Assembly (NCBI GenBank): GCA_016786485.1
Contig: JAEUWD010000048.1
Location: 1-64,000, forward strand
DNA length: 64,000 bases
Reading direction: 5' to 3'
Source: Bacteriovoracaceae bacterium
Lineage (GTDB): Bacteria; Bdellovibrionota; Bacteriovoracia; Bacteriovoracales; Bacteriovoracaceae
The stretch's first letter is position 1. Every line of letters starts with the position of its first letter. Both the position numbers and the translations under genes were made by a program. Under the pieces are notes generated by a model that saw nothing but the letters and a program-made list of their open reading frames with translations, had not been told where the DNA came from and did no database searches. Below are positions 1-64,000 of the stretch, in pieces.

Positions 1-265
1 ACTCAGCATTTTTACCCTTCGTTTGGTAGAGCAATTTGAAACTCGCATTCTGAAAGTTTTTAAGATTTAAGTTATTTGCAACTTCAGCTGCAGCGGAAGT
101 TATTTCTTCGCTGGTTGAAACTTCGATTTTTTTTACGGTAAAGTTGGCCGCTAAATTTGAATTTTCAACTTCAGCGTTTGCCCCATTACGAAATAAAGAT
201 TCGACCGAAGGAGTGTAGGCGTAAAGTTCAAAACTACTAAGTAGGAGAATTAAAGATAATTTCAT
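1..265 (-). CDS. Secreted protein of unknown function, N-terminal part only
   Basis: An open frame runs from an ATG at 265-263 on the minus strand to the window edge without a stop, giving the first 88 residues. It begins with Met-Lys, a short hydrophobic stretch (LSLILLLSSFELYA) that looks like a Sec signal peptide cleaved near residue 15, then a polar region rich in Asn, Ala, Glu and Ser. It lies 8 bases downstream of the galU stop on the same strand, so the two may be co-transcribed. No family is recognisable from this fragment. The C-terminal part is outside the window. Confidence 0.6.
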   Translation of the reverse strand, partial: MKLSLILLLSSFELYAYTPSVESLFRNGANAEVENSNLAANFTVKKIEVSTSEEITSAAAEVANNLNLKNFQNASFKLLYQTKGKNAE

Positions 266-273
266 AATCAACC

Positions 274-1155
274 TTATTTATATTTTAAATATTTTTCTTC
301 AATTAATTTATAGACTTGTTTTTTGTATTTCTCATCTCGAAGAGCAAATTCGATCGTTGCATCGATATAACCAATAATATCACCGGTATCAAAACGTTCG
401 CCTTCAAAAACGTGCGCGTAAACCTCATCCTTTTCACAAAGCATATTAATCGCATCCGTTAATTGGTACTCACCACCAGCGCCACGCGGAATTTTTTTAA
501 GAGCATCGAAAATTTCTGCCGTTAAAATATAACGGCCCGGTGTTGCTAGTGTTGTTGGCGCTTTTTCTGGAGCAGGCTTTTCCACCATAGCGGTCATACG
601 CAGAGTTTGCTTATCGTCTTTTAAAAATTTACCTGACACTATTCCGTAACGACGCGTATGTTCTTTTGGAACTTCCATCACACCAATAACTGACTTGAAA
701 GAATTTTGAAGCGAGCAATTAATTAATTGTTTCGTCACTGGCGTTTTTCCCAGGGTAATGTCATCACCCAGTAACACAGCAAAGGTTTCAGAACCAACCA
801 CCGCCTCGGCCATTAAAATAGCATGACCTAAACCTAACTGCTCTTTTTGGCGAACGGTAATAATATTGACCATCTCACCAATTTTTTTAATAAGTTCGAA
901 ATCTTCTTTTTTTCCACGTTCAGCTAGAAAAGCTTCGAGCTCCAGGTTTCTATCAAAGAAATTTTCAATTTCTTCTTTACCTGAAGCCGTGACAAAAATA
1001 ATTTCTTCGATCCCAGCCTCTACCGCTTCCTTCACCACATAATAAATCATCGGATAGTTAATAATCGGGATAATTTCTTTCGAAATGGTTTTGGTCGCTG
1101 GTAAAAATCTTGTGCCTTTTCCAGCAATTGGGATAACGGCTTTTTTTATTTTCAT
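274..1155 (-). CDS. galU: UTP--glucose-1-phosphate uridylyltransferase
   Basis: This 293-residue protein makes UDP-glucose from UTP and glucose-1-phosphate in the cytoplasm, feeding LPS, capsule and other envelope glycans. The nucleotide-binding signature GKGTRFLP is at residues 12-19, followed by the SKE and the NYPMI segment typical of bacterial GalU. The LLGDD metal/nucleotide motif and EKPAPEKAPT segment are also present. Length is normal for the family (about 290-300). It is transcribed away from the 1215 gene; the 59-base gap between them must hold divergent promoters. The start is the only ATG before the conserved first strand. Confidence 0.95.
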   Translation of the reverse strand: MKIKKAVIPIAGKGTRFLPATKTISKEIIPIINYPMIYYVVKEAVEAGIEEIIFVTASGKEEIENFFDRNLELEAFLAERGKKEDFELIKKIGEMVNIITVRQKEQLGLGHAILMAEAVVGSETFAVLLGDDITLGKTPVTKQLINCSLQNSFKSVIGVMEVPKEHTRRYGIVSGKFLKDDKQTLRMTAMVEKPAPEKAPTTLATPGRYILTAEIFDALKKIPRGAGGEYQLTDAINMLCEKDEVYAHVFEGERFDTGDIIGYIDATIEFALRDEKYKKQVYKLIEEKYLKYK

Positions 1156-1214
1156 ATTTCTCTTATAAAACGATGACTAATTTATTAAGCTAGTATCTAA
1201 AAAACAGGAGCTCT

Positions 1215-2132
1215 ATGCCATCTTTCATTGTTATAATCATATCAATAATAAGCCTTTTTTCACAATTTTCCTATGCGCAAAAGACCTCACAGGTACGTGA
1301 TTTTGAAACAACTCGACTTATGTCATTTGGTGGTGCGGGTGTCGGCGCAGTGCTAAGTAACGAAGCTTCGGTTTTAAACCCAGGAAGTATCACCTTTTAC
1401 GACAAATCCTCTTTATACTATCAAAGTTCAAATACTGAAATCGACCCAAAAGACGCTGATCGAACCGTCACCGGTCCACCTTTCCCGAGTGAAAAAAAAT
1501 CTCAGGCTTTGATCATTACCGACACTTCAAATGCCGCTAAAGGTGCCTTCAGTTATCAATCCCAAAAAGAATTTGATGCTCAAAGGCGACGTCTTACCTT
1601 TACTGCCTCAGGTTTGGTTGGTGGAAACTCATCGCTCGGTTTTTTGTATCGTTACAGTCGGGAAAAGACCGACATGAGCACGGCTTTAGCAGAAAAAAAA
1701 TATCATCAATTAGTCGTAGGCGCCACCCACATCTTAACTGACAGTTTTAGTCTTGGAATAATCTATGTCGACCCATTTGAAACGATTCCGGAAGATACCA
1801 AAGTTATTTTAGGTACCCAGTTAAATGTTTTCGATATGATCTCGTTTTTAATCGATGTTGGGGCCAACCCTTCAGAAGAATTATCAGAAACAGCAGTCTA
1901 CAAAGGCGCGCTTCAGATGAAATTTTTCTCGGAAGTCTTTGTTCGTTTTGGGACTTTTACAGATAAACAACTCGGCGTTAAGGGTAACGGCTGGGGTGTA
2001 AGCTGGAGTGGTCCGAAACTCTCATTAGATTTTGCGATGAAGAGCACACGACCAATAGACAATCAGTCTGCTCTACTTTATGAAGAAGAAAAAATTCAGG
2101 AAACTTCATTTGCCGTGAATTTGATGTTCTAA
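1215..2132 (+). CDS. Putative outer-membrane protein, unknown function
   Basis: The 305-residue product has an N-terminal hydrophobic signal peptide (about residues 2-21, ending SYAQ). The mature part alternates hydrophobic and polar residues, is rich in Gly, Ser, Tyr and Phe, and ends in Phe, as outer-membrane barrel strands often do. The segment after the signal (SFGGAGVG, then NPGSITFYD) recalls FadL/PorV-like barrels, but the similarity is only general. An AGGAG ribosome site lies 5 bases before the ATG. It is the first gene of a long plus-strand run. No specific role can be assigned. Confidence 0.65.
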   Translation: MPSFIVIIISIISLFSQFSYAQKTSQVRDFETTRLMSFGGAGVGAVLSNEASVLNPGSITFYDKSSLYYQSSNTEIDPKDADRTVTGPPFPSEKKSQALIITDTSNAAKGAFSYQSQKEFDAQRRRLTFTASGLVGGNSSLGFLYRYSREKTDMSTALAEKKYHQLVVGATHILTDSFSLGIIYVDPFETIPEDTKVILGTQLNVFDMISFLIDVGANPSEELSETAVYKGALQMKFFSEVFVRFGTFTDKQLGVKGNGWGVSWSGPKLSLDFAMKSTRPIDNQSALLYEEEKIQETSFAVNLMF

Positions 2133-2168
2133 CTTTAACTCTTTTGCGTAGATAGCCGAAAGAGAGTT

Positions 2169-2909
2169 ATGTCAAAACCAGAAAAGTTAGCCGAAGACCT
2201 TTTTAAAGAAGAAGAACTACCCGTTACACCTAACGGTGGAAATCGTCGCCAGAATTTGTTGGGGCTTGAGAAGCGTTATAAATTTCGATTCACGCATGTG
2301 AAACAGGCCAAAGAAGCACAAAAATCTGGAAATTTTCTTCAGGCAGTAAAAAAATATCATGAATATCTTAAAGTCTTGAGCGATCTACATGAGTGCGATC
2401 CTTACAAGTTAAAACCATCTTATTTCAATCGCGACAACAACGTGGCCGAGATGTTTTTAATCAGTCAGGTCTACTGGGAATTAACTAAAATGTATGACCT
2501 CACACCTAAACTTCAGCCACAATTTATGAGTTGTTTAAAGCAATTTATTTTTTTCTCAAATAACATGCCATATCAAATCGTAAATGCCGAAATCATGCGG
2601 CGGTTTATTAAGCGCGGAAAACTGAATAATGTTTCTGCTTACCAAGAAGCTTACAATTCCATTTATATCGCATCAAAATCCTGTTTTATTGCCACCGAAT
2701 GCTTTGGTGATTTACATCCAACCACAGAGAGAATTCGTCATTTTAAAGCGCTACTTATGAACTACACTTTCGGTGTTAATTTCGTGCATTTTTACTATCG
2801 TATTTCACCTACTTTCATTGATTGGTTACGAGCACGACCACGCTTGCGTAACATTTTATTACGATTTATCTTCCGACCAACGCTAAATATATTTTCAAAG
2901 TTTTTTTAA
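2169..2909 (+). CDS. CFI-box C-terminal domain protein, unknown function
   Basis: This 246-residue protein has a mainly helical N-terminal two thirds with a TPR-like stretch (QAKEAQKSGNFLQAVKKYHEYL). It ends in a segment beginning CFIATECFGDLHP, followed by an Arg/Phe-rich helix, FVHFYYRISP and a hydrophobic, basic tail. That order matches the CFI-box C-terminal domain known from many secreted or envelope-linked proteins, though here Glu-Cys replaces the usual Ala-Ala/Ala-Tyr after CFIAT. There is no N-terminal signal peptide. It sits 17 bases before lptG in the same run. The function is unknown. Confidence 0.6.
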   Translation: MSKPEKLAEDLFKEEELPVTPNGGNRRQNLLGLEKRYKFRFTHVKQAKEAQKSGNFLQAVKKYHEYLKVLSDLHECDPYKLKPSYFNRDNNVAEMFLISQVYWELTKMYDLTPKLQPQFMSCLKQFIFFSNNMPYQIVNAEIMRRFIKRGKLNNVSAYQEAYNSIYIASKSCFIATECFGDLHPTTERIRHFKALLMNYTFGVNFVHFYYRISPTFIDWLRARPRLRNILLRFIFRPTLNIFSKFF

Positions 2910-2926
2910 ACTCTTAAGATATTCAC

Positions 2927-4012
2927 ATGGGATTAATCGATCGGATCATTATTAAGGAATGGTTTAAGGCCTTTATCGGCTCTTTTATTATTCTTTTACT
3001 TATCACTACTGTGGCCGATCTGGTTAACGGCTTTATTCGTGGCAAAGATGACACCTATATCCTAACTTACTACATGATCAAGATGCCAAGTATTATTACC
3101 AAGATGCTTCCGGCTTCTTGTTTACTCGCAACCCTTTTTTGCTTTAATAATCTCAAAAATAATAGTGAACTAATCGCCATTTTTGCTTCTGGGTTTTCGG
3201 TGACGAAAATGATCCAACTCGTGACATCACTCACACTGGTCGCCGCACTTATTCAATTTCTTTTAGTAAATAATATCGAGCCTAGTTCAAATCGATTAAA
3301 AATTCGTTATGAAGATGAACTTTCAACTTCCAAGTCGAAAATCAAATCCGCTTCCATCGAAGGTGGTAAGGTTTGGTATCGCAGTCAAAGTTATTTTGCC
3401 AGCTTTAGTGGTTTCGATGCTGAAAAGAAAGCGTTGAAAGAAATTTCACTCTATTTTTTTTCGCCGACTTATCAAAACAGTAAAATTATTCACGCCAAAG
3501 AAGCTAAATATGTGAATGAAAATCAGTGGCTACTCAAACAAGGCTTATCGTTAAACAAACTGGAAGGTGAAGTTTTTTCTGAGCCAAGCAAATTTTCAGA
3601 AATGCCTATTACACTCCATGAAGCACCGGAAGATTTTAAAAAGTTTGAATCTGAGGTAAAAACTCTTTCGTTGTACAGTCTTAATGCTTATATCAAACGC
3701 TTAGAGCAAACGGGTATTAACGTTTCTGAATATAAAGTTATTTTTTACGACAAAATCGCGTTGATTTTTACATGTTATGTTTTCGCATTATTTTCCATTT
3801 CAACTATTTACACTCCGAACCGAAGAACTGGCTCTTTTGCTAAAAACGTCATTTATACCCTTTCATTCTCATTTGCTTATTGGGTGGCGCATACCTCAAC
3901 TTTGGCCCTAGGAACTTCTGGGAAAATGCCACCATTTTTGGCCGCTAATTTAGTCCCATTTTTTTGCGGCGGTTATATTTATTTTGATTATTATCGGCAT
4001 CAGAAAGTATAG
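2927..4012 (+). CDS. lptG: LPS export permease of the LptF/LptG family
   Basis: The 361-residue protein has the LptF/LptG plan: an N-terminal amphipathic start (GLIDRIIIKEWFKAF), membrane segments near residues 15-35, 60-75 and 95-115, a large periplasmic beta-jellyroll domain (about 130-260), and three C-terminal membrane segments. In the known system two such permeases pair with the ATPase LptB to pull LPS from the inner membrane onto the LptC-A-D bridge. Only one permease gene is here, so LptF and LptB must be elsewhere. The LptG rather than LptF label is a best guess. The gene is in the plus-strand run just before def. Confidence 0.8.
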   Translation: MGLIDRIIIKEWFKAFIGSFIILLLITTVADLVNGFIRGKDDTYILTYYMIKMPSIITKMLPASCLLATLFCFNNLKNNSELIAIFASGFSVTKMIQLVTSLTLVAALIQFLLVNNIEPSSNRLKIRYEDELSTSKSKIKSASIEGGKVWYRSQSYFASFSGFDAEKKALKEISLYFFSPTYQNSKIIHAKEAKYVNENQWLLKQGLSLNKLEGEVFSEPSKFSEMPITLHEAPEDFKKFESEVKTLSLYSLNAYIKRLEQTGINVSEYKVIFYDKIALIFTCYVFALFSISTIYTPNRRTGSFAKNVIYTLSFSFAYWVAHTSTLALGTSGKMPPFLAANLVPFFCGGYIYFDYYRHQKV

Positions 4013-4051
4013 TTTTATTGTTTATTTCTCTCATGCTAAAGTCTTTCCATT

Positions 4052-4630
4052 ATGGAAGTTAATTTAAAAAATGCTCTCACTCAAGGCAGCCCACTAGATA
4101 TTGTGATATATCCTGAAGCTATTCTTGCCAAAAAGACCGCACCCATTACTATCTTTGATGACAAGCTAAAAAAACTTGCTATCGATATGCTGTATACGAT
4201 GTATCACGCCCCTGGTGTGGGTCTAGCAGCTCCGCAAGTTAATCGCGATATGCGCATGTTTGTTTTAGATGTGGAGTTTGATCGTGAGAAATCAGCCGAC
4301 GGGATGACTTACATCTTTAACAATCTCAACCCAATGGTTTTTATTAATCCAGAGATTACTCCTATGGGTAACGAAAAAGTTAAAAATCAAGAAGGCTGTT
4401 TAAGCCTTCCGGGAATTTATGAAGATGTTAATCGTTTCAAAACGATCAAAGTTAAATATCAAGATCTTGATGGTAAAACACATGAACTTGAGGCAAGTGA
4501 ACTTTTAGGTGTTTGTATTCAGCACGAAACTGATCACTTAAATGGTATTATGTTTATCGATCATTTGAGTCAACTCAAACATAACTTTTATCGTAACAAA
4601 ATGATTAAACAAAAAAAGGCTTTCTCTTGA
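4052..4630 (+). CDS. def: Peptide deformylase
   Basis: This 192-residue enzyme removes the N-formyl group from new proteins. All three family motifs are present: GVGLAAPQ (55-62), EGCLS (114-118, with the metal-binding Cys) and HETDH (158-162, two His ligands and catalytic Glu). It carries about ten extra residues at the N terminus before the usual first strand (IVIYPEAIL). It overlaps fmt by four bases, so deformylase and the formyltransferase are translationally coupled, as in many bacteria. Confidence 0.95.
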   Translation: MEVNLKNALTQGSPLDIVIYPEAILAKKTAPITIFDDKLKKLAIDMLYTMYHAPGVGLAAPQVNRDMRMFVLDVEFDREKSADGMTYIFNNLNPMVFINPEITPMGNEKVKNQEGCLSLPGIYEDVNRFKTIKVKYQDLDGKTHELEASELLGVCIQHETDHLNGIMFIDHLSQLKHNFYRNKMIKQKKAFS

Positions 4631-5553
4631 AAAAGCTTAAAACGATTTTTATGGGCACGCCTGATATTGCGCTCGATTCACTTTCAGCGCTGATGAATCA
4701 CCCACAAATCGAAATCGTTTCGGTTATTTCGATGCCAGATAGGCCAGCAGGTCGCGGGCATCAATTAACTTCTCCAGAAGTTATTCAATTTGCTAAAAAT
4801 CATTCTCTACCTTATTTTCAAACGACAAATATCAATCAAGAAAATGAATTTTTAGAAAAATTACCAGAAATTGATTTGATTATTGTTTTTGCCTTTGCAC
4901 AGTTTTTAGGAAAAAAAATTTTGCAACTGCCTAAACTTGGCTGTTTTAATATTCACACTTCACTACTACCAAAATATCGTGGAGCTGCACCTATTCAGTA
5001 CGCCCTTCTCAATGATGATAAGACGACGGGTGTTTCCATCCAAAAGATGGTGAAGAAAATGGATGCTGGTGATATTGCTCACCAGACGGAAGTTTCAATC
5101 ATGGCCAATGAAAAAGCCGGACAACTTTATCAAAAATTAAAAACAGTTGCCGCGACCACACTAACGGAACTTCTCGATCTGTTAGTTGCAGGAAAAGTTC
5201 AATATCAAATTCAAGATGAAAGCCAAGTCAGCTTCGCGCCGACACTTTCTAAAGATGCTGGCCATATTCACTTTGCTGAAGCGACAGCCAAAGAAATTAT
5301 TTGTCGCCTAAGAGCTTTTGACCCCTGGCCTGGAATTTACTGTTTTCTGAACCAAAAGCGTTTAAAAATATTAGAGCTTGAACCTAGCGCTCAGTCGTTA
5401 AAACCGGGCGTCGCTGATATTACTAGCGGAAAGTTAATTATTGGTACTAAAAACGGCTCGCTTCGACTCAAACAGATCCAACTAGAAGGAAAAAAGGCTT
5501 GTGAAGATATTGACTTGTTAAATGGCATTCGCGAAAAATTAATTATAACCTAG
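4627..5553 (+). CDS. fmt: Methionyl-tRNA formyltransferase
   Basis: This 308-residue protein formylates initiator Met-tRNA using 10-formyl-tetrahydrofolate. The N-terminal domain has the Rossmann start (IFMGTPDIALDSL) and the formyl-transfer motif HTSLLPKYRGAAP around residues 110-122. The C-terminal OB-like domain includes the typical RAFDPWPG segment. The start is a TTG at 4627 within a TTGA overlap with the def stop; the conserved first strand (KLKTIFMGTPD) begins immediately, so no later start fits. A TTG start in a four-base overlap suggests dependence on translation of def. Confidence 0.95.
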   Translation: MKKLKTIFMGTPDIALDSLSALMNHPQIEIVSVISMPDRPAGRGHQLTSPEVIQFAKNHSLPYFQTTNINQENEFLEKLPEIDLIIVFAFAQFLGKKILQLPKLGCFNIHTSLLPKYRGAAPIQYALLNDDKTTGVSIQKMVKKMDAGDIAHQTEVSIMANEKAGQLYQKLKTVAATTLTELLDLLVAGKVQYQIQDESQVSFAPTLSKDAGHIHFAEATAKEIICRLRAFDPWPGIYCFLNQKRLKILELEPSAQSLKPGVADITSGKLIIGTKNGSLRLKQIQLEGKKACEDIDLLNGIREKLIIT

Positions 5554-5560
5554 GTACATT

Positions 5561-6211
5561 ATGAATATAGTAGCACCAAGCATTCTGTCGGCATCATTTC
5601 TCGATTTGCGAGTTGAGCTGACTCAATTAAATAAATCTGAAAATTTATGGCTACATTTAGATATTATGGATTCACATTTTGTGCCAAATTTAACCTTCGG
5701 AAAACCTGTGCTGACTGAATTTCATAAATTAAGTAAACATCCGCTAGACGCTCACTTCATGGTAACTAATCCCGAATTTTTTATAAAAAATTTTAAAGAT
5801 ATTAAGATTCATAATTTTACTTTCCATTTAGAAGCGACTCAGGATTGTGCTGCTTTAATAAAGCAAGCAAAGAAATATTATCCAAGCGTTGGCATTTCAA
5901 TTAAACCTGCCACTGCCGTAGAAGAAATAAAACTTGAATGGTTAAAAGAATTAGATTTAGTGCTTTTAATGTCAGTAAACCCTGGTTTTAGTGGGCAAAA
6001 ATTTATGCCAAGCGTGTACGATAAAATTACTTATTTAGCTGATCTTCGAAAGAAACATAAATGTAAATTTCAAATTCAAGTTGATGGTGGCGTGGATGCT
6101 AGCAATGCCAAAAAACTTCGTGAACATGGTGCTGATAATCTCGTCTCTGGCTCATTTATTTTTTCCGAACCTAATAAGAACTACGAACTTAAAATAAAAG
6201 AATTGCGATGA
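5561..6211 (+). CDS. rpe: Ribulose-phosphate 3-epimerase
   Basis: This 216-residue TIM-barrel enzyme interconverts ribulose-5-phosphate and xylulose-5-phosphate in the pentose phosphate pathway. Family marks are APSILSASF at the start, HLDIMDSHFVPN and DAHFMV (metal-binding His/Asp), SVNPGFSGQKF (phosphate loop side) and QVDGGV (catalytic Asp). Length is normal. It follows fmt by 7 bases and overlaps hutH by the four bases ATGA. Confidence 0.95.
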   Translation: MNIVAPSILSASFLDLRVELTQLNKSENLWLHLDIMDSHFVPNLTFGKPVLTEFHKLSKHPLDAHFMVTNPEFFIKNFKDIKIHNFTFHLEATQDCAALIKQAKKYYPSVGISIKPATAVEEIKLEWLKELDLVLLMSVNPGFSGQKFMPSVYDKITYLADLRKKHKCKFQIQVDGGVDASNAKKLREHGADNLVSGSFIFSEPNKNYELKIKELR

Positions 6212-7770
6212 ACAAAGAATTATTTAAAAACTCTAAAATCTTTGAAATCGATGGTGACACACTTACTATCGACGATGTCTATAAAATTGCTCACGCTAAA
6301 CCCTTTGAGTATTTTTTAAAGCTTAAAAAAAGTTCACTCAAAAAAATGCACGAGTCAAATGACTACGTTCAAGAAATTGTTGAATCAGAAGTTTTGACTT
6401 ATGGGATTAATACTGGCTTTGGGGCCCTTTCAAATAAATTTATTTCAAAAAATGATTTAAAAGAATTGCAATACAATCTGATTCGTTCGCACTGTACAGG
6501 TGTTGGCGAACCCTTCTCACCAGAAATTACTCGCGCGATAATGCTTTTGCGTGCTAACTGTTTAGCCCAAGGTTTTTCTGGTGTAACTCCAGACGCGGTT
6601 GAACTTATTTTAGATTTTTTAAATTATCATATCCATCCCATTGTTCCTCAAAAAGGTTCCGTTGGAGCTTCGGGCGATTTGGCGCCTTTATCTCACATTG
6701 CACTGGCCTTGATCGGTGAAGGTGAAGTTATTTTTCACGGTAAACGTATTCATTCGCTCTTTGCCATCGAACAAATTGAAAAAACACCCGCCATTCTCGG
6801 ACCGAAGGATGGATTAGCGCTTATTAACGGCACCGCAGTTATGGCGGCACTTGGTTGTCTTTCACTGGTTGAGGCCAAAAGGCTTGCCATCTCCGCTGAT
6901 ATTATAGCGGCACTTACGCTCGATGGTGTACGAGGAACGATAAAGGCTTTTGATCCCAAAATTGCAAAGTTGAAACCACACTTGGGTCAACTAGCGGTGA
7001 CTAAAAATATGAATATGATTTTAGAAGGTTCTGAAATTTTAAATTCTCACTTTGATTGCAAAAAAGTTCAAGACCCTTATTCACTTCGTTGTATTCCGCA
7101 AGTGCATGGTTCATGTCGACAAACTTTTACCCACGCTGAAGAAGTTCTCTCGATTGAAATTAATGCGGTCACAGATAATCCCTTAATTTTCGTTAAAGAA
7201 AAACAAGTAATCTCTGGTGGAAATTTTCATGGTGAAGCACTGGCGATGTGTATGGACTACATGGCCATCGGCTTGGCTGAACTCGCGAATATGAGTGAAC
7301 GTCGTGTGGAAAAAATGATGAATCCAACCTTTTCAGATTTGCCTGCCTTTTTAGCTAAAGATTCTGGTTTAAATAGTGGCTTTATGATTGCTCACGTGAC
7401 AAGTGCCGCGCTGGTTTCTGAAAATAAAATTTTATGCCATCCCGCTTCGGTGGATTCTATCCCGACTTCAACTGACAAGGAAGATCACGTTTCCATGGGA
7501 GTAACTTCCGGACGCAAATTATATGAAATTATGAAAAACCTCAGATCGTGCTTAGCGATTGAACTACTTTGCGCGGCTCAAGCCTTAGATTTTTTACGAC
7601 CACTTAAAACTTCACCGGCCTTAGAAAAAGTTCACGCGCTCATTCGCCGTCATGTCGCCTTTGCGGAAAAAGATCGAACATATCACCGTGATATCCAAGT
7701 TCTTTCAGAAATTATCAGTAGTAATGAATTGGTACAAACGGTCGAAGAAGTAACAGGTAATTTAGCATAA
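6208..7770 (+). CDS. hutH: Histidine ammonia-lyase
   Basis: The 520-residue enzyme deaminates histidine to urocanate, the first step of histidine degradation. The Ala-Ser-Gly triad that cyclises into the MIO cofactor is at residues 154-156 in GASGDLAPLSH. The substrate-side segment YGINTGFGAL lies near residue 64, and NAVTDNPL and GGNFHGEA are also present. The ATG overlaps the rpe stop (ATGA), so its translation is probably coupled to a central-metabolism gene rather than driven by a separate hut promoter. hutU and hutI follow in order. Confidence 0.95.
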   Translation: MNKELFKNSKIFEIDGDTLTIDDVYKIAHAKPFEYFLKLKKSSLKKMHESNDYVQEIVESEVLTYGINTGFGALSNKFISKNDLKELQYNLIRSHCTGVGEPFSPEITRAIMLLRANCLAQGFSGVTPDAVELILDFLNYHIHPIVPQKGSVGASGDLAPLSHIALALIGEGEVIFHGKRIHSLFAIEQIEKTPAILGPKDGLALINGTAVMAALGCLSLVEAKRLAISADIIAALTLDGVRGTIKAFDPKIAKLKPHLGQLAVTKNMNMILEGSEILNSHFDCKKVQDPYSLRCIPQVHGSCRQTFTHAEEVLSIEINAVTDNPLIFVKEKQVISGGNFHGEALAMCMDYMAIGLAELANMSERRVEKMMNPTFSDLPAFLAKDSGLNSGFMIAHVTSAALVSENKILCHPASVDSIPTSTDKEDHVSMGVTSGRKLYEIMKNLRSCLAIELLCAAQALDFLRPLKTSPALEKVHALIRRHVAFAEKDRTYHRDIQVLSEIISSNELVQTVEEVTGNLA

Positions 7771-7785
7771 ATCACAGGAGCCTAT

Positions 7786-9435
7786 ATGAATATTCCACTA
7801 CCCCCAACTGGCGCCACTCTTACCTGTAAAGGTTGGCATCAGGAAGCCGCATTAAGATGTTTATTAAATAATCTTCATCCTGAAGTGGCTGAAGATCGTG
7901 ATGAATTAATTGTCTACGGTGGAAATGGACAAGCAGCAAGAAACCCTAAGGCCCTTAATGATATTATCACGGCCCTTAAAAATTTAGAAAATGATGAAAC
8001 ACTACTCATTCAGTCCGGAAAACCAGTCGCGGTTTTTCCAAGTAATCCTCAAGGCCCTCGCGTCCTACTTGCTAACTCAAATCTTGTGCCAGAATGGGCC
8101 AACTGGGATTATTTTAATAAGTTAAAAGATGAAGGCCTTATGATGTATGGCCAGATGACTGCCGGGTCATGGATTTACATCGGCACCCAAGGAATTCTTC
8201 AAGGGACTTATGAAACGTTCATGGCGGCAGCGGTAAAACATTATGGTAAAAATCAAACGCTGAAAGGTAAATTAGTTTTGACGGCAGGCCTAGGCGGTAT
8301 GGGCGGCGCTCAGCCACTTGCGGTGAAAATGGCCGAAGGTGTGTGTCTCGCTTGTGATATTGATCCATCACGAATTGAAAAAAGATTAAAGACTAAATAT
8401 CTCGATGTATTGGCGAAAGATTTTGACGAGGCCATCGCAATGGCAGAGAAAAGTAAAAAAAATGGTGAAGCCATTTCTATTGGTTGTGTGGGTAACGCGG
8501 CTGACTTTTTTGAATATGTGCTAAAAAAGAAAATTCTACCTGACCTCGTAACTGACCAAACTTCGGCCCATGACCCGATTAACGGATATATTCCTCGTGG
8601 TTATGATATTGCTGAAGCGAATAAGTTACGTAAAAAAGATCCTGAGAAATATAAAGCAGAAAGTTATAGCACCATGGGTGATCACGTGAAGGCGATGCTG
8701 GAGTTTCAAAAACGTGGCTCTCACGTTTTCGATTATGGAAATAATTTGCGCCAAGGTGCTAAGTCGGTGGGAGTAAAAAATGCTTTTGATTTCCCGGGCT
8801 TTGTTCCGGCATATATTCGTCCGCTTTTCTGCGAAGGCTCGGGCCCTTTCCGTTGGGTCGCACTTTCAGGTGATCCGGCTGATATTAAAGTGACGGATGA
8901 AGCTTTAAAAAAACTTTTCCCAGATAATTTACCGCTCCATAATTGGTTAGATAAGGCCCAAAGCATGGTGAAGTTTCAAGGTCTACCAGCTCGAATTTGC
9001 TGGCTGAAATACGGCGAACGTGAAAAAGCTGGATTATTATTCAACCAACTCGTGCGTGAGAAAAAAGTCAAAGCCCCGATCGTAATTGGTCGCGATCACC
9101 TCGATTGCGGGTCAGTAGCAAGTCCTAATCGTGAAACGGAAGCTATGAAAGATGGCAGTGACGCTATTTCGGATTGGCCGATTTTAAATGCGTTTATCAA
9201 TATTAACAATGGCGCCTCGTGGGTAAGTTTTCACCACGGTGGTGGCGTTGGCATTGGCTTCTCACAACACGCCGGCATGGTGATTGTAGCTGATGGTTCG
9301 GCTGAAATGGATGTTCGATTAAAGCGCGTGCTAAATTCTGATCCTGGAATGGGAATTGTTCGTCACGTGGATGCTGGTTATCCAGAAGCTATGCGTGAGA
9401 TGAAAAAAACTAATATTAAATTTCCTTCTTTATAA
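7786..9435 (+). CDS. hutU: Urocanate hydratase
   Basis: The 549-residue enzyme converts urocanate to imidazolonepropionate using tightly bound NAD+. The glycine-rich NAD site ([12 protein letters not shown]) lies near residues 165-176. The conserved ends are present: [11 protein letters not shown] near the N terminus and [17 protein letters not shown] near residue 480. The start has an AGGAG site 6 bases upstream. It sits 15 bases after hutH and 2 bases before hutI. Confidence 0.95.
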
Positions 9436-9437
9436 AT

Positions 9438-10655
9438 ATGTATTTATTAAAAAACATTTCTCAACTTTTAACATTGGAAAAGGCCCATCAAAAAGATGGG
9501 CGAAATTTAAAAGCTGAAGATATCTCTATCATTAAAAATGCAGCACTGGTTTATAATAAAGACAAAATTTTGTGGGTCGGTGCTCAAAATGAACTCCCAG
9601 GCAAATATAAAAAACTGAAAGGGAAAAGTCTTAAGGGTAAATGTCTTATTCCTGAAATTGTGGATTGTCACACGCATTTAGTTTTTGGTGGAGATCGTTC
9701 GCATGAATATGTGATGCGACTCAATGGTGAATCTTATGAAAAAATTGCAGCCATGGGTGGGGGAATTCTATCCACAGTTTCGCAAACACAGAATAAAAGT
9801 ATCGATGAACTTTTTAAACTAGCCGTAAAACGGATAGAAAAGATTCGCGGGTACGGTATTGGTACAATTGAAATTAAAAGTGGTTATGGTCTAAGTTTCG
9901 AAGCCGAATACAATCTCGCCAAAGTTATTCATAAACTGAAAAAACATTTTAAAAATAAAATCCAAATCTGCTCAACTTATATGGCGGCCCATGCTGTTCC
10001 AAAAAATTTTCCAAGTTCAGCGGCTTATATGCAAGAAGTGGTGTTACCTTTACTGCAAAAACTGGCCAAAGAACAACTGATAGATGCTGTTGATATTTTT
10101 CATGAGCCAAATTATTTCACGCAAGCCGATGTTATCAAGCTTTTTGAAGCCGCCAAAAAATACAAGTTGCCTTGTAAATCTCACGCTGATGAATTTAAGG
10201 AAGATGGTGGTGGTAAATTAGCAGCACAATTTCAAGCGCTTTCAGCGGACCATTTATTATCAACCTCTGATGATAGTATACGCGCCCTTGCAACTGCTGA
10301 AACAGTTGCGACACTATTACCCGGCACCGCCTTTTTTTTAGGCAAACCTCAAGCTAACGCAAAAAAACTTTTAGATGCCGGTTGTAAGGTTGCTATCGCT
10401 AGTGACTTCAATCCGGGATCCTGTCACTGGGACAACGTTTTACAAATTGCTTGTATGGCCGCTCCCACTTACAAAATGAATCAAACTCAAATGTGGGCAG
10501 CTATCACTCTGAATGCAGCTCACGCGCTTGGATTTAAGAACCAAGGTGCTTTAGTCGCAGGATTAAAACCGCGCTTTAGCGTTTTTAATACTGATAGCAT
10601 TGATAAAATTACTTATTCTTGGGGACAGAATTTAGCGGGCAAGAGCTTCTTTTAA
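9438..10655 (+). CDS. hutI: Imidazolonepropionase
   Basis: This 405-residue amidohydrolase opens the imidazolone ring to give N-formimino-glutamate. It has the metal-binding DCHTHLVFGGDR motif near residue 75, further His residues (AAHAVP, KSHADEF) and the late Asp in IASDFNPGS. Length is normal. The last 24 bases overlap the 3' end of the convergent thioredoxin-like gene. No hutG-like gene follows, so the next step must be encoded elsewhere. A 7-bp GC-rich hairpin lies early in the coding region (9483-9501). Confidence 0.95.
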   Translation: MYLLKNISQLLTLEKAHQKDGRNLKAEDISIIKNAALVYNKDKILWVGAQNELPGKYKKLKGKSLKGKCLIPEIVDCHTHLVFGGDRSHEYVMRLNGESYEKIAAMGGGILSTVSQTQNKSIDELFKLAVKRIEKIRGYGIGTIEIKSGYGLSFEAEYNLAKVIHKLKKHFKNKIQICSTYMAAHAVPKNFPSSAAYMQEVVLPLLQKLAKEQLIDAVDIFHEPNYFTQADVIKLFEAAKKYKLPCKSHADEFKEDGGGKLAAQFQALSADHLLSTSDDSIRALATAETVATLLPGTAFFLGKPQANAKKLLDAGCKVAIASDFNPGSCHWDNVLQIACMAAPTYKMNQTQMWAAITLNAAHALGFKNQGALVAGLKPRFSVFNTDSIDKITYSWGQNLAGKSFF

Positions 10656-11186
10656 GTTGCTGGCGAAACTATCAGACGAAAAATCTGATTCACCATAAAA
10701 AACATCTACCACTTTCCCTTTCACATAAAGAATCGAAATAGGAATTTCAGAAATATGAAATTTACTGGTGATTTCGTTATTGGCATCCTTCACTGATTTA
10801 AATTTAAGCGCATATTCACTTTCAATCTTTTTGATTAACTTATCTTGATTTTCTTCATCATTGTTAATGCCTAAAATTAATAATTCTTCGGGTTTAAATT
10901 TTTCACGAAGGGCATTTAACGTTGGAAATTCTTTTAAGCAAGGCTGACACCATGAGGCCCAAAAATTCAAAAGTACTGCCGGAGATTTCACTTCTTTTAA
11001 TTTGTGTTTAGCTCCATCAGTCGTTACTAATGACAGTTCACTATAAAGGTTTTCATAAAGACCAAATTTCTCTTTAGACTGGGTAAACTGACCTGCACGG
11101 GTATCGACCATCTCAAAGAAGATTTGCCCAGTCAGGAAGCCCAGGAAAGCGATTATCATAATGAGTAATGGAAAAAATTTCTTCAT
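10632..11186 (-). CDS. TlpA/ResA-family membrane-anchored thioredoxin
   Basis: The 184-residue protein has an N-terminal membrane anchor (about residues 4-25) followed by a thioredoxin-like domain facing the periplasm. The active site WASWCQPC places cysteines at 80 and 83, and the cis-Pro region reads ISEIPISI near residue 150. TlpA/ResA proteins reduce disulfides in cytochrome c maturation or other envelope proteins; which client applies here is not visible. It is convergent with hutI, with overlapping 3' ends, and divergent from the pilin-like gene 38 bases away. Confidence 0.85.
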   Translation of the reverse strand: MKKFFPLLIMIIAFLGFLTGQIFFEMVDTRAGQFTQSKEKFGLYENLYSELSLVTTDGAKHKLKEVKSPAVLLNFWASWCQPCLKEFPTLNALREKFKPEELLILGINNDEENQDKLIKKIESEYALKFKSVKDANNEITSKFHISEIPISILYVKGKVVDVFYGESDFSSDSFASNLKEALAR

Positions 11187-11224
11187 TGTGGAAAATCCAA
11201 TAGTTCTAAAAAATAATACTATAG

Positions 11225-11491
11225 ATGCTTAAATTTATACATGCCGTACAAATATTCCCAATCACACGTAAGTATTATACTCGGTTATTAAGGTTTTTGG
11301 CAAAGCCACCTACTCTTACCAAGAATGCAAAGGGTCAGTCTATCGTCGAATTCGTACTGCTCGTCGCTGTGCTCTTTGGCTTTTCCTTTCTCTTCACCTA
11401 TCTTGTTGGTGATAAGTTTATTATTCCTTATTGGAAGGCCATCGTAGGACTCATTATTGAAGATCCATCGGTGACATTGGAATTCTACTAA
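11225..11491 (+). CDS. Small pilin-like (Flp/TadE-type) protein
   Basis: The 88-residue protein has a long basic leader ending in Gly37, then QSIVEFVLLVAVLFGFSFLFTY. Cleavage after Gly37 would put Glu at +5 and a single hydrophobic helix at the mature N terminus, the class III prepilin arrangement of Flp pilins and TadE/TadF. The tail is short and ends in Phe-Tyr. No tad/pil gene is next to it; it precedes glpK by 2 bases. Its role is inferred only from the signal, so it could be a pseudopilin or an unrelated small membrane protein. Confidence 0.6.
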   Translation: MLKFIHAVQIFPITRKYYTRLLRFLAKPPTLTKNAKGQSIVEFVLLVAVLFGFSFLFTYLVGDKFIIPYWKAIVGLIIEDPSVTLEFY

Positions 11492-11493
11492 GT

Positions 11494-12978
11494 ATGTTAC
11501 GAAATTATATTTTAGCGATTGATAATGGAACAACCAGCACCCGCGCCGTTTTGGTGGATGCCCAATCCTATGAAATTGTCAGCAGCGAGGGTCAAGAATA
11601 TCCTCAAATCTATCCAGAACCTGGTTGGGTGGAACATAACTTAAACGACATTTGGAATACGGTTAAGCTAACGATTTCTAAACTTATTAAGAAACAAAAC
11701 CTTAATCCTCAGCAGATTATCGCCATTGGTATTACTAATCAGCGCGAAACAACCTGTGCTTTCCATGAGAATGGCTACCCACTGGCCAATGCTATCGTTT
11801 GGCAGGATCGTCGCACGGAAAGTTTTTGCAAAAAAAATAAGAAATCATTCGAGAAAAAATATAAAAAAATGACCGGACTACCACTGGATGCTTATTTTTC
11901 AGCTACCAAAATGCAGTGGCTATTAAAAAATAATCCTGAAGTGAAGTTGGCCGCGAAATCAGGGCATTTGCGCTTTGGCACTATTGATACTTTTTTGTTG
12001 TATAAACTGACCAAACATAAGTCTTTCTGTACTGAGGCCAGCAATGCTTCTCGTACACTGCTGATGAATCTTAAAACAACGGATTGGGACGCAGGACTTC
12101 TCAAATTTTTTGGAATATCAAGAAAACTGCTACCTGAAATCAAAGATTCTTTTGGTGTTTTCGGTGTGACAGAAGGTCTGGATTTTTTACCAGATAATAT
12201 TCCCGTAACTGGTATTTTAGGTGATCAGCAAGCTGCGCTTTTTGGCCAAGCCGGACAGAAAAAAGGGGCCTTTAAATGTACCTACGGTACTGGTGCTTTT
12301 GCACTTTTAAATACCGGAGATAAAATTTTGCATTCCAATCACGGCTTACTCACGACGGTAGCTTATCGTTATAAAAATAAAACGACCTACGCGCTTGAAG
12401 GTAGCTCTTACATTGCAGGTGCCGCCGTTCAGTGGTTACGTGATAATCTAAAACTGGTTAAGAAAGCAAGCGAGATTGAAGCACTTGCCAGGGAAGTAAG
12501 CAATCTCGACGAAATGAAAAATCTGCTTTTTCATCCATTCTTTACTGGTATCGGAACTCCCTACTGGGTGTCGGAAGCAAAAGCTGCGATTACGGGGATT
12601 ACACGTGATACGAATGCTAGTCACGTAGCCAGAGCTTGTCTTGATGGAATTGCCCTAAGTGTTTCAGATCTCGTGAGCGCTTTTGAAGGCAAAATTTCTG
12701 TACGTGAAATGCGTGTGGATGGCGGAGCTTGTGCCAATAATTTTTTGATGCAAATTCAAGCTAATTTTATTGGTAAAAAAGTTATCCGTCCTAAAATTAT
12801 TGAAACGACTGCTTATGGTGCTGCGCTGGCGGCCATGATTGGAATTAAGAAAATTGATTTTAACGCTATCGCAGATCTTTGGAAGTTCGATCAAGAATTT
12901 TCACCAGAAAAAGATCTTAAATATTTCAAAGCCAAGAATGAACAGTGGAAAAATATTATTGAAAAACTCTACCTCTAA
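11494..12978 (+). CDS. glpK: Glycerol kinase
   Basis: The 494-residue FGGY-family kinase phosphorylates glycerol to glycerol-3-phosphate. The N-terminal phosphate loop reads DNGTTSTRA at residues 10-18, glycerol-contact segments include NQRETT and WQDRRT, and GDQQAALFGQ plus the late RVDGGACANNFLMQ ATP-site motif are present. Length is normal. No glycerol facilitator or glpD is adjacent. It overlaps nothing but ends one base before the stop of the convergent PilZ gene, so no terminator separates them. Confidence 0.95.
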   Translation: MLRNYILAIDNGTTSTRAVLVDAQSYEIVSSEGQEYPQIYPEPGWVEHNLNDIWNTVKLTISKLIKKQNLNPQQIIAIGITNQRETTCAFHENGYPLANAIVWQDRRTESFCKKNKKSFEKKYKKMTGLPLDAYFSATKMQWLLKNNPEVKLAAKSGHLRFGTIDTFLLYKLTKHKSFCTEASNASRTLLMNLKTTDWDAGLLKFFGISRKLLPEIKDSFGVFGVTEGLDFLPDNIPVTGILGDQQAALFGQAGQKKGAFKCTYGTGAFALLNTGDKILHSNHGLLTTVAYRYKNKTTYALEGSSYIAGAAVQWLRDNLKLVKKASEIEALAREVSNLDEMKNLLFHPFFTGIGTPYWVSEAKAAITGITRDTNASHVARACLDGIALSVSDLVSAFEGKISVREMRVDGGACANNFLMQIQANFIGKKVIRPKIIETTAYGAALAAMIGIKKIDFNAIADLWKFDQEFSPEKDLKYFKAKNEQWKNIIEKLYL

Positions 12979-14297
12979 TTAGTTTTCGCCGTACTTATCA
13001 AAGTAGTTTTTGCTTTTTTCCAGAACATAGAGATTGATGTGCCGTGATGCATCGGCACTGAGATTAACATAACGAAGTCCGACTGTTGGTTGCTCACCTT
13101 GCGTATCGAGCCAACAAACTTCCACGTCGCTCACAATTTCTTTATCGTTTAATTTGAATTTAATCTGTTTTATTTCATTAACCAGATGATCACCTTGCTT
13201 CAGCTTGATTCGCGCGCCACCAGCACTTATATCGCATAATTGCGCTGTTTGATTTTCATCTTCATTACTGACTTGGCTTAAAACATTCGATTTTTCGAGA
13301 TTAAGACGGTGCCATTTACGACGTTGAACTTTCCAAACTAGCTCTGGTTTACTGACACTAATTCGGCCATCGCGCACTTTTGGCGTTTTGATCGGAACAA
13401 AAACCAGTCCTTTAGGTAAATCAATTTTTGAATAAAGATATTTGTGATTAGCAAAATTAATACTTTGCTCAATCGCTGGGTTTGATTCTTTTAATTCAAA
13501 CTCCACTGTACTTGTGTTGTATTTTATTTTGGCCGAAATTTTATGCTGGCGATGAGGTGTCCACACTAAAATATTTCGTTCTTCATTTTGTGCTTCTAGT
13601 AGGTATTGGCCAATTTTTTTCTTATCGCTAACCATTTCAAATAGATCTTCAGAATATTGTTCCGTCAGATCTAAAAAACTTTCTTTTTCCGGTTCTTTAG
13701 GTGTTTCGTAGTCGCTATTGTACTGCACACGATAAGTGTTATAGATGCGGCTTTTTAATTCACGATTTTCAACTTCATTGGCCACTTCAAGAACTGCACC
13801 TTGCTCTTTCGTTAAAATCTTATATTCACGTTTGTCGCCATCTTGATAATACAATTCAGGAGCGGTGCCGGTAAATTTCCATTTATCCGAATTTAATTGA
13901 GGCCTATCCCCAGCAAAAATCCATTTACCTTCTTGCCCAGCAAAGAGTTCATGTTCTTTATTATAATAAAGCCATTCGTATTCAGTGCGTTTAGTAGAAA
14001 GTGTACTGCGCTTCACCCATGAGCCGGTATATAAGCTTGGGCCTAACAATTCGATCTCCCATCGGCCTAACAAACGTCGAAACGATTTACGACCTTCAGC
14101 TTGCCAGTAATTGTACTGACATTTCATCGCTTCTGTTAGTACTAGCGTCGTTTTCTTTTTTGAAATCTCAGGAATCGCTGCTTGTTTTTCTTCTATATGG
14201 AGACTTAAACTCTTCTCTCGGAGATAACGGTGATTAACTTCAATTTCATCCCATAATTCTTCCAGTTTTGCGTCTGATTCAAAGATTTTTTTACGCC
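12979..14297 (-). CDS. PilZ-domain portion of a frameshifted receiver-like/PilZ protein
   Basis: The part from an internal ATG at 14127 encodes 382 residues, but the same frame is open and protein-like up to a stop at 14303-14301, giving about 55 more residues (for example SDAKLEELWDEIE) before that ATG. The C terminus is a PilZ domain: RKWHR supplies the RxxxR motif and DISAGG the D/NxSxxG motif, the usual cyclic-di-GMP contacts. The middle part (about residues 1-130 from ATG 14127) is rich in Tyr, Trp and Glu and unassigned. No start codon or ribosome site precedes the extra segment, so it is best read as the continuation of the frame that starts at 14597, joined by a -1 shift at 14286-14292. 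The full product would be about 539 residues. Confidence 0.75.
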
Positions 14298-14597
14298 GAT
14301 GTTAAGCAGCTTTTTATTTAAATCTGAGTTTTTAAGAAACGACATCACCAGGATAATAATGTCTTTGCGCTCAATCTCATCATAGAAATTTCCACAAATT
14401 TCTACCAAATCTTTAATTTGGGCACGTTCGGTTAGAAATTGAATCAAAACTAAAGGCGAATATTTTTTGCAATAATTTTCAACCAAGATGGTCTCTTGGA
14501 CTTCGATCACGCGATAGCGTTCATCATGTTCATAACGTTGACCCAATTTTTGAATCTTCTGTAAGGGCTTGCTGGACATTAAGACTAGCGTGTTCAT
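14205..14597 (-). CDS. Receiver-like N-terminal portion, ends early unless a -1 frameshift occurs
   Basis: Starting at ATG 14597, which overlaps the stop of the lipoprotein gene (ATGA), the frame gives a 130-residue product. Predicted alternating strands and helices (NTLVLMSS, YRVIEVQ, SPLVLIQF, DIIILVMSF, GVKKIF) look like a degenerate response-regulator receiver fold without obvious phospho-Asp. After the run of seven A (residue 104) the 0 frame continues with a Lys/Asn-rich tail that does not complete the fold, whereas the -1 frame gives IFESDAKLEELWDEIE, a normal last strand and helix. A longer start at 14657 would lie inside the upstream gene and is less likely. Confidence 0.6.
   Translation of the reverse strand: MNTLVLMSSKPLQKIQKLGQRYEHDERYRVIEVQETILVENYCKKYSPLVLIQFLTERAQIKDLVEICGNFYDEIERKDIIILVMSFLKNSDLNKKLLNIGVKKSLNQTQNWKNYGMKLKLITVISERRV
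14286..14292 (-). other. A_AAA_AAA slippery heptamer, candidate -1 frameshift site
   Basis: On the minus strand the reading frame from 14597 is GGC GTA AAA AAA TCT. The seven A form the classic X_XXY_YYZ heptamer in the correct phase; slipping back one base continues as ATC TTT GAA into the PilZ frame. I see no good internal Shine-Dalgarno sequence just upstream and did not identify a strong downstream stem-loop. Programmed slippage, transcriptional slippage, a real inactivating mutation and a base-count error remain possible. Confidence 0.5.
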
Positions 14598-15433
14598 TTT
14601 ATCAGCTCGGTTTCGAGGGAGTTGAGTTCGGGCCACTGTGGAAATTGAGCCTCCCAAATTTCATTATGTCCTTCAATCCAAATTCGCGCGAGAAAATAAG
14701 CCTCATGATGACGACCAAACATAACTTTGGTTTTTTTCTCGTCATCAATAAACACAAAGTAACCTTTTATATTTTTATTAATACGTTCGCCAACTTTGGT
14801 GTTTTTCAGAATACCTACATCCACTTCACCGTCATGAGCATAATCTGTAATTTCGACCGCTTTTAACATTTCGACTAATTTTTTTTGTTGTGAGCTTGAG
14901 AGCTCAACCACTTTTTGATCAACCACATATTCAATTCGGTCGTAATCAGGAATTGGTATTTTTTTAATTCTGAGTTGGTCAAAATCAATAAATATTTTTT
15001 TGTACTCGCTTAGTTCAAGGTAGGCAGCACGTCCAGTTTGCTGCTCATTAATTTTACTACGAATCACGAGATAGACCCATTCGTCACTCACCACAAAACC
15101 GGTAATATCGTAAGTAAAATTTTCTCCACTAAACTGCATCGTCCTCGGGCTTAAGTTAGCGATTTTAAATGTTTTTTTAGGTTTATCCAGTGTACTTACT
15201 TGGCTTATCTCATCTAACCAAGCCTCCACTCGCGTCGGATCTAATGGGAATTTTGTAGGGCCTGTGCTTTGAGGATTATCTCTATCAAGACTTAAAGTCG
15301 TAAGCTGCTTATTTTCTGTTCGATGTATCACTTTAACATTAGATAGGCTTAATTTAGTCTGTTCAAAAATCAGTGTGGTTTTTTCGATGTTACAGCTGAC
15401 CAGAAATAGCATGATGGGTAAGATCAATTTCAT
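14594..15433 (-). CDS. Putative lipoprotein, unknown function
   Basis: The 279-residue protein starts MKLILPIMLFLVSC, a short lipoprotein signal with Cys at residue 14 (LVSC as lipobox). The mature part is mixed alpha/beta with many Lys, Glu and Asp, including a segment on protease-inhibitor-like or DUF4340-like lines (EYVVDQKVVELSS), but I cannot name a family. It lies 41 bases after the LysM-OmpA gene and overlaps the receiver-like gene by ATGA, so the three are probably one operon. Confidence 0.65.
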   Translation of the reverse strand: MKLILPIMLFLVSCNIEKTTLIFEQTKLSLSNVKVIHRTENKQLTTLSLDRDNPQSTGPTKFPLDPTRVEAWLDEISQVSTLDKPKKTFKIANLSPRTMQFSGENFTYDITGFVVSDEWVYLVIRSKINEQQTGRAAYLELSEYKKIFIDFDQLRIKKIPIPDYDRIEYVVDQKVVELSSSQQKKLVEMLKAVEITDYAHDGEVDVGILKNTKVGERINKNIKGYFVFIDDEKKTKVMFGRHHEAYFLARIWIEGHNEIWEAQFPQWPELNSLETELIK

Positions 15434-15474
15434 TTAAATATTATAAATTGGATTGAGACAATTACAACCGAAGG

Positions 15475-17271
15475 TTATTTTGTGCTTGGTTCACCAAATT
15501 TTCTAACATTAATCGACAGTGGGATGATTTTGAAAATCAAACGCTTGTTGATTTTATCTTCATGCGGCGTCTCAGCTGGCACACGTACGTTTTGACGGCT
15601 TAAATATAATACTTCTAAACGGTTTTTACTCCACTCATAATTCTGAGCTAAATAGTCTTTTATTGTATCCATACCGTGTAGCGCATTTTTCATATTGTCT
15701 GAATTATTCATTTCTAAGCTACCGGGCACCCAAATAACTTGGTACTTCACATCGGTTGCCAGTGCGAACATTTCAAATAACGTTTTTAGCTTAAACTTAC
15801 CTTCTTCGGTTAAGCGTAGTTCTTCATCAAAGAAATAATGACGACCCAACTCTAAGTGAAGTTCGTCGGCCTTAAGTTCAATTGAACCATATTTGGGCTC
15901 ATGTAATTTTTGAAAAATTTCTTTTGAGATATCTTGTAGAACTTTATCTGTTGCTGGAATGCTGGCGACACTTCTTTCGGCATTCATTTTCTTTCTGAAT
16001 TTCACCATCACATCAAAGCTTTTCTCTAATTTCTTCTCACCCGTTTTTTGAAAACCATATGAACCTGAAGAAAGCATACGTGATGACCAACCAAGATCTT
16101 CCACAAAGTATCGATGTAATTCCATTGATTGTGATAAAGAGTATTTTAAGCCAGAGACGCTTGATTTACTCTCTGTTTCTACTTTTTCGAAAGGACTGAA
16201 GCTTGAAAAGTGAATAGCTTCGACTGGCAAATCATTTAAATACTCGGAAATTTTAAAGAGAATCGGAGTATATTCTTTGACAACTTTTGGATTCGTATTG
16301 CCGTACACATAACGACCTGGCATTTGGAAAATGATCTTATTATCTGTGAATTCGACATAAACTTTATCTGAACCAAATTGTTCGTTTAAGTATTCCACAA
16401 ATTCTTGGAAGCGTTTCTCAGAATAATTATCGTTTTCTGGGAAATTCAGAATACATTTATCGACTTCTTTGTTTTTTTGTAACCAAAAACGGTGAGTTAG
16501 AATGCGATTCTTCTCTTTTAAAACTTGTTCTTGCGAATAAGTTAGCATTGATGGAACAAATAATGGGTTACTTTCTTCTAAGATATCTTTTTGTTTGCTC
16601 GTACTATTTAACTGCCCTTCAAGCTCTTTCATTTTACCAACAAGATCTTGCTTATCACGTTCCCATGATGAAAATTGAGCTTCTTTTTTCTCATAATCAA
16701 TTAAATCATCTACCAGGTTCTGGTTTTTGATTTTCAATTTTAAATATTCTTTTTGAAGAATTTCAAATTTGTCTTTTACTGGCGCTGTTTCATCAAATTG
16801 CAGACCGTCTTCTGATTCTTGACGATATTTTTTAACGACTGAAACTTTTTGCGGCTTAAATTCAATCACTTCTTGCGCCTCAGGCGCCACTTCTTTCATT
16901 TCAACTTCAATAACTTCACTCGCAATTTCTCGCGTAATAACCGGAGCTGGAGCTGACTTCTGTTCCTCTTTAGGTTTATTCGCTTCTTCAGGTGATAGCG
17001 CAACATCTTGGCCTAAAAACTCAATTTTAGTATTAGGTAAAATAGGAATTTTAATTTTCATGCCTTCTGATAGAGAGCTCGGTGAGACACCTGGGTTAGC
17101 ATCTATAATGTATTTCCAATTTTTTGTTGTGCCATAATATTTTTTTGAAATATTCATGAGCTCATCACCGGGTTTTACTTGGTGAATGATGGGCGCATTA
17201 TCTTCTACCGCAAAAGTGCTTTGCGTTAAAAGTGTGCAAGTCATTAATAAAACTAAACGAAGATTTTTCAT
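15475..17271 (-). CDS. LysM and OmpA-like domain envelope protein
   Basis: I take the ATG at 17271 (598 residues) because a GAGGAA site precedes it and the signal peptide (MKNLRLVLLMTCTLLTQSTFA) then begins cleanly; an upstream ATG at 17295 is eight codons longer. A LysM domain (about residues 31-77, HQVKPGDELMNISKKYYG) should bind peptidoglycan. A Glu/Lys-rich coiled coil follows (about 160-225), then two regions that look like degenerate OmpA/MotB-like domains (about 290-430 and 455-590; FSSFSPFEK, LSQSMELHRYFVEDLGW, GSYGFQ). The architecture suggests a periplasmic peptidoglycan-linking protein. It heads a putative operon with the lipoprotein and PilZ genes. Confidence 0.75.
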   Translation of the reverse strand: MKNLRLVLLMTCTLLTQSTFAVEDNAPIIHQVKPGDELMNISKKYYGTTKNWKYIIDANPGVSPSSLSEGMKIKIPILPNTKIEFLGQDVALSPEEANKPKEEQKSAPAPVITREIASEVIEVEMKEVAPEAQEVIEFKPQKVSVVKKYRQESEDGLQFDETAPVKDKFEILQKEYLKLKIKNQNLVDDLIDYEKKEAQFSSWERDKQDLVGKMKELEGQLNSTSKQKDILEESNPLFVPSMLTYSQEQVLKEKNRILTHRFWLQKNKEVDKCILNFPENDNYSEKRFQEFVEYLNEQFGSDKVYVEFTDNKIIFQMPGRYVYGNTNPKVVKEYTPILFKISEYLNDLPVEAIHFSSFSPFEKVETESKSSVSGLKYSLSQSMELHRYFVEDLGWSSRMLSSGSYGFQKTGEKKLEKSFDVMVKFRKKMNAERSVASIPATDKVLQDISKEIFQKLHEPKYGSIELKADELHLELGRHYFFDEELRLTEEGKFKLKTLFEMFALATDVKYQVIWVPGSLEMNNSDNMKNALHGMDTIKDYLAQNYEWSKNRLEVLYLSRQNVRVPAETPHEDKINKRLIFKIIPLSINVRKFGEPSTK

Positions 17272-17295
17272 CTTATATAATGTTCCTCGTCTCAA

Positions 17296-17322
17296 TAATC
17301 GGTATTTATCAAAAGTTTCTTA
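17296..17322 (-). promoter_or_regulatory. Possible sigma-28 (FliA)-type promoter
   Basis: On the minus strand TAAG (17322-17319), 15 bases, then ACCGATTA (17303-17296) resembles the FliA pattern TAAA-N15-GCCGATAA. It ends 24 bases before the preferred ATG at 17271 and would leave a short leader containing the GAGGAA site. A similar match precedes the giant gene. This is pattern matching by eye only. Confidence 0.3.
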
Positions 17323-17375
17323 AAAGAAATTAATATATTAATGAATAGACAACCGAGTATGTCGGTTAATTGATA

Positions 17376-19580
17376 TTAGAAAAAGTAACTCACTCCGTAT
17401 TTAACACCATAATTTAAACTGTTTATCGTACCTTCGGTTTGAGTCTTGATATCCCGATCAAAATAGTCAACAAATGGCGCAAAAACAAAACGAAGGTTTT
17501 GAAATTTCCCGTAACGATAATAGAAACTGTAATAAGGATCGATTCCAAAGAAGCGGCCCAAACTATTTAAACTCCAACGCAGTTGTTGTTCCAGCCTGAA
17601 GTTATAATTTGAACGCAGATTAATATCCCAGGAAAAATGCATAATCGTATTCATGTCAATTTGCGAATTAAAAAAACGCTCTTTTAAAAACTCGCCACCT
17701 ACTAATAAAGCTGTGTAATTTCGGGGAACTAACACGGTTGATAAGGTGGTAGCATCAAAAGTATTACGTTGTAGTCCGGCCATCAGGGTTACTTTTGGAC
17801 TGTGATAATTTTCATCATTTAACCAAAATCTACGTAACAAGAGATACTTCATATCAATATTATGTGAACGGTCTTCACCTGTCGGAAGTTTCTGAATTTT
17901 TATATCCGAAATATCTTTTTGAAACTGAACCGCTACACCCCAGCGTTCCTGGTAAAAATATTTCACGCCCAAATCGAGCGCCTGAATATTAGCGAGATTG
18001 TACTTAACCGCATTGAAGGCAGATTCATTTTGTTGATTATAAGTAATCCACTTTGCCTCAAAATACATTTTAGGATCTTCAAAAAGTGAGAAGTCATAAC
18101 GATAATCTCGTTCACGACCTTGATCGTCCTTAATTTTTAGACGCAAAAACTGATCCCCTCGATCAAGCCATTGATATAGGTAGTTCTGCGGTGTGGTTTC
18201 GGGAGTATAAGTCAGCCCATTTACTTCGATAGTTCTAAATTTTTCACCATTGATGCGAAAATTAACTGTCTTAGAACGACTTTCAGAAATATAACGTGAA
18301 GATTCGATCACGATCTGAGATGGGATGAAGCCTGTTTTGTAATTTCGCTTTTTACTTATTTCAACTGGGTACTGTATCCCAAAACCATTTTCAAAATAAA
18401 TAATAAAATTATATTTCTCATCTAAGCGATAGTTTTTTTCGATAAAACGATGAGCTTTAAAGACTTCTTTGCCCAAATAAATTTTAGCTTTTTCTAAAAT
18501 TTCAAAATCTAAAATAAAATTATCGTCTTTTTGAAAATCATCAAAATAATTTTTTCCAGTTTTTGCTTTTTTTATTTCAACTTTTGGAATTTTAATCAAA
18601 AGTGGTTCTTGATCATGGCATACAATTTCAAGTTCGGTATCCTGATCAACCGGATGCGCCAGCACGACCTTGGAAAAATCTAACGGGTGACTCTCTTTTT
18701 CTCCAAATTCATATTCAACCTGACAAGCACTTGAATTTACAGGTTTTTTACGTTTAATATCCGCTACGATTTCCCAGTTTCCACCTTTCAAGTTGAAATG
18801 AATTTTCATTTCAGTATTTTCATTTTTATAATTTTGTAAAAAATCTTTTTGTAAAATTTCAAACATACTTTGACGTGTTTTGGGATCGGTTTTATTTTCG
18901 GGAATTAAAATATTTAATTCAATCTCCGCAACTTTTTCTTTGGAATTTTTAACAAAATCTTCTAAATTTTTGAGATGTTTGCGCGAAATCGCCAAAGTCA
19001 CATCATCTACTTTTAAATTTATTGTTTGTGGATCTAGTTTTTCTTCTTCATTTTTATTTTTTAAAAAATCTTGCACGAAAAGTGAGTTGTTTAAATACAA
19101 ATCACTGCCTTTTAATTCAATTTCAATTTTGTAAAAAGAAGGAACAACAAAAAAATCTTTATCTTCCGGTGATAACTCATCCACTAAAAATTTTTCGTGC
19201 TTTTTTTCATAGTACAAACCAAATTCTAAATGGCGCATTCCACCCGAATATTCATTGATAAATTCCTTGGTTGTCGTCGTAAAAAAAGCTCCAGGAGGAA
19301 CGGTGTCTTCGTCGAGAGTAACTTCAATATATTTTCCAAAGAAATCTGATTCGATAGTGAATTTTCCATCAGTCTGACTGATGCCCGAGCGGCCATCATT
19401 ACAGTAAACACGCACACCACTGATGCCATGTTCATTGGCCTCACGAATTCCATTCTGATTTTGATCAAAATATACAAAACCTAGAACTAAATAATGTTTG
19501 CTTAATTTATCGCGCTGAACTTGTGACCAAGCCATCGGGATAAACAAAAAGACGAATAGAAAGTTAAGTATTGAATTCAC
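17376..19580 (-). CDS. SdrD_B-like domain and putative outer-membrane barrel protein
   Basis: The 734-residue protein has a signal peptide (about residues 1-19, ending AWSQ). Residues 35-75 form a SdrD_B/Cna_B-like module: FDQNQNGIREANEHGISGVRVYC followed by TDGKFTIES. The middle is rich in Lys, Glu and Phe with beta character, and residues 500-734 look like repeated amphipathic strands ending in Phe, consistent with an outer-membrane barrel. The plan recalls large outer-membrane usher- or SdrD_B-type proteins, but no specific family is clear. It precedes the LysM-OmpA gene by 80 bases and is divergent from the giant lipoprotein gene, so it may act with one of them at the surface. Confidence 0.6.
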   Translation of the reverse strand: MNSILNFLFVFLFIPMAWSQVQRDKLSKHYLVLGFVYFDQNQNGIREANEHGISGVRVYCNDGRSGISQTDGKFTIESDFFGKYIEVTLDEDTVPPGAFFTTTTKEFINEYSGGMRHLEFGLYYEKKHEKFLVDELSPEDKDFFVVPSFYKIEIELKGSDLYLNNSLFVQDFLKNKNEEEKLDPQTINLKVDDVTLAISRKHLKNLEDFVKNSKEKVAEIELNILIPENKTDPKTRQSMFEILQKDFLQNYKNENTEMKIHFNLKGGNWEIVADIKRKKPVNSSACQVEYEFGEKESHPLDFSKVVLAHPVDQDTELEIVCHDQEPLLIKIPKVEIKKAKTGKNYFDDFQKDDNFILDFEILEKAKIYLGKEVFKAHRFIEKNYRLDEKYNFIIYFENGFGIQYPVEISKKRNYKTGFIPSQIVIESSRYISESRSKTVNFRINGEKFRTIEVNGLTYTPETTPQNYLYQWLDRGDQFLRLKIKDDQGRERDYRYDFSLFEDPKMYFEAKWITYNQQNESAFNAVKYNLANIQALDLGVKYFYQERWGVAVQFQKDISDIKIQKLPTGEDRSHNIDMKYLLLRRFWLNDENYHSPKVTLMAGLQRNTFDATTLSTVLVPRNYTALLVGGEFLKERFFNSQIDMNTIMHFSWDINLRSNYNFRLEQQLRWSLNSLGRFFGIDPYYSFYYRYGKFQNLRFVFAPFVDYFDRDIKTQTEGTINSLNYGVKYGVSYFF

Positions 19581-19674
19581 TTAAGTTCTATAATAATCGT
19601 TGAGTCGATTATTTACTAATGAAAACTCATTAATTTCAAAGTGTTAAGTTCAATTTTTTTACAAACCGCCCGCT

Positions 19675-19701
19675 TAAGTAGGCGGCGTAAAATGCCGAAG
19701 A
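19675..19701 (+). promoter_or_regulatory. Possible sigma-28 (FliA)-type promoter for the giant gene
   Basis: TAAG (19675-19678), exactly 15 bases, then GCCGAAGA (19694-19701) matches the FliA layout. It sits about 100 bases before the ATG at 19804 in a 223-base divergent gap. The same bases can also form a GC-rich hairpin (CCGCC pairing with GGCGG at about 19667-19685), so the GC content itself may have another purpose. Confidence 0.3.
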
Positions 19702-19803
19702 GATTACAGGGAATTATAAGTAGCTGATTTCTGGTTGCTAAGTGACTGGAAGTACAATTTAAGCAGGGGAGAAAGCTTAGGTTGCGCTTTTATAAATAAA
19801 ATT

Positions 19804-22800
19804 ATGTGGTTCATCTTTAACACATTTAAAAAATATCTTAACGGGATTTTAGTAATCTCATTCCTAGCTGCGTGTTCAGTGAGCACGGATAAACTCGGCA
19901 ACTCCGTCGACAACATGACTGTCGGCATGGTTAGTGGTGATGGACAGTTTGCCCCGCTTAATTCGACTTTCACCAGCCCCATCGTGGTACAAGTTGTAAA
20001 GCCAGTGGGTTACCCTGGTAGTATCGAAGGCCTTCCAGTCTTTTTTACGTTTGATGCTATTTCCATCGCCGGAACTTTTTCTTCTAGTATTGCCTATACT
20101 GACGCTAACGGTTTTGCCCAAGTTACAGTTTCTTCCCTTAATCAACCTGGTGTTATGCAAATCACTGCTTCACTCCCGCTGGCCAATGGTGATATCACTA
20201 CCAACTTCACACTCTTCGTTAGTGGTAATGCTGAAGATTGGGAAATTATTCCAAGCACTTTAACTCCAGTGGCTGGTGTGCCGTTCACACTTACTATTCG
20301 TGCCCTATTAAATACTTCTCTCCCTGATCCTGATTTTGACGGTCCTAAAGATTTAATTTTCACTACCACCGCTGGTAACTCACCTGATGGAACACCAATT
20401 ACTTTGCCTGCCAATGGACTTTATAATTTTACCGATGGAGTGATCGATACACCGTTAACTGTTATTTTCCATGACAGTTCTGAGAGTGCATTGAACACCT
20501 TCACCATCTCCATAGACGGTTCGGGTCTTGGCTTAACTGTTTCAAGTCCGATTCAGGTTATGGATGATGCCGTCACTGAAGTGCGAGTCGTTGATTCAAA
20601 CTCTTGTGCCGCTAATGCTATTGGAAATATTAATTATCAAGTCCCAGCTCCACAAATTTTATATTCGTACTACTATGACCAATGGGGGAACTGCGTTTCT
20701 TCTGCTAACGTTGACTGGACCACTTCATTCTTGGCCACACAAGCAACAATCGATCCTCCTACCACTGGACAACCAAGTGTTATCTATACTCCGATTCAAG
20801 CTGGTACAACCGGTACTGTTAGTATCACTGATGGAACATTTTCGGATAGCACAGGAACAATTACTAACGTTACAGGTACCGCTGCGTATTTTGTTATTAT
20901 TGGTTTAAATTCGCTCGGTAATTACACTATCAATCCTGGCGTTAACAGCATTGCTCAAGTTGAAGCGCGAGATATTTTTGGTAACTTGGCTTCTAGCTAT
21001 TCGGGTACACATTCACTAACTTGGACCACTAATGCCACCGCCCCCAACGCTCCAGCAGCGCTAGGATTACCGGCCAATTTACCTGTGACTCCAACTAACG
21101 GAAATTATCAATTTATTAACGGCGTTTTAACTTCACCAAACCCATTATTTAGACCTTATGATTCAAATGAAACCCCCACACTCACTGTCTATGATGGCGC
21201 AAGTTGTGGAACAAGTGTTTGCGGCACAACAACACCAATCACAGTTAATGATGCTGCTCTGACATACGCTCTTGTTCGTTCAAGTGCGAATGGACTCGGT
21301 GGTGATCCTGCCACTTTCAATGCTCCAGCATTAACACCAAACGCTGATCAGTCTTTTGCACTTTACTGCGCAACTTACGACACATACGGAAACTACCTAC
21401 AAGATGATGCTACTGCTGACTGGGGTGTCGCCGGAGTTATTACAGCGCCAGATATTTCACCAGGCTTAGTTAATCAAAGTAATGTCACTTACGCTGCACG
21501 TGTGGCCGGAATAGGTTCAGTCTATTGTGATGTTGACGGTGTTGTTAATGGGCTTGGGATTGCAGATAGCACTGGTAACTTCAACGTTGTTCCAGGCGCG
21601 CCGAAGAGTTTTAGAATTAATGGTGGTACTGGAGAAGGTTTACCATTCACAGTTACTGCCGGAAATATTTGGTCAGCGACTGTTAGAACTTACGACTTAG
21701 ATAATAACTTATGTACCAATTATACCAATGCTGCTCACGCTGTAACCACTAGCTATTTAGGCTCGACCGCTGTTTTCCCTGCATACCCTTCAGAAATTAC
21801 TCCAACTCATACTTCAGCATTAATAGACAATACCGCCACTAACTCAAAATCAATGAGCTTAAATATTGTTGGCGGTGTGGCGACACTTTCGAACATGAAA
21901 TTAATTAATGACACTGAAAACTTAGATGAGCCAACCTTAATTGTTCAGGATAACGCTGCTGTTTTAACCAGTGGTGTTTCGGGTATTATTAGTGTTAATC
22001 AAAATATTTTATCACAAATATCGATCCGCACAGCTGCTAACAATGCTGGCATTATGGCCAGTGGCTTAGCGACAACCACTGATACACCAATTAATTTATT
22101 CTCAGCAGGTTATGATAGTTCAGGGAACTATATTGGTGATCAAAATACTGACTGGACTTTTGTTGCGCCTTCAGGAAATTGTAGTGTGGGTGATATTTCT
22201 GGTAATCCTGTTCCAGTCACAAATACTGTTGGTATTATCTACGATCCAGATTTGGTTGGTAACTGTAATATTACCGCACGTCACGGTAGCGGTGTGCTCG
22301 ACAACACAGGAAACATTACTGCTACTAATGGTGTAAAAAATAATTTTGAAGTAAAACTTGCTGGTAGCGTGACAACTGTTGGTGCTGGTGATTTCTTAAC
22401 TGTCGTTGTTACCGCTCGCGATGCTGACGGTAACCGAGTGACAAATTACACACCTGTTACAACTTATAGCTTCACCACTTCAGCTGTAAACTCGCCTGAG
22501 GGCGTAGCTCCGATTGTGCCAGGACTTGTGGCCGGTGACTTTGCTTTAGGCCAAGCTATTATTCCATTATTACAAGTTTTCAATACTGCAGCGACATTTA
22601 CGATGACAGCGACTGAGACAGTTGGTGGTACAACTACCGGAACATCCGTTCCCATTACTGTGACTCCAAAAACGTTAGATCACTATGCTACCTTAACTCC
22701 TACTGGTCCCTATGTCGCCGATGGAGCAAGTCCATTTAGCGTGACCGTTCAGTCTCGCGATCAATATGGTAACCCAACCACCTTAGGTATCGGCGCAAAT

Positions 22801-25800
22801 ATTAATTTAACTCCAGTATGGTTAGCTGATGAACCAGTGGTTGGAACAATTGGTGGTGGTACTGGATTAACTTTTGGTCCAGGCTCATCGAAAGTGATGT
22901 CAGGCTTAACCTATAGAGTAGGACATCAAGTTGCAATCGTTGCAACTGATACAGGTACAAAAACAACCCCGGTTGCTTACCGCACACCGATTACCTTTAC
23001 TCCAGTAGCAGCAACCATTAACAATTATCAGTTAACTTCATTCTCAACCACGACTCCGACCGCAGGCGGGGCATTTAATGGTAGATTTGTCGCTAAAGAT
23101 ATTGCAGGCAATACCATTACAGGTATCGACGCATTAATGGGCACATATAATTTCAGCGTGACTTCAGGTGCAACAGCATCTGCCTACGGCAATACACCAA
23201 CTCATCACTCTGGCACGATCCCATTTACCGCGGGTACATCGAACACTGTTAACTTTACTTTCTATAACGAACAAACAGTAACGGCTGCTTCATTTGTTGT
23301 TAACGATGGTGCTGGTCATACCGGAACATCTACTAATGATATCAACGTTCAAGAAAATATTTTAAATCACTATAACAACGTGACTAGTACTCCGTTTCCT
23401 ATCGATGCTGATGGTATTGATACTTTCCAGGCAGTTGTTACCGCACGCGATCTTTACGGAAATATCGTAACAGGAGACGCAAGTATCAATCTTGGTGTTA
23501 ACCATATTTCTCCCGTAGTTATTCCAGGTAATCTTGGTGGCTCAACCACTACTATTAATATGACCAGTGGTACGACGACCATTAACAACTTAACTTACGA
23601 TGTTGTGGGTACGATGGAATTAACTGCGACTGGTGGCGCGACTGTACCGATGACTGCCGCTCGTTCAGTTGACTATATCTTTGGAACGGTTCCAGGAAAC
23701 ATTGATCATTATCAAATCACATTCACTGGTCCTCCGGCCGGTGGTCCTGCTACCGCGGGTACTCCATTTACTTTTACAATTACCGCCAAAGATGCCGTTA
23801 ACAATACCGTCACAACAGAAGACGCGGTACTTAATGGACGCAATTTTACTTGGGGTGGATTAAATGTTTCACCTGAGGGCATGAACCCTTCACCATTAAC
23901 AGCACAGACTTACGCTTTCACCGCTGGTGTAGCAACGGCTTCTGTCACATTTACTAAAGCCGAAGTTTTGGCGATTGGTGCTTTAACCGTAACTGATAAT
24001 ATTGGTATTGTAGGTGCCAACACTGCACCGTTCACCATTCAAGCCAACACCGCTACTCATATCGTTTTCTTAGGTGCTAATAGTGGTACAGCTGATGCCA
24101 CCACCACCTATTCTGTCACAATTGAATCCCGCGATGCTTACGGGAACTTGCGAGCTACAGGAAATGCTGCCGACAGTAACTTAACCATTCGAGCAGAAAG
24201 AGTGACTGGTGTTGCTAACGTAGATACTTTTGGCGGAACTATCACTGGTGTTAATCTTCAAGCCAGTGCTTCCGTCACTCGAAGCAACCTCACATATCAA
24301 GTTGCTCACACCACCAGATTTGATTTTACAACCGCTCCTTCAATAACCATAAATGATACACTTTCAACCACTGTTACATGGGCAATGAATCAAGCAACGG
24401 TAGCGTCTTACACGCTTGAGCCTGCCACGCCCGGAAGTATCAATGCTGGTGTTCCTACTAATATTCTTCTTACTGCTTTTGATGGTGGAGGAAATATCAT
24501 TTTAGCGGAAGATGCGGTACTCGGAACACTCAATTTCAATTTTACGACATCTGCCGATTGTGATGCGCCTTTAGGTGCACCATGGATTGCAGCCAATAAC
24601 GATCCGGCCAATGGAACAAAAACATTTGTTAATGGTGTAGCAACTCTTCCATATACATTCTTTAATATTGCAGCAACCTGTGGAACAGCTGGAGATATTC
24701 AAGTCACTGATACAACAAATGCTATTGGTCCCGTTTCAAACACTACAATATTTACTGTGCTTCCTGGTGTCGCTCATCACTTTGGAACGGTTGCAGCAGG
24801 ATTTGGTCCAGTGCCACAAGCTAATAACACCAGACAAAATACGACACAAGTTACTGTGACTTTATATGATGAGTATGGAAATCCAAAAAATGACTCTACT
24901 ATTAATGGAAATATTTTAACTTTTGATAAAACCGCAGGTGCTTTAAATAATGGTACTTTGTTTGCTTGTGAACCTGCTGATGGTGATGGGTGCTTAGATG
25001 GAGATCGAAAATCAATTACTAACGTCATATTAGATTTCACAGGAACCGCCACTCAAACGATTTATGATTTTTCATACACGGTTGGACATACAATAGAATT
25101 ATTTGCTACCAGTGGCGCGGTCTTAACCGCTAGCGCTGATAGTGCTGATTTACCATGGCAAATTGTAGCAACGACAATTAATAGTTATAGCATCTCTCGA
25201 ACAGCTCCAAGTGTAACAGCTGGCGTACCAATCGCTTGGACTGTAACCGCTTACGATGCAGCCGCCAATCCACTTACAGGCGCTGTGGCAGAAGCTGTAC
25301 TTGAAGGACTCCAACACCGTGTGATTGATAACTCAGGAACCTTTGCTTTAAACGGACCTGAAACAGGTACTTTCTCTTCTCCATTTGCTAATCTTGATTG
25401 GAACCCTGCGACGGGGACAGCAACCGTTAATTTAACTTTTTATCACGCCACCAATGATGTTCAAGTTGGGTACTTACGCTTTGAAGACAATCAAGGTGTA
25501 CCAATTACAGCAGCTAACATTATTGGGAATAACATGGATGTCTTACCAGCAGCCGCAAATCACTTTCATACTTATGCCACAGGATTTGCTGCTGTTAATG
25601 CTGATACCGCTCGTAATAACGGCACCGATGTTCGAATTGATTTACAAGACGCTTATGGAAATTTAACAACTGGTCCTGCCGCGGTACAAGTTCAACCTCG
25701 CTTTGTCGCAGCACCACTTTTTGCCGCTGGTGATGGAGTCAATGTTGGTACCTTAACCGCTTCAACCACTGACGGTGGTGGTGTGGTCAACGTAACAACT

Positions 25801-28800
25801 ATGTCACTCAACTTCTCAGCTACTTCGCAAATTACTCTTTATGATTTTGGTTACAATGTTATGCACACGATGGAGCTTCGGGCTTGGGCAGGTGCGGTTG
25901 ATACAGCAGCGGCTGATTCAGCCAATATCAATTGGAACTTAGTTGCCACCAACGTTGCTTCTTACAGACTCGAACCATTGAGTCCTACCGGAACTGCTGG
26001 CACCCCGACTGATTGGGTTGTGCGAGCTTTTGACCCTGCACTTAACCCGATGAGTGGTGCAACCAATAAAGCCTTCTTAGATTCTCCCGGAGTTTTATAT
26101 TCGATTGTGAATCTCGCTGGAACTAATATGAATGGTCCAGAAGCTGGTGTAGTTTCACTTCCAAATTTAGCTTCACTCAATTTCAACGCCGCTTTTGGTA
26201 CAGCTCAATTTACTGGTGCGGACCGACCGATTTTTTACAATAAAGCTAACGACGTTCAGGCCGGGTATTTAAGACTTACAAATAACCAAAATGCTTTTGT
26301 TTACACCATAACAGCAGCAGAAGCGATGACCATCAACAATGCCGCTGGAAATCACTTCCACATTACACAAGCAGGTTTTCCAGCTAATGCTTCTAATACC
26401 CCTATTACCACAACTTCGATTACGGTCGCACTCCAAGACGTTTACGGTAACCCTGCCACTGATGGATCAATTGCTGGAAATCTTTTAACTTTTGTTCGAG
26501 CTCAAGGTTATGGAGCAAGTCTTGGTACTATGACCGGCTGTCCACCAACTGCAGGTGATGGATGTCTCGCAGGAGCACGCCAAAATATAACAGCGATGAG
26601 TTTAGATTTTAACGCTTCAACCACTCAAGTGATTCACGATTTACAATATAGTGTTGCTCACAACACACGTATCACCGCTACTCAAGGTGCTGTCACGACA
26701 GCAGTGGGAGATAACGTTGAACAAGAGTGGAATCCGGTTGCTGCAACCATCGCTTCATGTACTCTAACCGTTGATACTACCGTTCATCCAACATCAACTG
26801 AGTTAGCAGGTAATCCTATGACCTGGAGAATAGTTGTTAGAGATCTTGCTGGTAATGATATGGTAGACGGACTACCAACCTCAGATAATAGAACTTTTTT
26901 AAACACACAAAATTTTAGAATTCGAAATGTAACTGCCATCGGAAATTTTAATGGACCAGAATCCGGCGCTTCCAATTTAGCAACGACAGCTAACACACTC
27001 GGTAGTGCACTTAATTCAGGCTCTGGCTTCGATGGTTTAACCGGTAGTGCAAGCTTAACTGGAGCACAGAGACCTATTGCATATAGTGATACATATAATA
27101 TTCCACTTAATAGTATTCGAGTGCAAATAAACGGAACTAACTTTTGTAACAATTCAACAACCATGGCAATTGATCCTAATATTTCAAATCACTTTCACAC
27201 TGATGCCACTGCTGGATTTCCTGCCACAGCAACAGCTGCGGGTACTGCACAACTAGCAACACAAGTTAATGTAAGACTTCATGATTTATATGGAAACTTG
27301 AGATCAGATCCAGCAATTACCGCAGCTAGCGTTTCGTTTGCTAAAGTCTCGGGATACTCTACGGTCAATGGAACACTCCAAGGTTGTGGCCCAGGTCAAG
27401 GTGGAAATGCGTGTGGTGTTGCCCGGGCCAACATCCCAGGTATGACACTTGATTTTAGTGCTGCAAATACCGTAAGCATTTATGACCTTAATTACAACGT
27501 AGCTGATACAATTGAAGTTATTGTAACTAATGGCGGAGTAACAACCAGTGCTTTACAAGCGGCCGATCTCGCCTGGAATCCAACCACTGCGACCATTAAT
27601 TCATATACTGTAGCTCGATCTTCTGCTGCTACTCAAGTCGCGGGCACTGCTACCAGTTGGACCTTAACTGCACTTGATGGTGCAGGGAACGCCATGAGTG
27701 GAGCAGCTAACAAAACGATGCTTGATGCTGTTAGTTTCAATGTGACAGATCGATCTAATGCGGGGGCCGGAGGATTTTTAAATGGACCAGAATCAGGAAC
27801 ATTTTCATATACTGCTGGTCCACTCGTTTGGGTATCAGGCTCTGGCACGGCCCCAGTCAGTGTAACTGCCTACAATGCGGCTAACGATATTATCGCCGGA
27901 GATTTACGTTTCACTGGAGCCGCAATTTCTGTCGACAACACAGACACTGTTGATATTACCTACGCCGCTGCTAACCACTTCCACACAACTTCAGCTGGCT
28001 TCACTGGAACTGACACGGCCAACGGCGCTGCTAAAACTGCGACAAGCGTACAAATTGATCTCCAAGATATTTACGGTAACGCTTCTCGAACTGCCACGGC
28101 CGTAACACTTGCACCGGTTTATTTAGCAGCACCACTCTTTGCTGCTGGCCACGGTACTAACCTTGGCACACTAACTGCCGCTACCTCTGATGGTGGTGGA
28201 ACAGCAAACGTTACTGGTATTAATTTGGATTTTAATGCTGCTTCATCATACACACTTTATGATCTTGGTTACAACGTTTCACATAATATTGAACTCAGAG
28301 CAACTGCTGGTGCTATTCTTACAGCGACTGCTGCTGCTTCAGATTTAGTTTGGACCGTACCTTCACCTGTTAACGTTGCTAGCTATACCATGACACCAAA
28401 CCTTGCGACAGGAACTGCAGGTACTGCGACGAACTGGACAGTACGCGCATTCGACCCTGCCGGAAATATTATGTCAGGGGCAAACAACGCTGCTGGATTA
28501 AATGCATTAACTTATACTTATTCTGATATTTCAAATGGTGGTGCGGGTGGATTTATGAATGCACCAAACGCTACACAAACGGTGAAAGTGGCTGGATCAA
28601 ATTTACTTCCAGGTGGTACAACCGCTACCACTACTTGGTCAGCCGTTACTGGTACTGCTCCTATTCAATTTACTTTCTACAATGTCGCTAACGATGTTCA
28701 AGCCAGTTATTTAAGAGTTTCAGACGGAACTATTTCATATAACAATGCAGGCGCAAATATTATGACGATCAACGGAGCCGCCGGAGATCACTTTGAATTT

Positions 28801-30762
28801 TCTGGCTTAGCAGGTTTTGCTGCCAACGCTTCGGGCACTCGTCAAAATGCGACGGCCGTAACGGTTTCACTTTATGATACTTATCAAAACTTAACCACAG
28901 ATGCTGCGGTCACTGCTGCGACTTTAGGTTTTACTCGTTTAAGTGGTTACACCAATACAGGCACCTTACAAGCAGCAACGACTGACGGCGGAGGCTTAGC
29001 AAACATCCCAGGCATTACTTTAAATTTTGCAGCCGCTTCTCAACGAACGCTCTATGACTTTAGTTACAAAGTAAAACAAGATATCGAATTAACCGCTTCC
29101 CATGCCTCTGTTACAAACGGAACGACGGTACCAGCAACACTTTCATGGAATTTAGTTGCTCAAACTGTTAATAGTTATGCCTTCAATTGGACAACAGCAT
29201 CACCAGCAAATGTCGGTGACTTACTCGCGGCTGAACTCACAGCTTATGATGGTGGCGGAAATATTATTAGCGATGTTGGAGATCAAGCCACACTAAACTC
29301 AATTAGTTTCAGTCATTTGGTTAACGCCTCACTAAACGCACCACTCGGTGCTGCGGCACAAGCTCCTTGCGGTAATACGGGCTGTACACAAAGTTACACC
29401 TTTACGGCCGGTGTGGCACCTGTAGCTAGTTATCAATTTTTTAATGACGGGGCCGTTAATACAACTTGGGTACGTGTCACCGATACAACCAATAGTATTA
29501 ATCGAGATATTCAAAATGCTATGACCTTAAATCCTATCGTTACTAATCGAATTATTTTTGCCAATCCACCTGAAAGCATCACTGGAACTGCTCAAAACGT
29601 AACGATGCAGGCGCAAGATGTTTACGGAAATCTCGATGTAAACTATGCCGGAACAATCACAGTAGATGCCACTGGTTCTGCGACAGTCGATGCAGTACCT
29701 AGTTCTAATAGTGTTACTTTTGCTGGAGGAAATGCCACTTTCTCAATCAATGATGCCGTCCGTGAAACAGTGACGATGAGTTTATCTAGTTGTGGTGTAA
29801 TTCCAGATTGTACTGATACTGAAGATATTATCTTCACCGGTCCCGCACATACTCTTGTCTACTTAACTTCACCAGTTGCTAACGTCGTTGTGAATACCAA
29901 TTTTTCAACTACGCCAACGGTTGAGGTTCGTGATAGTACTGGAACCAGAGTGTGGGCAGATGCTGCTACAAATATTACCTTGACCGCATTCAGTGGCGCT
30001 GGTTGTGCGGGAGCACCGCTTGGCTCACTTGCCAATAATACGGGTACTGTTACTGCAGGACAAAGAGCTTTCCCGACACTTCGTCATAGTGCCGGCGAAG
30101 CTATCTATATCCGCGCCTCAGGTGCAACTGTCGATGCCTGCGCAGGACCAACCACCGTTTACGATGCTTTAGTTACAACAAGTATTCCAGCCTCAGTCAT
30201 CCAAAACACTGTGAGCCGTATTGAAGTTCAAGGTGGGGTTCCTCCTCTAACAGGATCTATTTTTGTTAACAACTCAGGTGCCTCATTATCGGCCGCTGCT
30301 GGTTACACCGGCGGATTATGTCCGGCCAATCGTCGCTGCTGGGATTATACAGCGGGCTTAACTCAAGGTACGACCGATACATTCCGTGTTACTGATAGTG
30401 GTGCTTCGATGGATAACGATAATATCAATATTAACGGTGTTGATTTAGCTAATACTGGTGACCCTGTCGCTTACGGCCCACAAACCATCGATACTGCACA
30501 GAACTACTTCATTACAAACAATGGCAATATCGCGTCCGGTATCTTGAATGTTTCTTGGACTAATAATGCGATGTGGACCAAAACATTTGATAGCTGCAAC
30601 GGCGCAAGCATCGCTGGTGGTGGTGGTACATGCCAAATTACTATTCAATTTAATGCTGGAACTGGTGGTGGTGGTTCTGGAGCCTATGGCCCAGAAGTCT
30701 TAACGGTTACTGGTGCCACAGATGGCTCAATTACGCTTAACTTAACGGGAAGTATTCCATAG
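19804..30762 (+). CDS. Giant surface lipoprotein of alternating Ig-like domains
   Basis: From ATG 19804 the product is about 3652 residues; the open frame extends upstream to 19735, but MWFIFNTFKKYLNGILVISFLAAC is a proper lipoprotein signal with lipidated Cys24, so I use this start although it has no obvious ribosome site. Ser at +2 suggests outer-membrane sorting. The rest is almost wholly Ig-like modules rich in Thr, Ala, Asn and Gly. Two module types alternate: one containing a V.L.D.YGN signature and one containing an AG....T..A.D..GN signature, together 230-280 residues. The last ~170 residues resemble an ASH/choice-of-anchor domain (FDSCNGASIAGGGGTCQITIQF). Such proteins usually act as adhesins or surface fibres; a role in prey or surface contact is only inference. 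No enzyme motif is seen. Confidence 0.8.
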   Translation: MWFIFNTFKKYLNGILVISFLAACSVSTDKLGNSVDNMTVGMVSGDGQFAPLNSTFTSPIVVQVVKPVGYPGSIEGLPVFFTFDAISIAGTFSSSIAYTDANGFAQVTVSSLNQPGVMQITASLPLANGDITTNFTLFVSGNAEDWEIIPSTLTPVAGVPFTLTIRALLNTSLPDPDFDGPKDLIFTTTAGNSPDGTPITLPANGLYNFTDGVIDTPLTVIFHDSSESALNTFTISIDGSGLGLTVSSPIQVMDDAVTEVRVVDSNSCAANAIGNINYQVPAPQILYSYYYDQWGNCVSSANVDWTTSFLATQATIDPPTTGQPSVIYTPIQAGTTGTVSITDGTFSDSTGTITNVTGTAAYFVIIGLNSLGNYTINPGVNSIAQVEARDIFGNLASSYSGTHSLTWTTNATAPNAPAALGLPANLPVTPTNGNYQFINGVLTSPNPLFRPYDSNETPTLTVYDGASCGTSVCGTTTPITVNDAALTYALVRSSANGLGGDPATFNAPALTPNADQSFALYCATYDTYGNYLQDDATADWGVAGVITAPDISPGLVNQSNVTYAARVAGIGSVYCDVDGVVNGLGIADSTGNFNVVPGAPKSFRINGGTGEGLPFTVTAGNIWSATVRTYDLDNNLCTNYTNAAHAVTTSYLGSTAVFPAYPSEITPTHTSALIDNTATNSKSMSLNIVGGVATLSNMKLINDTENLDEPTLIVQDNAAVLTSGVSGIISVNQNILSQISIRTAANNAGIMASGLATTTDTPINLFSAGYDSSGNYIGDQNTDWTFVAPSGNCSVGDISGNPVPVTNTVGIIYDPDLVGNCNITARHGSGVLDNTGNITATNGVKNNFEVKLAGSVTTVGAGDFLTVVVTARDADGNRVTNYTPVTTYSFTTSAVNSPEGVAPIVPGLVAGDFALGQAIIPLLQVFNTAATFTMTATETVGGTTTGTSVPITVTPKTLDHYATLTPTGPYVADGASPFSVTVQSRDQYGNPTTLGIGANINLTPVWLADEPVVGTIGGGTGLTFGPGSSKVMSGLTYRVGHQVAIVATDTGTKTTPVAYRTPITFTPVAATINNYQLTSFSTTTPTAGGAFNGRFVAKDIAGNTITGIDALMGTYNFSVTSGATASAYGNTPTHHSGTIPFTAGTSNTVNFTFYNEQTVTAASFVVNDGAGHTGTSTNDINVQENILNHYNNVTSTPFPIDADGIDTFQAVVTARDLYGNIVTGDASINLGVNHISPVVIPGNLGGSTTTINMTSGTTTINNLTYDVVGTMELTATGGATVPMTAARSVDYIFGTVPGNIDHYQITFTGPPAGGPATAGTPFTFTITAKDAVNNTVTTEDAVLNGRNFTWGGLNVSPEGMNPSPLTAQTYAFTAGVATASVTFTKAEVLAIGALTVTDNIGIVGANTAPFTIQANTATHIVFLGANSGTADATTTYSVTIESRDAYGNLRATGNAADSNLTIRAERVTGVANVDTFGGTITGVNLQASASVTRSNLTYQVAHTTRFDFTTAPSITINDTLSTTVTWAMNQATVASYTLEPATPGSINAGVPTNILLTAFDGGGNIILAEDAVLGTLNFNFTTSADCDAPLGAPWIAANNDPANGTKTFVNGVATLPYTFFNIAATCGTAGDIQVTDTTNAIGPVSNTTIFTVLPGVAHHFGTVAAGFGPVPQANNTRQNTTQVTVTLYDEYGNPKNDSTINGNILTFDKTAGALNNGTLFACEPADGDGCLDGDRKSITNVILDFTGTATQTIYDFSYTVGHTIELFATSGAVLTASADSADLPWQIVATTINSYSISRTAPSVTAGVPIAWTVTAYDAAANPLTGAVAEAVLEGLQHRVIDNSGTFALNGPETGTFSSPFANLDWNPATGTATVNLTFYHATNDVQVGYLRFEDNQGVPITAANIIGNNMDVLPAAANHFHTYATGFAAVNADTARNNGTDVRIDLQDAYGNLTTGPAAVQVQPRFVAAPLFAAGDGVNVGTLTASTTDGGGVVNVTTMSLNFSATSQITLYDFGYNVMHTMELRAWAGAVDTAAADSANINWNLVATNVASYRLEPLSPTGTAGTPTDWVVRAFDPALNPMSGATNKAFLDSPGVLYSIVNLAGTNMNGPEAGVVSLPNLASLNFNAAFGTAQFTGADRPIFYNKANDVQAGYLRLTNNQNAFVYTITAAEAMTINNAAGNHFHITQAGFPANASNTPITTTSITVALQDVYGNPATDGSIAGNLLTFVRAQGYGASLGTMTGCPPTAGDGCLAGARQNITAMSLDFNASTTQVIHDLQYSVAHNTRITATQGAVTTAVGDNVEQEWNPVAATIASCTLTVDTTVHPTSTELAGNPMTWRIVVRDLAGNDMVDGLPTSDNRTFLNTQNFRIRNVTAIGNFNGPESGASNLATTANTLGSALNSGSGFDGLTGSASLTGAQRPIAYSDTYNIPLNSIRVQINGTNFCNNSTTMAIDPNISNHFHTDATAGFPATATAAGTAQLATQVNVRLHDLYGNLRSDPAITAASVSFAKVSGYSTVNGTLQGCGPGQGGNACGVARANIPGMTLDFSAANTVSIYDLNYNVADTIEVIVTNGGVTTSALQAADLAWNPTTATINSYTVARSSAATQVAGTATSWTLTALDGAGNAMSGAANKTMLDAVSFNVTDRSNAGAGGFLNGPESGTFSYTAGPLVWVSGSGTAPVSVTAYNAANDIIAGDLRFTGAAISVDNTDTVDITYAAANHFHTTSAGFTGTDTANGAAKTATSVQIDLQDIYGNASRTATAVTLAPVYLAAPLFAAGHGTNLGTLTAATSDGGGTANVTGINLDFNAASSYTLYDLGYNVSHNIELRATAGAILTATAAASDLVWTVPSPVNVASYTMTPNLATGTAGTATNWTVRAFDPAGNIMSGANNAAGLNALTYTYSDISNGGAGGFMNAPNATQTVKVAGSNLLPGGTTATTTWSAVTGTAPIQFTFYNVANDVQASYLRVSDGTISYNNAGANIMTINGAAGDHFEFSGLAGFAANASGTRQNATAVTVSLYDTYQNLTTDAAVTAATLGFTRLSGYTNTGTLQAATTDGGGLANIPGITLNFAAASQRTLYDFSYKVKQDIELTASHASVTNGTTVPATLSWNLVAQTVNSYAFNWTTASPANVGDLLAAELTAYDGGGNIISDVGDQATLNSISFSHLVNASLNAPLGAAAQAPCGNTGCTQSYTFTAGVAPVASYQFFNDGAVNTTWVRVTDTTNSINRDIQNAMTLNPIVTNRIIFANPPESITGTAQNVTMQAQDVYGNLDVNYAGTITVDATGSATVDAVPSSNSVTFAGGNATFSINDAVRETVTMSLSSCGVIPDCTDTEDIIFTGPAHTLVYLTSPVANVVVNTNFSTTPTVEVRDSTGTRVWADAATNITLTAFSGAGCAGAPLGSLANNTGTVTAGQRAFPTLRHSAGEAIYIRASGATVDACAGPTTVYDALVTTSIPASVIQNTVSRIEVQGGVPPLTGSIFVNNSGASLSAAAGYTGGLCPANRRCWDYTAGLTQGTTDTFRVTDSGASMDNDNININGVDLANTGDPVAYGPQTIDTAQNYFITNNGNIASGILNVSWTNNAMWTKTFDSCNGASIAGGGGTCQITIQFNAGTGGGGSGAYGPEVLTVTGATDGSITLNLTGSIP
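22675..29160 (+). repeat. Nine two-domain coding repeats in the giant lipoprotein gene
   Basis: A His-containing start (HY/HI/HF/HFH) followed by a ..D.YGN module recurs at about 22681, 23368, 24058, 24778, 25561, 26352, 27190, 27976 and 28789. Spacing is about 690 bases for the first units and 780-840 for the later ones. The later five are most alike (ANHFHT..AGF, YN.AND.QA..LR). They are diverged at DNA level rather than exact tandem repeats. More diverged units lie at 20.5-22.6 kb. Confidence 0.75.
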
Positions 30763-30770
30763 AGGTTAGT

Positions 30771-31589
30771 ATGAAGTTTATCTTATTATTCTTACTTCCA
30801 ATTTTCACTCTGCACGCTGCCGATATGGAAATGTGTTTGACTCAAGCCGAAGACTTTAAAAATAAAAATGGTATTGAAGCTGAATGTTTTTCACTGGTCA
30901 AAGCCGCGGCACAATCAGAACAAAAAAGTTCAAGTCAAAAAATCCAAGCTTTTGCTTATAAGAATTTCCTTTTTGCTGAAAACCAAGGACAGAGACTTGT
31001 CATTGCTGGTGACAAAACTAATCTTGGAGAAATTCACTCGATTAAAATTTCACAAAACGAAAAATGGTTGGCAGTAATCCAAAACAACGCTGATAAAAAA
31101 GAAATTTTAGTTTTCCCTACAAATCGTAACGGAAACATAGCCCCTTATAAAGTTTACGCTGGAGATGAATTTCAAAACATTATCGACTTGGCCTTCCACG
31201 AAAGTTTAGCTGAAATCTATTTTCTCGATGGTAAAACCTATGACGTTTTCGCGGTTAGCGAAGATAGCGATTCACGCATGTTAATTGACAGTCAAAAACC
31301 GATTAAACTTCGAAGTTACGACAAAAATGATCTCATGGTAAAAAAACCCTCACAGATCGAACTTACCAACGAAAGTCTTTTAGTCTTTGATGAGAACGAA
31401 CAAAAACTAGGCATCATTCCTATTGATAAAAATCTTGAAAAACATGTTCAAAATATTTTAGCGCCAGGACTTAAAAATAACGTGGCCAAAATCCGTCTAC
31501 GTGACAATCAAACACTTGATGTGTTCACTCAAGATGAGACTGAGAAGGCCCAAATCGAGCTAGAAAGGACTAAAGCTAAATCAGAATAA
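30771..31589 (+). CDS. Secreted protein of unknown function, possible beta-propeller
   Basis: The 272-residue protein has a clear signal peptide (MKFILLFLLPIFTLHAAD). The mature part repeats short beta segments such as HSIKISQNEKWLAVIQ, EILVFP, IIDLAFHESLAEIYFLDG, similar in rhythm to WD40/NHL-type propellers, and ends in a charged helix. An AGAGG site precedes the ATG by 5 bases. It starts 8 bases after the giant lipoprotein gene and is probably co-transcribed, so it may help export or assemble that protein; this is inferred from position only. Confidence 0.65.
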   Translation: MKFILLFLLPIFTLHAADMEMCLTQAEDFKNKNGIEAECFSLVKAAAQSEQKSSSQKIQAFAYKNFLFAENQGQRLVIAGDKTNLGEIHSIKISQNEKWLAVIQNNADKKEILVFPTNRNGNIAPYKVYAGDEFQNIIDLAFHESLAEIYFLDGKTYDVFAVSEDSDSRMLIDSQKPIKLRSYDKNDLMVKKPSQIELTNESLLVFDENEQKLGIIPIDKNLEKHVQNILAPGLKNNVAKIRLRDNQTLDVFTQDETEKAQIELERTKAKSE

Positions 31590-31675
31590 GTGTCTCATAA
31601 AGCTTCCAGGCGGCAATCTTTACCTAAACCCAATTCCACATTCATTCTCCAACTGTTTTTCGACGTAAAGCTGTT

Positions 31676-32836
31676 ATGCAAGCGAAAATACTCATTATTT
31701 CAGCTCTTTTTTCTTTCACAGCTTTAGGTGTTCAACCTGATCTCAAAAGCATCATGGCTCAAGCAGAGCAATTAGAAGCACAAGGTAGCAGTGTTGATAA
31801 AGCTTTTGTACAGAATCTAAAACAAACCGTTTTACAAGTTGAAGCTGAAATCGATTTCCTGAACCAAAATGATCCAAATAAACTTACATCTGAAATCAAG
31901 AAACAGATCAGTGACCTGACTTTAAATGCAAAAAATAATAAATACAAAACTCTGCATCCTTTATTTCAAAAACTAGAAACAGAAGAACCAAAAACTTCTA
32001 ATCACTTACCGCAATTAAAATCAGCAATTTTAATTATTAATAAATCGACACTTAAAACAGACATTAAAGAAACGCTGAACGCTAAAATTCTCTATACTAT
32101 TCAGCTTTATCAACGTTTAGAAAAATCTGAATTCCTTGACCGTGAACTAAAGCAATTACTGACCAGTATTGAACAACAAAAAACTGAATTAGAAAAAAGA
32201 CTTGCACCAAAGGCCGTAATCATCACTCAAGACTATAGCTTATTTGGTACCGCCATCGCTTTATGCTTTATGCTGGTCGGTTTAGTGAGAAAACGCGCAC
32301 GTAGAAAATCAGATGAGGTCGCGACTCCGTCTTCTTATGCTTCAATTCTGATGGAAAATAAATCCGCGACGATCTTTGCACAAAGCCAAATTAAATTCTG
32401 GATTGAAGATTTTATCGACGAAGAAAGTTTAAAAAAGAATGTTATTATCAAAAACATCAAAGATAGTCCTCGCTACCAACAAGTCATTCAGAAAATGGTG
32501 GCAGAACCAACGATTCTTGTTGATTCAAAAGGTAATATTTTAAATACCAATGATCAATTTACCAGCGTCTTTGCCGACTTTGCCCCTCTTTGCAAAACTT
32601 GGGATGAATTAACCAATCACAGCTACGCTAATGAGTTTGATCCAGTTACTTCGGCCCGTTACTTCGGTGGTGAAAACTTCGCTCGTTACGGCTTTCGTTT
32701 ATTTGGCGAAAAACAAGAATTTGAAGCTCAATGTTTACCACTTAAAAATGATAACCAAGAAAATGTTTACCTCATTATCTTCAGCGAAATCATTTCAGTG
32801 GCCGCCCAACCAACAACTGCTCAATTAAGTGCTTAA
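31676..32836 (+). CDS. Membrane protein with periplasmic helical domain and PAS-like domain
   Basis: This 386-residue protein starts with a signal or anchor (about residues 1-19), then a long helical, Lys/Glu/Gln-rich periplasmic domain, one membrane helix near residues 187-204 (YSLFGTAIALCFMLVGL) and a basic stop-transfer patch (RKRARRK). The C-terminal part has a PAS-like unit (PTILVDSKGNILNTNDQF, then FGEKQEFEAQCLPLK...YLIIF) but no kinase, cyclase or methyl-accepting output. It could be a sensor that works through a partner. It converges with radA; the ends overlap by four bases. Confidence 0.6.
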   Translation: MQAKILIISALFSFTALGVQPDLKSIMAQAEQLEAQGSSVDKAFVQNLKQTVLQVEAEIDFLNQNDPNKLTSEIKKQISDLTLNAKNNKYKTLHPLFQKLETEEPKTSNHLPQLKSAILIINKSTLKTDIKETLNAKILYTIQLYQRLEKSEFLDRELKQLLTSIEQQKTELEKRLAPKAVIITQDYSLFGTAIALCFMLVGLVRKRARRKSDEVATPSSYASILMENKSATIFAQSQIKFWIEDFIDEESLKKNVIIKNIKDSPRYQQVIQKMVAEPTILVDSKGNILNTNDQFTSVFADFAPLCKTWDELTNHSYANEFDPVTSARYFGGENFARYGFRLFGEKQEFEAQCLPLKNDNQENVYLIIFSEIISVAAQPTTAQLSA

Positions 32837-34191
32837 AACAAATTTTCTTTTAAATCAGTTATTTTCCGAATTACTTGGTATTCTAAATGCCCGCCGATCT
32901 TTTTCTCCATTTGCTTTTTAGGCATAAATAATTTTTTATAATTTAGTTTTTCAATTTCATTTATCCGTCGTTCAATAAATGGCACTGCTCGGACTTCGCC
33001 GGTTAAACCAACTTCACCGAGAAAAACACAAGTATCGCCAATGGCATGTTTATAATACGAACTTAAAAGCGCAGCAATCACCGCCAGGTCGGAATCACGA
33101 CTCTGAAGCTTTATTCCACCAACGACATTGAGATATATATCAGAATAGGAAAGCGGCAATTCAAAATATTTTTCAATTATGGCGACTAACATCGACAAGC
33201 GATTAGCATCAATTCCCTGAGTCGTTCTCCGACCATTTCCATACTTATTTTCCACCACCAAAGCTTGAACTTCCACAAATATCCCGCGTGTTCCCTCCAT
33301 CACACAGGTTAGCGCACGGCCATAACTTTCCCCAAGGGAACTTTCCAAGAAGTACTGTGAAGGATTTTGAATTTGCCTTAAACCTTCCCCGTGCATTTCA
33401 AAAATTCCTACCTCATGACTATTACCAAAACGATTCTTCATCACGCGCAAAAGCCTATATTGATTTTGCTGATCCCCTTCGAAGTAAACGACGGCATCTA
33501 CCATATGCTCCAAAATCTTAGGGCCTGCAATATTACCTTCTTTGGTAATGTGACCAATAATCAAACATGTGAGTTTATTGGCTTTAGCATAATTCATAAG
33601 CTCATAAGTCACTTCGCGAATTTGTGACGCTGTCCCTGGGGCACTCGCGACTTCATGAGAAACCGTGGTTTGGATTGAATCCAAAATCATGAGAATCGGT
33701 TTAATTTTTTTAATTTCTTCCAGTATATTCTGCCAGCTACTGGCATGCAGAATATAAAGATTTTCGATACCCATGCCTAAACGTTTCATACGCCCTGCAA
33801 CCTGTGCTGTTGATTCCTCACCGCTTATATAAAGTACCTTCTGTTCTGGAAATAATTCAGCTACTTTTCCACTGACTTCTAAAAGTAATGTGGATTTGCC
33901 AATACCCGGCTCTCCTCCAATCAGCGTTAATGAACCTTCCACCATACCGCCACCAACCACTCGATCAAATTCCTCAATTCCGGTTTTCATTCTAATTTCT
34001 TGTGTCGTTTCGATTTCACTTAAAGTTTGCGAGCCTAAAATATTCGTCACCTGTCGTGAATGACTATGTTTTAATTTTTCTTCTTCTTGAAAACTATTCC
34101 ATTCTTGGCAATCAGGACATTTCCCCAACCACTTCGGAGATAGATAACCACAAGCTTGACATGCAAATTGAATTTGATTTTTTTTGGCCAT
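32833..34191 (-). CDS. radA: DNA repair protein RadA/Sms
   Basis: The 452-residue RecA-like ATPase helps process branched recombination intermediates. Cysteines 11, 14, 25 and 28 form the N-terminal zinc finger, GGEPGIGKST near residue 91 is Walker A, KNRFG is the RadA-specific motif near residue 250, and the Lon-protease-like C-terminal domain is present. Length is typical. Confidence 0.95.
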   Translation of the reverse strand: MAKKNQIQFACQACGYLSPKWLGKCPDCQEWNSFQEEEKLKHSHSRQVTNILGSQTLSEIETTQEIRMKTGIEEFDRVVGGGMVEGSLTLIGGEPGIGKSTLLLEVSGKVAELFPEQKVLYISGEESTAQVAGRMKRLGMGIENLYILHASSWQNILEEIKKIKPILMILDSIQTTVSHEVASAPGTASQIREVTYELMNYAKANKLTCLIIGHITKEGNIAGPKILEHMVDAVVYFEGDQQNQYRLLRVMKNRFGNSHEVGIFEMHGEGLRQIQNPSQYFLESSLGESYGRALTCVMEGTRGIFVEVQALVVENKYGNGRRTTQGIDANRLSMLVAIIEKYFELPLSYSDIYLNVVGGIKLQSRDSDLAVIAALLSSYYKHAIGDTCVFLGEVGLTGEVRAVPFIERRINEIEKLNYKKLFMPKKQMEKKIGGHLEYQVIRKITDLKENLF

Positions 34192-34255
34192 TTTGCCTCC
34201 ATATATCGGTATGCAATTTGGTAAAAAAAGGGAGCGAGATAAGCCTTGAATATTT

Positions 34256-36154
34256 CTAATCGTTGAGAAGTTTTAAGAACTTTTCTTCCGAAATAATCGG
34301 TATTTTTAGTTCTTGCGCCTTTTTAAATTTGGATGAAGTGCTCTCTGTATCATTGGTAATCACGTAATCCGTCGTACTCGAAACACCGTTTTGAACCGCC
34401 CCGGCTTGGCCTTTAATCATATCTTCAATGTCTGTTCGCTTCATTGAAAGGGTACCGGTAATGCAAAACTTAAGACCTTTAAGTTTTGTACCTTGCTGAA
34501 TTTTTTGGCTGATCGGATTTACGCCAGATTTTAAAAGTGACTTAATTAAATCATATTTGGTCTTGAGTGATTCAACATATTGCTGTGCTGACTTTTCAGC
34601 AAACGAAGCAATTGATTCTAAATCTGAGATTTCGAGTTTTAAAATTTTTTCAACCGTGTCAAATCCTGCTTCCACAATTTTTTGTGACTTACTATAAGCA
34701 CCGCCGCTAATTCCAAGTGCGCTTAAAAAAGTGACCAGATCAATTTCTTTTGATTTTTGAATATTGGCATAAATTTTTTGTGCCAGTTTATCTTTTACTT
34801 TTTCTAGCGTTAATAAGTCTTCCTGATTAATTTCATAGAGTGACTGAATATTTTTGATAACTTTTTTCTGAATCGCTTCCGCAATTCTTTTTTCACTAAA
34901 ATCTTCGATTCCAACTTTCTTGACGAAATTAAGAATTTCATCCAATTTTTTATCTGGGCAATCAGGATTTTTACAAATCAAACGAATATCTTCTTCGTAT
35001 AATTTTTCGCTACAACTTGGACATTTGGATGGCACACTGAATTTTGTTTCTGAGGATTTCACAACTGAGACAAACTTAGGAATAACCTCACCTGAACGAA
35101 TAATCTCGATGATATCCCCTGCTTTTAATTGAAATTGCTTTACCATGCCATAATTATGTAATGTCACGCGCGAGATAACGGCACCACTCAGTTCTGTTGG
35201 TTCCACTTCAGCGACAGGTGTTGCCACTCCATTACGCGAGATTTGCCATGTAATACTATGAATCGTGGTTTGTTTCGCCTCTCCCGCGAATTTGAAGGCC
35301 ATTTTATAACGAGGATGATGGGCGGTTTCTCCTAGTTCTTCGTGCAGCCTTAAATCGTTATAACTAAAAACTAGGCCATCGATAAGGTAATCTCCGTTAC
35401 TCATAAACTCTTGGGCTTCTTTTAGTCTGGCTTCGATGTCTGCTTGCTCTTTATGCAAAGTTATATCTGGAATTTCAAAACCTTGCGATTTTAGCCACTG
35501 AAACTTTTTGACTTCAGTCGAAAATTCGCGCTCCATCCCGACAACGTCAAAAGCTTGAAAGCTTAAGTATTTACAAAGATCATGATTTTCTTTTCGACCC
35601 ACTAAACCCGCCACAATATTTCTTTGTGAATTTGGTTTTTCTAATTTTCTTTTTTCCATTTCTGTCGCAAGATGAAGAAAATTTTCTTCGGTACAATAAA
35701 TTTCGCCACGGACTTCGATCTTTTCGTGTTCGGTATTTAAACTTTGTGGAACTGTTTCTAAGAATAGAATTTTCTGACTAATATTTTCACCCATAACTCC
35801 ATCGCCACGGGTTTTTCCTAATAAGAAATGTCCTTTTTGATAAACAATAGAACAACTCGAACCATCGATTTTAAATGTACTAAGTAGCTCCTTGTTATCC
35901 TGCCAAAAAATAAGATCATCTAGGACATATGTCTTATTTAAACTAAGCATTTTTTTATCGTGCTGAATTTTATTTTCACTGCTAAGAAATGTCCCGACTA
36001 GCTCAAGCACGGGATTTGCTGGATCGATCTGTTTTAGTTCTTCTTCTAGTTTGTCGTATTCAAAATCTGAAATAACCGCATTACCGCTGTAATAAAGTTT
36101 TTTATGTTTGATGATTTCTGTTTCTAATTTTTTTATTTTATCTTGCTTGGCCAT
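34256..36154 (-). CDS. ligA: NAD+-dependent DNA ligase, divergent
   Basis: The 632-residue enzyme seals nicks using NAD+. Visible parts: the NMN-binding Ia domain (YYSGN..ISDFEYDKL), adenylation Lys95 in FKIDG, GKTRGDGVMGE, a four-Cys zinc finger (CPSCSEKLYEEDIRLICKNPDC), helix-hairpin-helix region and a C-terminal BRCT domain (GLKFCITGTLSMKRTDIEDMI). It is about 40 residues shorter than usual, and the motif after Lys is FKIDGSSCS rather than the usual K.DGLA. It could be the only LigA or a diverged second copy; the rest of the genome decides this. Confidence 0.85.
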   Translation of the reverse strand: MAKQDKIKKLETEIIKHKKLYYSGNAVISDFEYDKLEEELKQIDPANPVLELVGTFLSSENKIQHDKKMLSLNKTYVLDDLIFWQDNKELLSTFKIDGSSCSIVYQKGHFLLGKTRGDGVMGENISQKILFLETVPQSLNTEHEKIEVRGEIYCTEENFLHLATEMEKRKLEKPNSQRNIVAGLVGRKENHDLCKYLSFQAFDVVGMEREFSTEVKKFQWLKSQGFEIPDITLHKEQADIEARLKEAQEFMSNGDYLIDGLVFSYNDLRLHEELGETAHHPRYKMAFKFAGEAKQTTIHSITWQISRNGVATPVAEVEPTELSGAVISRVTLHNYGMVKQFQLKAGDIIEIIRSGEVIPKFVSVVKSSETKFSVPSKCPSCSEKLYEEDIRLICKNPDCPDKKLDEILNFVKKVGIEDFSEKRIAEAIQKKVIKNIQSLYEINQEDLLTLEKVKDKLAQKIYANIQKSKEIDLVTFLSALGISGGAYSKSQKIVEAGFDTVEKILKLEISDLESIASFAEKSAQQYVESLKTKYDLIKSLLKSGVNPISQKIQQGTKLKGLKFCITGTLSMKRTDIEDMIKGQAGAVQNGVSSTTDYVITNDTESTSSKFKKAQELKIPIISEEKFLKLLND

Positions 36155-36168
36155 GCTCAGTTAATTTA

Positions 36169-37659
36169 CTAAAAACTGAACGAACCGCCAAATTTAAATG
36201 CCGTGGATTTGTAATTTAAATCGGTGTTTGCACCGCTAAAACTGGCCTTATTGTTTGTCATTTGAATTGAACCATCCAGCGTAATGAGTGGATTGTATTG
36301 GTAGCTACCACCGATTTCCATTTGGATCGACGATTCACTCTTCGAGCCGCCAAAGGTAGTGGTGGATTCTTTAAACTTCGGAAACGGCATAATTTCTGCT
36401 CTTACAAAACCTCTGAAAATCCTTTGAATCGGGATACTGGCGCGAATCCCCATAATAATTCCCCCAAATTCATTTTCGCCAAAGCCGTCGGCCGCAACCG
36501 TTTCAAGATTATAAGTATAAGTCCCATAGCCTGCTAAGAAATCGATTTGTGGGCCATAGAAAAAGCCTAATGGTAAGTATTTATAGCCACCCATCAGTTT
36601 AAACGTGCCTTCTGTTGTAGAGACTGAATCATCCGTAAGTGCACCAGAACGCTTAGACAAACTACCAAAACGTCGTCCAAATTCAAACATCCCAAAGTAT
36701 TCCCGCGTCACCCAAACTTCACTATCAACACTCATACCAAGAATCATCGCGCTGACTGATTTATTGGTTGGCGCAACTGTTGCCGCTTCTGATTTTGATA
36801 ATTCGAGATTGATACCTAAGGTTCCTAATTTACCAAACTCACTCGCTTTAATTTCGGGGTAATCCATGTTCTGCATTTTATCTTCAGCTTGTACTTTTTC
36901 GACCCGTACCCAGTCATCCACACTTAAACGTTCAGCACTGGTATATAGCTTCACCACTCCAAGAGCTTGTTTATCTGAAATACTAAAAACTTTACCTTTG
37001 GCCAGCATCAGCGTTTCCCATTCAACAATTCGTTTCAGTAATGGGTGACGCTTCTTCGCTTGTGGACGCTTAATGGTGAATTCATCACCGACGGCGACTC
37101 GATAGTTTTTGCCAATATCAATAGTGATTTGATCACCTAAGATTCCAATAATTCTTCCATCGTATGGAATATTGCGCTCATAAAGCTCGAGCCAATTCTT
37201 AAGAGTCTGAACAATCATCTCAATATCGTCTTTATTGATCAGAACTTTTTCACTAAAATAAAGATCTTCGCCATTATCTCCTACAATATCCATCTGTACT
37301 TCTATCCCGGAAATATGAGAAATCAGATCAATACGGATAAGTGAGCCGGCTTTAGATTTATCCGCTGAAACTTTTAAAACCTCTTGGGTCTTTAAATATT
37401 TTTTTAAATTTTCACGATATTTACTAAAAATACTAATGAGATCTGAATTTGATTCATAAAAACACCAGCTGGTGGTTTTTAAATATAATTCAATTTCTTC
37501 GTGAACTTTATAGGCGATCCCTCCGCCAACACTATCAGTAATGGGCAATAGTAAACAACGGCGCATTGAATAGTCGGCGTGGCCAGCACTAGCGAATAAT
37601 GTCATCAATACGATGAACGAGAAAAATATCTTAGGGAAGATCGGGAATATTTTCTTCAT
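36169..37659 (-). CDS. Putative outer-membrane protein with FlgT-like middle region
   Basis: The 496-residue protein has a signal peptide (about residues 1-28, ending GHAD). Residues about 35-260 are mixed alpha/beta, with a segment (GRIIGILGDQITIDIGKNYRVAVGDEFTI) reminiscent of the FlgT C-terminal fold. Residues about 300-496 are Gly- and aromatic-rich strands ending in Phe, suggesting a beta-barrel. The 5' end overlaps the small DNA-binding-like gene by 29 bases. A flagellar link is only suggested by the weak FlgT resemblance. It lies 14 bases before ligA, so they may share a transcript. Confidence 0.55.
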   Translation of the reverse strand: MKKIFPIFPKIFFSFIVLMTLFASAGHADYSMRRCLLLPITDSVGGGIAYKVHEEIELYLKTTSWCFYESNSDLISIFSKYRENLKKYLKTQEVLKVSADKSKAGSLIRIDLISHISGIEVQMDIVGDNGEDLYFSEKVLINKDDIEMIVQTLKNWLELYERNIPYDGRIIGILGDQITIDIGKNYRVAVGDEFTIKRPQAKKRHPLLKRIVEWETLMLAKGKVFSISDKQALGVVKLYTSAERLSVDDWVRVEKVQAEDKMQNMDYPEIKASEFGKLGTLGINLELSKSEAATVAPTNKSVSAMILGMSVDSEVWVTREYFGMFEFGRRFGSLSKRSGALTDDSVSTTEGTFKLMGGYKYLPLGFFYGPQIDFLAGYGTYTYNLETVAADGFGENEFGGIIMGIRASIPIQRIFRGFVRAEIMPFPKFKESTTTFGGSKSESSIQMEIGGSYQYNPLITLDGSIQMTNNKASFSGANTDLNYKSTAFKFGGSFSF

Positions 37660-37969
37660 TTTTTCTCATTCCTATTTGTTTTTCGTATATCTCAATCAGC
37701 ATCCGCATTTCGTGAGTTTCCTCTTTAAGCGTCTGGATTTGTTTTCTTAATTTTTTATTCTCAGCTTCAAGATCATTAATAATTTCTAAGTCTTCATTAA
37801 TAATTTGTGTTTCATCCACAAAATTTGAACAAAGAATATAATATTTTCCGTTTTCGAGTTTATGTTTTACGCGATTGGCTTTTATATAACGTCGAATAGA
37901 AGATACTGAAATCTTCTTAAAATTAGAATACTCAACTACTGAGAGCCACTTCTCCTTCGGCCCTTTCAT
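37631..37969 (-). CDS. Small coiled-coil protein with HTH-like N terminus
   Basis: The 112-residue protein has an N-terminal helix-turn-helix-like stretch (VVEYSNFKKISVSSIRRYIKANRVKH) followed by a beta hairpin (LENGKYYI), as in MerR/excisionase-type winged helices. Residues about 60-100 form a Glu/Lys coiled coil. It overlaps the outer-membrane protein gene by 29 bases, which suggests coupled translation and perhaps regulation of that gene. A GGAGG site sits at about 37973-37977 in front of the ATG. Binding to DNA is inferred from the fold pattern only. Confidence 0.6.
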   Translation of the reverse strand: MKGPKEKWLSVVEYSNFKKISVSSIRRYIKANRVKHKLENGKYYILCSNFVDETQIINEDLEIINDLEAENKKLRKQIQTLKEETHEMRMLIEIYEKQIGMRKNEENIPDLP

Positions 37970-38055
37970 ATAACCTCCTGTATCTTAATATAATAATGAA
38001 TTCCGATTAAGAGCGCAAAAGAATAGTATCTATTCTCTAAAGCTGAACTTTTGCT

Positions 38056-38061
38056 TATAAT
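38056..38061 (+). promoter_or_regulatory. TATAAT -10 element before the patatin gene
   Basis: A perfect TATAAT lies 7 bases before the ATG at 38069. Transcription would begin at or very near that ATG, so either the message is leaderless or translation starts at the next in-frame ATG, 38093. I could not identify a convincing -35 element. Confidence 0.4.
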
Positions 38062-38068
38062 ATTTGAG

Positions 38069-39259
38069 ATGCCGAAGTTGAATCTAAACGAAATGAAAAA
38101 TAAGAAAATCGCCCTGGTACTTTCAGGTGGGGTAGTCAAGGCCGCTTCATGGCATTTAGGTGTTGCCATTGCCTTGGAAGAGCTCGGATTCAGTTTCAAA
38201 AATAACACCACTGATATCCTTCAGGAAAAAAAGAGTTTAGAAATCTCTACCTACGTTGGTTCGAGTGCCGGTGCTATGATTTGTTTGTATCTGGCACTTG
38301 GTTTAACCCCGCAAGAAATCACCGATTCAGCCTTCGGCGGCAAGAATTCCAGACTAAAACGCTTAACTTATAAAGACATGTTGTATCTGAAGAAAAGTGT
38401 CATGCGACCACCTAAGAATAGTCTGTATAATCCAATGGAAGGTTTCCCGACTCTTATTCGTAAGCTTTTAATGCCGCTTAATAATTTCACAGGCATTTTT
38501 TCTACCGAGGGAATTAAAAATTATTTAGTGAAACATGTTATTGATAATAAACTTACTCGTTTTGAAGATTTAAGATCTGATCTCTTTGTCGTGGCAACTC
38601 AGCTTGATCACTCTCGTAAAGTCATTTTCAGTAAATATAACTACCCTAATCCTAGCCATGATCCGACTTCGGTTTATTACACCGGTACTGCTCTGGCCGA
38701 CGCCGTTACCGCCAGCATGAGTGTCCCACCAATTTACTCACCTTATCCGATCAAAAACGTTTTAACTGGTGAAATTGATTATTATATCGATGGGGAAATT
38801 CGCGAAACACTTTCAACTCACGTGGCCGAAGATAATAATTGTGACGTCGCAATTAGTTCGTGGACACATACGCCATATCATTACCAGGATGAAGTGGGTT
38901 CACTTATACATTACGGTTTGCCAACCATTGCGGTACAATCGATTCTACTTATGATCCAAAAGAAAATTATATCGGCGCGTGCCCACCGCTCGACTGCTAT
39001 GGATATTGTCCAAACGGTTAGTGATTATATGAAACACGAGAATTTTTCCAACGAACACAGACGGAAGATTTTATCTATTCTCGAGAGTAAGCTACATTTT
39101 AAAACCAATATGCAACTTATTGATATTTATCCAGAACATAGCGACTTTAAGTTCTTTTTCCATAGTACATTCTCGCTTAACCCAAAAACTGCAGCATACG
39201 CCGTAAAAGCAGGATATAAAAGAACGATGGAAGTCATGAATAAATTGGGTGATAAATGA
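38069..39259 (+). CDS. Patatin-like phospholipase
   Basis: The product (396 residues from ATG 38069; 388 from ATG 38093) has the patatin core: the glycine-rich oxyanion segment LSGGVVKAASWHLGV, nucleophile Ser in GSSAG (encoded about 38258-38272) and the partner Asp in YIDGEIRE. Patatins hydrolyse acyl chains of phospholipids. No signal peptide is visible, so it is made as a cytoplasmic or specially exported protein. A TTG at 38051 gives a longer frame but lies before the -10 element. The stop overlaps the lytic transglycosylase start (ATGA), so both are made together. Confidence 0.85.
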   Translation: MPKLNLNEMKNKKIALVLSGGVVKAASWHLGVAIALEELGFSFKNNTTDILQEKKSLEISTYVGSSAGAMICLYLALGLTPQEITDSAFGGKNSRLKRLTYKDMLYLKKSVMRPPKNSLYNPMEGFPTLIRKLLMPLNNFTGIFSTEGIKNYLVKHVIDNKLTRFEDLRSDLFVVATQLDHSRKVIFSKYNYPNPSHDPTSVYYTGTALADAVTASMSVPPIYSPYPIKNVLTGEIDYYIDGEIRETLSTHVAEDNNCDVAISSWTHTPYHYQDEVGSLIHYGLPTIAVQSILLMIQKKIISARAHRSTAMDIVQTVSDYMKHENFSNEHRRKILSILESKLHFKTNMQLIDIYPEHSDFKFFFHSTFSLNPKTAAYAVKAGYKRTMEVMNKLGDK

Positions 39260-40632
39260 TTTACCTAATTAGCCTACTTTTCCACATGAACATATCTGCG
39301 CAGGCACTGGATGCTATCCTTGATGGTGATACTATCATCATGCAAGATCTTATTTTTGAAAACGAGATTGCACCTGAATTAACCGAAGCAAAATCAGCAC
39401 TTTCAAGAAAAGTGGTTGATGGTGTTTTAAGAGACGAAAAAGATCTTGTTCACGCTGATTTTGAAATCCCGGATTACTTTAGGCCTAATGTTACATTTTG
39501 GTTTTCCGTTTACACTCAGTACAGCTCTCATCAAGTCCTCATTCACGATAAAAACAATTTAGACATTGTGTACGAAGCACTTGATTTTTCAGATCTTGAG
39601 CAAAAGAAGGTGGTAGACGAATTTACGCGCTACAAGCGACAAGATGAGCTTGCGATGGCCAGAGTCTTAGATATTAAAGCTCGTCTCATGGAACTCTCTC
39701 ACAATATAAGTCCAAGTGATGAAAAAACAAAAAAAGTTCTCAATATCGTATCAGCATCCAGTAAAATTCCTGATGATGAAGATGATAGGATCAAATTCTT
39801 TACTGAACTCTCACTTAATATTCGAACGCAGACTGGACAAAGAGAAATGATTCATCAGGGTGTTAAAAACTCCTTCGCTTTTACACCATTTATGAAGGAG
39901 CATTTCAAAAATTTTGAATTACCGACTGAACTTATGGCCATACCATTTTTGGAATCATCATTTAATAATATGGCAAAGTCTCGTGTAAACGCCGCCGGTG
40001 CTTGGCAAATCATGCCGAATATAGCCACCAATTTAATGCCTTATGAAAGTGGTGTTTTGGATACACGTTACAACATGCCAATTTCGACCCTGGCAGCTTT
40101 TCACCTTCTTAAAGAAGACTTTCAACGTCTCAAGCGCTGGGATCTTACAGTCACCGCCTACAACTCGGGTGCTAAACATCTGTTTGAAGCAAAAAAGCAA
40201 CTAGGTGATAAATACGAGCACTCCTTAGAAAATATTTTTATTCATTACGAAGCTGAGCACCACGGATTTGCATCTAAGAATTTCTATTCGGAGTTTTTAG
40301 CACTCGTTCACGTTCTGGCCTACAAAGAATCTATTTTTCCTATCAAAGATGAAAAAAATTATCCGCTCAGCAAAGCAGCAAATAAAATTAATATTTATGT
40401 TTGTAAATGTCCTTTGACCGCTTCAAAGTTTTTTAAAATTCACAGCAAAGAAATCAAAAATCTCAATCCGCAGTTTTTGCAATTAAATAAGCGACATGAC
40501 TTTGGAGCCCTTATTGCATCTAAAGAGGTCCTACCTAAAGAGTATTATCACCAGCTCACTCACGAACAACTCAGACGTAAGTGGCCCATTAATTGGAAAA
40601 ACCAAACGAAGAAAGCGATTAAATGTCCATAG
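39256..40632 (+). CDS. Lytic transglycosylase (MltD-like SLT domain)
   Basis: The 458-residue protein begins with a short hydrophobic signal (MIYLISLLFHMNISAQA). The SLT domain spans about residues 215-340: catalytic Glu233 in PFLESSFN, AAGAWQIMPNIA and TAYNSG are the family motifs. A C-terminal part (residues about 375-430) may be a degenerate LysM-like cell-wall-binding region. It cleaves peptidoglycan glycan strands in the periplasm. Coupled translation with a phospholipase is unusual and would suit envelope breakdown or remodelling. Confidence 0.85.
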   Translation: MIYLISLLFHMNISAQALDAILDGDTIIMQDLIFENEIAPELTEAKSALSRKVVDGVLRDEKDLVHADFEIPDYFRPNVTFWFSVYTQYSSHQVLIHDKNNLDIVYEALDFSDLEQKKVVDEFTRYKRQDELAMARVLDIKARLMELSHNISPSDEKTKKVLNIVSASSKIPDDEDDRIKFFTELSLNIRTQTGQREMIHQGVKNSFAFTPFMKEHFKNFELPTELMAIPFLESSFNNMAKSRVNAAGAWQIMPNIATNLMPYESGVLDTRYNMPISTLAAFHLLKEDFQRLKRWDLTVTAYNSGAKHLFEAKKQLGDKYEHSLENIFIHYEAEHHGFASKNFYSEFLALVHVLAYKESIFPIKDEKNYPLSKAANKINIYVCKCPLTASKFFKIHSKEIKNLNPQFLQLNKRHDFGALIASKEVLPKEYYHQLTHEQLRRKWPINWKNQTKKAIKCP

Positions 40633-40643
40633 AAGAAAGCTAT

Positions 40644-43600
40644 CTAGAGCTGTTCAATTAGATAAGTATCATCTGAACAATAAGACTGGAGATAATCGAA
40701 ACTACCATCTGCGTATGCCGCTTTCACATTGATAACACCTTGTGGTTCACCAACTAAGAAAACCTTTCTCGACTTCTCTGATTGTTCATCATAGAACTGA
40801 CCATCGTTATCTAAGATTTTCTTTTCAATCGCCATTTCGCCTTTCGTATTTTTCCCTGAAACTTTTAAATCAATAATTTTTTTACTGAGGTTAATTTGCA
40901 CCAGACACATATTATTTAAGTTTGAAATCGAGAAGCCGGTGTAAATCGCTTGCATGTATGCCTTGCTTGGAATTTCAACTAATGAATCATTCCAGCGGCC
41001 CATGAACACGCTTTCGCCCAGGTGACGTAGCTCATTATATTGGCGTGCTCCCACGGGATAAAGCACGTTATTATAGTAATAAACGTTCTGACCTTTCTTC
41101 TTCGGAGAAACATCGCTGGCCAGTAATGACATCTCATTTGGCGCAATATTAAGCTCTAAGTGCTCAGTTCCAAGGATTTGATTTTCAACCAAGCTGAATT
41201 CATCTTTATTTTTGCGAACATACTCGTTAATTTCAAAATAAACTTCGTTCTCAGTTAAAAAAGCGACTTTATTCGCGATCTCATTATCTTTGGTTTTATA
41301 AGTTAAAAGTGTGTTACCAGCTTCAACTCCAATAAATAATAAGTAACTATAATTATCGCTACCAGGATCAACCACTTTAAGTTTTTCATTTAGATAAAAC
41401 TTCGCTTCGAATTTTTTATCGATTTCGAGATCATCAGTCACTTGTGAACCATCTAATTGCACTAACAATATACCGCCACGACCAGTTAGCTTGTTTTCAT
41501 CTAATAAACGCTCCAGCGCACGTGTTTCAAGTAATGGAACATCTAAGTCATAGCTATCAGCTTCTAAAATTAAATCTAAGTTAGTTGGAACGTGCCCTTG
41601 TAATACGATGTTAGCAGCACGAATCGCCATTGGTGTACTTAGTTTCGTTTTAACCACGATGTTACCTGTACCTTGGTCCGAATAAACTTCATTCATGTCA
41701 TCATTAAAACGAAGTGCATAGTTGGTTTGTTTTTTCGCAACTTTCTTATTTAACTCAATACTATCGACGTTAATTCGAATTTCAGACTTCACTGGTTTTT
41801 TGCTAACGTAATTGATGGCCACTTTCTTTGGCTTATCAGCTTCTTTTTTATTCGCACTCTGAATTGACTTAAGTGTTTGTTCTAATTGTTTTTGATCTAA
41901 GCCACCAAGATTGTGCATCAAATTTTTTACTTCTTTCTCAGAGAGGCCCGCAATCACTGGTGTTGTAGGTGCTACTGCCGCTGGAGCCGCTGTGACCGCT
42001 GCCGATTGTGCTACCTTTACTGTTTTTTTGGTCTCTGCTGATTCGAGTGCAGGTGCCGCCGCTACGACTTGTGAACTTGCTTCTTCTTTGGCCGTTACAA
42101 TCGTTAATGGTGCTTCAGCCTTAGGTGACTGCGCTGCTGCTGGCGCTGTCTCTTCAAATTTTTGATTCATTTGAGAGATAATGCCATCAAGTTGTTGCTT
42201 CTTAGCTAATAATCTGTCTTCTTCTACTGCTGGGTTACCAAGTGAAGGCTCTACTAATTCTGTATTACTTTCTGATTCCGTTACAATTTCAGAAATGACT
42301 TCACCAGCTTCGACTTCGTTATTATTTTCAATTAACTCTGTGGCGACTTCTGTTACTGCCGTTTGCGCTGCTTGCTCTTTTTCATAATTAGCTTCATAGG
42401 TTGCAATCGTATCTACTTCAGCCTCAGTATTTTCTGAGTCATTAAAGTTATCAATATAGTCAGCGTAGTTCACTGGCTCAGCTGCGGGCTCAACAGGAGT
42501 TGTCTCTGTCACCACTTCTGCTACAGCTGGAGTTGTTTCAACTGTTTCCGCTACTGTTGCTTGAAACTCAGCGCGATTATCATTGATCATATCTTTAAGA
42601 TCGATCACTTGCACGTCTTCAACTTGTTTTTCATTTTCACCAACAACAACTTCTTCAGTGCTATCAACAATATTTGCTACTAACTGGGTGAAAACTTTTG
42701 AATCTGCTACTTGTGGTGCACGGGTGAGAACTTCTTCACTACTATTAACGTTTAATGTTTTCGCGACACTATATATATAGTCAGAAACTTTGAAGTTTGT
42801 TTGTGCAACTACTGCAGCTTTTGCTACCGGCTTCGCTACCTTAACTACCTTCATGGTGATTTTCTTGACTGGCGCAGCCACTACTTTATGAACCACATCT
42901 GCTCTATTTCTACTGAGAACTTCATCTGACTGCATAATCACTTCTTGAGTAGTCACAGCCACGAGTGGCGAGCTAACACCTTGAATACTCAGTGTTTTTC
43001 CATCTAATTGAGTAGTCAGCTTTTCAAGTGATGATGTAGCTTGAACGCGGATTTCAGTACGAACTCGATTCTTCCGTCTCTCTTCCGTTGCCTTCTTTTC
43101 GGCCAACTCTCTTACTTGTTGCTCTTTCTGTTTTGCTATCGCTGCTGTCTCGATGGCCTTTCTTGCGGCCAGAGCCTCAGCGGCCCTAAGCATTTCTTGT
43201 TTTTGGATATTCAGCTGAGCCAATGCTTGCGCTTTAGCGTGAGCAGCTAACTTTAAATCATGCTCATATTCAAGTTTAACTTGTTCTACTGAGTACGCTT
43301 TATAGCCAAGGTTTAAATCTGAAATCTTAGGAATTGTGAATAACTCAGATAACTTGTAAGTCTTTTGTGCTTCCGGTGCTTTTACTACAACAGGTTTTGA
43401 TTGCTCAGTTTGAACTTGGTCGGCAATAATTTCCTTGTTAGCTTGCTCGTTCGAGAATTTTTCGAAATAAGCAGTCCAGTTAATCACCACTAATTCTTTT
43501 GCTTTAAACGCATATAATTTTTCAATTTGTAGCAATTCTAATTCGTCCGCACTTTTTACGACGCCTGCGACTTCTGCAATCACGATGCTTTGTTTCTTCA

Positions 43601-43847
43601 CGGCCTTTACTTGTTGTGTTTTTACTTCAATCACTTCAGCTTCAACAGCTGGTGATCGCGAGATTTTCTCCTCTGAAACAATAGCTTTTGCGATGTGAAT
43701 TTGTGTTTCACTTTTCGCGAAATTTTTAAGAGAAATTTTTTGTGTAGAATTTAGATTTGATTCAATAGCGATTATCGCCAACCCAAATAGGGAAACCATG
43801 GCGAGCACATCGAAATAATTTGTTATCGTCCGTAATAACTTTTTCAT
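40644..43847 (-). CDS. Membrane-anchored protein with long low-complexity region, unknown function
   Basis: I prefer ATG 43847 (MKKLLRTITNYFDVL), seven codons after the upstream ATG at 43868, giving 1067 residues. One membrane helix (VLAMVSLFGLAIIAI, about 14-29) anchors the N terminus. Residues about 60-620 are low-complexity, rich in Ala, Val, Glu, Thr and Lys, with a charged Ala-rich coiled coil near 190-270. The last ~350 residues look folded (mixed beta, with Tyr-rich YNNVLYPVGARQYNELRH). No family is recognised. The layout, with an anchor, a long spacer and a terminal domain, resembles envelope-spanning proteins such as TonB-like or tethering proteins. It converges with the transglycosylase gene. 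Confidence 0.6.
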   Translation of the reverse strand: MKKLLRTITNYFDVLAMVSLFGLAIIAIESNLNSTQKISLKNFAKSETQIHIAKAIVSEEKISRSPAVEAEVIEVKTQQVKAVKKQSIVIAEVAGVVKSADELELLQIEKLYAFKAKELVVINWTAYFEKFSNEQANKEIIADQVQTEQSKPVVVKAPEAQKTYKLSELFTIPKISDLNLGYKAYSVEQVKLEYEHDLKLAAHAKAQALAQLNIQKQEMLRAAEALAARKAIETAAIAKQKEQQVRELAEKKATEERRKNRVRTEIRVQATSSLEKLTTQLDGKTLSIQGVSSPLVAVTTQEVIMQSDEVLSRNRADVVHKVVAAPVKKITMKVVKVAKPVAKAAVVAQTNFKVSDYIYSVAKTLNVNSSEEVLTRAPQVADSKVFTQLVANIVDSTEEVVVGENEKQVEDVQVIDLKDMINDNRAEFQATVAETVETTPAVAEVVTETTPVEPAAEPVNYADYIDNFNDSENTEAEVDTIATYEANYEKEQAAQTAVTEVATELIENNNEVEAGEVISEIVTESESNTELVEPSLGNPAVEEDRLLAKKQQLDGIISQMNQKFEETAPAAAQSPKAEAPLTIVTAKEEASSQVVAAAPALESAETKKTVKVAQSAAVTAAPAAVAPTTPVIAGLSEKEVKNLMHNLGGLDQKQLEQTLKSIQSANKKEADKPKKVAINYVSKKPVKSEIRINVDSIELNKKVAKKQTNYALRFNDDMNEVYSDQGTGNIVVKTKLSTPMAIRAANIVLQGHVPTNLDLILEADSYDLDVPLLETRALERLLDENKLTGRGGILLVQLDGSQVTDDLEIDKKFEAKFYLNEKLKVVDPGSDNYSYLLFIGVEAGNTLLTYKTKDNEIANKVAFLTENEVYFEINEYVRKNKDEFSLVENQILGTEHLELNIAPNEMSLLASDVSPKKKGQNVYYYNNVLYPVGARQYNELRHLGESVFMGRWNDSLVEIPSKAYMQAIYTGFSISNLNNMCLVQINLSKKIIDLKVSGKNTKGEMAIEKKILDNDGQFYDEQSEKSRKVFLVGEPQGVINVKAAYADGSFDYLQSYCSDDTYLIEQL

Positions 43848-43977
43848 CGCTAAGAATAATTTTATCACTACTCAGAACAGATGAAAGAAGAAAAGATTTT
43901 CAGGACTTAAGATTGTGAGTAATCATCGCAATTTATCTGCTGACTACTTAGTTTTCAACATAGATTTAGGTGAATAT

Positions 43978-44007
43978 TCAGATGTGGTCCTATCGGACCA
44001 CATCTGA
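43978..44007 (-). terminator. Strong hairpin after atpC
   Basis: A perfect 12-bp stem (43979-43990 with 43995-44006, extendable by one A-T pair) with loop TATC starts 8 bases after the atpC stop. This position fits a terminator for the ATP synthase operon, but on the minus strand the bases after the stem (AATATTCAC) are only weakly U-rich, while the plus-strand side has TTTTT. The inner part, TGGTCC....GGACCA, is the same half-site as the 16-bp motif in parB and mnmE. Confidence 0.55.
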
Positions 44008-44013
44008 GAATTT

Positions 44014-44421
44014 TTATTGATGTAAATAGCCAGCTCTCAAGCGCGCTTCTGCACGTTGAAGCTTTCTTTGAAACTTAATCAGATCAATATTCGTGAGTGA
44101 ATCTTTACCTGACAATTTTTCTAAAGCTTTTTTCTTCGCAAGTTTCGCACGCTCAACATCGATTTTCTCTGCCGGCTCGGAAGTAATCGCGAGAATACTC
44201 ACTTCATCTTTGAGAATTTTACAAAGACCATGAGTCACATGATAACTTTTATTTCCATCTTTAGTTTTAACTGTCATTACCCCAGTAGATAACTCAGTTA
44301 AAATATGAGTATGGTTTGGTAGTACGTTAATCTCACCACGAACCGTAGGAATAATTAATTCGCTACATTCAAGTGATTTTACGACTGCACCATTTGGAGT
44401 TAAAAGTTTCAATTTAAACAT
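44014..44421 (-). CDS. atpC: ATP synthase F1 epsilon subunit
   Basis: The 135-residue protein has the N-terminal beta domain (FKLKLLTPNGAVVKSLECSELIIPTVRGEINVLPNH) that contacts the rotor, and a C-terminal helical hairpin (AERAKLAKKKAL, then KFQRKLQRAEARL). It couples gamma rotation to the rotor ring and can inhibit ATP hydrolysis. It is the last gene of the ATP synthase run, 2 bases after atpD. Confidence 0.93.
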   Translation of the reverse strand: MFKLKLLTPNGAVVKSLECSELIIPTVRGEINVLPNHTHILTELSTGVMTVKTKDGNKSYHVTHGLCKILKDEVSILAITSEPAEKIDVERAKLAKKKALEKLSGKDSLTNIDLIKFQRKLQRAEARLRAGYLHQ

Positions 44422-44423
44422 TT

Positions 44424-45851
<1,428 letters not shown>

Positions 45852-46721
45852 TTATGCGTTGAGAGACTCTGCACCAGATACAACTTCAATTAATTCCGTT
45901 GTAATCGCTGCTTGTCTCAACTTGTTCATTCTTATCGTTAATTCACGAATCATTTCTTTACAGTTTTTCGTCGCGTTTTCCATCGCACTCATACGTGATC
46001 CGTGCTCAGCCGCAATCGCATCAAGTAAGCCAGTGTAAATTGTATTGATGTAAACTTCTGGAACTAAAGTATCCATAATACTTTCTGGTGATGGCTCATA
46101 TTTAAAATCAAACGGGAAAGCTTGCTTTAAATTTTCAATATCATTTTCAGCTAATCCCATTGGTAGAACTTGTTTAACCGTTGGAGTAAAACTGATAACT
46201 GAATTGAAAGAGTTGTAGGCAATAAAAATTCGACCTACCTCTCCCATTTTAAACTGATCGGCTAACTCACCTGCAAGCTTACGGGTTTCATCAAATGTTG
46301 GCTCCGCTTTTTCAAAAGTATAAGTTTTTCCAGCATTAAACTCTGACTTTAGTAAATCACGAGTTTTTTTACCGATGAAAAGTAATTTGAAATCTTTTGG
46401 ATCATTTTCTTTAAAGAATGAACGAACGGCTTTCGCTAGGCCACTGTTGTACCCACCACACAGACCTTTATCTGAAGAAATCACCAACAGCAAAGACTGC
46501 TTTGACTCTTTCTCCATTAAGTATTCATTACGATAGTTTGATGTCAGGGCCGAAACAGTTTTGACAACCGTTTCTAGTTCATTAGCGTATGGACGCAAGT
46601 TAAGAATTCTATCTTGCGCTTTCGCTAACTTCGCCGCTGAAACCAGTTTCATCGCCGAAGTGGTCTTAAGAGTACTTTTGGTACTTTTAATTTTCTTTTT
46701 TAAGTCCTTAATATTGGCCAT
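45852..46721 (-). CDS. atpG: ATP synthase F1 gamma subunit
   Basis: The 289-residue central stalk protein begins MANIKDLKKKIKSTKSTLKTTSAMKLVSAAK in effect (N-terminal coiled-coil helix) and ends with the matching helix containing SRMSAMENATKNC and ITTELIEVV. The Rossmann-like middle includes SSDKGLCGGYN. Together these two helices form the rotating shaft inside the alpha/beta ring. Confidence 0.97.
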   Translation of the reverse strand: MANIKDLKKKIKSTKSTLKTTSAMKLVSAAKLAKAQDRILNLRPYANELETVVKTVSALTSNYRNEYLMEKESKQSLLLVISSDKGLCGGYNSGLAKAVRSFFKENDPKDFKLLFIGKKTRDLLKSEFNAGKTYTFEKAEPTFDETRKLAGELADQFKMGEVGRIFIAYNSFNSVISFTPTVKQVLPMGLAENDIENLKQAFPFDFKYEPSPESIMDTLVPEVYINTIYTGLLDAIAAEHGSRMSAMENATKNCKEMIRELTIRMNKLRQAAITTELIEVVSGAESLNA

Positions 46722-46736
46722 CGCCGTTATCCTTAA

Positions 46737-48251
46737 TTAGTACTTGTTAGTTTGAACAAATGACTTAATCGCCTCTACTAGTTTCACTTCATTCTCAGCT
46801 GAAATCTGTTGCTCAGATTTTAGAGCTGTATAAAGTGAAGCTTGTCTCGACTTCATAAAATCCAATAAGTCTTTTTCTGCAGTTTTAATTTTTGAAACTG
46901 GAACTTTATCTAATAAACCTTTAGTACCAGCAAAAACTAAAATAACTTGCTCGATAACATCCATCGGAGCGTATTGGCCTTGCTTTAAAAGTTCAACTAA
47001 ACGCTCACCACGTGCTAGCTGTCTTTGTGTCGCTTCATCTAAGTCAGAACCGAACTGAGCAAAAGCTTGTAATTCACGATATTGAGCAAGATCGAGACGA
47101 AGTGTACCAGCAACTTTTTTCATCGCTTTAATTTGGGCCGCACCACCTACCCGAGAAACTGAGAGACCTACGTTAACCGCCGGACGAACACCCGAGTTGA
47201 ATAAATCCGACTCTAGATAAATCTGACCATCTGTAATTGAAATTACGTTTGTAGGAATATAAGCCGAAACGTCGCCTTCTTGTGTTTCAATAATTGGAAG
47301 TGCTGTTAATGAACCTGCACCCGCGTCGTCACTCATTTTCGCTGCACGCTCAAGTAGTCTTGAGTGAGTATAGAAAACGTCCCCTGGGAACGCTTCACGG
47401 CCTGGAGGTCGGCGAAGAAGAAGAGATAACTGTCTATAAGCTTGAGCTTGTTTTGTTAGATCGTCATAAACAACTAGTGCATGTTTACCACTGTCTCTGT
47501 AGTACTCACCCATTGTACAACCTGTATATGGAGCAAGATATTGCAGAGGTGCCATGTGTGAAGCAGTTGCAGATACAATTGTTGTATACTCAAGTGCGCC
47601 AGCTTCTTCTAATTTTCTATATACTTGTCTAACAGTTGATTGTTTCTGACCGATGGCTACGTAAATACAAACTACGTTTTTACCTTTTTGATTAATGATC
47701 GTATCGATCGCAACCGCTGTTTTACCAGTCTTTCTATCACCGATGATTAACTCGCGTTGACCACGGCCAATTGGAATCATGGCATCGATCGCCTTAAGAC
47801 CCGTTTGCATTGGCTCATGAACTGATTTACGAGCAATGATCCCTGGAGCTTTAATTTCTACGTTTCTGAATTCTTTTGTTTTTAATTCACCTTTACCATC
47901 AATTGGCTCACCGATTGCGTTTACAACGCGACCAAGAAGAGCGTCGCCAACTGGAACTGAAACGATTTTCTCAGTACGCTTAACGACTGAACCTTCTTTA
48001 ATATCTCCCGAACCAAGAACTGCAATACCTACGTTATTTGATTCAAGGTTAAGAACCATGCCTTTTGTTCCATCTGAAAATTCAACTAGTTCCCCGGCCA
48101 TAACATTTTTCAAGCCGAAAACGCGGGCAACGCCGTCACCAATAGTTAATACCGTTCCAATTTCATTCACGTCTAAACGTGTTTCAAAATTCGCAATTCG
48201 GTTCTTGATGATTCCTGTGATTTCTTCAGGTCTTAATGTCGCTGTTGTCAT
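46737..48251 (-). CDS. atpA: ATP synthase F1 alpha subunit
   Basis: The 504-residue subunit carries the non-catalytic nucleotide site with Walker [10 protein letters not shown] (Lys where Gln is usual at the fourth position), the N-terminal crown domain ([11 protein letters not shown]) and the [10 protein letters not shown] segment. It is placed between atpH and atpG as in most bacteria. Confidence 0.97.
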
Positions 48252-48268
48252 TTTTCTCTTCCTTTATT

Positions 48269-48802
48269 TTATAAAAGTGATTCTTTAAATTGGTTTAATT
48301 GATTATCGATCGACGCATCTAATTGCATATCTTCTACCGTAATTCGGTAACCAGCAGTCACTTCATCGTTCTTTACGTAATCAAGAACTGGTTTTCTGCC
48401 AATTTTAGTTTCGATATAATTTTCGAGCTTTGTTTTAACTGCTGCTGGAATTTGAGCTTCGAAACCTTGAATCGTACCACGCAAGAAACCTTTTTCATGG
48501 TCATCAAGAACAACGATTTCTTTAAAAATTACAGGTAGGAGTGCCAGGCGCTTCTCATCTACTAAAAAGTGCAGACCATTTAATAGACCTGTGTTTAATT
48601 TTAGCTTCTTTGCAATATCATCGATAATTAATTTTTTTTCTTCATTCGTGAAAACGTCTAAGAAGAGAACGTTTTCAAGATTATTTGAAGTATTAATAAC
48701 TTCAGTAAACTTAGTTAGTTCCGCAGCGGCATCGAATTTAAATTCTTTTGCTAGTGCTAGAAATGCTTGAGCATAAACTTTAGCAATATTTTGCTCTTTC
48801 AT
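48269..48802 (-). CDS. atpH: ATP synthase F1 delta subunit
   Basis: The 177-residue protein has the N-terminal helical bundle (IAKVYAQAFLALAKE) and the C-terminal segment LDYVKNDEVTAGYRITVEDMQLDASI, matching the GG.r...dD..iDgSv signature of delta/OSCP. It links the peripheral stalk b subunits to the alpha3beta3 head. Its start is coupled to the atpF stop by a one-base overlap. Confidence 0.92.
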   Translation of the reverse strand: MKEQNIAKVYAQAFLALAKEFKFDAAAELTKFTEVINTSNNLENVLFLDVFTNEEKKLIIDDIAKKLKLNTGLLNGLHFLVDEKRLALLPVIFKEIVVLDDHEKGFLRGTIQGFEAQIPAAVKTKLENYIETKIGRKPVLDYVKNDEVTAGYRITVEDMQLDASIDNQLNQFKESLL

Positions 48803-49335
48803 TACCTCAACTCCTTCAGAAGGTTTGCTGCGACTTTAGTTTGCAAAGAAGAATCTTTGGAAATTTTTTCTTTTGTCTTCGCTACGACCTTATCGATTAA
48901 CTCGCCATTGATTTCCATAATTAATGAATTTTTCTCTGCTTCAACTCTGGTTACACCGTCGACACGCATTTTCTTAACACGTGCCTGAATTTCATCATCG
49001 TAATTTTTTACAAAAGTCGTTACTTCTGTTTTTGCTTCTTCCATAATTTTAGAGACTTCAGCATCAACTTTACTTAGCTTTGCTTTTTGTTCTGCTAAAT
49101 TCTTTTCTGCTTGTTTCGCTTTCTCACTCGCACGCTTCATGCTCGCTTCGATATCTGTCGCTTTTTGTGTGAAATGATTTGAAATAGGTTTTTTTAATTT
49201 TATTGATAAAAAACCAAATAAAATCAAGAAGTTAACTGCAGGTGCAATCAAGTCATAAACGCTACCGTGATGAGCACCATCACTTGCGGCCATTACTGTT
49301 TGAGAAAATTGTGAAAGTACAAACCAAAACAACAT
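48802..49335 (-). CDS. atpF: ATP synthase Fo b subunit
   Basis: The 177-residue protein has an N-terminal hydrophobic segment (LFWFVLSQFSQTVMAA), then a second membrane helix (IAPAVNFLILFGFLSIKL) and a long charged coiled coil typical of b. The first segment looks like a cleavable signal, as found in b subunits of several delta-proteobacteria-like lineages. It forms the peripheral stalk with the b' protein upstream. Confidence 0.88.
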   Translation of the reverse strand: MLFWFVLSQFSQTVMAASDGAHHGSVYDLIAPAVNFLILFGFLSIKLKKPISNHFTQKATDIEASMKRASEKAKQAEKNLAEQKAKLSKVDAEVSKIMEEAKTEVTTFVKNYDDEIQARVKKMRVDGVTRVEAEKNSLIMEINGELIDKVVAKTKEKISKDSSLQTKVAANLLKELR

Positions 49336-49346
49336 GGATTATTTCC

Positions 49347-49790
49347 TTAATGTATCATTTTATCAACGAGTGAACTTGCTAAAGAATCTGCTTCATTAAA
49401 TAATGAAACTTTTCTTTCATTTAATTCTTTTACATTTTCATGACGAGATTTTTCGATAAACAAGGTCACTTCTTTTTCTGTTTCCTTTACTAATTTATCT
49501 CGCTCTTTAATAACTTCATTTTTCTTTTGTGACGAATATAACTGCGCTTCTTTATAAGCTTTTTCAATTTTCTCTTGATAAGTTTTTTGAACTTCTTCTG
49601 CTTTCAGAAATTGCGAATCTGCACTACCTTCCAGTTTAGAAGTCTTAGCTTCTCGAGTTTCAATGACACTTTGAAGGCGGTTTAGAAAAACAAATTTTGT
49701 TAAAAGAAATAAAATAATTACGACAGCAAATTGACAAATTACTGAAGCATCAGCTCCAAGCTGAGTAAAAATGGCAGAAACGGCATCCAT
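49347..49790 (-). CDS. atpF': ATP synthase Fo b' subunit
   Basis: The 147-residue protein has a membrane helix near residues 18-36 (ICQFAVVIILFLLTKFVFL) followed by a long Lys/Glu/Gln coiled coil. It is shorter than the next b gene and lies 11 bases upstream of it, the b'-b arrangement of a heterodimeric stalk. No atpI, atpB or atpE lies upstream, so subunits a and c are encoded elsewhere. Confidence 0.83.
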   Translation of the reverse strand: MDAVSAIFTQLGADASVICQFAVVIILFLLTKFVFLNRLQSVIETREAKTSKLEGSADSQFLKAEEVQKTYQEKIEKAYKEAQLYSSQKKNEVIKERDKLVKETEKEVTLFIEKSRHENVKELNERKVSLFNEADSLASSLVDKMIH

Positions 49791-49852
49791 GATTTACCTT
49801 AAACCTTGTACTTTAATTTTATGAAATTTATATATGACTTGACGTTTTTAGA

Positions 49853-50194
49853 CTAGTTATTTTTTTCTTTCATTTTAGTTACCCCGTGGAAGATAACTCC
49901 TTCTTCAACAATTAAGCTAGGCGCCGTAATTGTTCCCTCAAAGCGGGCCGGTTTGCGGATTTCCACTCGTGAAGTGGCCTTGATATTACCCTTTACCGTT
50001 CCCGAAATTAAAATAACATTGGCATTAATATCTGCGTTAATTAATGCTCCCTCTGAAATAATCAATGTATCGTTAGAAAAAATGCTTCCGTTAATGTCAC
50101 CAGCGATTCGAACCACGCCGTTAAACGATAAGTTGCCCTCAAAGCGACACCCTTCCTCGATTACTGCGCAAACATCGCCTTTTCTCTCAATCAC
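49853..50194 (-). CDS. Bactofilin
   Basis: The 113-residue protein is one bactofilin (DUF583) domain. It shows the right-handed beta-helix pattern of repeated short hydrophobic turns (FEGNLSFNGVVRIAGDINGSIFSNDTLIISEGALINADI). Bactofilins polymerise without nucleotide into membrane-near scaffolds; in Myxococcus they hold ParAB-type segregation proteins. It follows parB by 18 bases here, which supports a similar spatial role, though that is inference. Confidence 0.88.
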   Translation of the reverse strand: MIERKGDVCAVIEEGCRFEGNLSFNGVVRIAGDINGSIFSNDTLIISEGALINADINANVILISGTVKGNIKATSRVEIRKPARFEGTITAPSLIVEEGVIFHGVTKMKEKNN

Positions 50195-50212
50195 AAAAAC
50201 TCCTTAGCGGTA

Positions 50213-51127
50213 TTACTTCATTAAAAATTGGAAGATATCATTAAATTGAGCTTCATCTTCAAATTTAATCTTGATTGTACCAGATCCATTCGATTTACTC
50301 GCAATGTCAAAATGATATCCCGTTCTTTTTTCGAGTTTTTCTTTAAATGATTGCGCTGACTGATTGAAAAATGGATTGGTTTTATCAGAAAGCGGTTTTG
50401 AACGCTGAGTTGATAGTTTTTCTAATTCGCGAACCGATAAGCCTTCTGCCACTACGCGGTTAGCAAGACGGATAATATCTTCGCGCTCTTTTAGTCCGCT
50501 TAAAATTTTAGCATGACCAAAAGTTAAAGCTTCTTTTTGCACCATCGAAATAACTTCACGTGGTAGCTTTAAAATTCTAAGGAAGTTAGCAATTGTAGAT
50601 CGCTCTTTGCCAATTTTTTTTGCCACTTCTTCTTGAGTTAAGCTGAACTCTTCCATTAATTGATAGTAAGACAGCGCCTCTTCCACACAATTCAGGTCAG
50701 ATCTTTGAACGTTTTCAATGATCGCCATAACTAGTGACTCTTTCTTAGTCGCTTTCTTAATAATGACTGGAACTTTTGTTAAGCCAGCTAACTTCGAAGC
50801 ACGTAGGCGTCTCTCACCAGCGATCAATTCAAAGCCATTATCTTTTTGTAGAACAACTAATGGTTGAATCACGCCGTTCTCTTGAATCGACTGACTTAGC
50901 TCTTGCAGTTCTTTTTCTTTAAATATTTTACGAGGCTGATTTTCATTGGTTTTAATTTTTGAAATTTCAAGCATCATGGCCACCGCTGATTCTGGTCCTA
51001 TAGAACCACCAGCGATTTTTTCCTGAGTAACTTTCTTGTCTACTCCCAATCTTTCCATAACGGCGTTAGTGGTCTCTCCTCCACCTAAAAGCGCGCCCAT
51101 ACCCTTACCTAAACTACTTCTTGTCAT
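50213..51127 (-). CDS. parB: Chromosome partitioning protein ParB
   Basis: The 304-residue CTP-dependent clamp loads at parS and spreads on DNA. The N terminus (SSLGKGMGALLGG) is the ParA-stimulating end, GERRLRASKLAG is part of the CTP site, VQRSDLNCVEEA and the HTH (TQEEVAKKIGKERSTIANFLRIL) bind parS. A GSIGP insert at residues 41-45 in the flexible linker is encoded by the repeated 16-bp motif. It follows parA by 11 bases. Confidence 0.96.
   Translation of the reverse strand: MTRSSLGKGMGALLGGGETTNAVMERLGVDKKVTQEKIAGGSIGPESAVAMMLEISKIKTNENQPRKIFKEKELQELSQSIQENGVIQPLVVLQKDNGFELIAGERRLRASKLAGLTKVPVIIKKATKKESLVMAIIENVQRSDLNCVEEALSYYQLMEEFSLTQEEVAKKIGKERSTIANFLRILKLPREVISMVQKEALTFGHAKILSGLKEREDIIRLANRVVAEGLSVRELEKLSTQRSKPLSDKTNPFFNQSAQSFKEKLEKRTGYHFDIASKSNGSGTIKIKFEDEAQFNDIFQFLMK
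50993..51008. promoter_or_regulatory. 16-bp near-palindrome, copy 1 (in parB)
   Basis: TGGTCCTATAGAACCA. Half-sites TGGTCC and GAACCA flank a TATA core. The minus (coding) strand reads GSIGP at ParB residues 41-45, in a poorly conserved linker. It is identical over all 16 bases to the two copies in mnmE. Confidence 0.6.
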
Positions 51128-51138
51128 AAAAACCCCTC

Positions 51139-51981
51139 TTATAGGCCTAAATAATCTTCAAACTTAGGAATCTTGTTGTTTAACGATGGAGTAATCCCTG
51201 GATACTCCCCAGTCTTTTCAAGTGCTTGGATAACTTCTTTCGCCATATTAAGGTAAGATTCGCTACCCTTTGAATTAATGTCATAAAGGATGATTGGCTT
51301 ACCAAAACTAGGACATTCCGAGAGTTTTACGTTTCTTGGAATGATGGCATTGAAGACTTTCTCTTTAAAATGCTTATTAATTTCAGAAGCCACTTGTTTT
51401 GATAAATTATTTCTAACATCGTGCATTGTAAGCAGAATACCAAGAAGGTCTAGACTTGGATTGAGTGATGAACGAATCAAACGTACCGTATTTAATAGTT
51501 GCGAGAGACCTTCCATCGCGAAATATTCTGTTTGCATTGGAACAATATAGTAATTTGAAGCATTTAGGGCGTTTACGGTTAATAGCCCTAACGAAGGAGC
51601 GCAATCAATAATAATATAGTCATATTTATCCGCTACCGTTTCGATCGCAGCTTTAAGTTTTGCCTCACGAGCAAAAGCGCTTACCAACTCAATTTCTGCG
51701 CCGATTAAATTATTATCCGAAGGTGCTATATCTAGCCACGGTATTGCCGTTGGATATATCACGCTTTCAAGGCTCTCTTCGCCAATTAAGGCATGGTAAA
51801 TATTAGCTTTTTCAAATTTTTCTTTTTCAATTCCTAATCCAACGCTGGCATTTCCCTGAGGGTCAAAGTCGATTAAAAGTGTCTTCTTTTCAGCAACAGC
51901 AAGGCACGCAGATAAATTGATTGCCGTTGTTGTTTTACCAACTCCACCTTTTTGATTTGTGATTGCGATGACCTTACTCAT
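51139..51981 (-). CDS. parA: Chromosome partitioning ATPase ParA
   Basis: From ATG 51981 the protein is 280 residues and starts MSKVIAITNQKGGVGKTT, with the deviant Walker A at residues 11-18. DCAPSLGLLTVNAL is the Walker B region. A longer frame from 52062 would add 27 residues, but that ATG lies within parS, and a GAGGGGG ribosome site is just before 51981. ParA binds DNA non-specifically and pulls ParB-parS complexes apart. Confidence 0.95.
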   Translation of the reverse strand: MSKVIAITNQKGGVGKTTTAINLSACLAVAEKKTLLIDFDPQGNASVGLGIEKEKFEKANIYHALIGEESLESVIYPTAIPWLDIAPSDNNLIGAEIELVSAFAREAKLKAAIETVADKYDYIIIDCAPSLGLLTVNALNASNYYIVPMQTEYFAMEGLSQLLNTVRLIRSSLNPSLDLLGILLTMHDVRNNLSKQVASEINKHFKEKVFNAIIPRNVKLSECPSFGKPIILYDINSKGSESYLNMAKEVIQALEKTGEYPGITPSLNNKIPKFEDYLGL

Positions 51982-52009
51982 GTGAAATCCCCCTCTGGAA
52001 GATTTAGTA

Positions 52010-52651
52010 TTAAAGAATTGCAGAAAGATTGACAAGTTTTTTCGTTGTTCCACGTGGAACAAATCGATTACGAAATCCTACCACTATTCTTTTTTCTGTT
52101 AAAGGAACTTCTACTGGGAAATTTTCAACCAACTCCCAATTCTTTTCTATTTTTTTTAAACCATCTGCCTCAAGCTCTAAGAAGTTAGGTCCTTTGTAGA
52201 AATAAACCAATAAATCACTCGTAAAATTCAAATTTGTGAGCATTTTTTCGACGGTCATAACTGCCTTCGAGAGAATGACTAAATTTTGGTCAAAGTTTAC
52301 TTCTTCAAGTCGATAGTGGAGCAGCTTGGTATTTTTGATGCCCAATTTGTCTGCAATAAGCGCAACAGCATCGACTTTTTTACGTTTTGATTCAATCCCG
52401 ATGAATTTTTGTGATGGGAGCTTGTAAGCGAGTGGTAAAATAGGAAAACCACCACCAAAACCAATATCAACGACAGCTTTTGCTGAAGTTAAGTTGTTAT
52501 AAAATGATTGTATTTTCAAAGGGTTAATAGAATCTAATATCTGTTTTGCGTAAAAATCTTCGAAATCATCAATCGCCGTTAGATTTAACCCAGCGAGCTC
52601 AGTATTTAGGACCTTAAAGTATTTTTCTGCAAAGATTTTATCGTCGGACAT
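52010..52651 (-). CDS. rsmG: 16S rRNA (guanine-N7) methyltransferase
   Basis: This 213-residue protein methylates G527 of 16S rRNA. The SAM-binding segment is VVDIGFGGGFPILPLAY, and NLTAIDDFEDFYAKQILDS is the usual N-terminal motif. The C-terminal codons (RFVPRGTTK) contain the perfect parS site 52046-52061. Two bases separate it from mnmG. Confidence 0.93.
   Translation of the reverse strand: MSDDKIFAEKYFKVLNTELAGLNLTAIDDFEDFYAKQILDSINPLKIQSFYNNLTSAKAVVDIGFGGGFPILPLAYKLPSQKFIGIESKRKKVDAVALIADKLGIKNTKLLHYRLEEVNFDQNLVILSKAVMTVEKMLTNLNFTSDLLVYFYKGPNFLELEADGLKKIEKNWELVENFPVEVPLTEKRIVVGFRNRFVPRGTTKKLVNLSAIL
52046..52061. promoter_or_regulatory. parS: parS site (perfect)
   Basis: TGTTCCACGTGGAACA matches the universal bacterial parS consensus at all 16 positions. 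It lies in the 3' coding end of rsmG just upstream of parA. ParB should load here. Confidence 0.95.
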
Positions 52652-52653
52652 AA

Positions 52654-54495
52654 CTACAAATTCTTTCCTGCCACCACGGCCAGCGTTGCCGGGCGAATTC
52701 CATCAATTAGCATTAGCTGCCCAAAGGTTTCTGGACGAATTTTTTTGATTCTTTCTTTGCATTCGAATGAAACATTGCTGGAATTGCAGATTTCTTCCCA
52801 TGAAATATGGGTTGTTTCCATTTTCTTCTGTTTTTCTAGCTCTTCATTCGCTCTATTAACGTAGCCTTCATATTTTTTGCTTATTGCTACGGCCTTCACG
52901 ATATTCGCCGGAAAATAGACATTGTAATGCTTTAAAATGAAATCTAAAGTCGTCACTGGATTAAGCCAGCTTTGCTTTAATAATTCAGACAGAGTCATGC
53001 GTTGCTTGTCGATATCTTTAACGCCTTCGATGTCCCTATAGGGGCAGTCTGTGACGTTAATGTATGTTCCATCCAAGTGCCTTGAAAGCAAATCGGCTTG
53101 CTTTAAAAAATGGGCCTGATAAGTATCAATCTCACCAGACAATCCTAATGATTTTCGATATTTAGCCATACGTAAAATGGAATTATCTTCGCGGATGAAA
53201 AGGCGATTTTCGGCACGAGAGGTGAATAGACGATACGGTTCATCACGGTGATTTGAAACTAAATCTTCCACCATAACTCCGATATAAGATTCATGCCTTG
53301 AAAGAATAAGTGGTTCCATTTTTAAATGAGAAAGAGCCGCGTTTGCACCCGCTACGTAGCCTTGTCCGCCAGCTTCTTCATAACCCGAAGTTCCGTTCAC
53401 CTGGCCAGCAAAATAAAGTCCAGAAATCTCTTTATGCTCAAGCGTTTGCTTTAAATCTGTCGTATCAATTACATCGTACTCGACAGCATATCCGTAAACC
53501 TTAATCTCACAATTTTCCAAACCTTTGATGGATTTTACATATTGATCTTGTACTTCACGAGGCAAACTGGAAGAAATACCACTCGGATACATGGTTTCAA
53601 GATTTAAACCTTCTGGTTCAATGAAAACGTGATGGACATCTTTATCTGGGTATCGATACGCCTTATCTTCAATACTTGGACAATATCTGGCCCCAACGGC
53701 CTTGATTTGACCGTTGTACATAGGAGATTTTTCCTTGTTATCTCGAATAACCTTCATCGTTTCAGGATTTGTACGTGCTAAATAGCAAGAAACCTGCTGA
53801 ATTTGACGTCCTTGCTGGTTTTTATAGTGAAAATTCTCGGTTTGTGGGTCAGAGGGCTGTTCCACTAACTCAGAATAATTAATTGTAGCTTTGCTGATTC
53901 TCGGAGGAGTTCCCGTCTTAAATCTCGAAGGACGCTTCTTCACCTGTGAGAAGATTTCTTGTAACGAAAGAGAGCTATCACAATCAACTCTTCCACCTTT
54001 ATTCACTTCACTTCCACAATGAAGTTTCCCATTGAGAAATGTCCCTACGGTAACAACAATTTTCTCCGCTTCAAGCATTGTTCCCGAAGCAAGCTCCACA
54101 TTGAATTTATTTTCTAATTTTGTAACTGAATTTAATTTTTCACGAATGATAGTTACGTTCGGTAGTGAAGTTAGAACTTGTTCCGCTAATTTAGGATAAA
54201 GTTCTTTATCGATTTGCACGCGAGTTGAATGAACGGCATGACCCTTTGATTCATTGAGCGTTCGATACTGAATGCCGGCCATATCGGCCAGTTGTGGCAT
54301 CAACCCACCAAGTGCATCGAGCTCACGTACAACCTGACCCTTGCCAACCCCGCCAATAGAAGGATTGCAAGGAGCTGAACCTATCGGAACATTGGGTAAC
54401 GTGACAAGGGCGATTTTCATTGGGAATTGCGAGGCAATGTAGACTGACTCTACTCCTGCGTGACCACCACCTACGACGATAAGATCAAACTTCAT
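52654..54495 (-). CDS. mnmG: tRNA modification enzyme MnmG (GidA)
   Basis: The 613-residue FAD protein works with MnmE to build the 5-carboxymethylaminomethyl group on wobble U34. GGGHAGVES near residue 8 is the FAD motif, APCNPSIGGVGKGQVVRELDALGG is the second conserved block, and the C-terminal MnmE-binding domain (LMLIDGIRPATLAVV) is complete. Start ATG 54495 follows the second parS by a few bases. Confidence 0.96.
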   Translation of the reverse strand: MKFDLIVVGGGHAGVESVYIASQFPMKIALVTLPNVPIGSAPCNPSIGGVGKGQVVRELDALGGLMPQLADMAGIQYRTLNESKGHAVHSTRVQIDKELYPKLAEQVLTSLPNVTIIREKLNSVTKLENKFNVELASGTMLEAEKIVVTVGTFLNGKLHCGSEVNKGGRVDCDSSLSLQEIFSQVKKRPSRFKTGTPPRISKATINYSELVEQPSDPQTENFHYKNQQGRQIQQVSCYLARTNPETMKVIRDNKEKSPMYNGQIKAVGARYCPSIEDKAYRYPDKDVHHVFIEPEGLNLETMYPSGISSSLPREVQDQYVKSIKGLENCEIKVYGYAVEYDVIDTTDLKQTLEHKEISGLYFAGQVNGTSGYEEAGGQGYVAGANAALSHLKMEPLILSRHESYIGVMVEDLVSNHRDEPYRLFTSRAENRLFIREDNSILRMAKYRKSLGLSGEIDTYQAHFLKQADLLSRHLDGTYINVTDCPYRDIEGVKDIDKQRMTLSELLKQSWLNPVTTLDFILKHYNVYFPANIVKAVAISKKYEGYVNRANEELEKQKKMETTHISWEEICNSSNVSFECKERIKKIRPETFGQLMLIDGIRPATLAVVAGKNL

Positions 54496-54504
54496 AATTT
54501 ACCT

Positions 54505-54520
54505 TGTTCCACGTGGAACT
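54505..54520. promoter_or_regulatory. parS: parS site, 15 of 16 positions
   Basis: TGTTCCACGTGGAACT differs from the consensus only in the last base. It fills the gap between mnmE and mnmG and overlaps the mnmE stop codon by two bases. Together with the rsmG site it makes a parS pair about 2.5 kb apart near the origin. Confidence 0.9.
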
Positions 54521-55898
54521 ATTTCCCGATACAGAAGTTGGCAAATATATGATGCAAAACATCATCTGGCGAGACGATTCCTATCAATTCGGCGATCTTT
54601 TTTCCCAAAATATTGAATTCGGAGCTTAGTATCCCTACATCGTGGGCATTTTTAGCGAAAACCCTCTCATAAGCGGTAAATTTACTATAAATGTTTTTTA
54701 TTGACTCCACTTGGCGTTCAATTAAGATAGGATTATTTTTCAATAATTTCATATACTTACCTATTACAAGTGAATGAATTTTATTTAAATTCGTATTTTT
54801 CTTTGAATCGACCAACGATATAGTAAGTGGTCCTATAGAACCAAGCATTTTTGAGAACGGCAGCTGCTTTTCTGAAAAATCTTTCAAATCCGCGTGGGTG
54901 AATAAAACTAAATCGGGTGTAAGCGACTTAAGCTGCGTTTCGAAGTCATCATGCTCGTCAAACGGATTAATTAATAAAATTTTAAAAAAAGAATTCTTAA
55001 TGACTTGATAAGATTTTTCTATTCCGGCACGTTCAATTTTATTTTCAGTCGTGCGAAGCCCTGCCGTATCAATCAGACGAAATGAATTTTCACCAAACAT
55101 AATTCTTTCAGTGAGAAAATCGCGGGTGGTTCCCTTTTCATCACTAACAATCGCCCGATCTTCTGCGAGCAAAAGATTAAAGAGTGAACTTTTACCGGCA
55201 TTCGGTTTACCGATAAGAGCTATCGAAGGATCTTTTAGTGATTGGTAGTTATCGGCTGCACGCGAATAAAGAAATCGAATATTTTTTTCGAGCGCAGCGA
55301 AGGACTTTTCAAGTTTATCATTGGCCACTTCCTCACCGACATCTTCATAGAAATCGGTTGAGAGCTCTAAGCAGGCCTTATGCTCGAGAAAATTTTCATA
55401 AAGATTTAAATAAGCCTGATTAAGTTCACCCGAAATAAGTGAACGGCCTTGTTCCATGACATTTTTTGTTTTAGCATTTAGTAATGAATCCAAACCCTCG
55501 ATTTGCGAGAGTGAGATTTTCTTATTTTTGAAGGCACGATAGCTAAATTCACCAGGTAGGGCCTTACGAAAGCCAGGCAGTGCTGCAAACAGTTCGACGA
55601 TTTCATTAGTATTTAAAATATTTCCGTGAACAGCAATTTCTAAAATGTTTTCACCGGTATAACTTTTTGGCGCAGGAAAATACGTCAGCACCACTTCATC
55701 AATGAATGTTCCGGCTAAATTTTTAATTCTGGCGAAATGGGCATATCGAGGTTTCAGATTTTGAACATCAAAATCTAAAAGTGGTCCTATAGAACCAAGA
55801 TCCCTAAATCCTGACAATCTTACTAGGTTGATGGCCGCATTACTCGCAAGCGAGGTACTGCACGCTACAATCGGTCCGTCAGAAAATAAAATATCCAT
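54519..55898 (-). CDS. mnmE: tRNA modification GTPase MnmE (TrmE)
   Basis: The 459-residue GTPase partners MnmG. The N-terminal formyl-THF-binding domain, the inserted G domain (GKPNAGKSS, EKGTTRD, DTAGLR) and the C-terminal CIGK end are present. The G4 element, usually NKxD, reads THAD in LVLFTHADL, an unusual change for guanine recognition. GSIGP occurs at residues 35-39 and 353-357, both encoded by the 16-bp motif and in positions not conserved in the family. It follows yidC by 2 bases; no jag/khpB lies between. Confidence 0.95.
   Translation of the reverse strand: MDILFSDGPIVACSTSLASNAAINLVRLSGFRDLGSIGPLLDFDVQNLKPRYAHFARIKNLAGTFIDEVVLTYFPAPKSYTGENILEIAVHGNILNTNEIVELFAALPGFRKALPGEFSYRAFKNKKISLSQIEGLDSLLNAKTKNVMEQGRSLISGELNQAYLNLYENFLEHKACLELSTDFYEDVGEEVANDKLEKSFAALEKNIRFLYSRAADNYQSLKDPSIALIGKPNAGKSSLFNLLLAEDRAIVSDEKGTTRDFLTERIMFGENSFRLIDTAGLRTTENKIERAGIEKSYQVIKNSFFKILLINPFDEHDDFETQLKSLTPDLVLFTHADLKDFSEKQLPFSKMLGSIGPLTISLVDSKKNTNLNKIHSLVIGKYMKLLKNNPILIERQVESIKNIYSKFTAYERVFAKNAHDVGILSSEFNILGKKIAELIGIVSPDDVLHHIFANFCIGK
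54828..54843. promoter_or_regulatory. 16-bp near-palindrome, copy 2 (in mnmE)
   Basis: TGGTCCTATAGAACCA, identical to the parB copy. It encodes GSIGP at MnmE residues 353-357, just after the G4 region. Confidence 0.6.
55782..55797. promoter_or_regulatory. 16-bp near-palindrome, copy 3 (in mnmE)
   Basis: TGGTCCTATAGAACCA, identical to copies 1 and 2, in the same orientation and reading frame (GSIGP, MnmE residues 35-39). Copies 2 and 3 are 954 bases apart. Confidence 0.6.
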
Positions 55899-55900
55899 TC

Positions 55901-57349
55901 TTATATACGCTTAAATACCATTACCTGAGAAATTAAGCCAAATACTGTCGAAATGAAAATATAGAGAGTTAAACCTGCTGGCAGTGAACTCATGATAAAT
56001 CCAAAAATAAGTGGCATAAACAATAGAACCTTTTTCTGAACTGGATCCGCAACTGCCGATGGAGTCATTTTCTGTTGTAAGAACATTGCTGCCGCCATGA
56101 GCGCCGGAAGTACGAAATATGGATCTTTAATACTTAAATCGTTGATCCAGAAAATAAAAGGTGCACCTACGAGCTCAACTGAAGTGTAGAGCATTTTATA
56201 GAAAGCAAAGAAAAATGGCATTTGCGCCAACAACGGTAAACATCCACCCAAAGGATTTGCACCACCGCGTTTAAACAACATCATCGTTTCTTGCTGCATT
56301 CTTTGTGGATCATTTTTAAATTTTTCCTTGATCGCATTCATTTGCGGCTGTAATTCCTGCATCTTCTTCATACTCTTGAATGACTTGTACTGCAGAGGGA
56401 AAGTGATGATTCTCATCAGGATTGTGAGGAAGATAATCGCTAAACCGTAGTTTGGAATAAATTCATAGAAAAACTGAAGAATACGTAACATAGGAATCGC
56501 GAGGATTGACCACATACCGAAATCAACCGCTAATTCCAGATTGTTACCAAATTTTTTCAAATGGTCGTATTCTTTTTTAGAAAAAATAAAATCAAAATTT
56601 AATTTACTGGTTGGTTGGCTGAAACCTGCATGCATCGTTGTCGTATCAGCTTTAAAGAAACTTGGTTCTTTATTTTCAAGTACGACAGCAAACAAATGAT
56701 AATTAAAATCAATTCCTAACCACTTTAGCTTCCCTTCATTAGATTCTTCATCGCCTACTTCGTAACGTTTAAGATCATTGGTATAAACACTGAATTCTCG
56801 GTATGAACCATTGTCCAATTTCATTGCGGTCGCAGCAAAATTCATTCGATATTTAAATTCTTTAGAAGAAGTCGCAGCAACACTTACCCGTGAATCTTCA
56901 TGTAAAGTCACTAGAACTTTAATATCTAAAGCTTTACATAAACCTTCAAAACTATTGTTGGTTAGTTTTATTGTTGAAAATAAACATTTTTGGAAAACAC
57001 CATTATTTTCAAATTCGATATAAAAGGGTTTGGTTGAACCAGTCACATCATTAAAATCATAAACAGTGTCCGTGCCCTTCATTGTAATAACTTCCAGCGC
57101 GTTACTTAATCGTGCTGAATAACCTTGATGAGAAAGCGTAAATTCTTCCGTCTTGGCGTCATTAACACCTAAGGGTTGAACTTCACTCACTGTAGCTGTC
57201 TGAGCAGGGACCTGCGCTGCTGCTGTTGTGGTGGTACTTGGCATTGGTGCTGTGGCTTGCGGTTTTGGTGCAAAATATGTTTGCCACGCAAAAAGAATTA
57301 TTCCAGAAAGTACAATTGCCCCAAAAGCACGTTTTTGATCTTCGCCCAT
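55901..57349 (-). CDS. yidC: Membrane protein insertase YidC
   Basis: From ATG 57349 the protein is 482 residues; a GAGG site is 8 bases upstream. A longer frame from 57463 would overlap yidD and lacks the normal MGEDQKRAF start. The first helix (AFGAIVLSGIILFAW) is followed by a periplasmic beta domain (about 80-270), then the insertase core (IFLTILMRIITFPLQYKSFKSMKKMQELQP; GGCLPLLAQMPFFFAFY). It inserts and folds inner-membrane proteins such as Fo c. Confidence 0.95.
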   Translation of the reverse strand: MGEDQKRAFGAIVLSGIILFAWQTYFAPKPQATAPMPSTTTTAAAQVPAQTATVSEVQPLGVNDAKTEEFTLSHQGYSARLSNALEVITMKGTDTVYDFNDVTGSTKPFYIEFENNGVFQKCLFSTIKLTNNSFEGLCKALDIKVLVTLHEDSRVSVAATSSKEFKYRMNFAATAMKLDNGSYREFSVYTNDLKRYEVGDEESNEGKLKWLGIDFNYHLFAVVLENKEPSFFKADTTTMHAGFSQPTSKLNFDFIFSKKEYDHLKKFGNNLELAVDFGMWSILAIPMLRILQFFYEFIPNYGLAIIFLTILMRIITFPLQYKSFKSMKKMQELQPQMNAIKEKFKNDPQRMQQETMMLFKRGGANPLGGCLPLLAQMPFFFAFYKMLYTSVELVGAPFIFWINDLSIKDPYFVLPALMAAAMFLQQKMTPSAVADPVQKKVLLFMPLIFGFIMSSLPAGLTLYIFISTVFGLISQVMVFKRI

Positions 57350-57362
57350 TATAAACCTCGAG

Positions 57363-57575
57363 TTACTTCTCCAGTGGATCGTATCCACCAGGATGAAAAG
57401 GATGACATTTAGATATTCGCCTAATTGAATACCATAGCGCTTTAAAAAAAGACAATCTTTCAAAGCATTCTAAACAGTAGGATGAACAGCTTGGATGAAA
57501 ACGACAATTCTTTCCCAGAAAAGGAGAGAAAAGAGTTTTATAAAGTTTTATGAGTTGGATGACCAAAAGCTTCAT
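57363..57575 (-). CDS. yidD: Membrane protein insertion factor YidD
   Basis: The 70-residue protein has the family pattern YKTLFSPFLGKNCRFHPSCSSYCLE, with three conserved Cys, and a C-terminal CHPFHPGGYDP. It is thought to help YidC-dependent insertion. Its ATG lies 38 bases inside rnpA, so expression is coupled. Confidence 0.9.
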   Translation of the reverse strand: MKLLVIQLIKLYKTLFSPFLGKNCRFHPSCSSYCLECFERLSFFKALWYSIRRISKCHPFHPGGYDPLEK

Positions 57576-57918
57576 GTTCTAATTTACTTATAAGTGCATC
57601 GATATCTTTATTTAACTCATGACTAAAATCTGAAACCTTTTTGAATCTATCAAAAGCAATCAAGCAATCAATATTTTTGGACATAATTTTCGATGTACGA
57701 AATTTTTCGCGAATTAAACGTTTAACCAGGTTTCTCATCACAGCGTTACCGGACTTAGCTGAAACACTGATCGCCAAACGTGAAGAAACGACTAAATTCG
57801 GATTTGGTTTATAAAAAGCCTTAAATAGGCGTGACTGCCCTTTGCGCGCAGAATCTCTTAACGATAAAAAATCAGACTTACGCTTAAGCCTTGAGTGAGC
57901 AGAAAATTTATTGTTCAT
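57538..57918 (-). CDS. rnpA: Ribonuclease P protein component
   Basis: This 126-residue basic protein supports RNase P RNA in tRNA 5' maturation. The RNR signature reads MRNLVKRLIREKFR, and the N-terminal RLKRKSDFLSL matches the family. It lies 8 bases after rpmH and overlaps yidD. Confidence 0.92.
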   Translation of the reverse strand: MNNKFSAHSRLKRKSDFLSLRDSARKGQSRLFKAFYKPNPNLVVSSRLAISVSAKSGNAVMRNLVKRLIREKFRTSKIMSKNIDCLIAFDRFKKVSDFSHELNKDIDALISKLEHEAFGHPTHKTL

Positions 57919-57926
57919 GAAATCGA

Positions 57927-58076
57927 TTACTTAGTACCAGTTGAAACAGTCAGTTTCTTACGGCCCTTCGCACGACGAGCGTTAATAACGCTACGACCAC
58001 CTGGAGTCGACATTCTCTTTAAGAAGCCATGAGTACGTAAACGCTTGATTTTCTTAGGTTGCCATGTTCTTTTCAT
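57927..58076 (-). CDS. rpmH: Ribosomal protein bL34
   Basis: A 49-residue frame from ATG 58076 gives [20 protein letters not shown] followed by [22 protein letters not shown] in total, a standard bL34 (MKRT[FWY]QP...R..G...RM.T..GR.VI..RR.KGR..L). It is the first gene of the long minus-strand block, 158 bases from dnaA in the divergent direction. Confidence 0.96.
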
Positions 58077-58234
58077 ATCTATCACCTTTGTGAAATATTC
58101 ATTAATTAATGAGCTAGTATCCTTACTTTAAATTGCACAGCAGGTCAATATATAATTCGTTTCAACTCGGTTGAATTTCAATTTTCACCATGCTAGCTTA
58201 CCCCGCCCTGGGAACTAAGAGAGAGTGAGTAAAA

Positions 58235-59767
58235 ATGAGTGAATTTCCTTTCCAACATTTTTTTGCGCCACAAACTGAGAAAATGCCTATTTTTCAGCCG
58301 ACTCCTCCTGTTATGGGCAATGATTCAAATGAAGAACTAAGTCTTATTTCAAACGAAATTTTAGAACAGCTAAAACACGCTATCTCAGAACAAAAATATA
58401 ATTCATTTTTTGCTCATTCATTTTCTGTTAAAAACATCGATACTAATCGTATTACTTTCTATACGACAACCGGTTTCATCAAGAAAATGATCACTTCACA
58501 GTATTTACCGACGCTCGAGAAGATTATCACGGATATCTTGGGTAAAAATTTCGAAATCGAAATCCTTTCGCCGCAAGAGATCGATGAAAAAATCCAATTC
58601 AATAAGCCCGTGAATGATTACCAAGTGAAAAAAGCTAGTTCTGTGAAAGAAATGACTTTCACTATGAATGAACTACTACCCACTCAATCTGATCTCATTC
58701 AAGAAGTTCAAAGTAAGGTGCTTGAGCACTCTCTGAATTCTTCAGGCTACGGACATGGTATTGATAAAGATAAAACTTTCGCTAATTTTATTGTTGGACC
58801 ATCAAATAACATGGCCCATGCTTCGGCGATTGCGGTCTCAAAAAAGCCCGCCGAAGAGTATCCTTGCCTTTATCTCCATGGAAATTCTGGCTTAGGAAAA
58901 ACTCACTTAATCCATGCGATTGCCAATTATATCAATGAGAATTTCCCACAAAAACGTGTCTACATCACAACTGCCAATGAATTCATGTCAGAAATGATTG
59001 ATGCAATTAAAGAGAAAAAAATTCAGGATTTCCGCAAGAAATACTCTGAAACAATTGATGTACTAATGGTGGATGATATTCACGAGTTAAAAAATCGCAC
59101 CGGTACACAGGATGAATTTTTTCATGTTTTTAATGAATTACATCATAAGAAAAAACAACTTATTTTCACTTCAGATAAACATCCTCGAGAAATCGATGGA
59201 ATTGAAGAAAGAATTAAAACCAGACTTTCCTGGGGACTTGTTATTGATATTCAACAACCTGATCTTGAAACAAGAATTGCTATTTTAAAGAGCAAAGCTG
59301 AAAGCATTGATTCATTTATTCCAAATGATGTTATCAACCTAATTGCTCGCTCAGTAAAAACTAATATTCGTGATTTAGAAGGCTCGCTCATCCGCCTAGG
59401 GGCTTACTCTTCACTCTTAAAAGTTGACATCGACCTGGAAATTGCAAAAACACAATTAAAGTTAAGTGACCAAACCGAAAGCAAAGAACATAGTTTTGAA
59501 TCCATCGCACGGGCAGTTTCAAATTATTACAAAGTACCAATACCAGACATGCGCTCAAAGAGTCGTTTAAAAGAAGTAACTCAGGCCCGACACGTAGGAA
59601 TGTACCTTTCTTATTCAATCTTGAAAGAAACTTTGGCAAATATTGGCAAGTATTATGGTAATCGCGATCACACGACAGTGGTTCACGCTGTTGATAAAGT
59701 GAAGCTTAATGTGAAACAGAACACCCCGTTCCAACAAGAAATATTCGAAATCGAAAGCCGACTCTAG
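58235..59767 (+). CDS. dnaA: Chromosomal replication initiator DnaA
   Basis: The 510-residue protein has all four domains: the N-terminal oligomerisation region (about residues 33-115), a variable linker, the AAA+ domain with Walker A GNSGLGKT (216-223) and Walker B VLMVDDIHEL, and a C-terminal HTH with RDHTTVVHA for DnaA-box binding. It has about 30 extra residues at the N terminus (SEFPFQHFFAPQ...). It is divergent from rpmH. Confidence 0.96.
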   Translation: MSEFPFQHFFAPQTEKMPIFQPTPPVMGNDSNEELSLISNEILEQLKHAISEQKYNSFFAHSFSVKNIDTNRITFYTTTGFIKKMITSQYLPTLEKIITDILGKNFEIEILSPQEIDEKIQFNKPVNDYQVKKASSVKEMTFTMNELLPTQSDLIQEVQSKVLEHSLNSSGYGHGIDKDKTFANFIVGPSNNMAHASAIAVSKKPAEEYPCLYLHGNSGLGKTHLIHAIANYINENFPQKRVYITTANEFMSEMIDAIKEKKIQDFRKKYSETIDVLMVDDIHELKNRTGTQDEFFHVFNELHHKKKQLIFTSDKHPREIDGIEERIKTRLSWGLVIDIQQPDLETRIAILKSKAESIDSFIPNDVINLIARSVKTNIRDLEGSLIRLGAYSSLLKVDIDLEIAKTQLKLSDQTESKEHSFESIARAVSNYYKVPIPDMRSKSRLKEVTQARHVGMYLSYSILKETLANIGKYYGNRDHTTVVHAVDKVKLNVKQNTPFQQEIFEIESRL

Positions 59768-60271
59768 TCGTTTTTTCTTTATAAATCATTCTAATTTATT
59801 GTTTTTATAGGAGTTTTCACCATAACTGTCCTTTGGGGATATGAGTACTCAACTCAAACTTGATCAAATTAATCCACATGTGAACAATTTTGGGGATAAA
59901 TAAATAGCCGCAAAAGCAAATCCACTCAGCAGACTTAAATACTATCTATTGTGGGTAAAACTTTGTGAGTTTCTCGTATCTAGCACAGCTATTTTGGTAA
60001 AAAATTCGAGATATACGCAGGTTTAACCAAAATTAACTGATAATTATCCTTTTTCATACAGTTATTGTCACATCATAACTATAAGTAATTATTAAGTTTA
60101 TCTAGTTTTATCCCAGTTTTCCCAGGTATATATTAATTCTTATATAATTATATTACTTAAATACCCTAAACATCCTCATCTATAGACGCTTATATCTGAA
60201 CTTGCATAAATGAATTTGTAAGGCTAAAAAATGAATTAATTAGGCTTAAGCCTTCTACCAAAGGAAGAGTT
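59768..60271. other. dnaA-dnaN intergenic gap, candidate oriC
   Basis: These 504 bases hold no gene. Single-mismatch DnaA-box-like 9-mers occur at 59870-59878 (TAATCCACA), 59879-59887 (reverse of TTGTTCACA) and 59950-59958 (reverse of TTACCCACA). The following stretch is very AT-rich, especially about 60125-60165, and could be the unwinding element. It also must carry the dnaN promoter. No perfect TTATCCACA box is seen, so the call rests on position and composition. Confidence 0.45.
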
Positions 60272-61387
60272 ATGAAGATCCAAATCCAGTCAGATAAATT
60301 GAGAGATGCTCTTAATAAAATTCTAACTGTTGTTGACCGTAAAAACTCTCGTCCAATTCTAACAAATTGTTTAATTAATGTTGATAACAATTCAATTACT
60401 TTGATTGCATCTGACTTAGAGGTTTCGAGCAGAATAATTATTCCAGCTATCACCAATGGTAAAGGTAGTTTCTGTATAAACTCGAAAAACTTTTTTGATA
60501 TAGTGAGAGAATTACCAGATAGCGTTGTGGATTTAGAAATTCAAAATAGTGAAAATCTTTTAAAATTAAATTGTCAGAGTATTAGTTATTCACTCTTAAT
60601 TACAAGTTCTGAGGAATATCCTCATTTATTATTTGAAAATCATAATAATGAATTCAAAGTTAGAACTAAAGAAATTATCGATATTATCAACAAGACTTCA
60701 CATGCTATATCAACAGACGAAACAAGATTATATCTCAATGGTATTTTCCTTCAGTTAGTAGATAACAAATTACGTTCAGTTGCTATCGATGGTCATAGAC
60801 TAGCTCTACTCGATACAACGGAATTTTTAGGTGACTGCAAAGCTTTAGTTGATGGAGTTATCATTCCTAAAAAAGGGATTACTGAACTTCGCAAGATTGC
60901 CGAGTCGTATCCTGAAAGTGATTTAAAAATTTCAGTTGATGAGTCATTCATGTATATCAATGCTCAGAAAGAATATGATCTATCAATTCGTTTAATTGCG
61001 AGAGAATATCCAAAATACCAATCAGTTATTCCAAGTAAAACAAGCTTCTCTATGCAAGTAGATAAAGGCGCAGTTTTAGATGCGGTTAAACGTATTCGTT
61101 TACTATCAAATGAAAAAACTAATGGTATCAAATTTTTACTAAAGGCCAGTGAATTAGAAATTTCTGCGAATCACCCGTCACTTGGTAAGGCCCGTGAAGT
61201 TCTGCCTGTTGCTTATGCTGGAAATCAGTTTGAAATTGGTTTCAATGCAAAGTACTTAATGGATACTTTATCGGTCTTTTCAGATACAGAAATCAAATTC
61301 GAATTTAATAATGAACTAAGCCCAGTTGCTATTAAGTCAGAAACACTTCCAGAGTTTTTGGGCATTATCATGCCACTTAAACTTTAA
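60272..61387 (+). CDS. dnaN: DNA polymerase III beta clamp
   Basis: The 371-residue sliding clamp has three similar domains, beginning KIQIQSDKLRDALNKIL and ending in IIMPLKL, the standard C-terminal MP[MIL] pattern. Conserved YLNGIFLQ and AIDGHRLAL are present. A GGAAGAG ribosome site precedes the ATG. recF follows 8 bases later. Confidence 0.96.
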   Translation: MKIQIQSDKLRDALNKILTVVDRKNSRPILTNCLINVDNNSITLIASDLEVSSRIIIPAITNGKGSFCINSKNFFDIVRELPDSVVDLEIQNSENLLKLNCQSISYSLLITSSEEYPHLLFENHNNEFKVRTKEIIDIINKTSHAISTDETRLYLNGIFLQLVDNKLRSVAIDGHRLALLDTTEFLGDCKALVDGVIIPKKGITELRKIAESYPESDLKISVDESFMYINAQKEYDLSIRLIAREYPKYQSVIPSKTSFSMQVDKGAVLDAVKRIRLLSNEKTNGIKFLLKASELEISANHPSLGKAREVLPVAYAGNQFEIGFNAKYLMDTLSVFSDTEIKFEFNNELSPVAIKSETLPEFLGIIMPLKL

Positions 61388-61395
61388 TTGGAAAT

Positions 61396-64000
<2,605 letters not shown>

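What the first reader, a model, noticed from the sequence alone, without database searches (positions are those of the whole stretch)
19804..30762. 3650-residue surface lipoprotein made of alternating A-B Ig-like domain pairs
Two module types alternate with a unit size rising from about 230 residues (22.7-24.8 kb) to 260-280 (24.8-29.2 kb), giving at least nine dyads plus diverged ones upstream and an ASH-like C-terminal end. The later dyads share long segments such as YN.AND.QA..LR and DGGG...(I/M).L.F.A. This ordered duplication suggests recent growth of a rod-like surface fibre of roughly 25 domains anchored by lipid at one end, with no catalytic module seen. In a probable predatory lineage it may contact prey or surfaces.
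Basis: partly seen in the sequence, partly recalled or inferred. Interest (0 to 1): 0.5.

Follow-up and report, generated by a model that had tools for sequence, protein, structure and literature searches.

The report
Giant surface stalk with dedicated wall anchor
A very large lipid-anchored bacterial protein built from about thirty immunoglobulin-like units, with a fixed base and tip and a length-variable middle, is encoded beside genes that probably fasten it to the outer membrane and cell wall, like a known bacterial adhesin family split over several genes.

Summary
The ORF at 19804-30762 encodes a 3652-aa lipoprotein of about 29 modules. Nine A-B dyads (d8-d25) alternate strongly (mean shuffle Z: A-A 16.6, B-B 9.1, A-B 0.7); three older dyads lie upstream. 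The modelled dyad is Ig-like, nearest to invasin-type adhesins. "Recent growth" is not supported: the large dyads are 55-65% identical in DNA.

The main new result: the gene belongs to a conserved cassette, twice in this genome and, complete or in part, in five others: giant lipoprotein, small downstream partner and, divergently, an outer-membrane protein (periplasmic domains plus predicted 10-strand OpcA/OmpT-like barrel) and a LysM protein. These are the parts of an inverse autotransporter, here on separate polypeptides with a lipid-anchored passenger; the IAT barrel family was not found in the genome. Stem (N1-d11/d13) and cap (d27-d28) are collinear between copies; the zone between them changes in length and domain type.

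Surface exposure, adhesion and any predation role are inferred. The barrel protein is in only 5 of 368 phylum genomes searched, so this is no core predation part. New variant of a known kind.

The parts
19804..30762 (+). Giant lipoprotein gene, 3652 aa (signal peptide, lipobox LAAC with Cys24)
   Evidence: lipobox read from sequence; a lipobox-like start is also seen in 5 of 5 other 5' ends (C13, G060, G020, G061, G246)
19915..24771 (+). Stem: N1 (Big_1-like) and d1-d13; one-to-one collinear with the in-genome paralogue and with G060; N1-d11 also in G246
   Evidence: Big_1 E 2.5e-6 for N1-d1, below cut-off
22675..24771 (+). Stem dyads d8-d9, d10-d11, d12-d13 (229, 230, 240 aa)
24772..29541 (+). 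Variable zone: six A-B dyads d14-d25 (253-279 aa); 2 dyads in the paralogue, 3 in G079
   Evidence: AlphaFold2 model of d16-d17 (25555-26346)
29542..29844 (+). d26, single module between the dyads and the cap
29845..30759 (+). Cap: d27 and d28 (d28 ends in an ASH / choice-of-anchor-D-like domain); matched at the C-terminus of other copies
30771..31589 (+). Small exported partner (272 aa), 8 bp downstream; N-terminal Cys pair; possibly propeller-like (weak)
   Evidence: found after 7 of 8 cap-bearing giants whose 3' end was seen
17376..19580 (-). Outer-membrane partner: SdrD_B-like domain, middle region with SiiA-like fold, C-terminal predicted 10-strand barrel (about 500-734)
   Evidence: next to the giant in 6 of 6 copies with a visible 5' end
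15475..17295 (-). LysM protein with long C-terminal region; probable peptidoglycan anchor
14594..15433 (-). 279-aa lipoprotein (weak DUF4340 hit, E 0.13); a homologue lies in 4 of 7 cassettes, one of them weakly linked
19581..19803 (.). 223-bp divergent intergenic region between outer-membrane partner and giant

Best explanation
A lipid-anchored, extended surface stalk with its own envelope mount. The giant protein is exported as a lipoprotein and its N-terminal lipid sits in the outer membrane. A fixed stem (N1-d13) stands next to the membrane, a zone of A-B Ig dyads sets the length, and the conserved cap (d27-d28) is at the far end and is the likely contact part. The divergent genes supply the mount: the barrel protein spans the outer membrane and reaches into the periplasm, and the LysM protein ties the complex to peptidoglycan so that the long lever is not pulled out. 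The small co-directional partner probably helps export or folding. Shown here: gene order and co-conservation, domain alternation, stem-zone-cap plan, predicted folds. Inferred: surface exposure, physical contact between the proteins, adhesion.
For: Conserved cassette: outer-membrane partner beside the giant in 6 of 6 visible 5' ends, small partner after 7 of 7 cassette 3' ends. LysM homologues (E <= 1e-20) and barrel homologues (E <= 1e-15) occur in exactly the same 4 of 129 order genomes. The four core genes are duplicated together in the own genome. Dyad model pLDDT 86.4, best Foldseek hits InvE, FdeC, InvD; profile match to FdeC E 1.9e-8. Barrel region matches OpcA at Z 20.6, 2.4 A over 192 residues. 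LysM domain in 6 of 6 anchor proteins at E <= 1. Stem 41-50% identical in 14 of 15 pairs of copies (the 15th shares little length) against 23-30% for the barrel protein and 26-39% for LysM, so the stem looks constrained and not a mere spacer.
Against: No experiment on location. No lectin or other known binding domain recognised in the cap. Gene neighbourhood does not prove contact. A 10-strand barrel is narrow, so how a 3650-residue lipoprotein gets outside is unexplained. The barrel protein's periplasmic part is modelled poorly (whole model pLDDT 72, pTM 0.48). In G020 the LysM gene is on the contig with the giant's 3' end, not beside the barrel gene. G079 has giant and small partner, but neither barrel nor LysM was found in its genome (56% complete). 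Giants that match the stem in part but lack barrel and LysM hits occur in G029 and G036.
Confidence: 0.55

Rival explanations
1. The barrel protein, with LysM and small partner, is mainly a dedicated exporter (a Slam- or inverse-autotransporter-like translocon) that carries the giant lipoprotein across the outer membrane.
For: Barrel beside giant in 6 of 6 visible 5' ends and duplicated together. In intimin the passenger leaves through the lumen of its barrel (PMC7718877, passages), and in YeeJ loss of LysM lowers surface level (PMC5595812, passages). Autotransporter translocators match the barrel at Z 8.8-9.8 and the FimD usher appears in the Foldseek list (E 1.1e-5, but TM 0.10).
Against: Predicted barrel has 10 strands and is closest to OpcA/OmpT, well above the translocators; IAT_beta not found in the own genome with a ringing control. 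SlipAM not found either, but its control rang nowhere, so that says little.
Confidence: 0.2
2. The giant is a periplasmic/cell-wall scaffold, or a coat-like structural layer, and not an adhesive stalk.
For: Stem is more conserved than the membrane partners, unusual for a simple spacer; LysM and a SiiA-like domain point to peptidoglycan; no binding domain recognised.
Against: About 29 Ig modules at about 4 nm each (recalled) exceed the periplasm's width; nearest folds are surface adhesins; length changes freely at one zone.
Confidence: 0.15
3. An ordinary large Ig-repeat adhesin whose neighbours are conserved by chance or by shared regulation only.
For: Giants without this cassette occur in the same group (G029, G036, second G060 giant), and G079 lacks a detected barrel and LysM gene.
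Against: Same partners in several genera and in a second family, with the four core genes duplicated together in the own genome; LysM and barrel in exactly the same genomes.
Confidence: 0.1

Closest known systems
Inverse autotransporters (intimin, invasin, FdeC, YeeJ; type Ve)
   Same: Same three functional parts: periplasmic LysM, outer-membrane barrel, Ig-like (Big) passenger with a distal cap; dyad profile and fold nearest to FdeC, InvE, InvD, invasin; repeat number varies in that family too (PMC9704523, section 6 read).
   Different: Parts are on separate genes; the passenger is a lipoprotein; barrel is OpcA/OmpT-like with 10 predicted strands; IAT_beta not found in the genome; no lectin tip recognised; small partner and the 279-aa lipoprotein have no counterpart known to me.
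Periscope Proteins (surface rods with variable tandem-repeat number; PMC9704523, abstract and section 6 read)
   Same: Rod-like array of surface-type domains whose number differs between homologues.
   Different: DNA identity between dyads is low (55-65% here, 74-83% in G246), while that class was defined on highly identical repeats; strain-level variation could not be examined.
Slam/SlipAM-exported surface lipoproteins
   Same: Lipoprotein gene next to a gene for an outer-membrane barrel protein with periplasmic domains (Slam layout recalled).
   Different: Pfam gives only SdrD_B for the window's barrel protein, not SlipAM.
Bdellovibrio MAT fibres (PMC10769870, search listing with start of abstract) and the MIDAS adhesin Bd0875 (PMC11003981, listing and one passage)
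   Same: Surface proteins proposed for prey contact in the same phylum.
   Different: A term search of the Bd0875 paper for Ig-like, LysM, OmpA and beta-barrel found none. The MAT paper was not read. No evidence here of a predation role.

Membership tests
Inverse autotransporter (type Ve) | Barrel and passenger in one polypeptide | tested here: not met
   Barrel is in a separate divergent gene in 6 of 6 copies with a visible 5' end
Inverse autotransporter (type Ve) | IAT_beta translocator family (PF11924) | tested here: not met
   0 matches in own genome (98% complete) at E <= 0.001, control rang in E. coli; not among Pfam hits of the barrel protein
Inverse autotransporter (type Ve) | LysM peptidoglycan-binding module | tested here: met
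   Met, but as a separate protein: LysM in 6 of 6 anchor proteins at E <= 1, best 1.1e-6; binding itself not tested
Inverse autotransporter (type Ve) | Big/invasin-type Ig domains in the passenger | tested here: met
   FdeC profile match E 1.9e-8, Foldseek InvE/FdeC/InvD, VIA FdeC Z 9.9 and invasin Z 9.7; Pfam scores remain below cut-off
Inverse autotransporter (type Ve) | C-type-lectin-like tip | tested here: inconclusive
   No Pfam family in the 406-aa C-terminal part; cap not modelled
Periscope Protein | Highly identical repeats at DNA level | tested here: not met
   Dyads d14-d25 55-65% nt identity over 15 pairs; only short imperfect repeats. TRF cannot see units over 500 nt and is no test
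Periscope Protein | Repeat number varies between close strains | not testable with these tools
   One genome per species held; differences seen only between paralogues and genera
Slam (SlipAM)-dependent surface lipoprotein | SlipAM (PF04575) protein in the genome | tested here: inconclusive
   0 matches, but no control genome rang
Type I-secreted RTX giant adhesin | No lipobox; RTX-type C-terminus | tested here: not met
   Lipobox present; Pfam scan at E <= 10 lists only Big_1
Bacterial lipoprotein | Signal peptide with lipobox | tested here: met
   LAAC/Cys24 in the window copy; similar starts in 5 of 5 other 5' ends, read by eye

The most novel reading that the evidence does not exclude
A split, lipid-anchored counterpart of the inverse autotransporters: a multi-protein surface-stalk system of the Bdellovibrionota, in which passenger, barrel and peptidoglycan anchor are separate polypeptides inherited together as a cassette, with a fixed stem and tip and an exchangeable, length-setting middle zone.
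Probability: 0.4. Interest if true: 0.7.

Novelty: new variant of a known kind. Interest (0 to 1): 0.5.

Why it matters
It would show that the LysM-barrel-Ig stalk logic of intimin/invasin adhesins can be built from separate proteins with a lipid-anchored passenger, and it gives a natural series (A-B dyads in the variable zone: 6 in the window copy, 2 in its paralogue, 3 in G079; at least 4 in G246 and at least 1 in G020, whose arrays are cut by contig ends) for asking how stalk length is set. It also poses a concrete export problem: how a 3650-residue lipoprotein reaches the surface next to a narrow barrel. A defined cassette gives genes to delete in a group whose cell contacts are poorly known.

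Tried and rejected
Rejected: recent dyad duplication. Tandem Repeats Finder gave no row for the window or for the most uniform relative, but its longest period is 500 nt and the dyads are 687-837 nt (741 nt in L042), so it is no test. Rejected: free-standing gene. Viral contigs: one scan with the barrel alignment, 15 stretches matched a pattern, none confirmed. Genome contigs: one scan, 113 stretches, 3 confirmed. Solved-structure search by sequence with the whole giant: 0 hits at E <= 0.1; small-partner profile: 0 hits at E <= 1, and its only Pfam hit is RMC1_N, E 0.0056, below cut-off, in 1 of 7 members, so 'propeller-like' is weak. NCBIfam: none for the giant. Barrel hits in G105, G097 and G032 cover only the SdrD_B-like domain of other proteins and were dropped. 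G017, a Big_1-array-like protein, was a weak hit and was not counted. G029 and G036 giants match the stem in part but had no barrel or LysM hit; they are not counted as cassettes. SlipAM search uninformative. A family missing from a fold listing is not excluded: the intimin barrel is not among the 50 rows shown, which shows nothing. My reading by eye of LamG and fibrinogen-like ends in the G029 giant got no Pfam support (0 families). Eight paper searches showed me no paper on this system; the lists were judged by title and start of abstract and some were capped (15 of 203, 12 of 118, 10 of 287 papers shown), in an open-access library only.

Dropped or limited before counts: the structure model used 27 of the dyads found, not all. 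The trees used only module hits above 35 bits (A) or 45 bits (B) from six copies (30 and 31 rows); G020 contributes only B, A, B. For G079 the frame holds internal stops; these were shown as X, removed from tree inputs and left as X. G020 stem values rest on about 620 residues. G061's 5' piece is a 288-aa frame that ends in a stop just before the contig end and matches only N1-d1, so that copy is uncertain there. BLAST E-values refer to a small set (cassette proteins plus window ORFs).

Full report
WHAT IS THERE. The ORF at 19804-30762 (+) encodes 3652 aa with a lipobox (LAAC, Cys24) and 0.8% Cys. I split it by eye into N1 plus d1-d28. Pairwise shuffle Z-scores show two classes that alternate from d8 to d25: mean Z 16.6 for 36 A-A pairs, 9.1 for 36 B-B pairs, 0.74 for 81 A-B pairs (none above 5); 1 of 10,000 label permutations was as extreme. 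Upstream, d2/d4/d6 resemble one another (Z 7-10) and so in part do d1/d3/d5/d7 (Z 0.6-12.6), giving three older dyads. A cysteine-flanked loop occurs in d14, d18, d20 and p14 but not in d16, d22, d24 (read).

AGE. DNA repeats are short and imperfect (four families of 25-27 nt), and the six large dyads are 55.3-65.3% identical in DNA over 15 pairs. TRF found nothing but cannot see periods over 500 nt. So growth by dyads is real but not recent.

FOLD. The dyad d16-d17, modelled from an alignment of 27 dyads of the window and relatives, has mean pLDDT 86.4, pTM 0.82. Foldseek's best PDB hits are InvE, FdeC and InvD (E 2.6e-6 to 2.7e-5; TM normalised by query only 0.29-0.34, rmsd 9-12 A over both domains), followed by filamin and complement domains. 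The high rmsd over two domains probably means a different inter-domain angle. The dyad profile finds FdeC by sequence at E 1.9e-8.

THE CASSETTE. The own genome holds a second giant, 3027 aa, on contig C13, with small partner, barrel gene and LysM gene in the same arrangement. Family, order and phylum searches and one scan of named genome contigs found more copies. I examined seven: window, C13, G020, G060, G061, G079 and G246. By matching contig lengths and positions, G246 holds the record JABJQG010000019.1 ('Bdellovibrionaceae bacterium'), G060 JABIHA010000051.1 ('Bacteriovoracaceae bacterium') and G020 JABGVH010000113.1 ('Halobacteriovoraceae bacterium'), all MAGs. The divergent SdrD_B/barrel gene is next to the giant in 6 of 6 copies whose 5' end is on the contig (G079's is not). 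The LysM gene follows the barrel gene in 5 of these 6; in G020 it lies on the contig with the giant's 3' end. A small exported protein with an N-terminal Cys pair follows the giant in 7 of 7; four of them are linked by BLAST (E 5e-6 or better in a small set) and three by alignment only, with the Cys pair invariant. The one other cap-bearing giant seen, in G060 (C95/C131), has a different N-terminus and no such partner. A roughly 280-aa lipoprotein is present in 4 of 7; the G246 member is linked only weakly (BLAST E 3e-4, not listed by phmmer). At E <= 1e-20 the LysM protein occurs in 4 of 129 order genomes and at E <= 1e-15 the barrel protein in the same 4. The profiles were built from these very loci, so the informative point is that no further genome has one without the other. 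Against this: stem matches at E <= 1e-10 occur in 7 of 129, and three of those (G079, 56% complete; G029; G036) have neither barrel nor LysM hit. In the phylum 5 of 368 genomes have the barrel protein, the fifth (G246) in another family.

STEM, ZONE, CAP. Window and paralogue match one to one and in order from N1 to d13 (33-69% identity) and again at d27-d28 (38 and 43%). Between these the window has six A-B dyads plus d26, the paralogue two dyads plus five tandem single modules (39-61% alike), G079 three dyads, G246 at least four dyads directly after d11, and G060 another kind of single module. Trees agree: A modules d8, d10 and d12 each form a cross-genome group (support 100/99, 92/92, 100/99) and all variable-zone A modules one group of 16 (100/98). 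For B modules d9, d11 and d13 also group by position (97/93, 93/78, 97/93), but variable-zone B modules do not form one group: d25 and its likes sit with d13. Identity between copies is 41-50% for the stem N1-d11 in 14 of 15 pairs (the exception, 27%, is G020-G079, which share little), but 23-30% for the barrel protein and 26-39% for LysM, over 15 pairs each (the sets differ in one genome). In G246 four consecutive dyads with a 741-nt period are 74-83% identical in DNA and 78-95% in protein; dS is 0.8-1.2 and dN/dS 0.03-0.15, so protein likeness is kept by selection, not by recent copying (dS near saturation is imprecise).

THE OUTER-MEMBRANE PARTNER. Its C-terminal 235 residues are modelled best (blocks of 60-95 pLDDT, most above 75) as ten long strands; the whole model is weaker (pLDDT 72, pTM 0.48; other four models 59-61). 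VIA-align: OpcA Z 20.6 (2.4 A, 192 aligned), a Legionella porin Z 18.9, OmpT/Pla Z 16.8-18.6, autotransporter translocators Z 8.8-9.8. Residues 183-278 resemble the peptidoglycan-binding domain of SiiA (Z 8.8, 2.7 A, 90 aligned), near the level that the tool calls common, and 28-129 an Ole e 1-like sandwich (Z 9.1). SdrD_B is supported by Pfam (E 3.4e-5, below cut-off) and by a PDB profile hit to SdrD (E 4.3e-9).

HOW IT PROBABLY WORKS. Lipid holds the N-terminus in the outer membrane; barrel and LysM proteins fasten the base to membrane and wall; the dyad zone sets the reach; the cap faces outward. In intimin and YeeJ the same three parts sit in one chain, and in YeeJ loss of LysM lowers the surface level (PMC5595812 and PMC7718877, passages). 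IAT_beta was not found in this genome. Contact between the proteins, exposure and adhesion are inferred. The rarity of the cassette argues against a core role in predation.

KNOWN OR NEW. Not a member of the inverse autotransporters (one-chain rule and barrel family not met), though it may work like them. Eight paper searches showed me nothing on this system, judged from listings, some capped, in an open-access library.

Noticed in passing
G060:C95 (L093:3-9275, -) and C131 (L092:4397-6310, -): A second giant lipoprotein made largely of d27-like modules (19 BLAST matches of d27 to L093) and, on C131, ending in the d28 cap, with no small partner: cap modules are shared between giants. That the two contigs belong to one gene is inferred from a shared end.
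   Followed up: partly
G029:C55 (L020, L060): Two giant frames in tandem (3928+ aa and a 5929-aa frame) next to a gene that looks like a CpaF-type ATPase (recalled label); no barrel hit in that genome.
   Followed up: partly
L021:2-5239 (-), G017:C32: Lipoprotein start followed by a long array of nearly identical Big_1-like repeats beside a subtilisin-like protease gene (labels read by eye).
   Followed up: no
L058 (G079:C92): The giant's reading frame is interrupted by in-frame stops (TAG and TAA listed) in an incomplete genome: pseudogene or sequence error, undecided.
   Followed up: no
L042:14228-17191: Four dyads up to 95% identical in protein but only 74-83% in DNA, with dN/dS 0.03-0.15: strong constraint on repeat sequence.
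   Followed up: yes
L019:8267-9400 (-) and L058:6148-7335: The ASH / choice-of-anchor-D-like C-terminal domain is repeated about four times in G020 (by eye; three stretches) and more than once in G079, once in the window: the tip can also multiply.
   Followed up: partly
window 58235-61387: dnaA and dnaN lie about 27 kb from the cassette, so the cassette may be near the replication origin.
   Followed up: no
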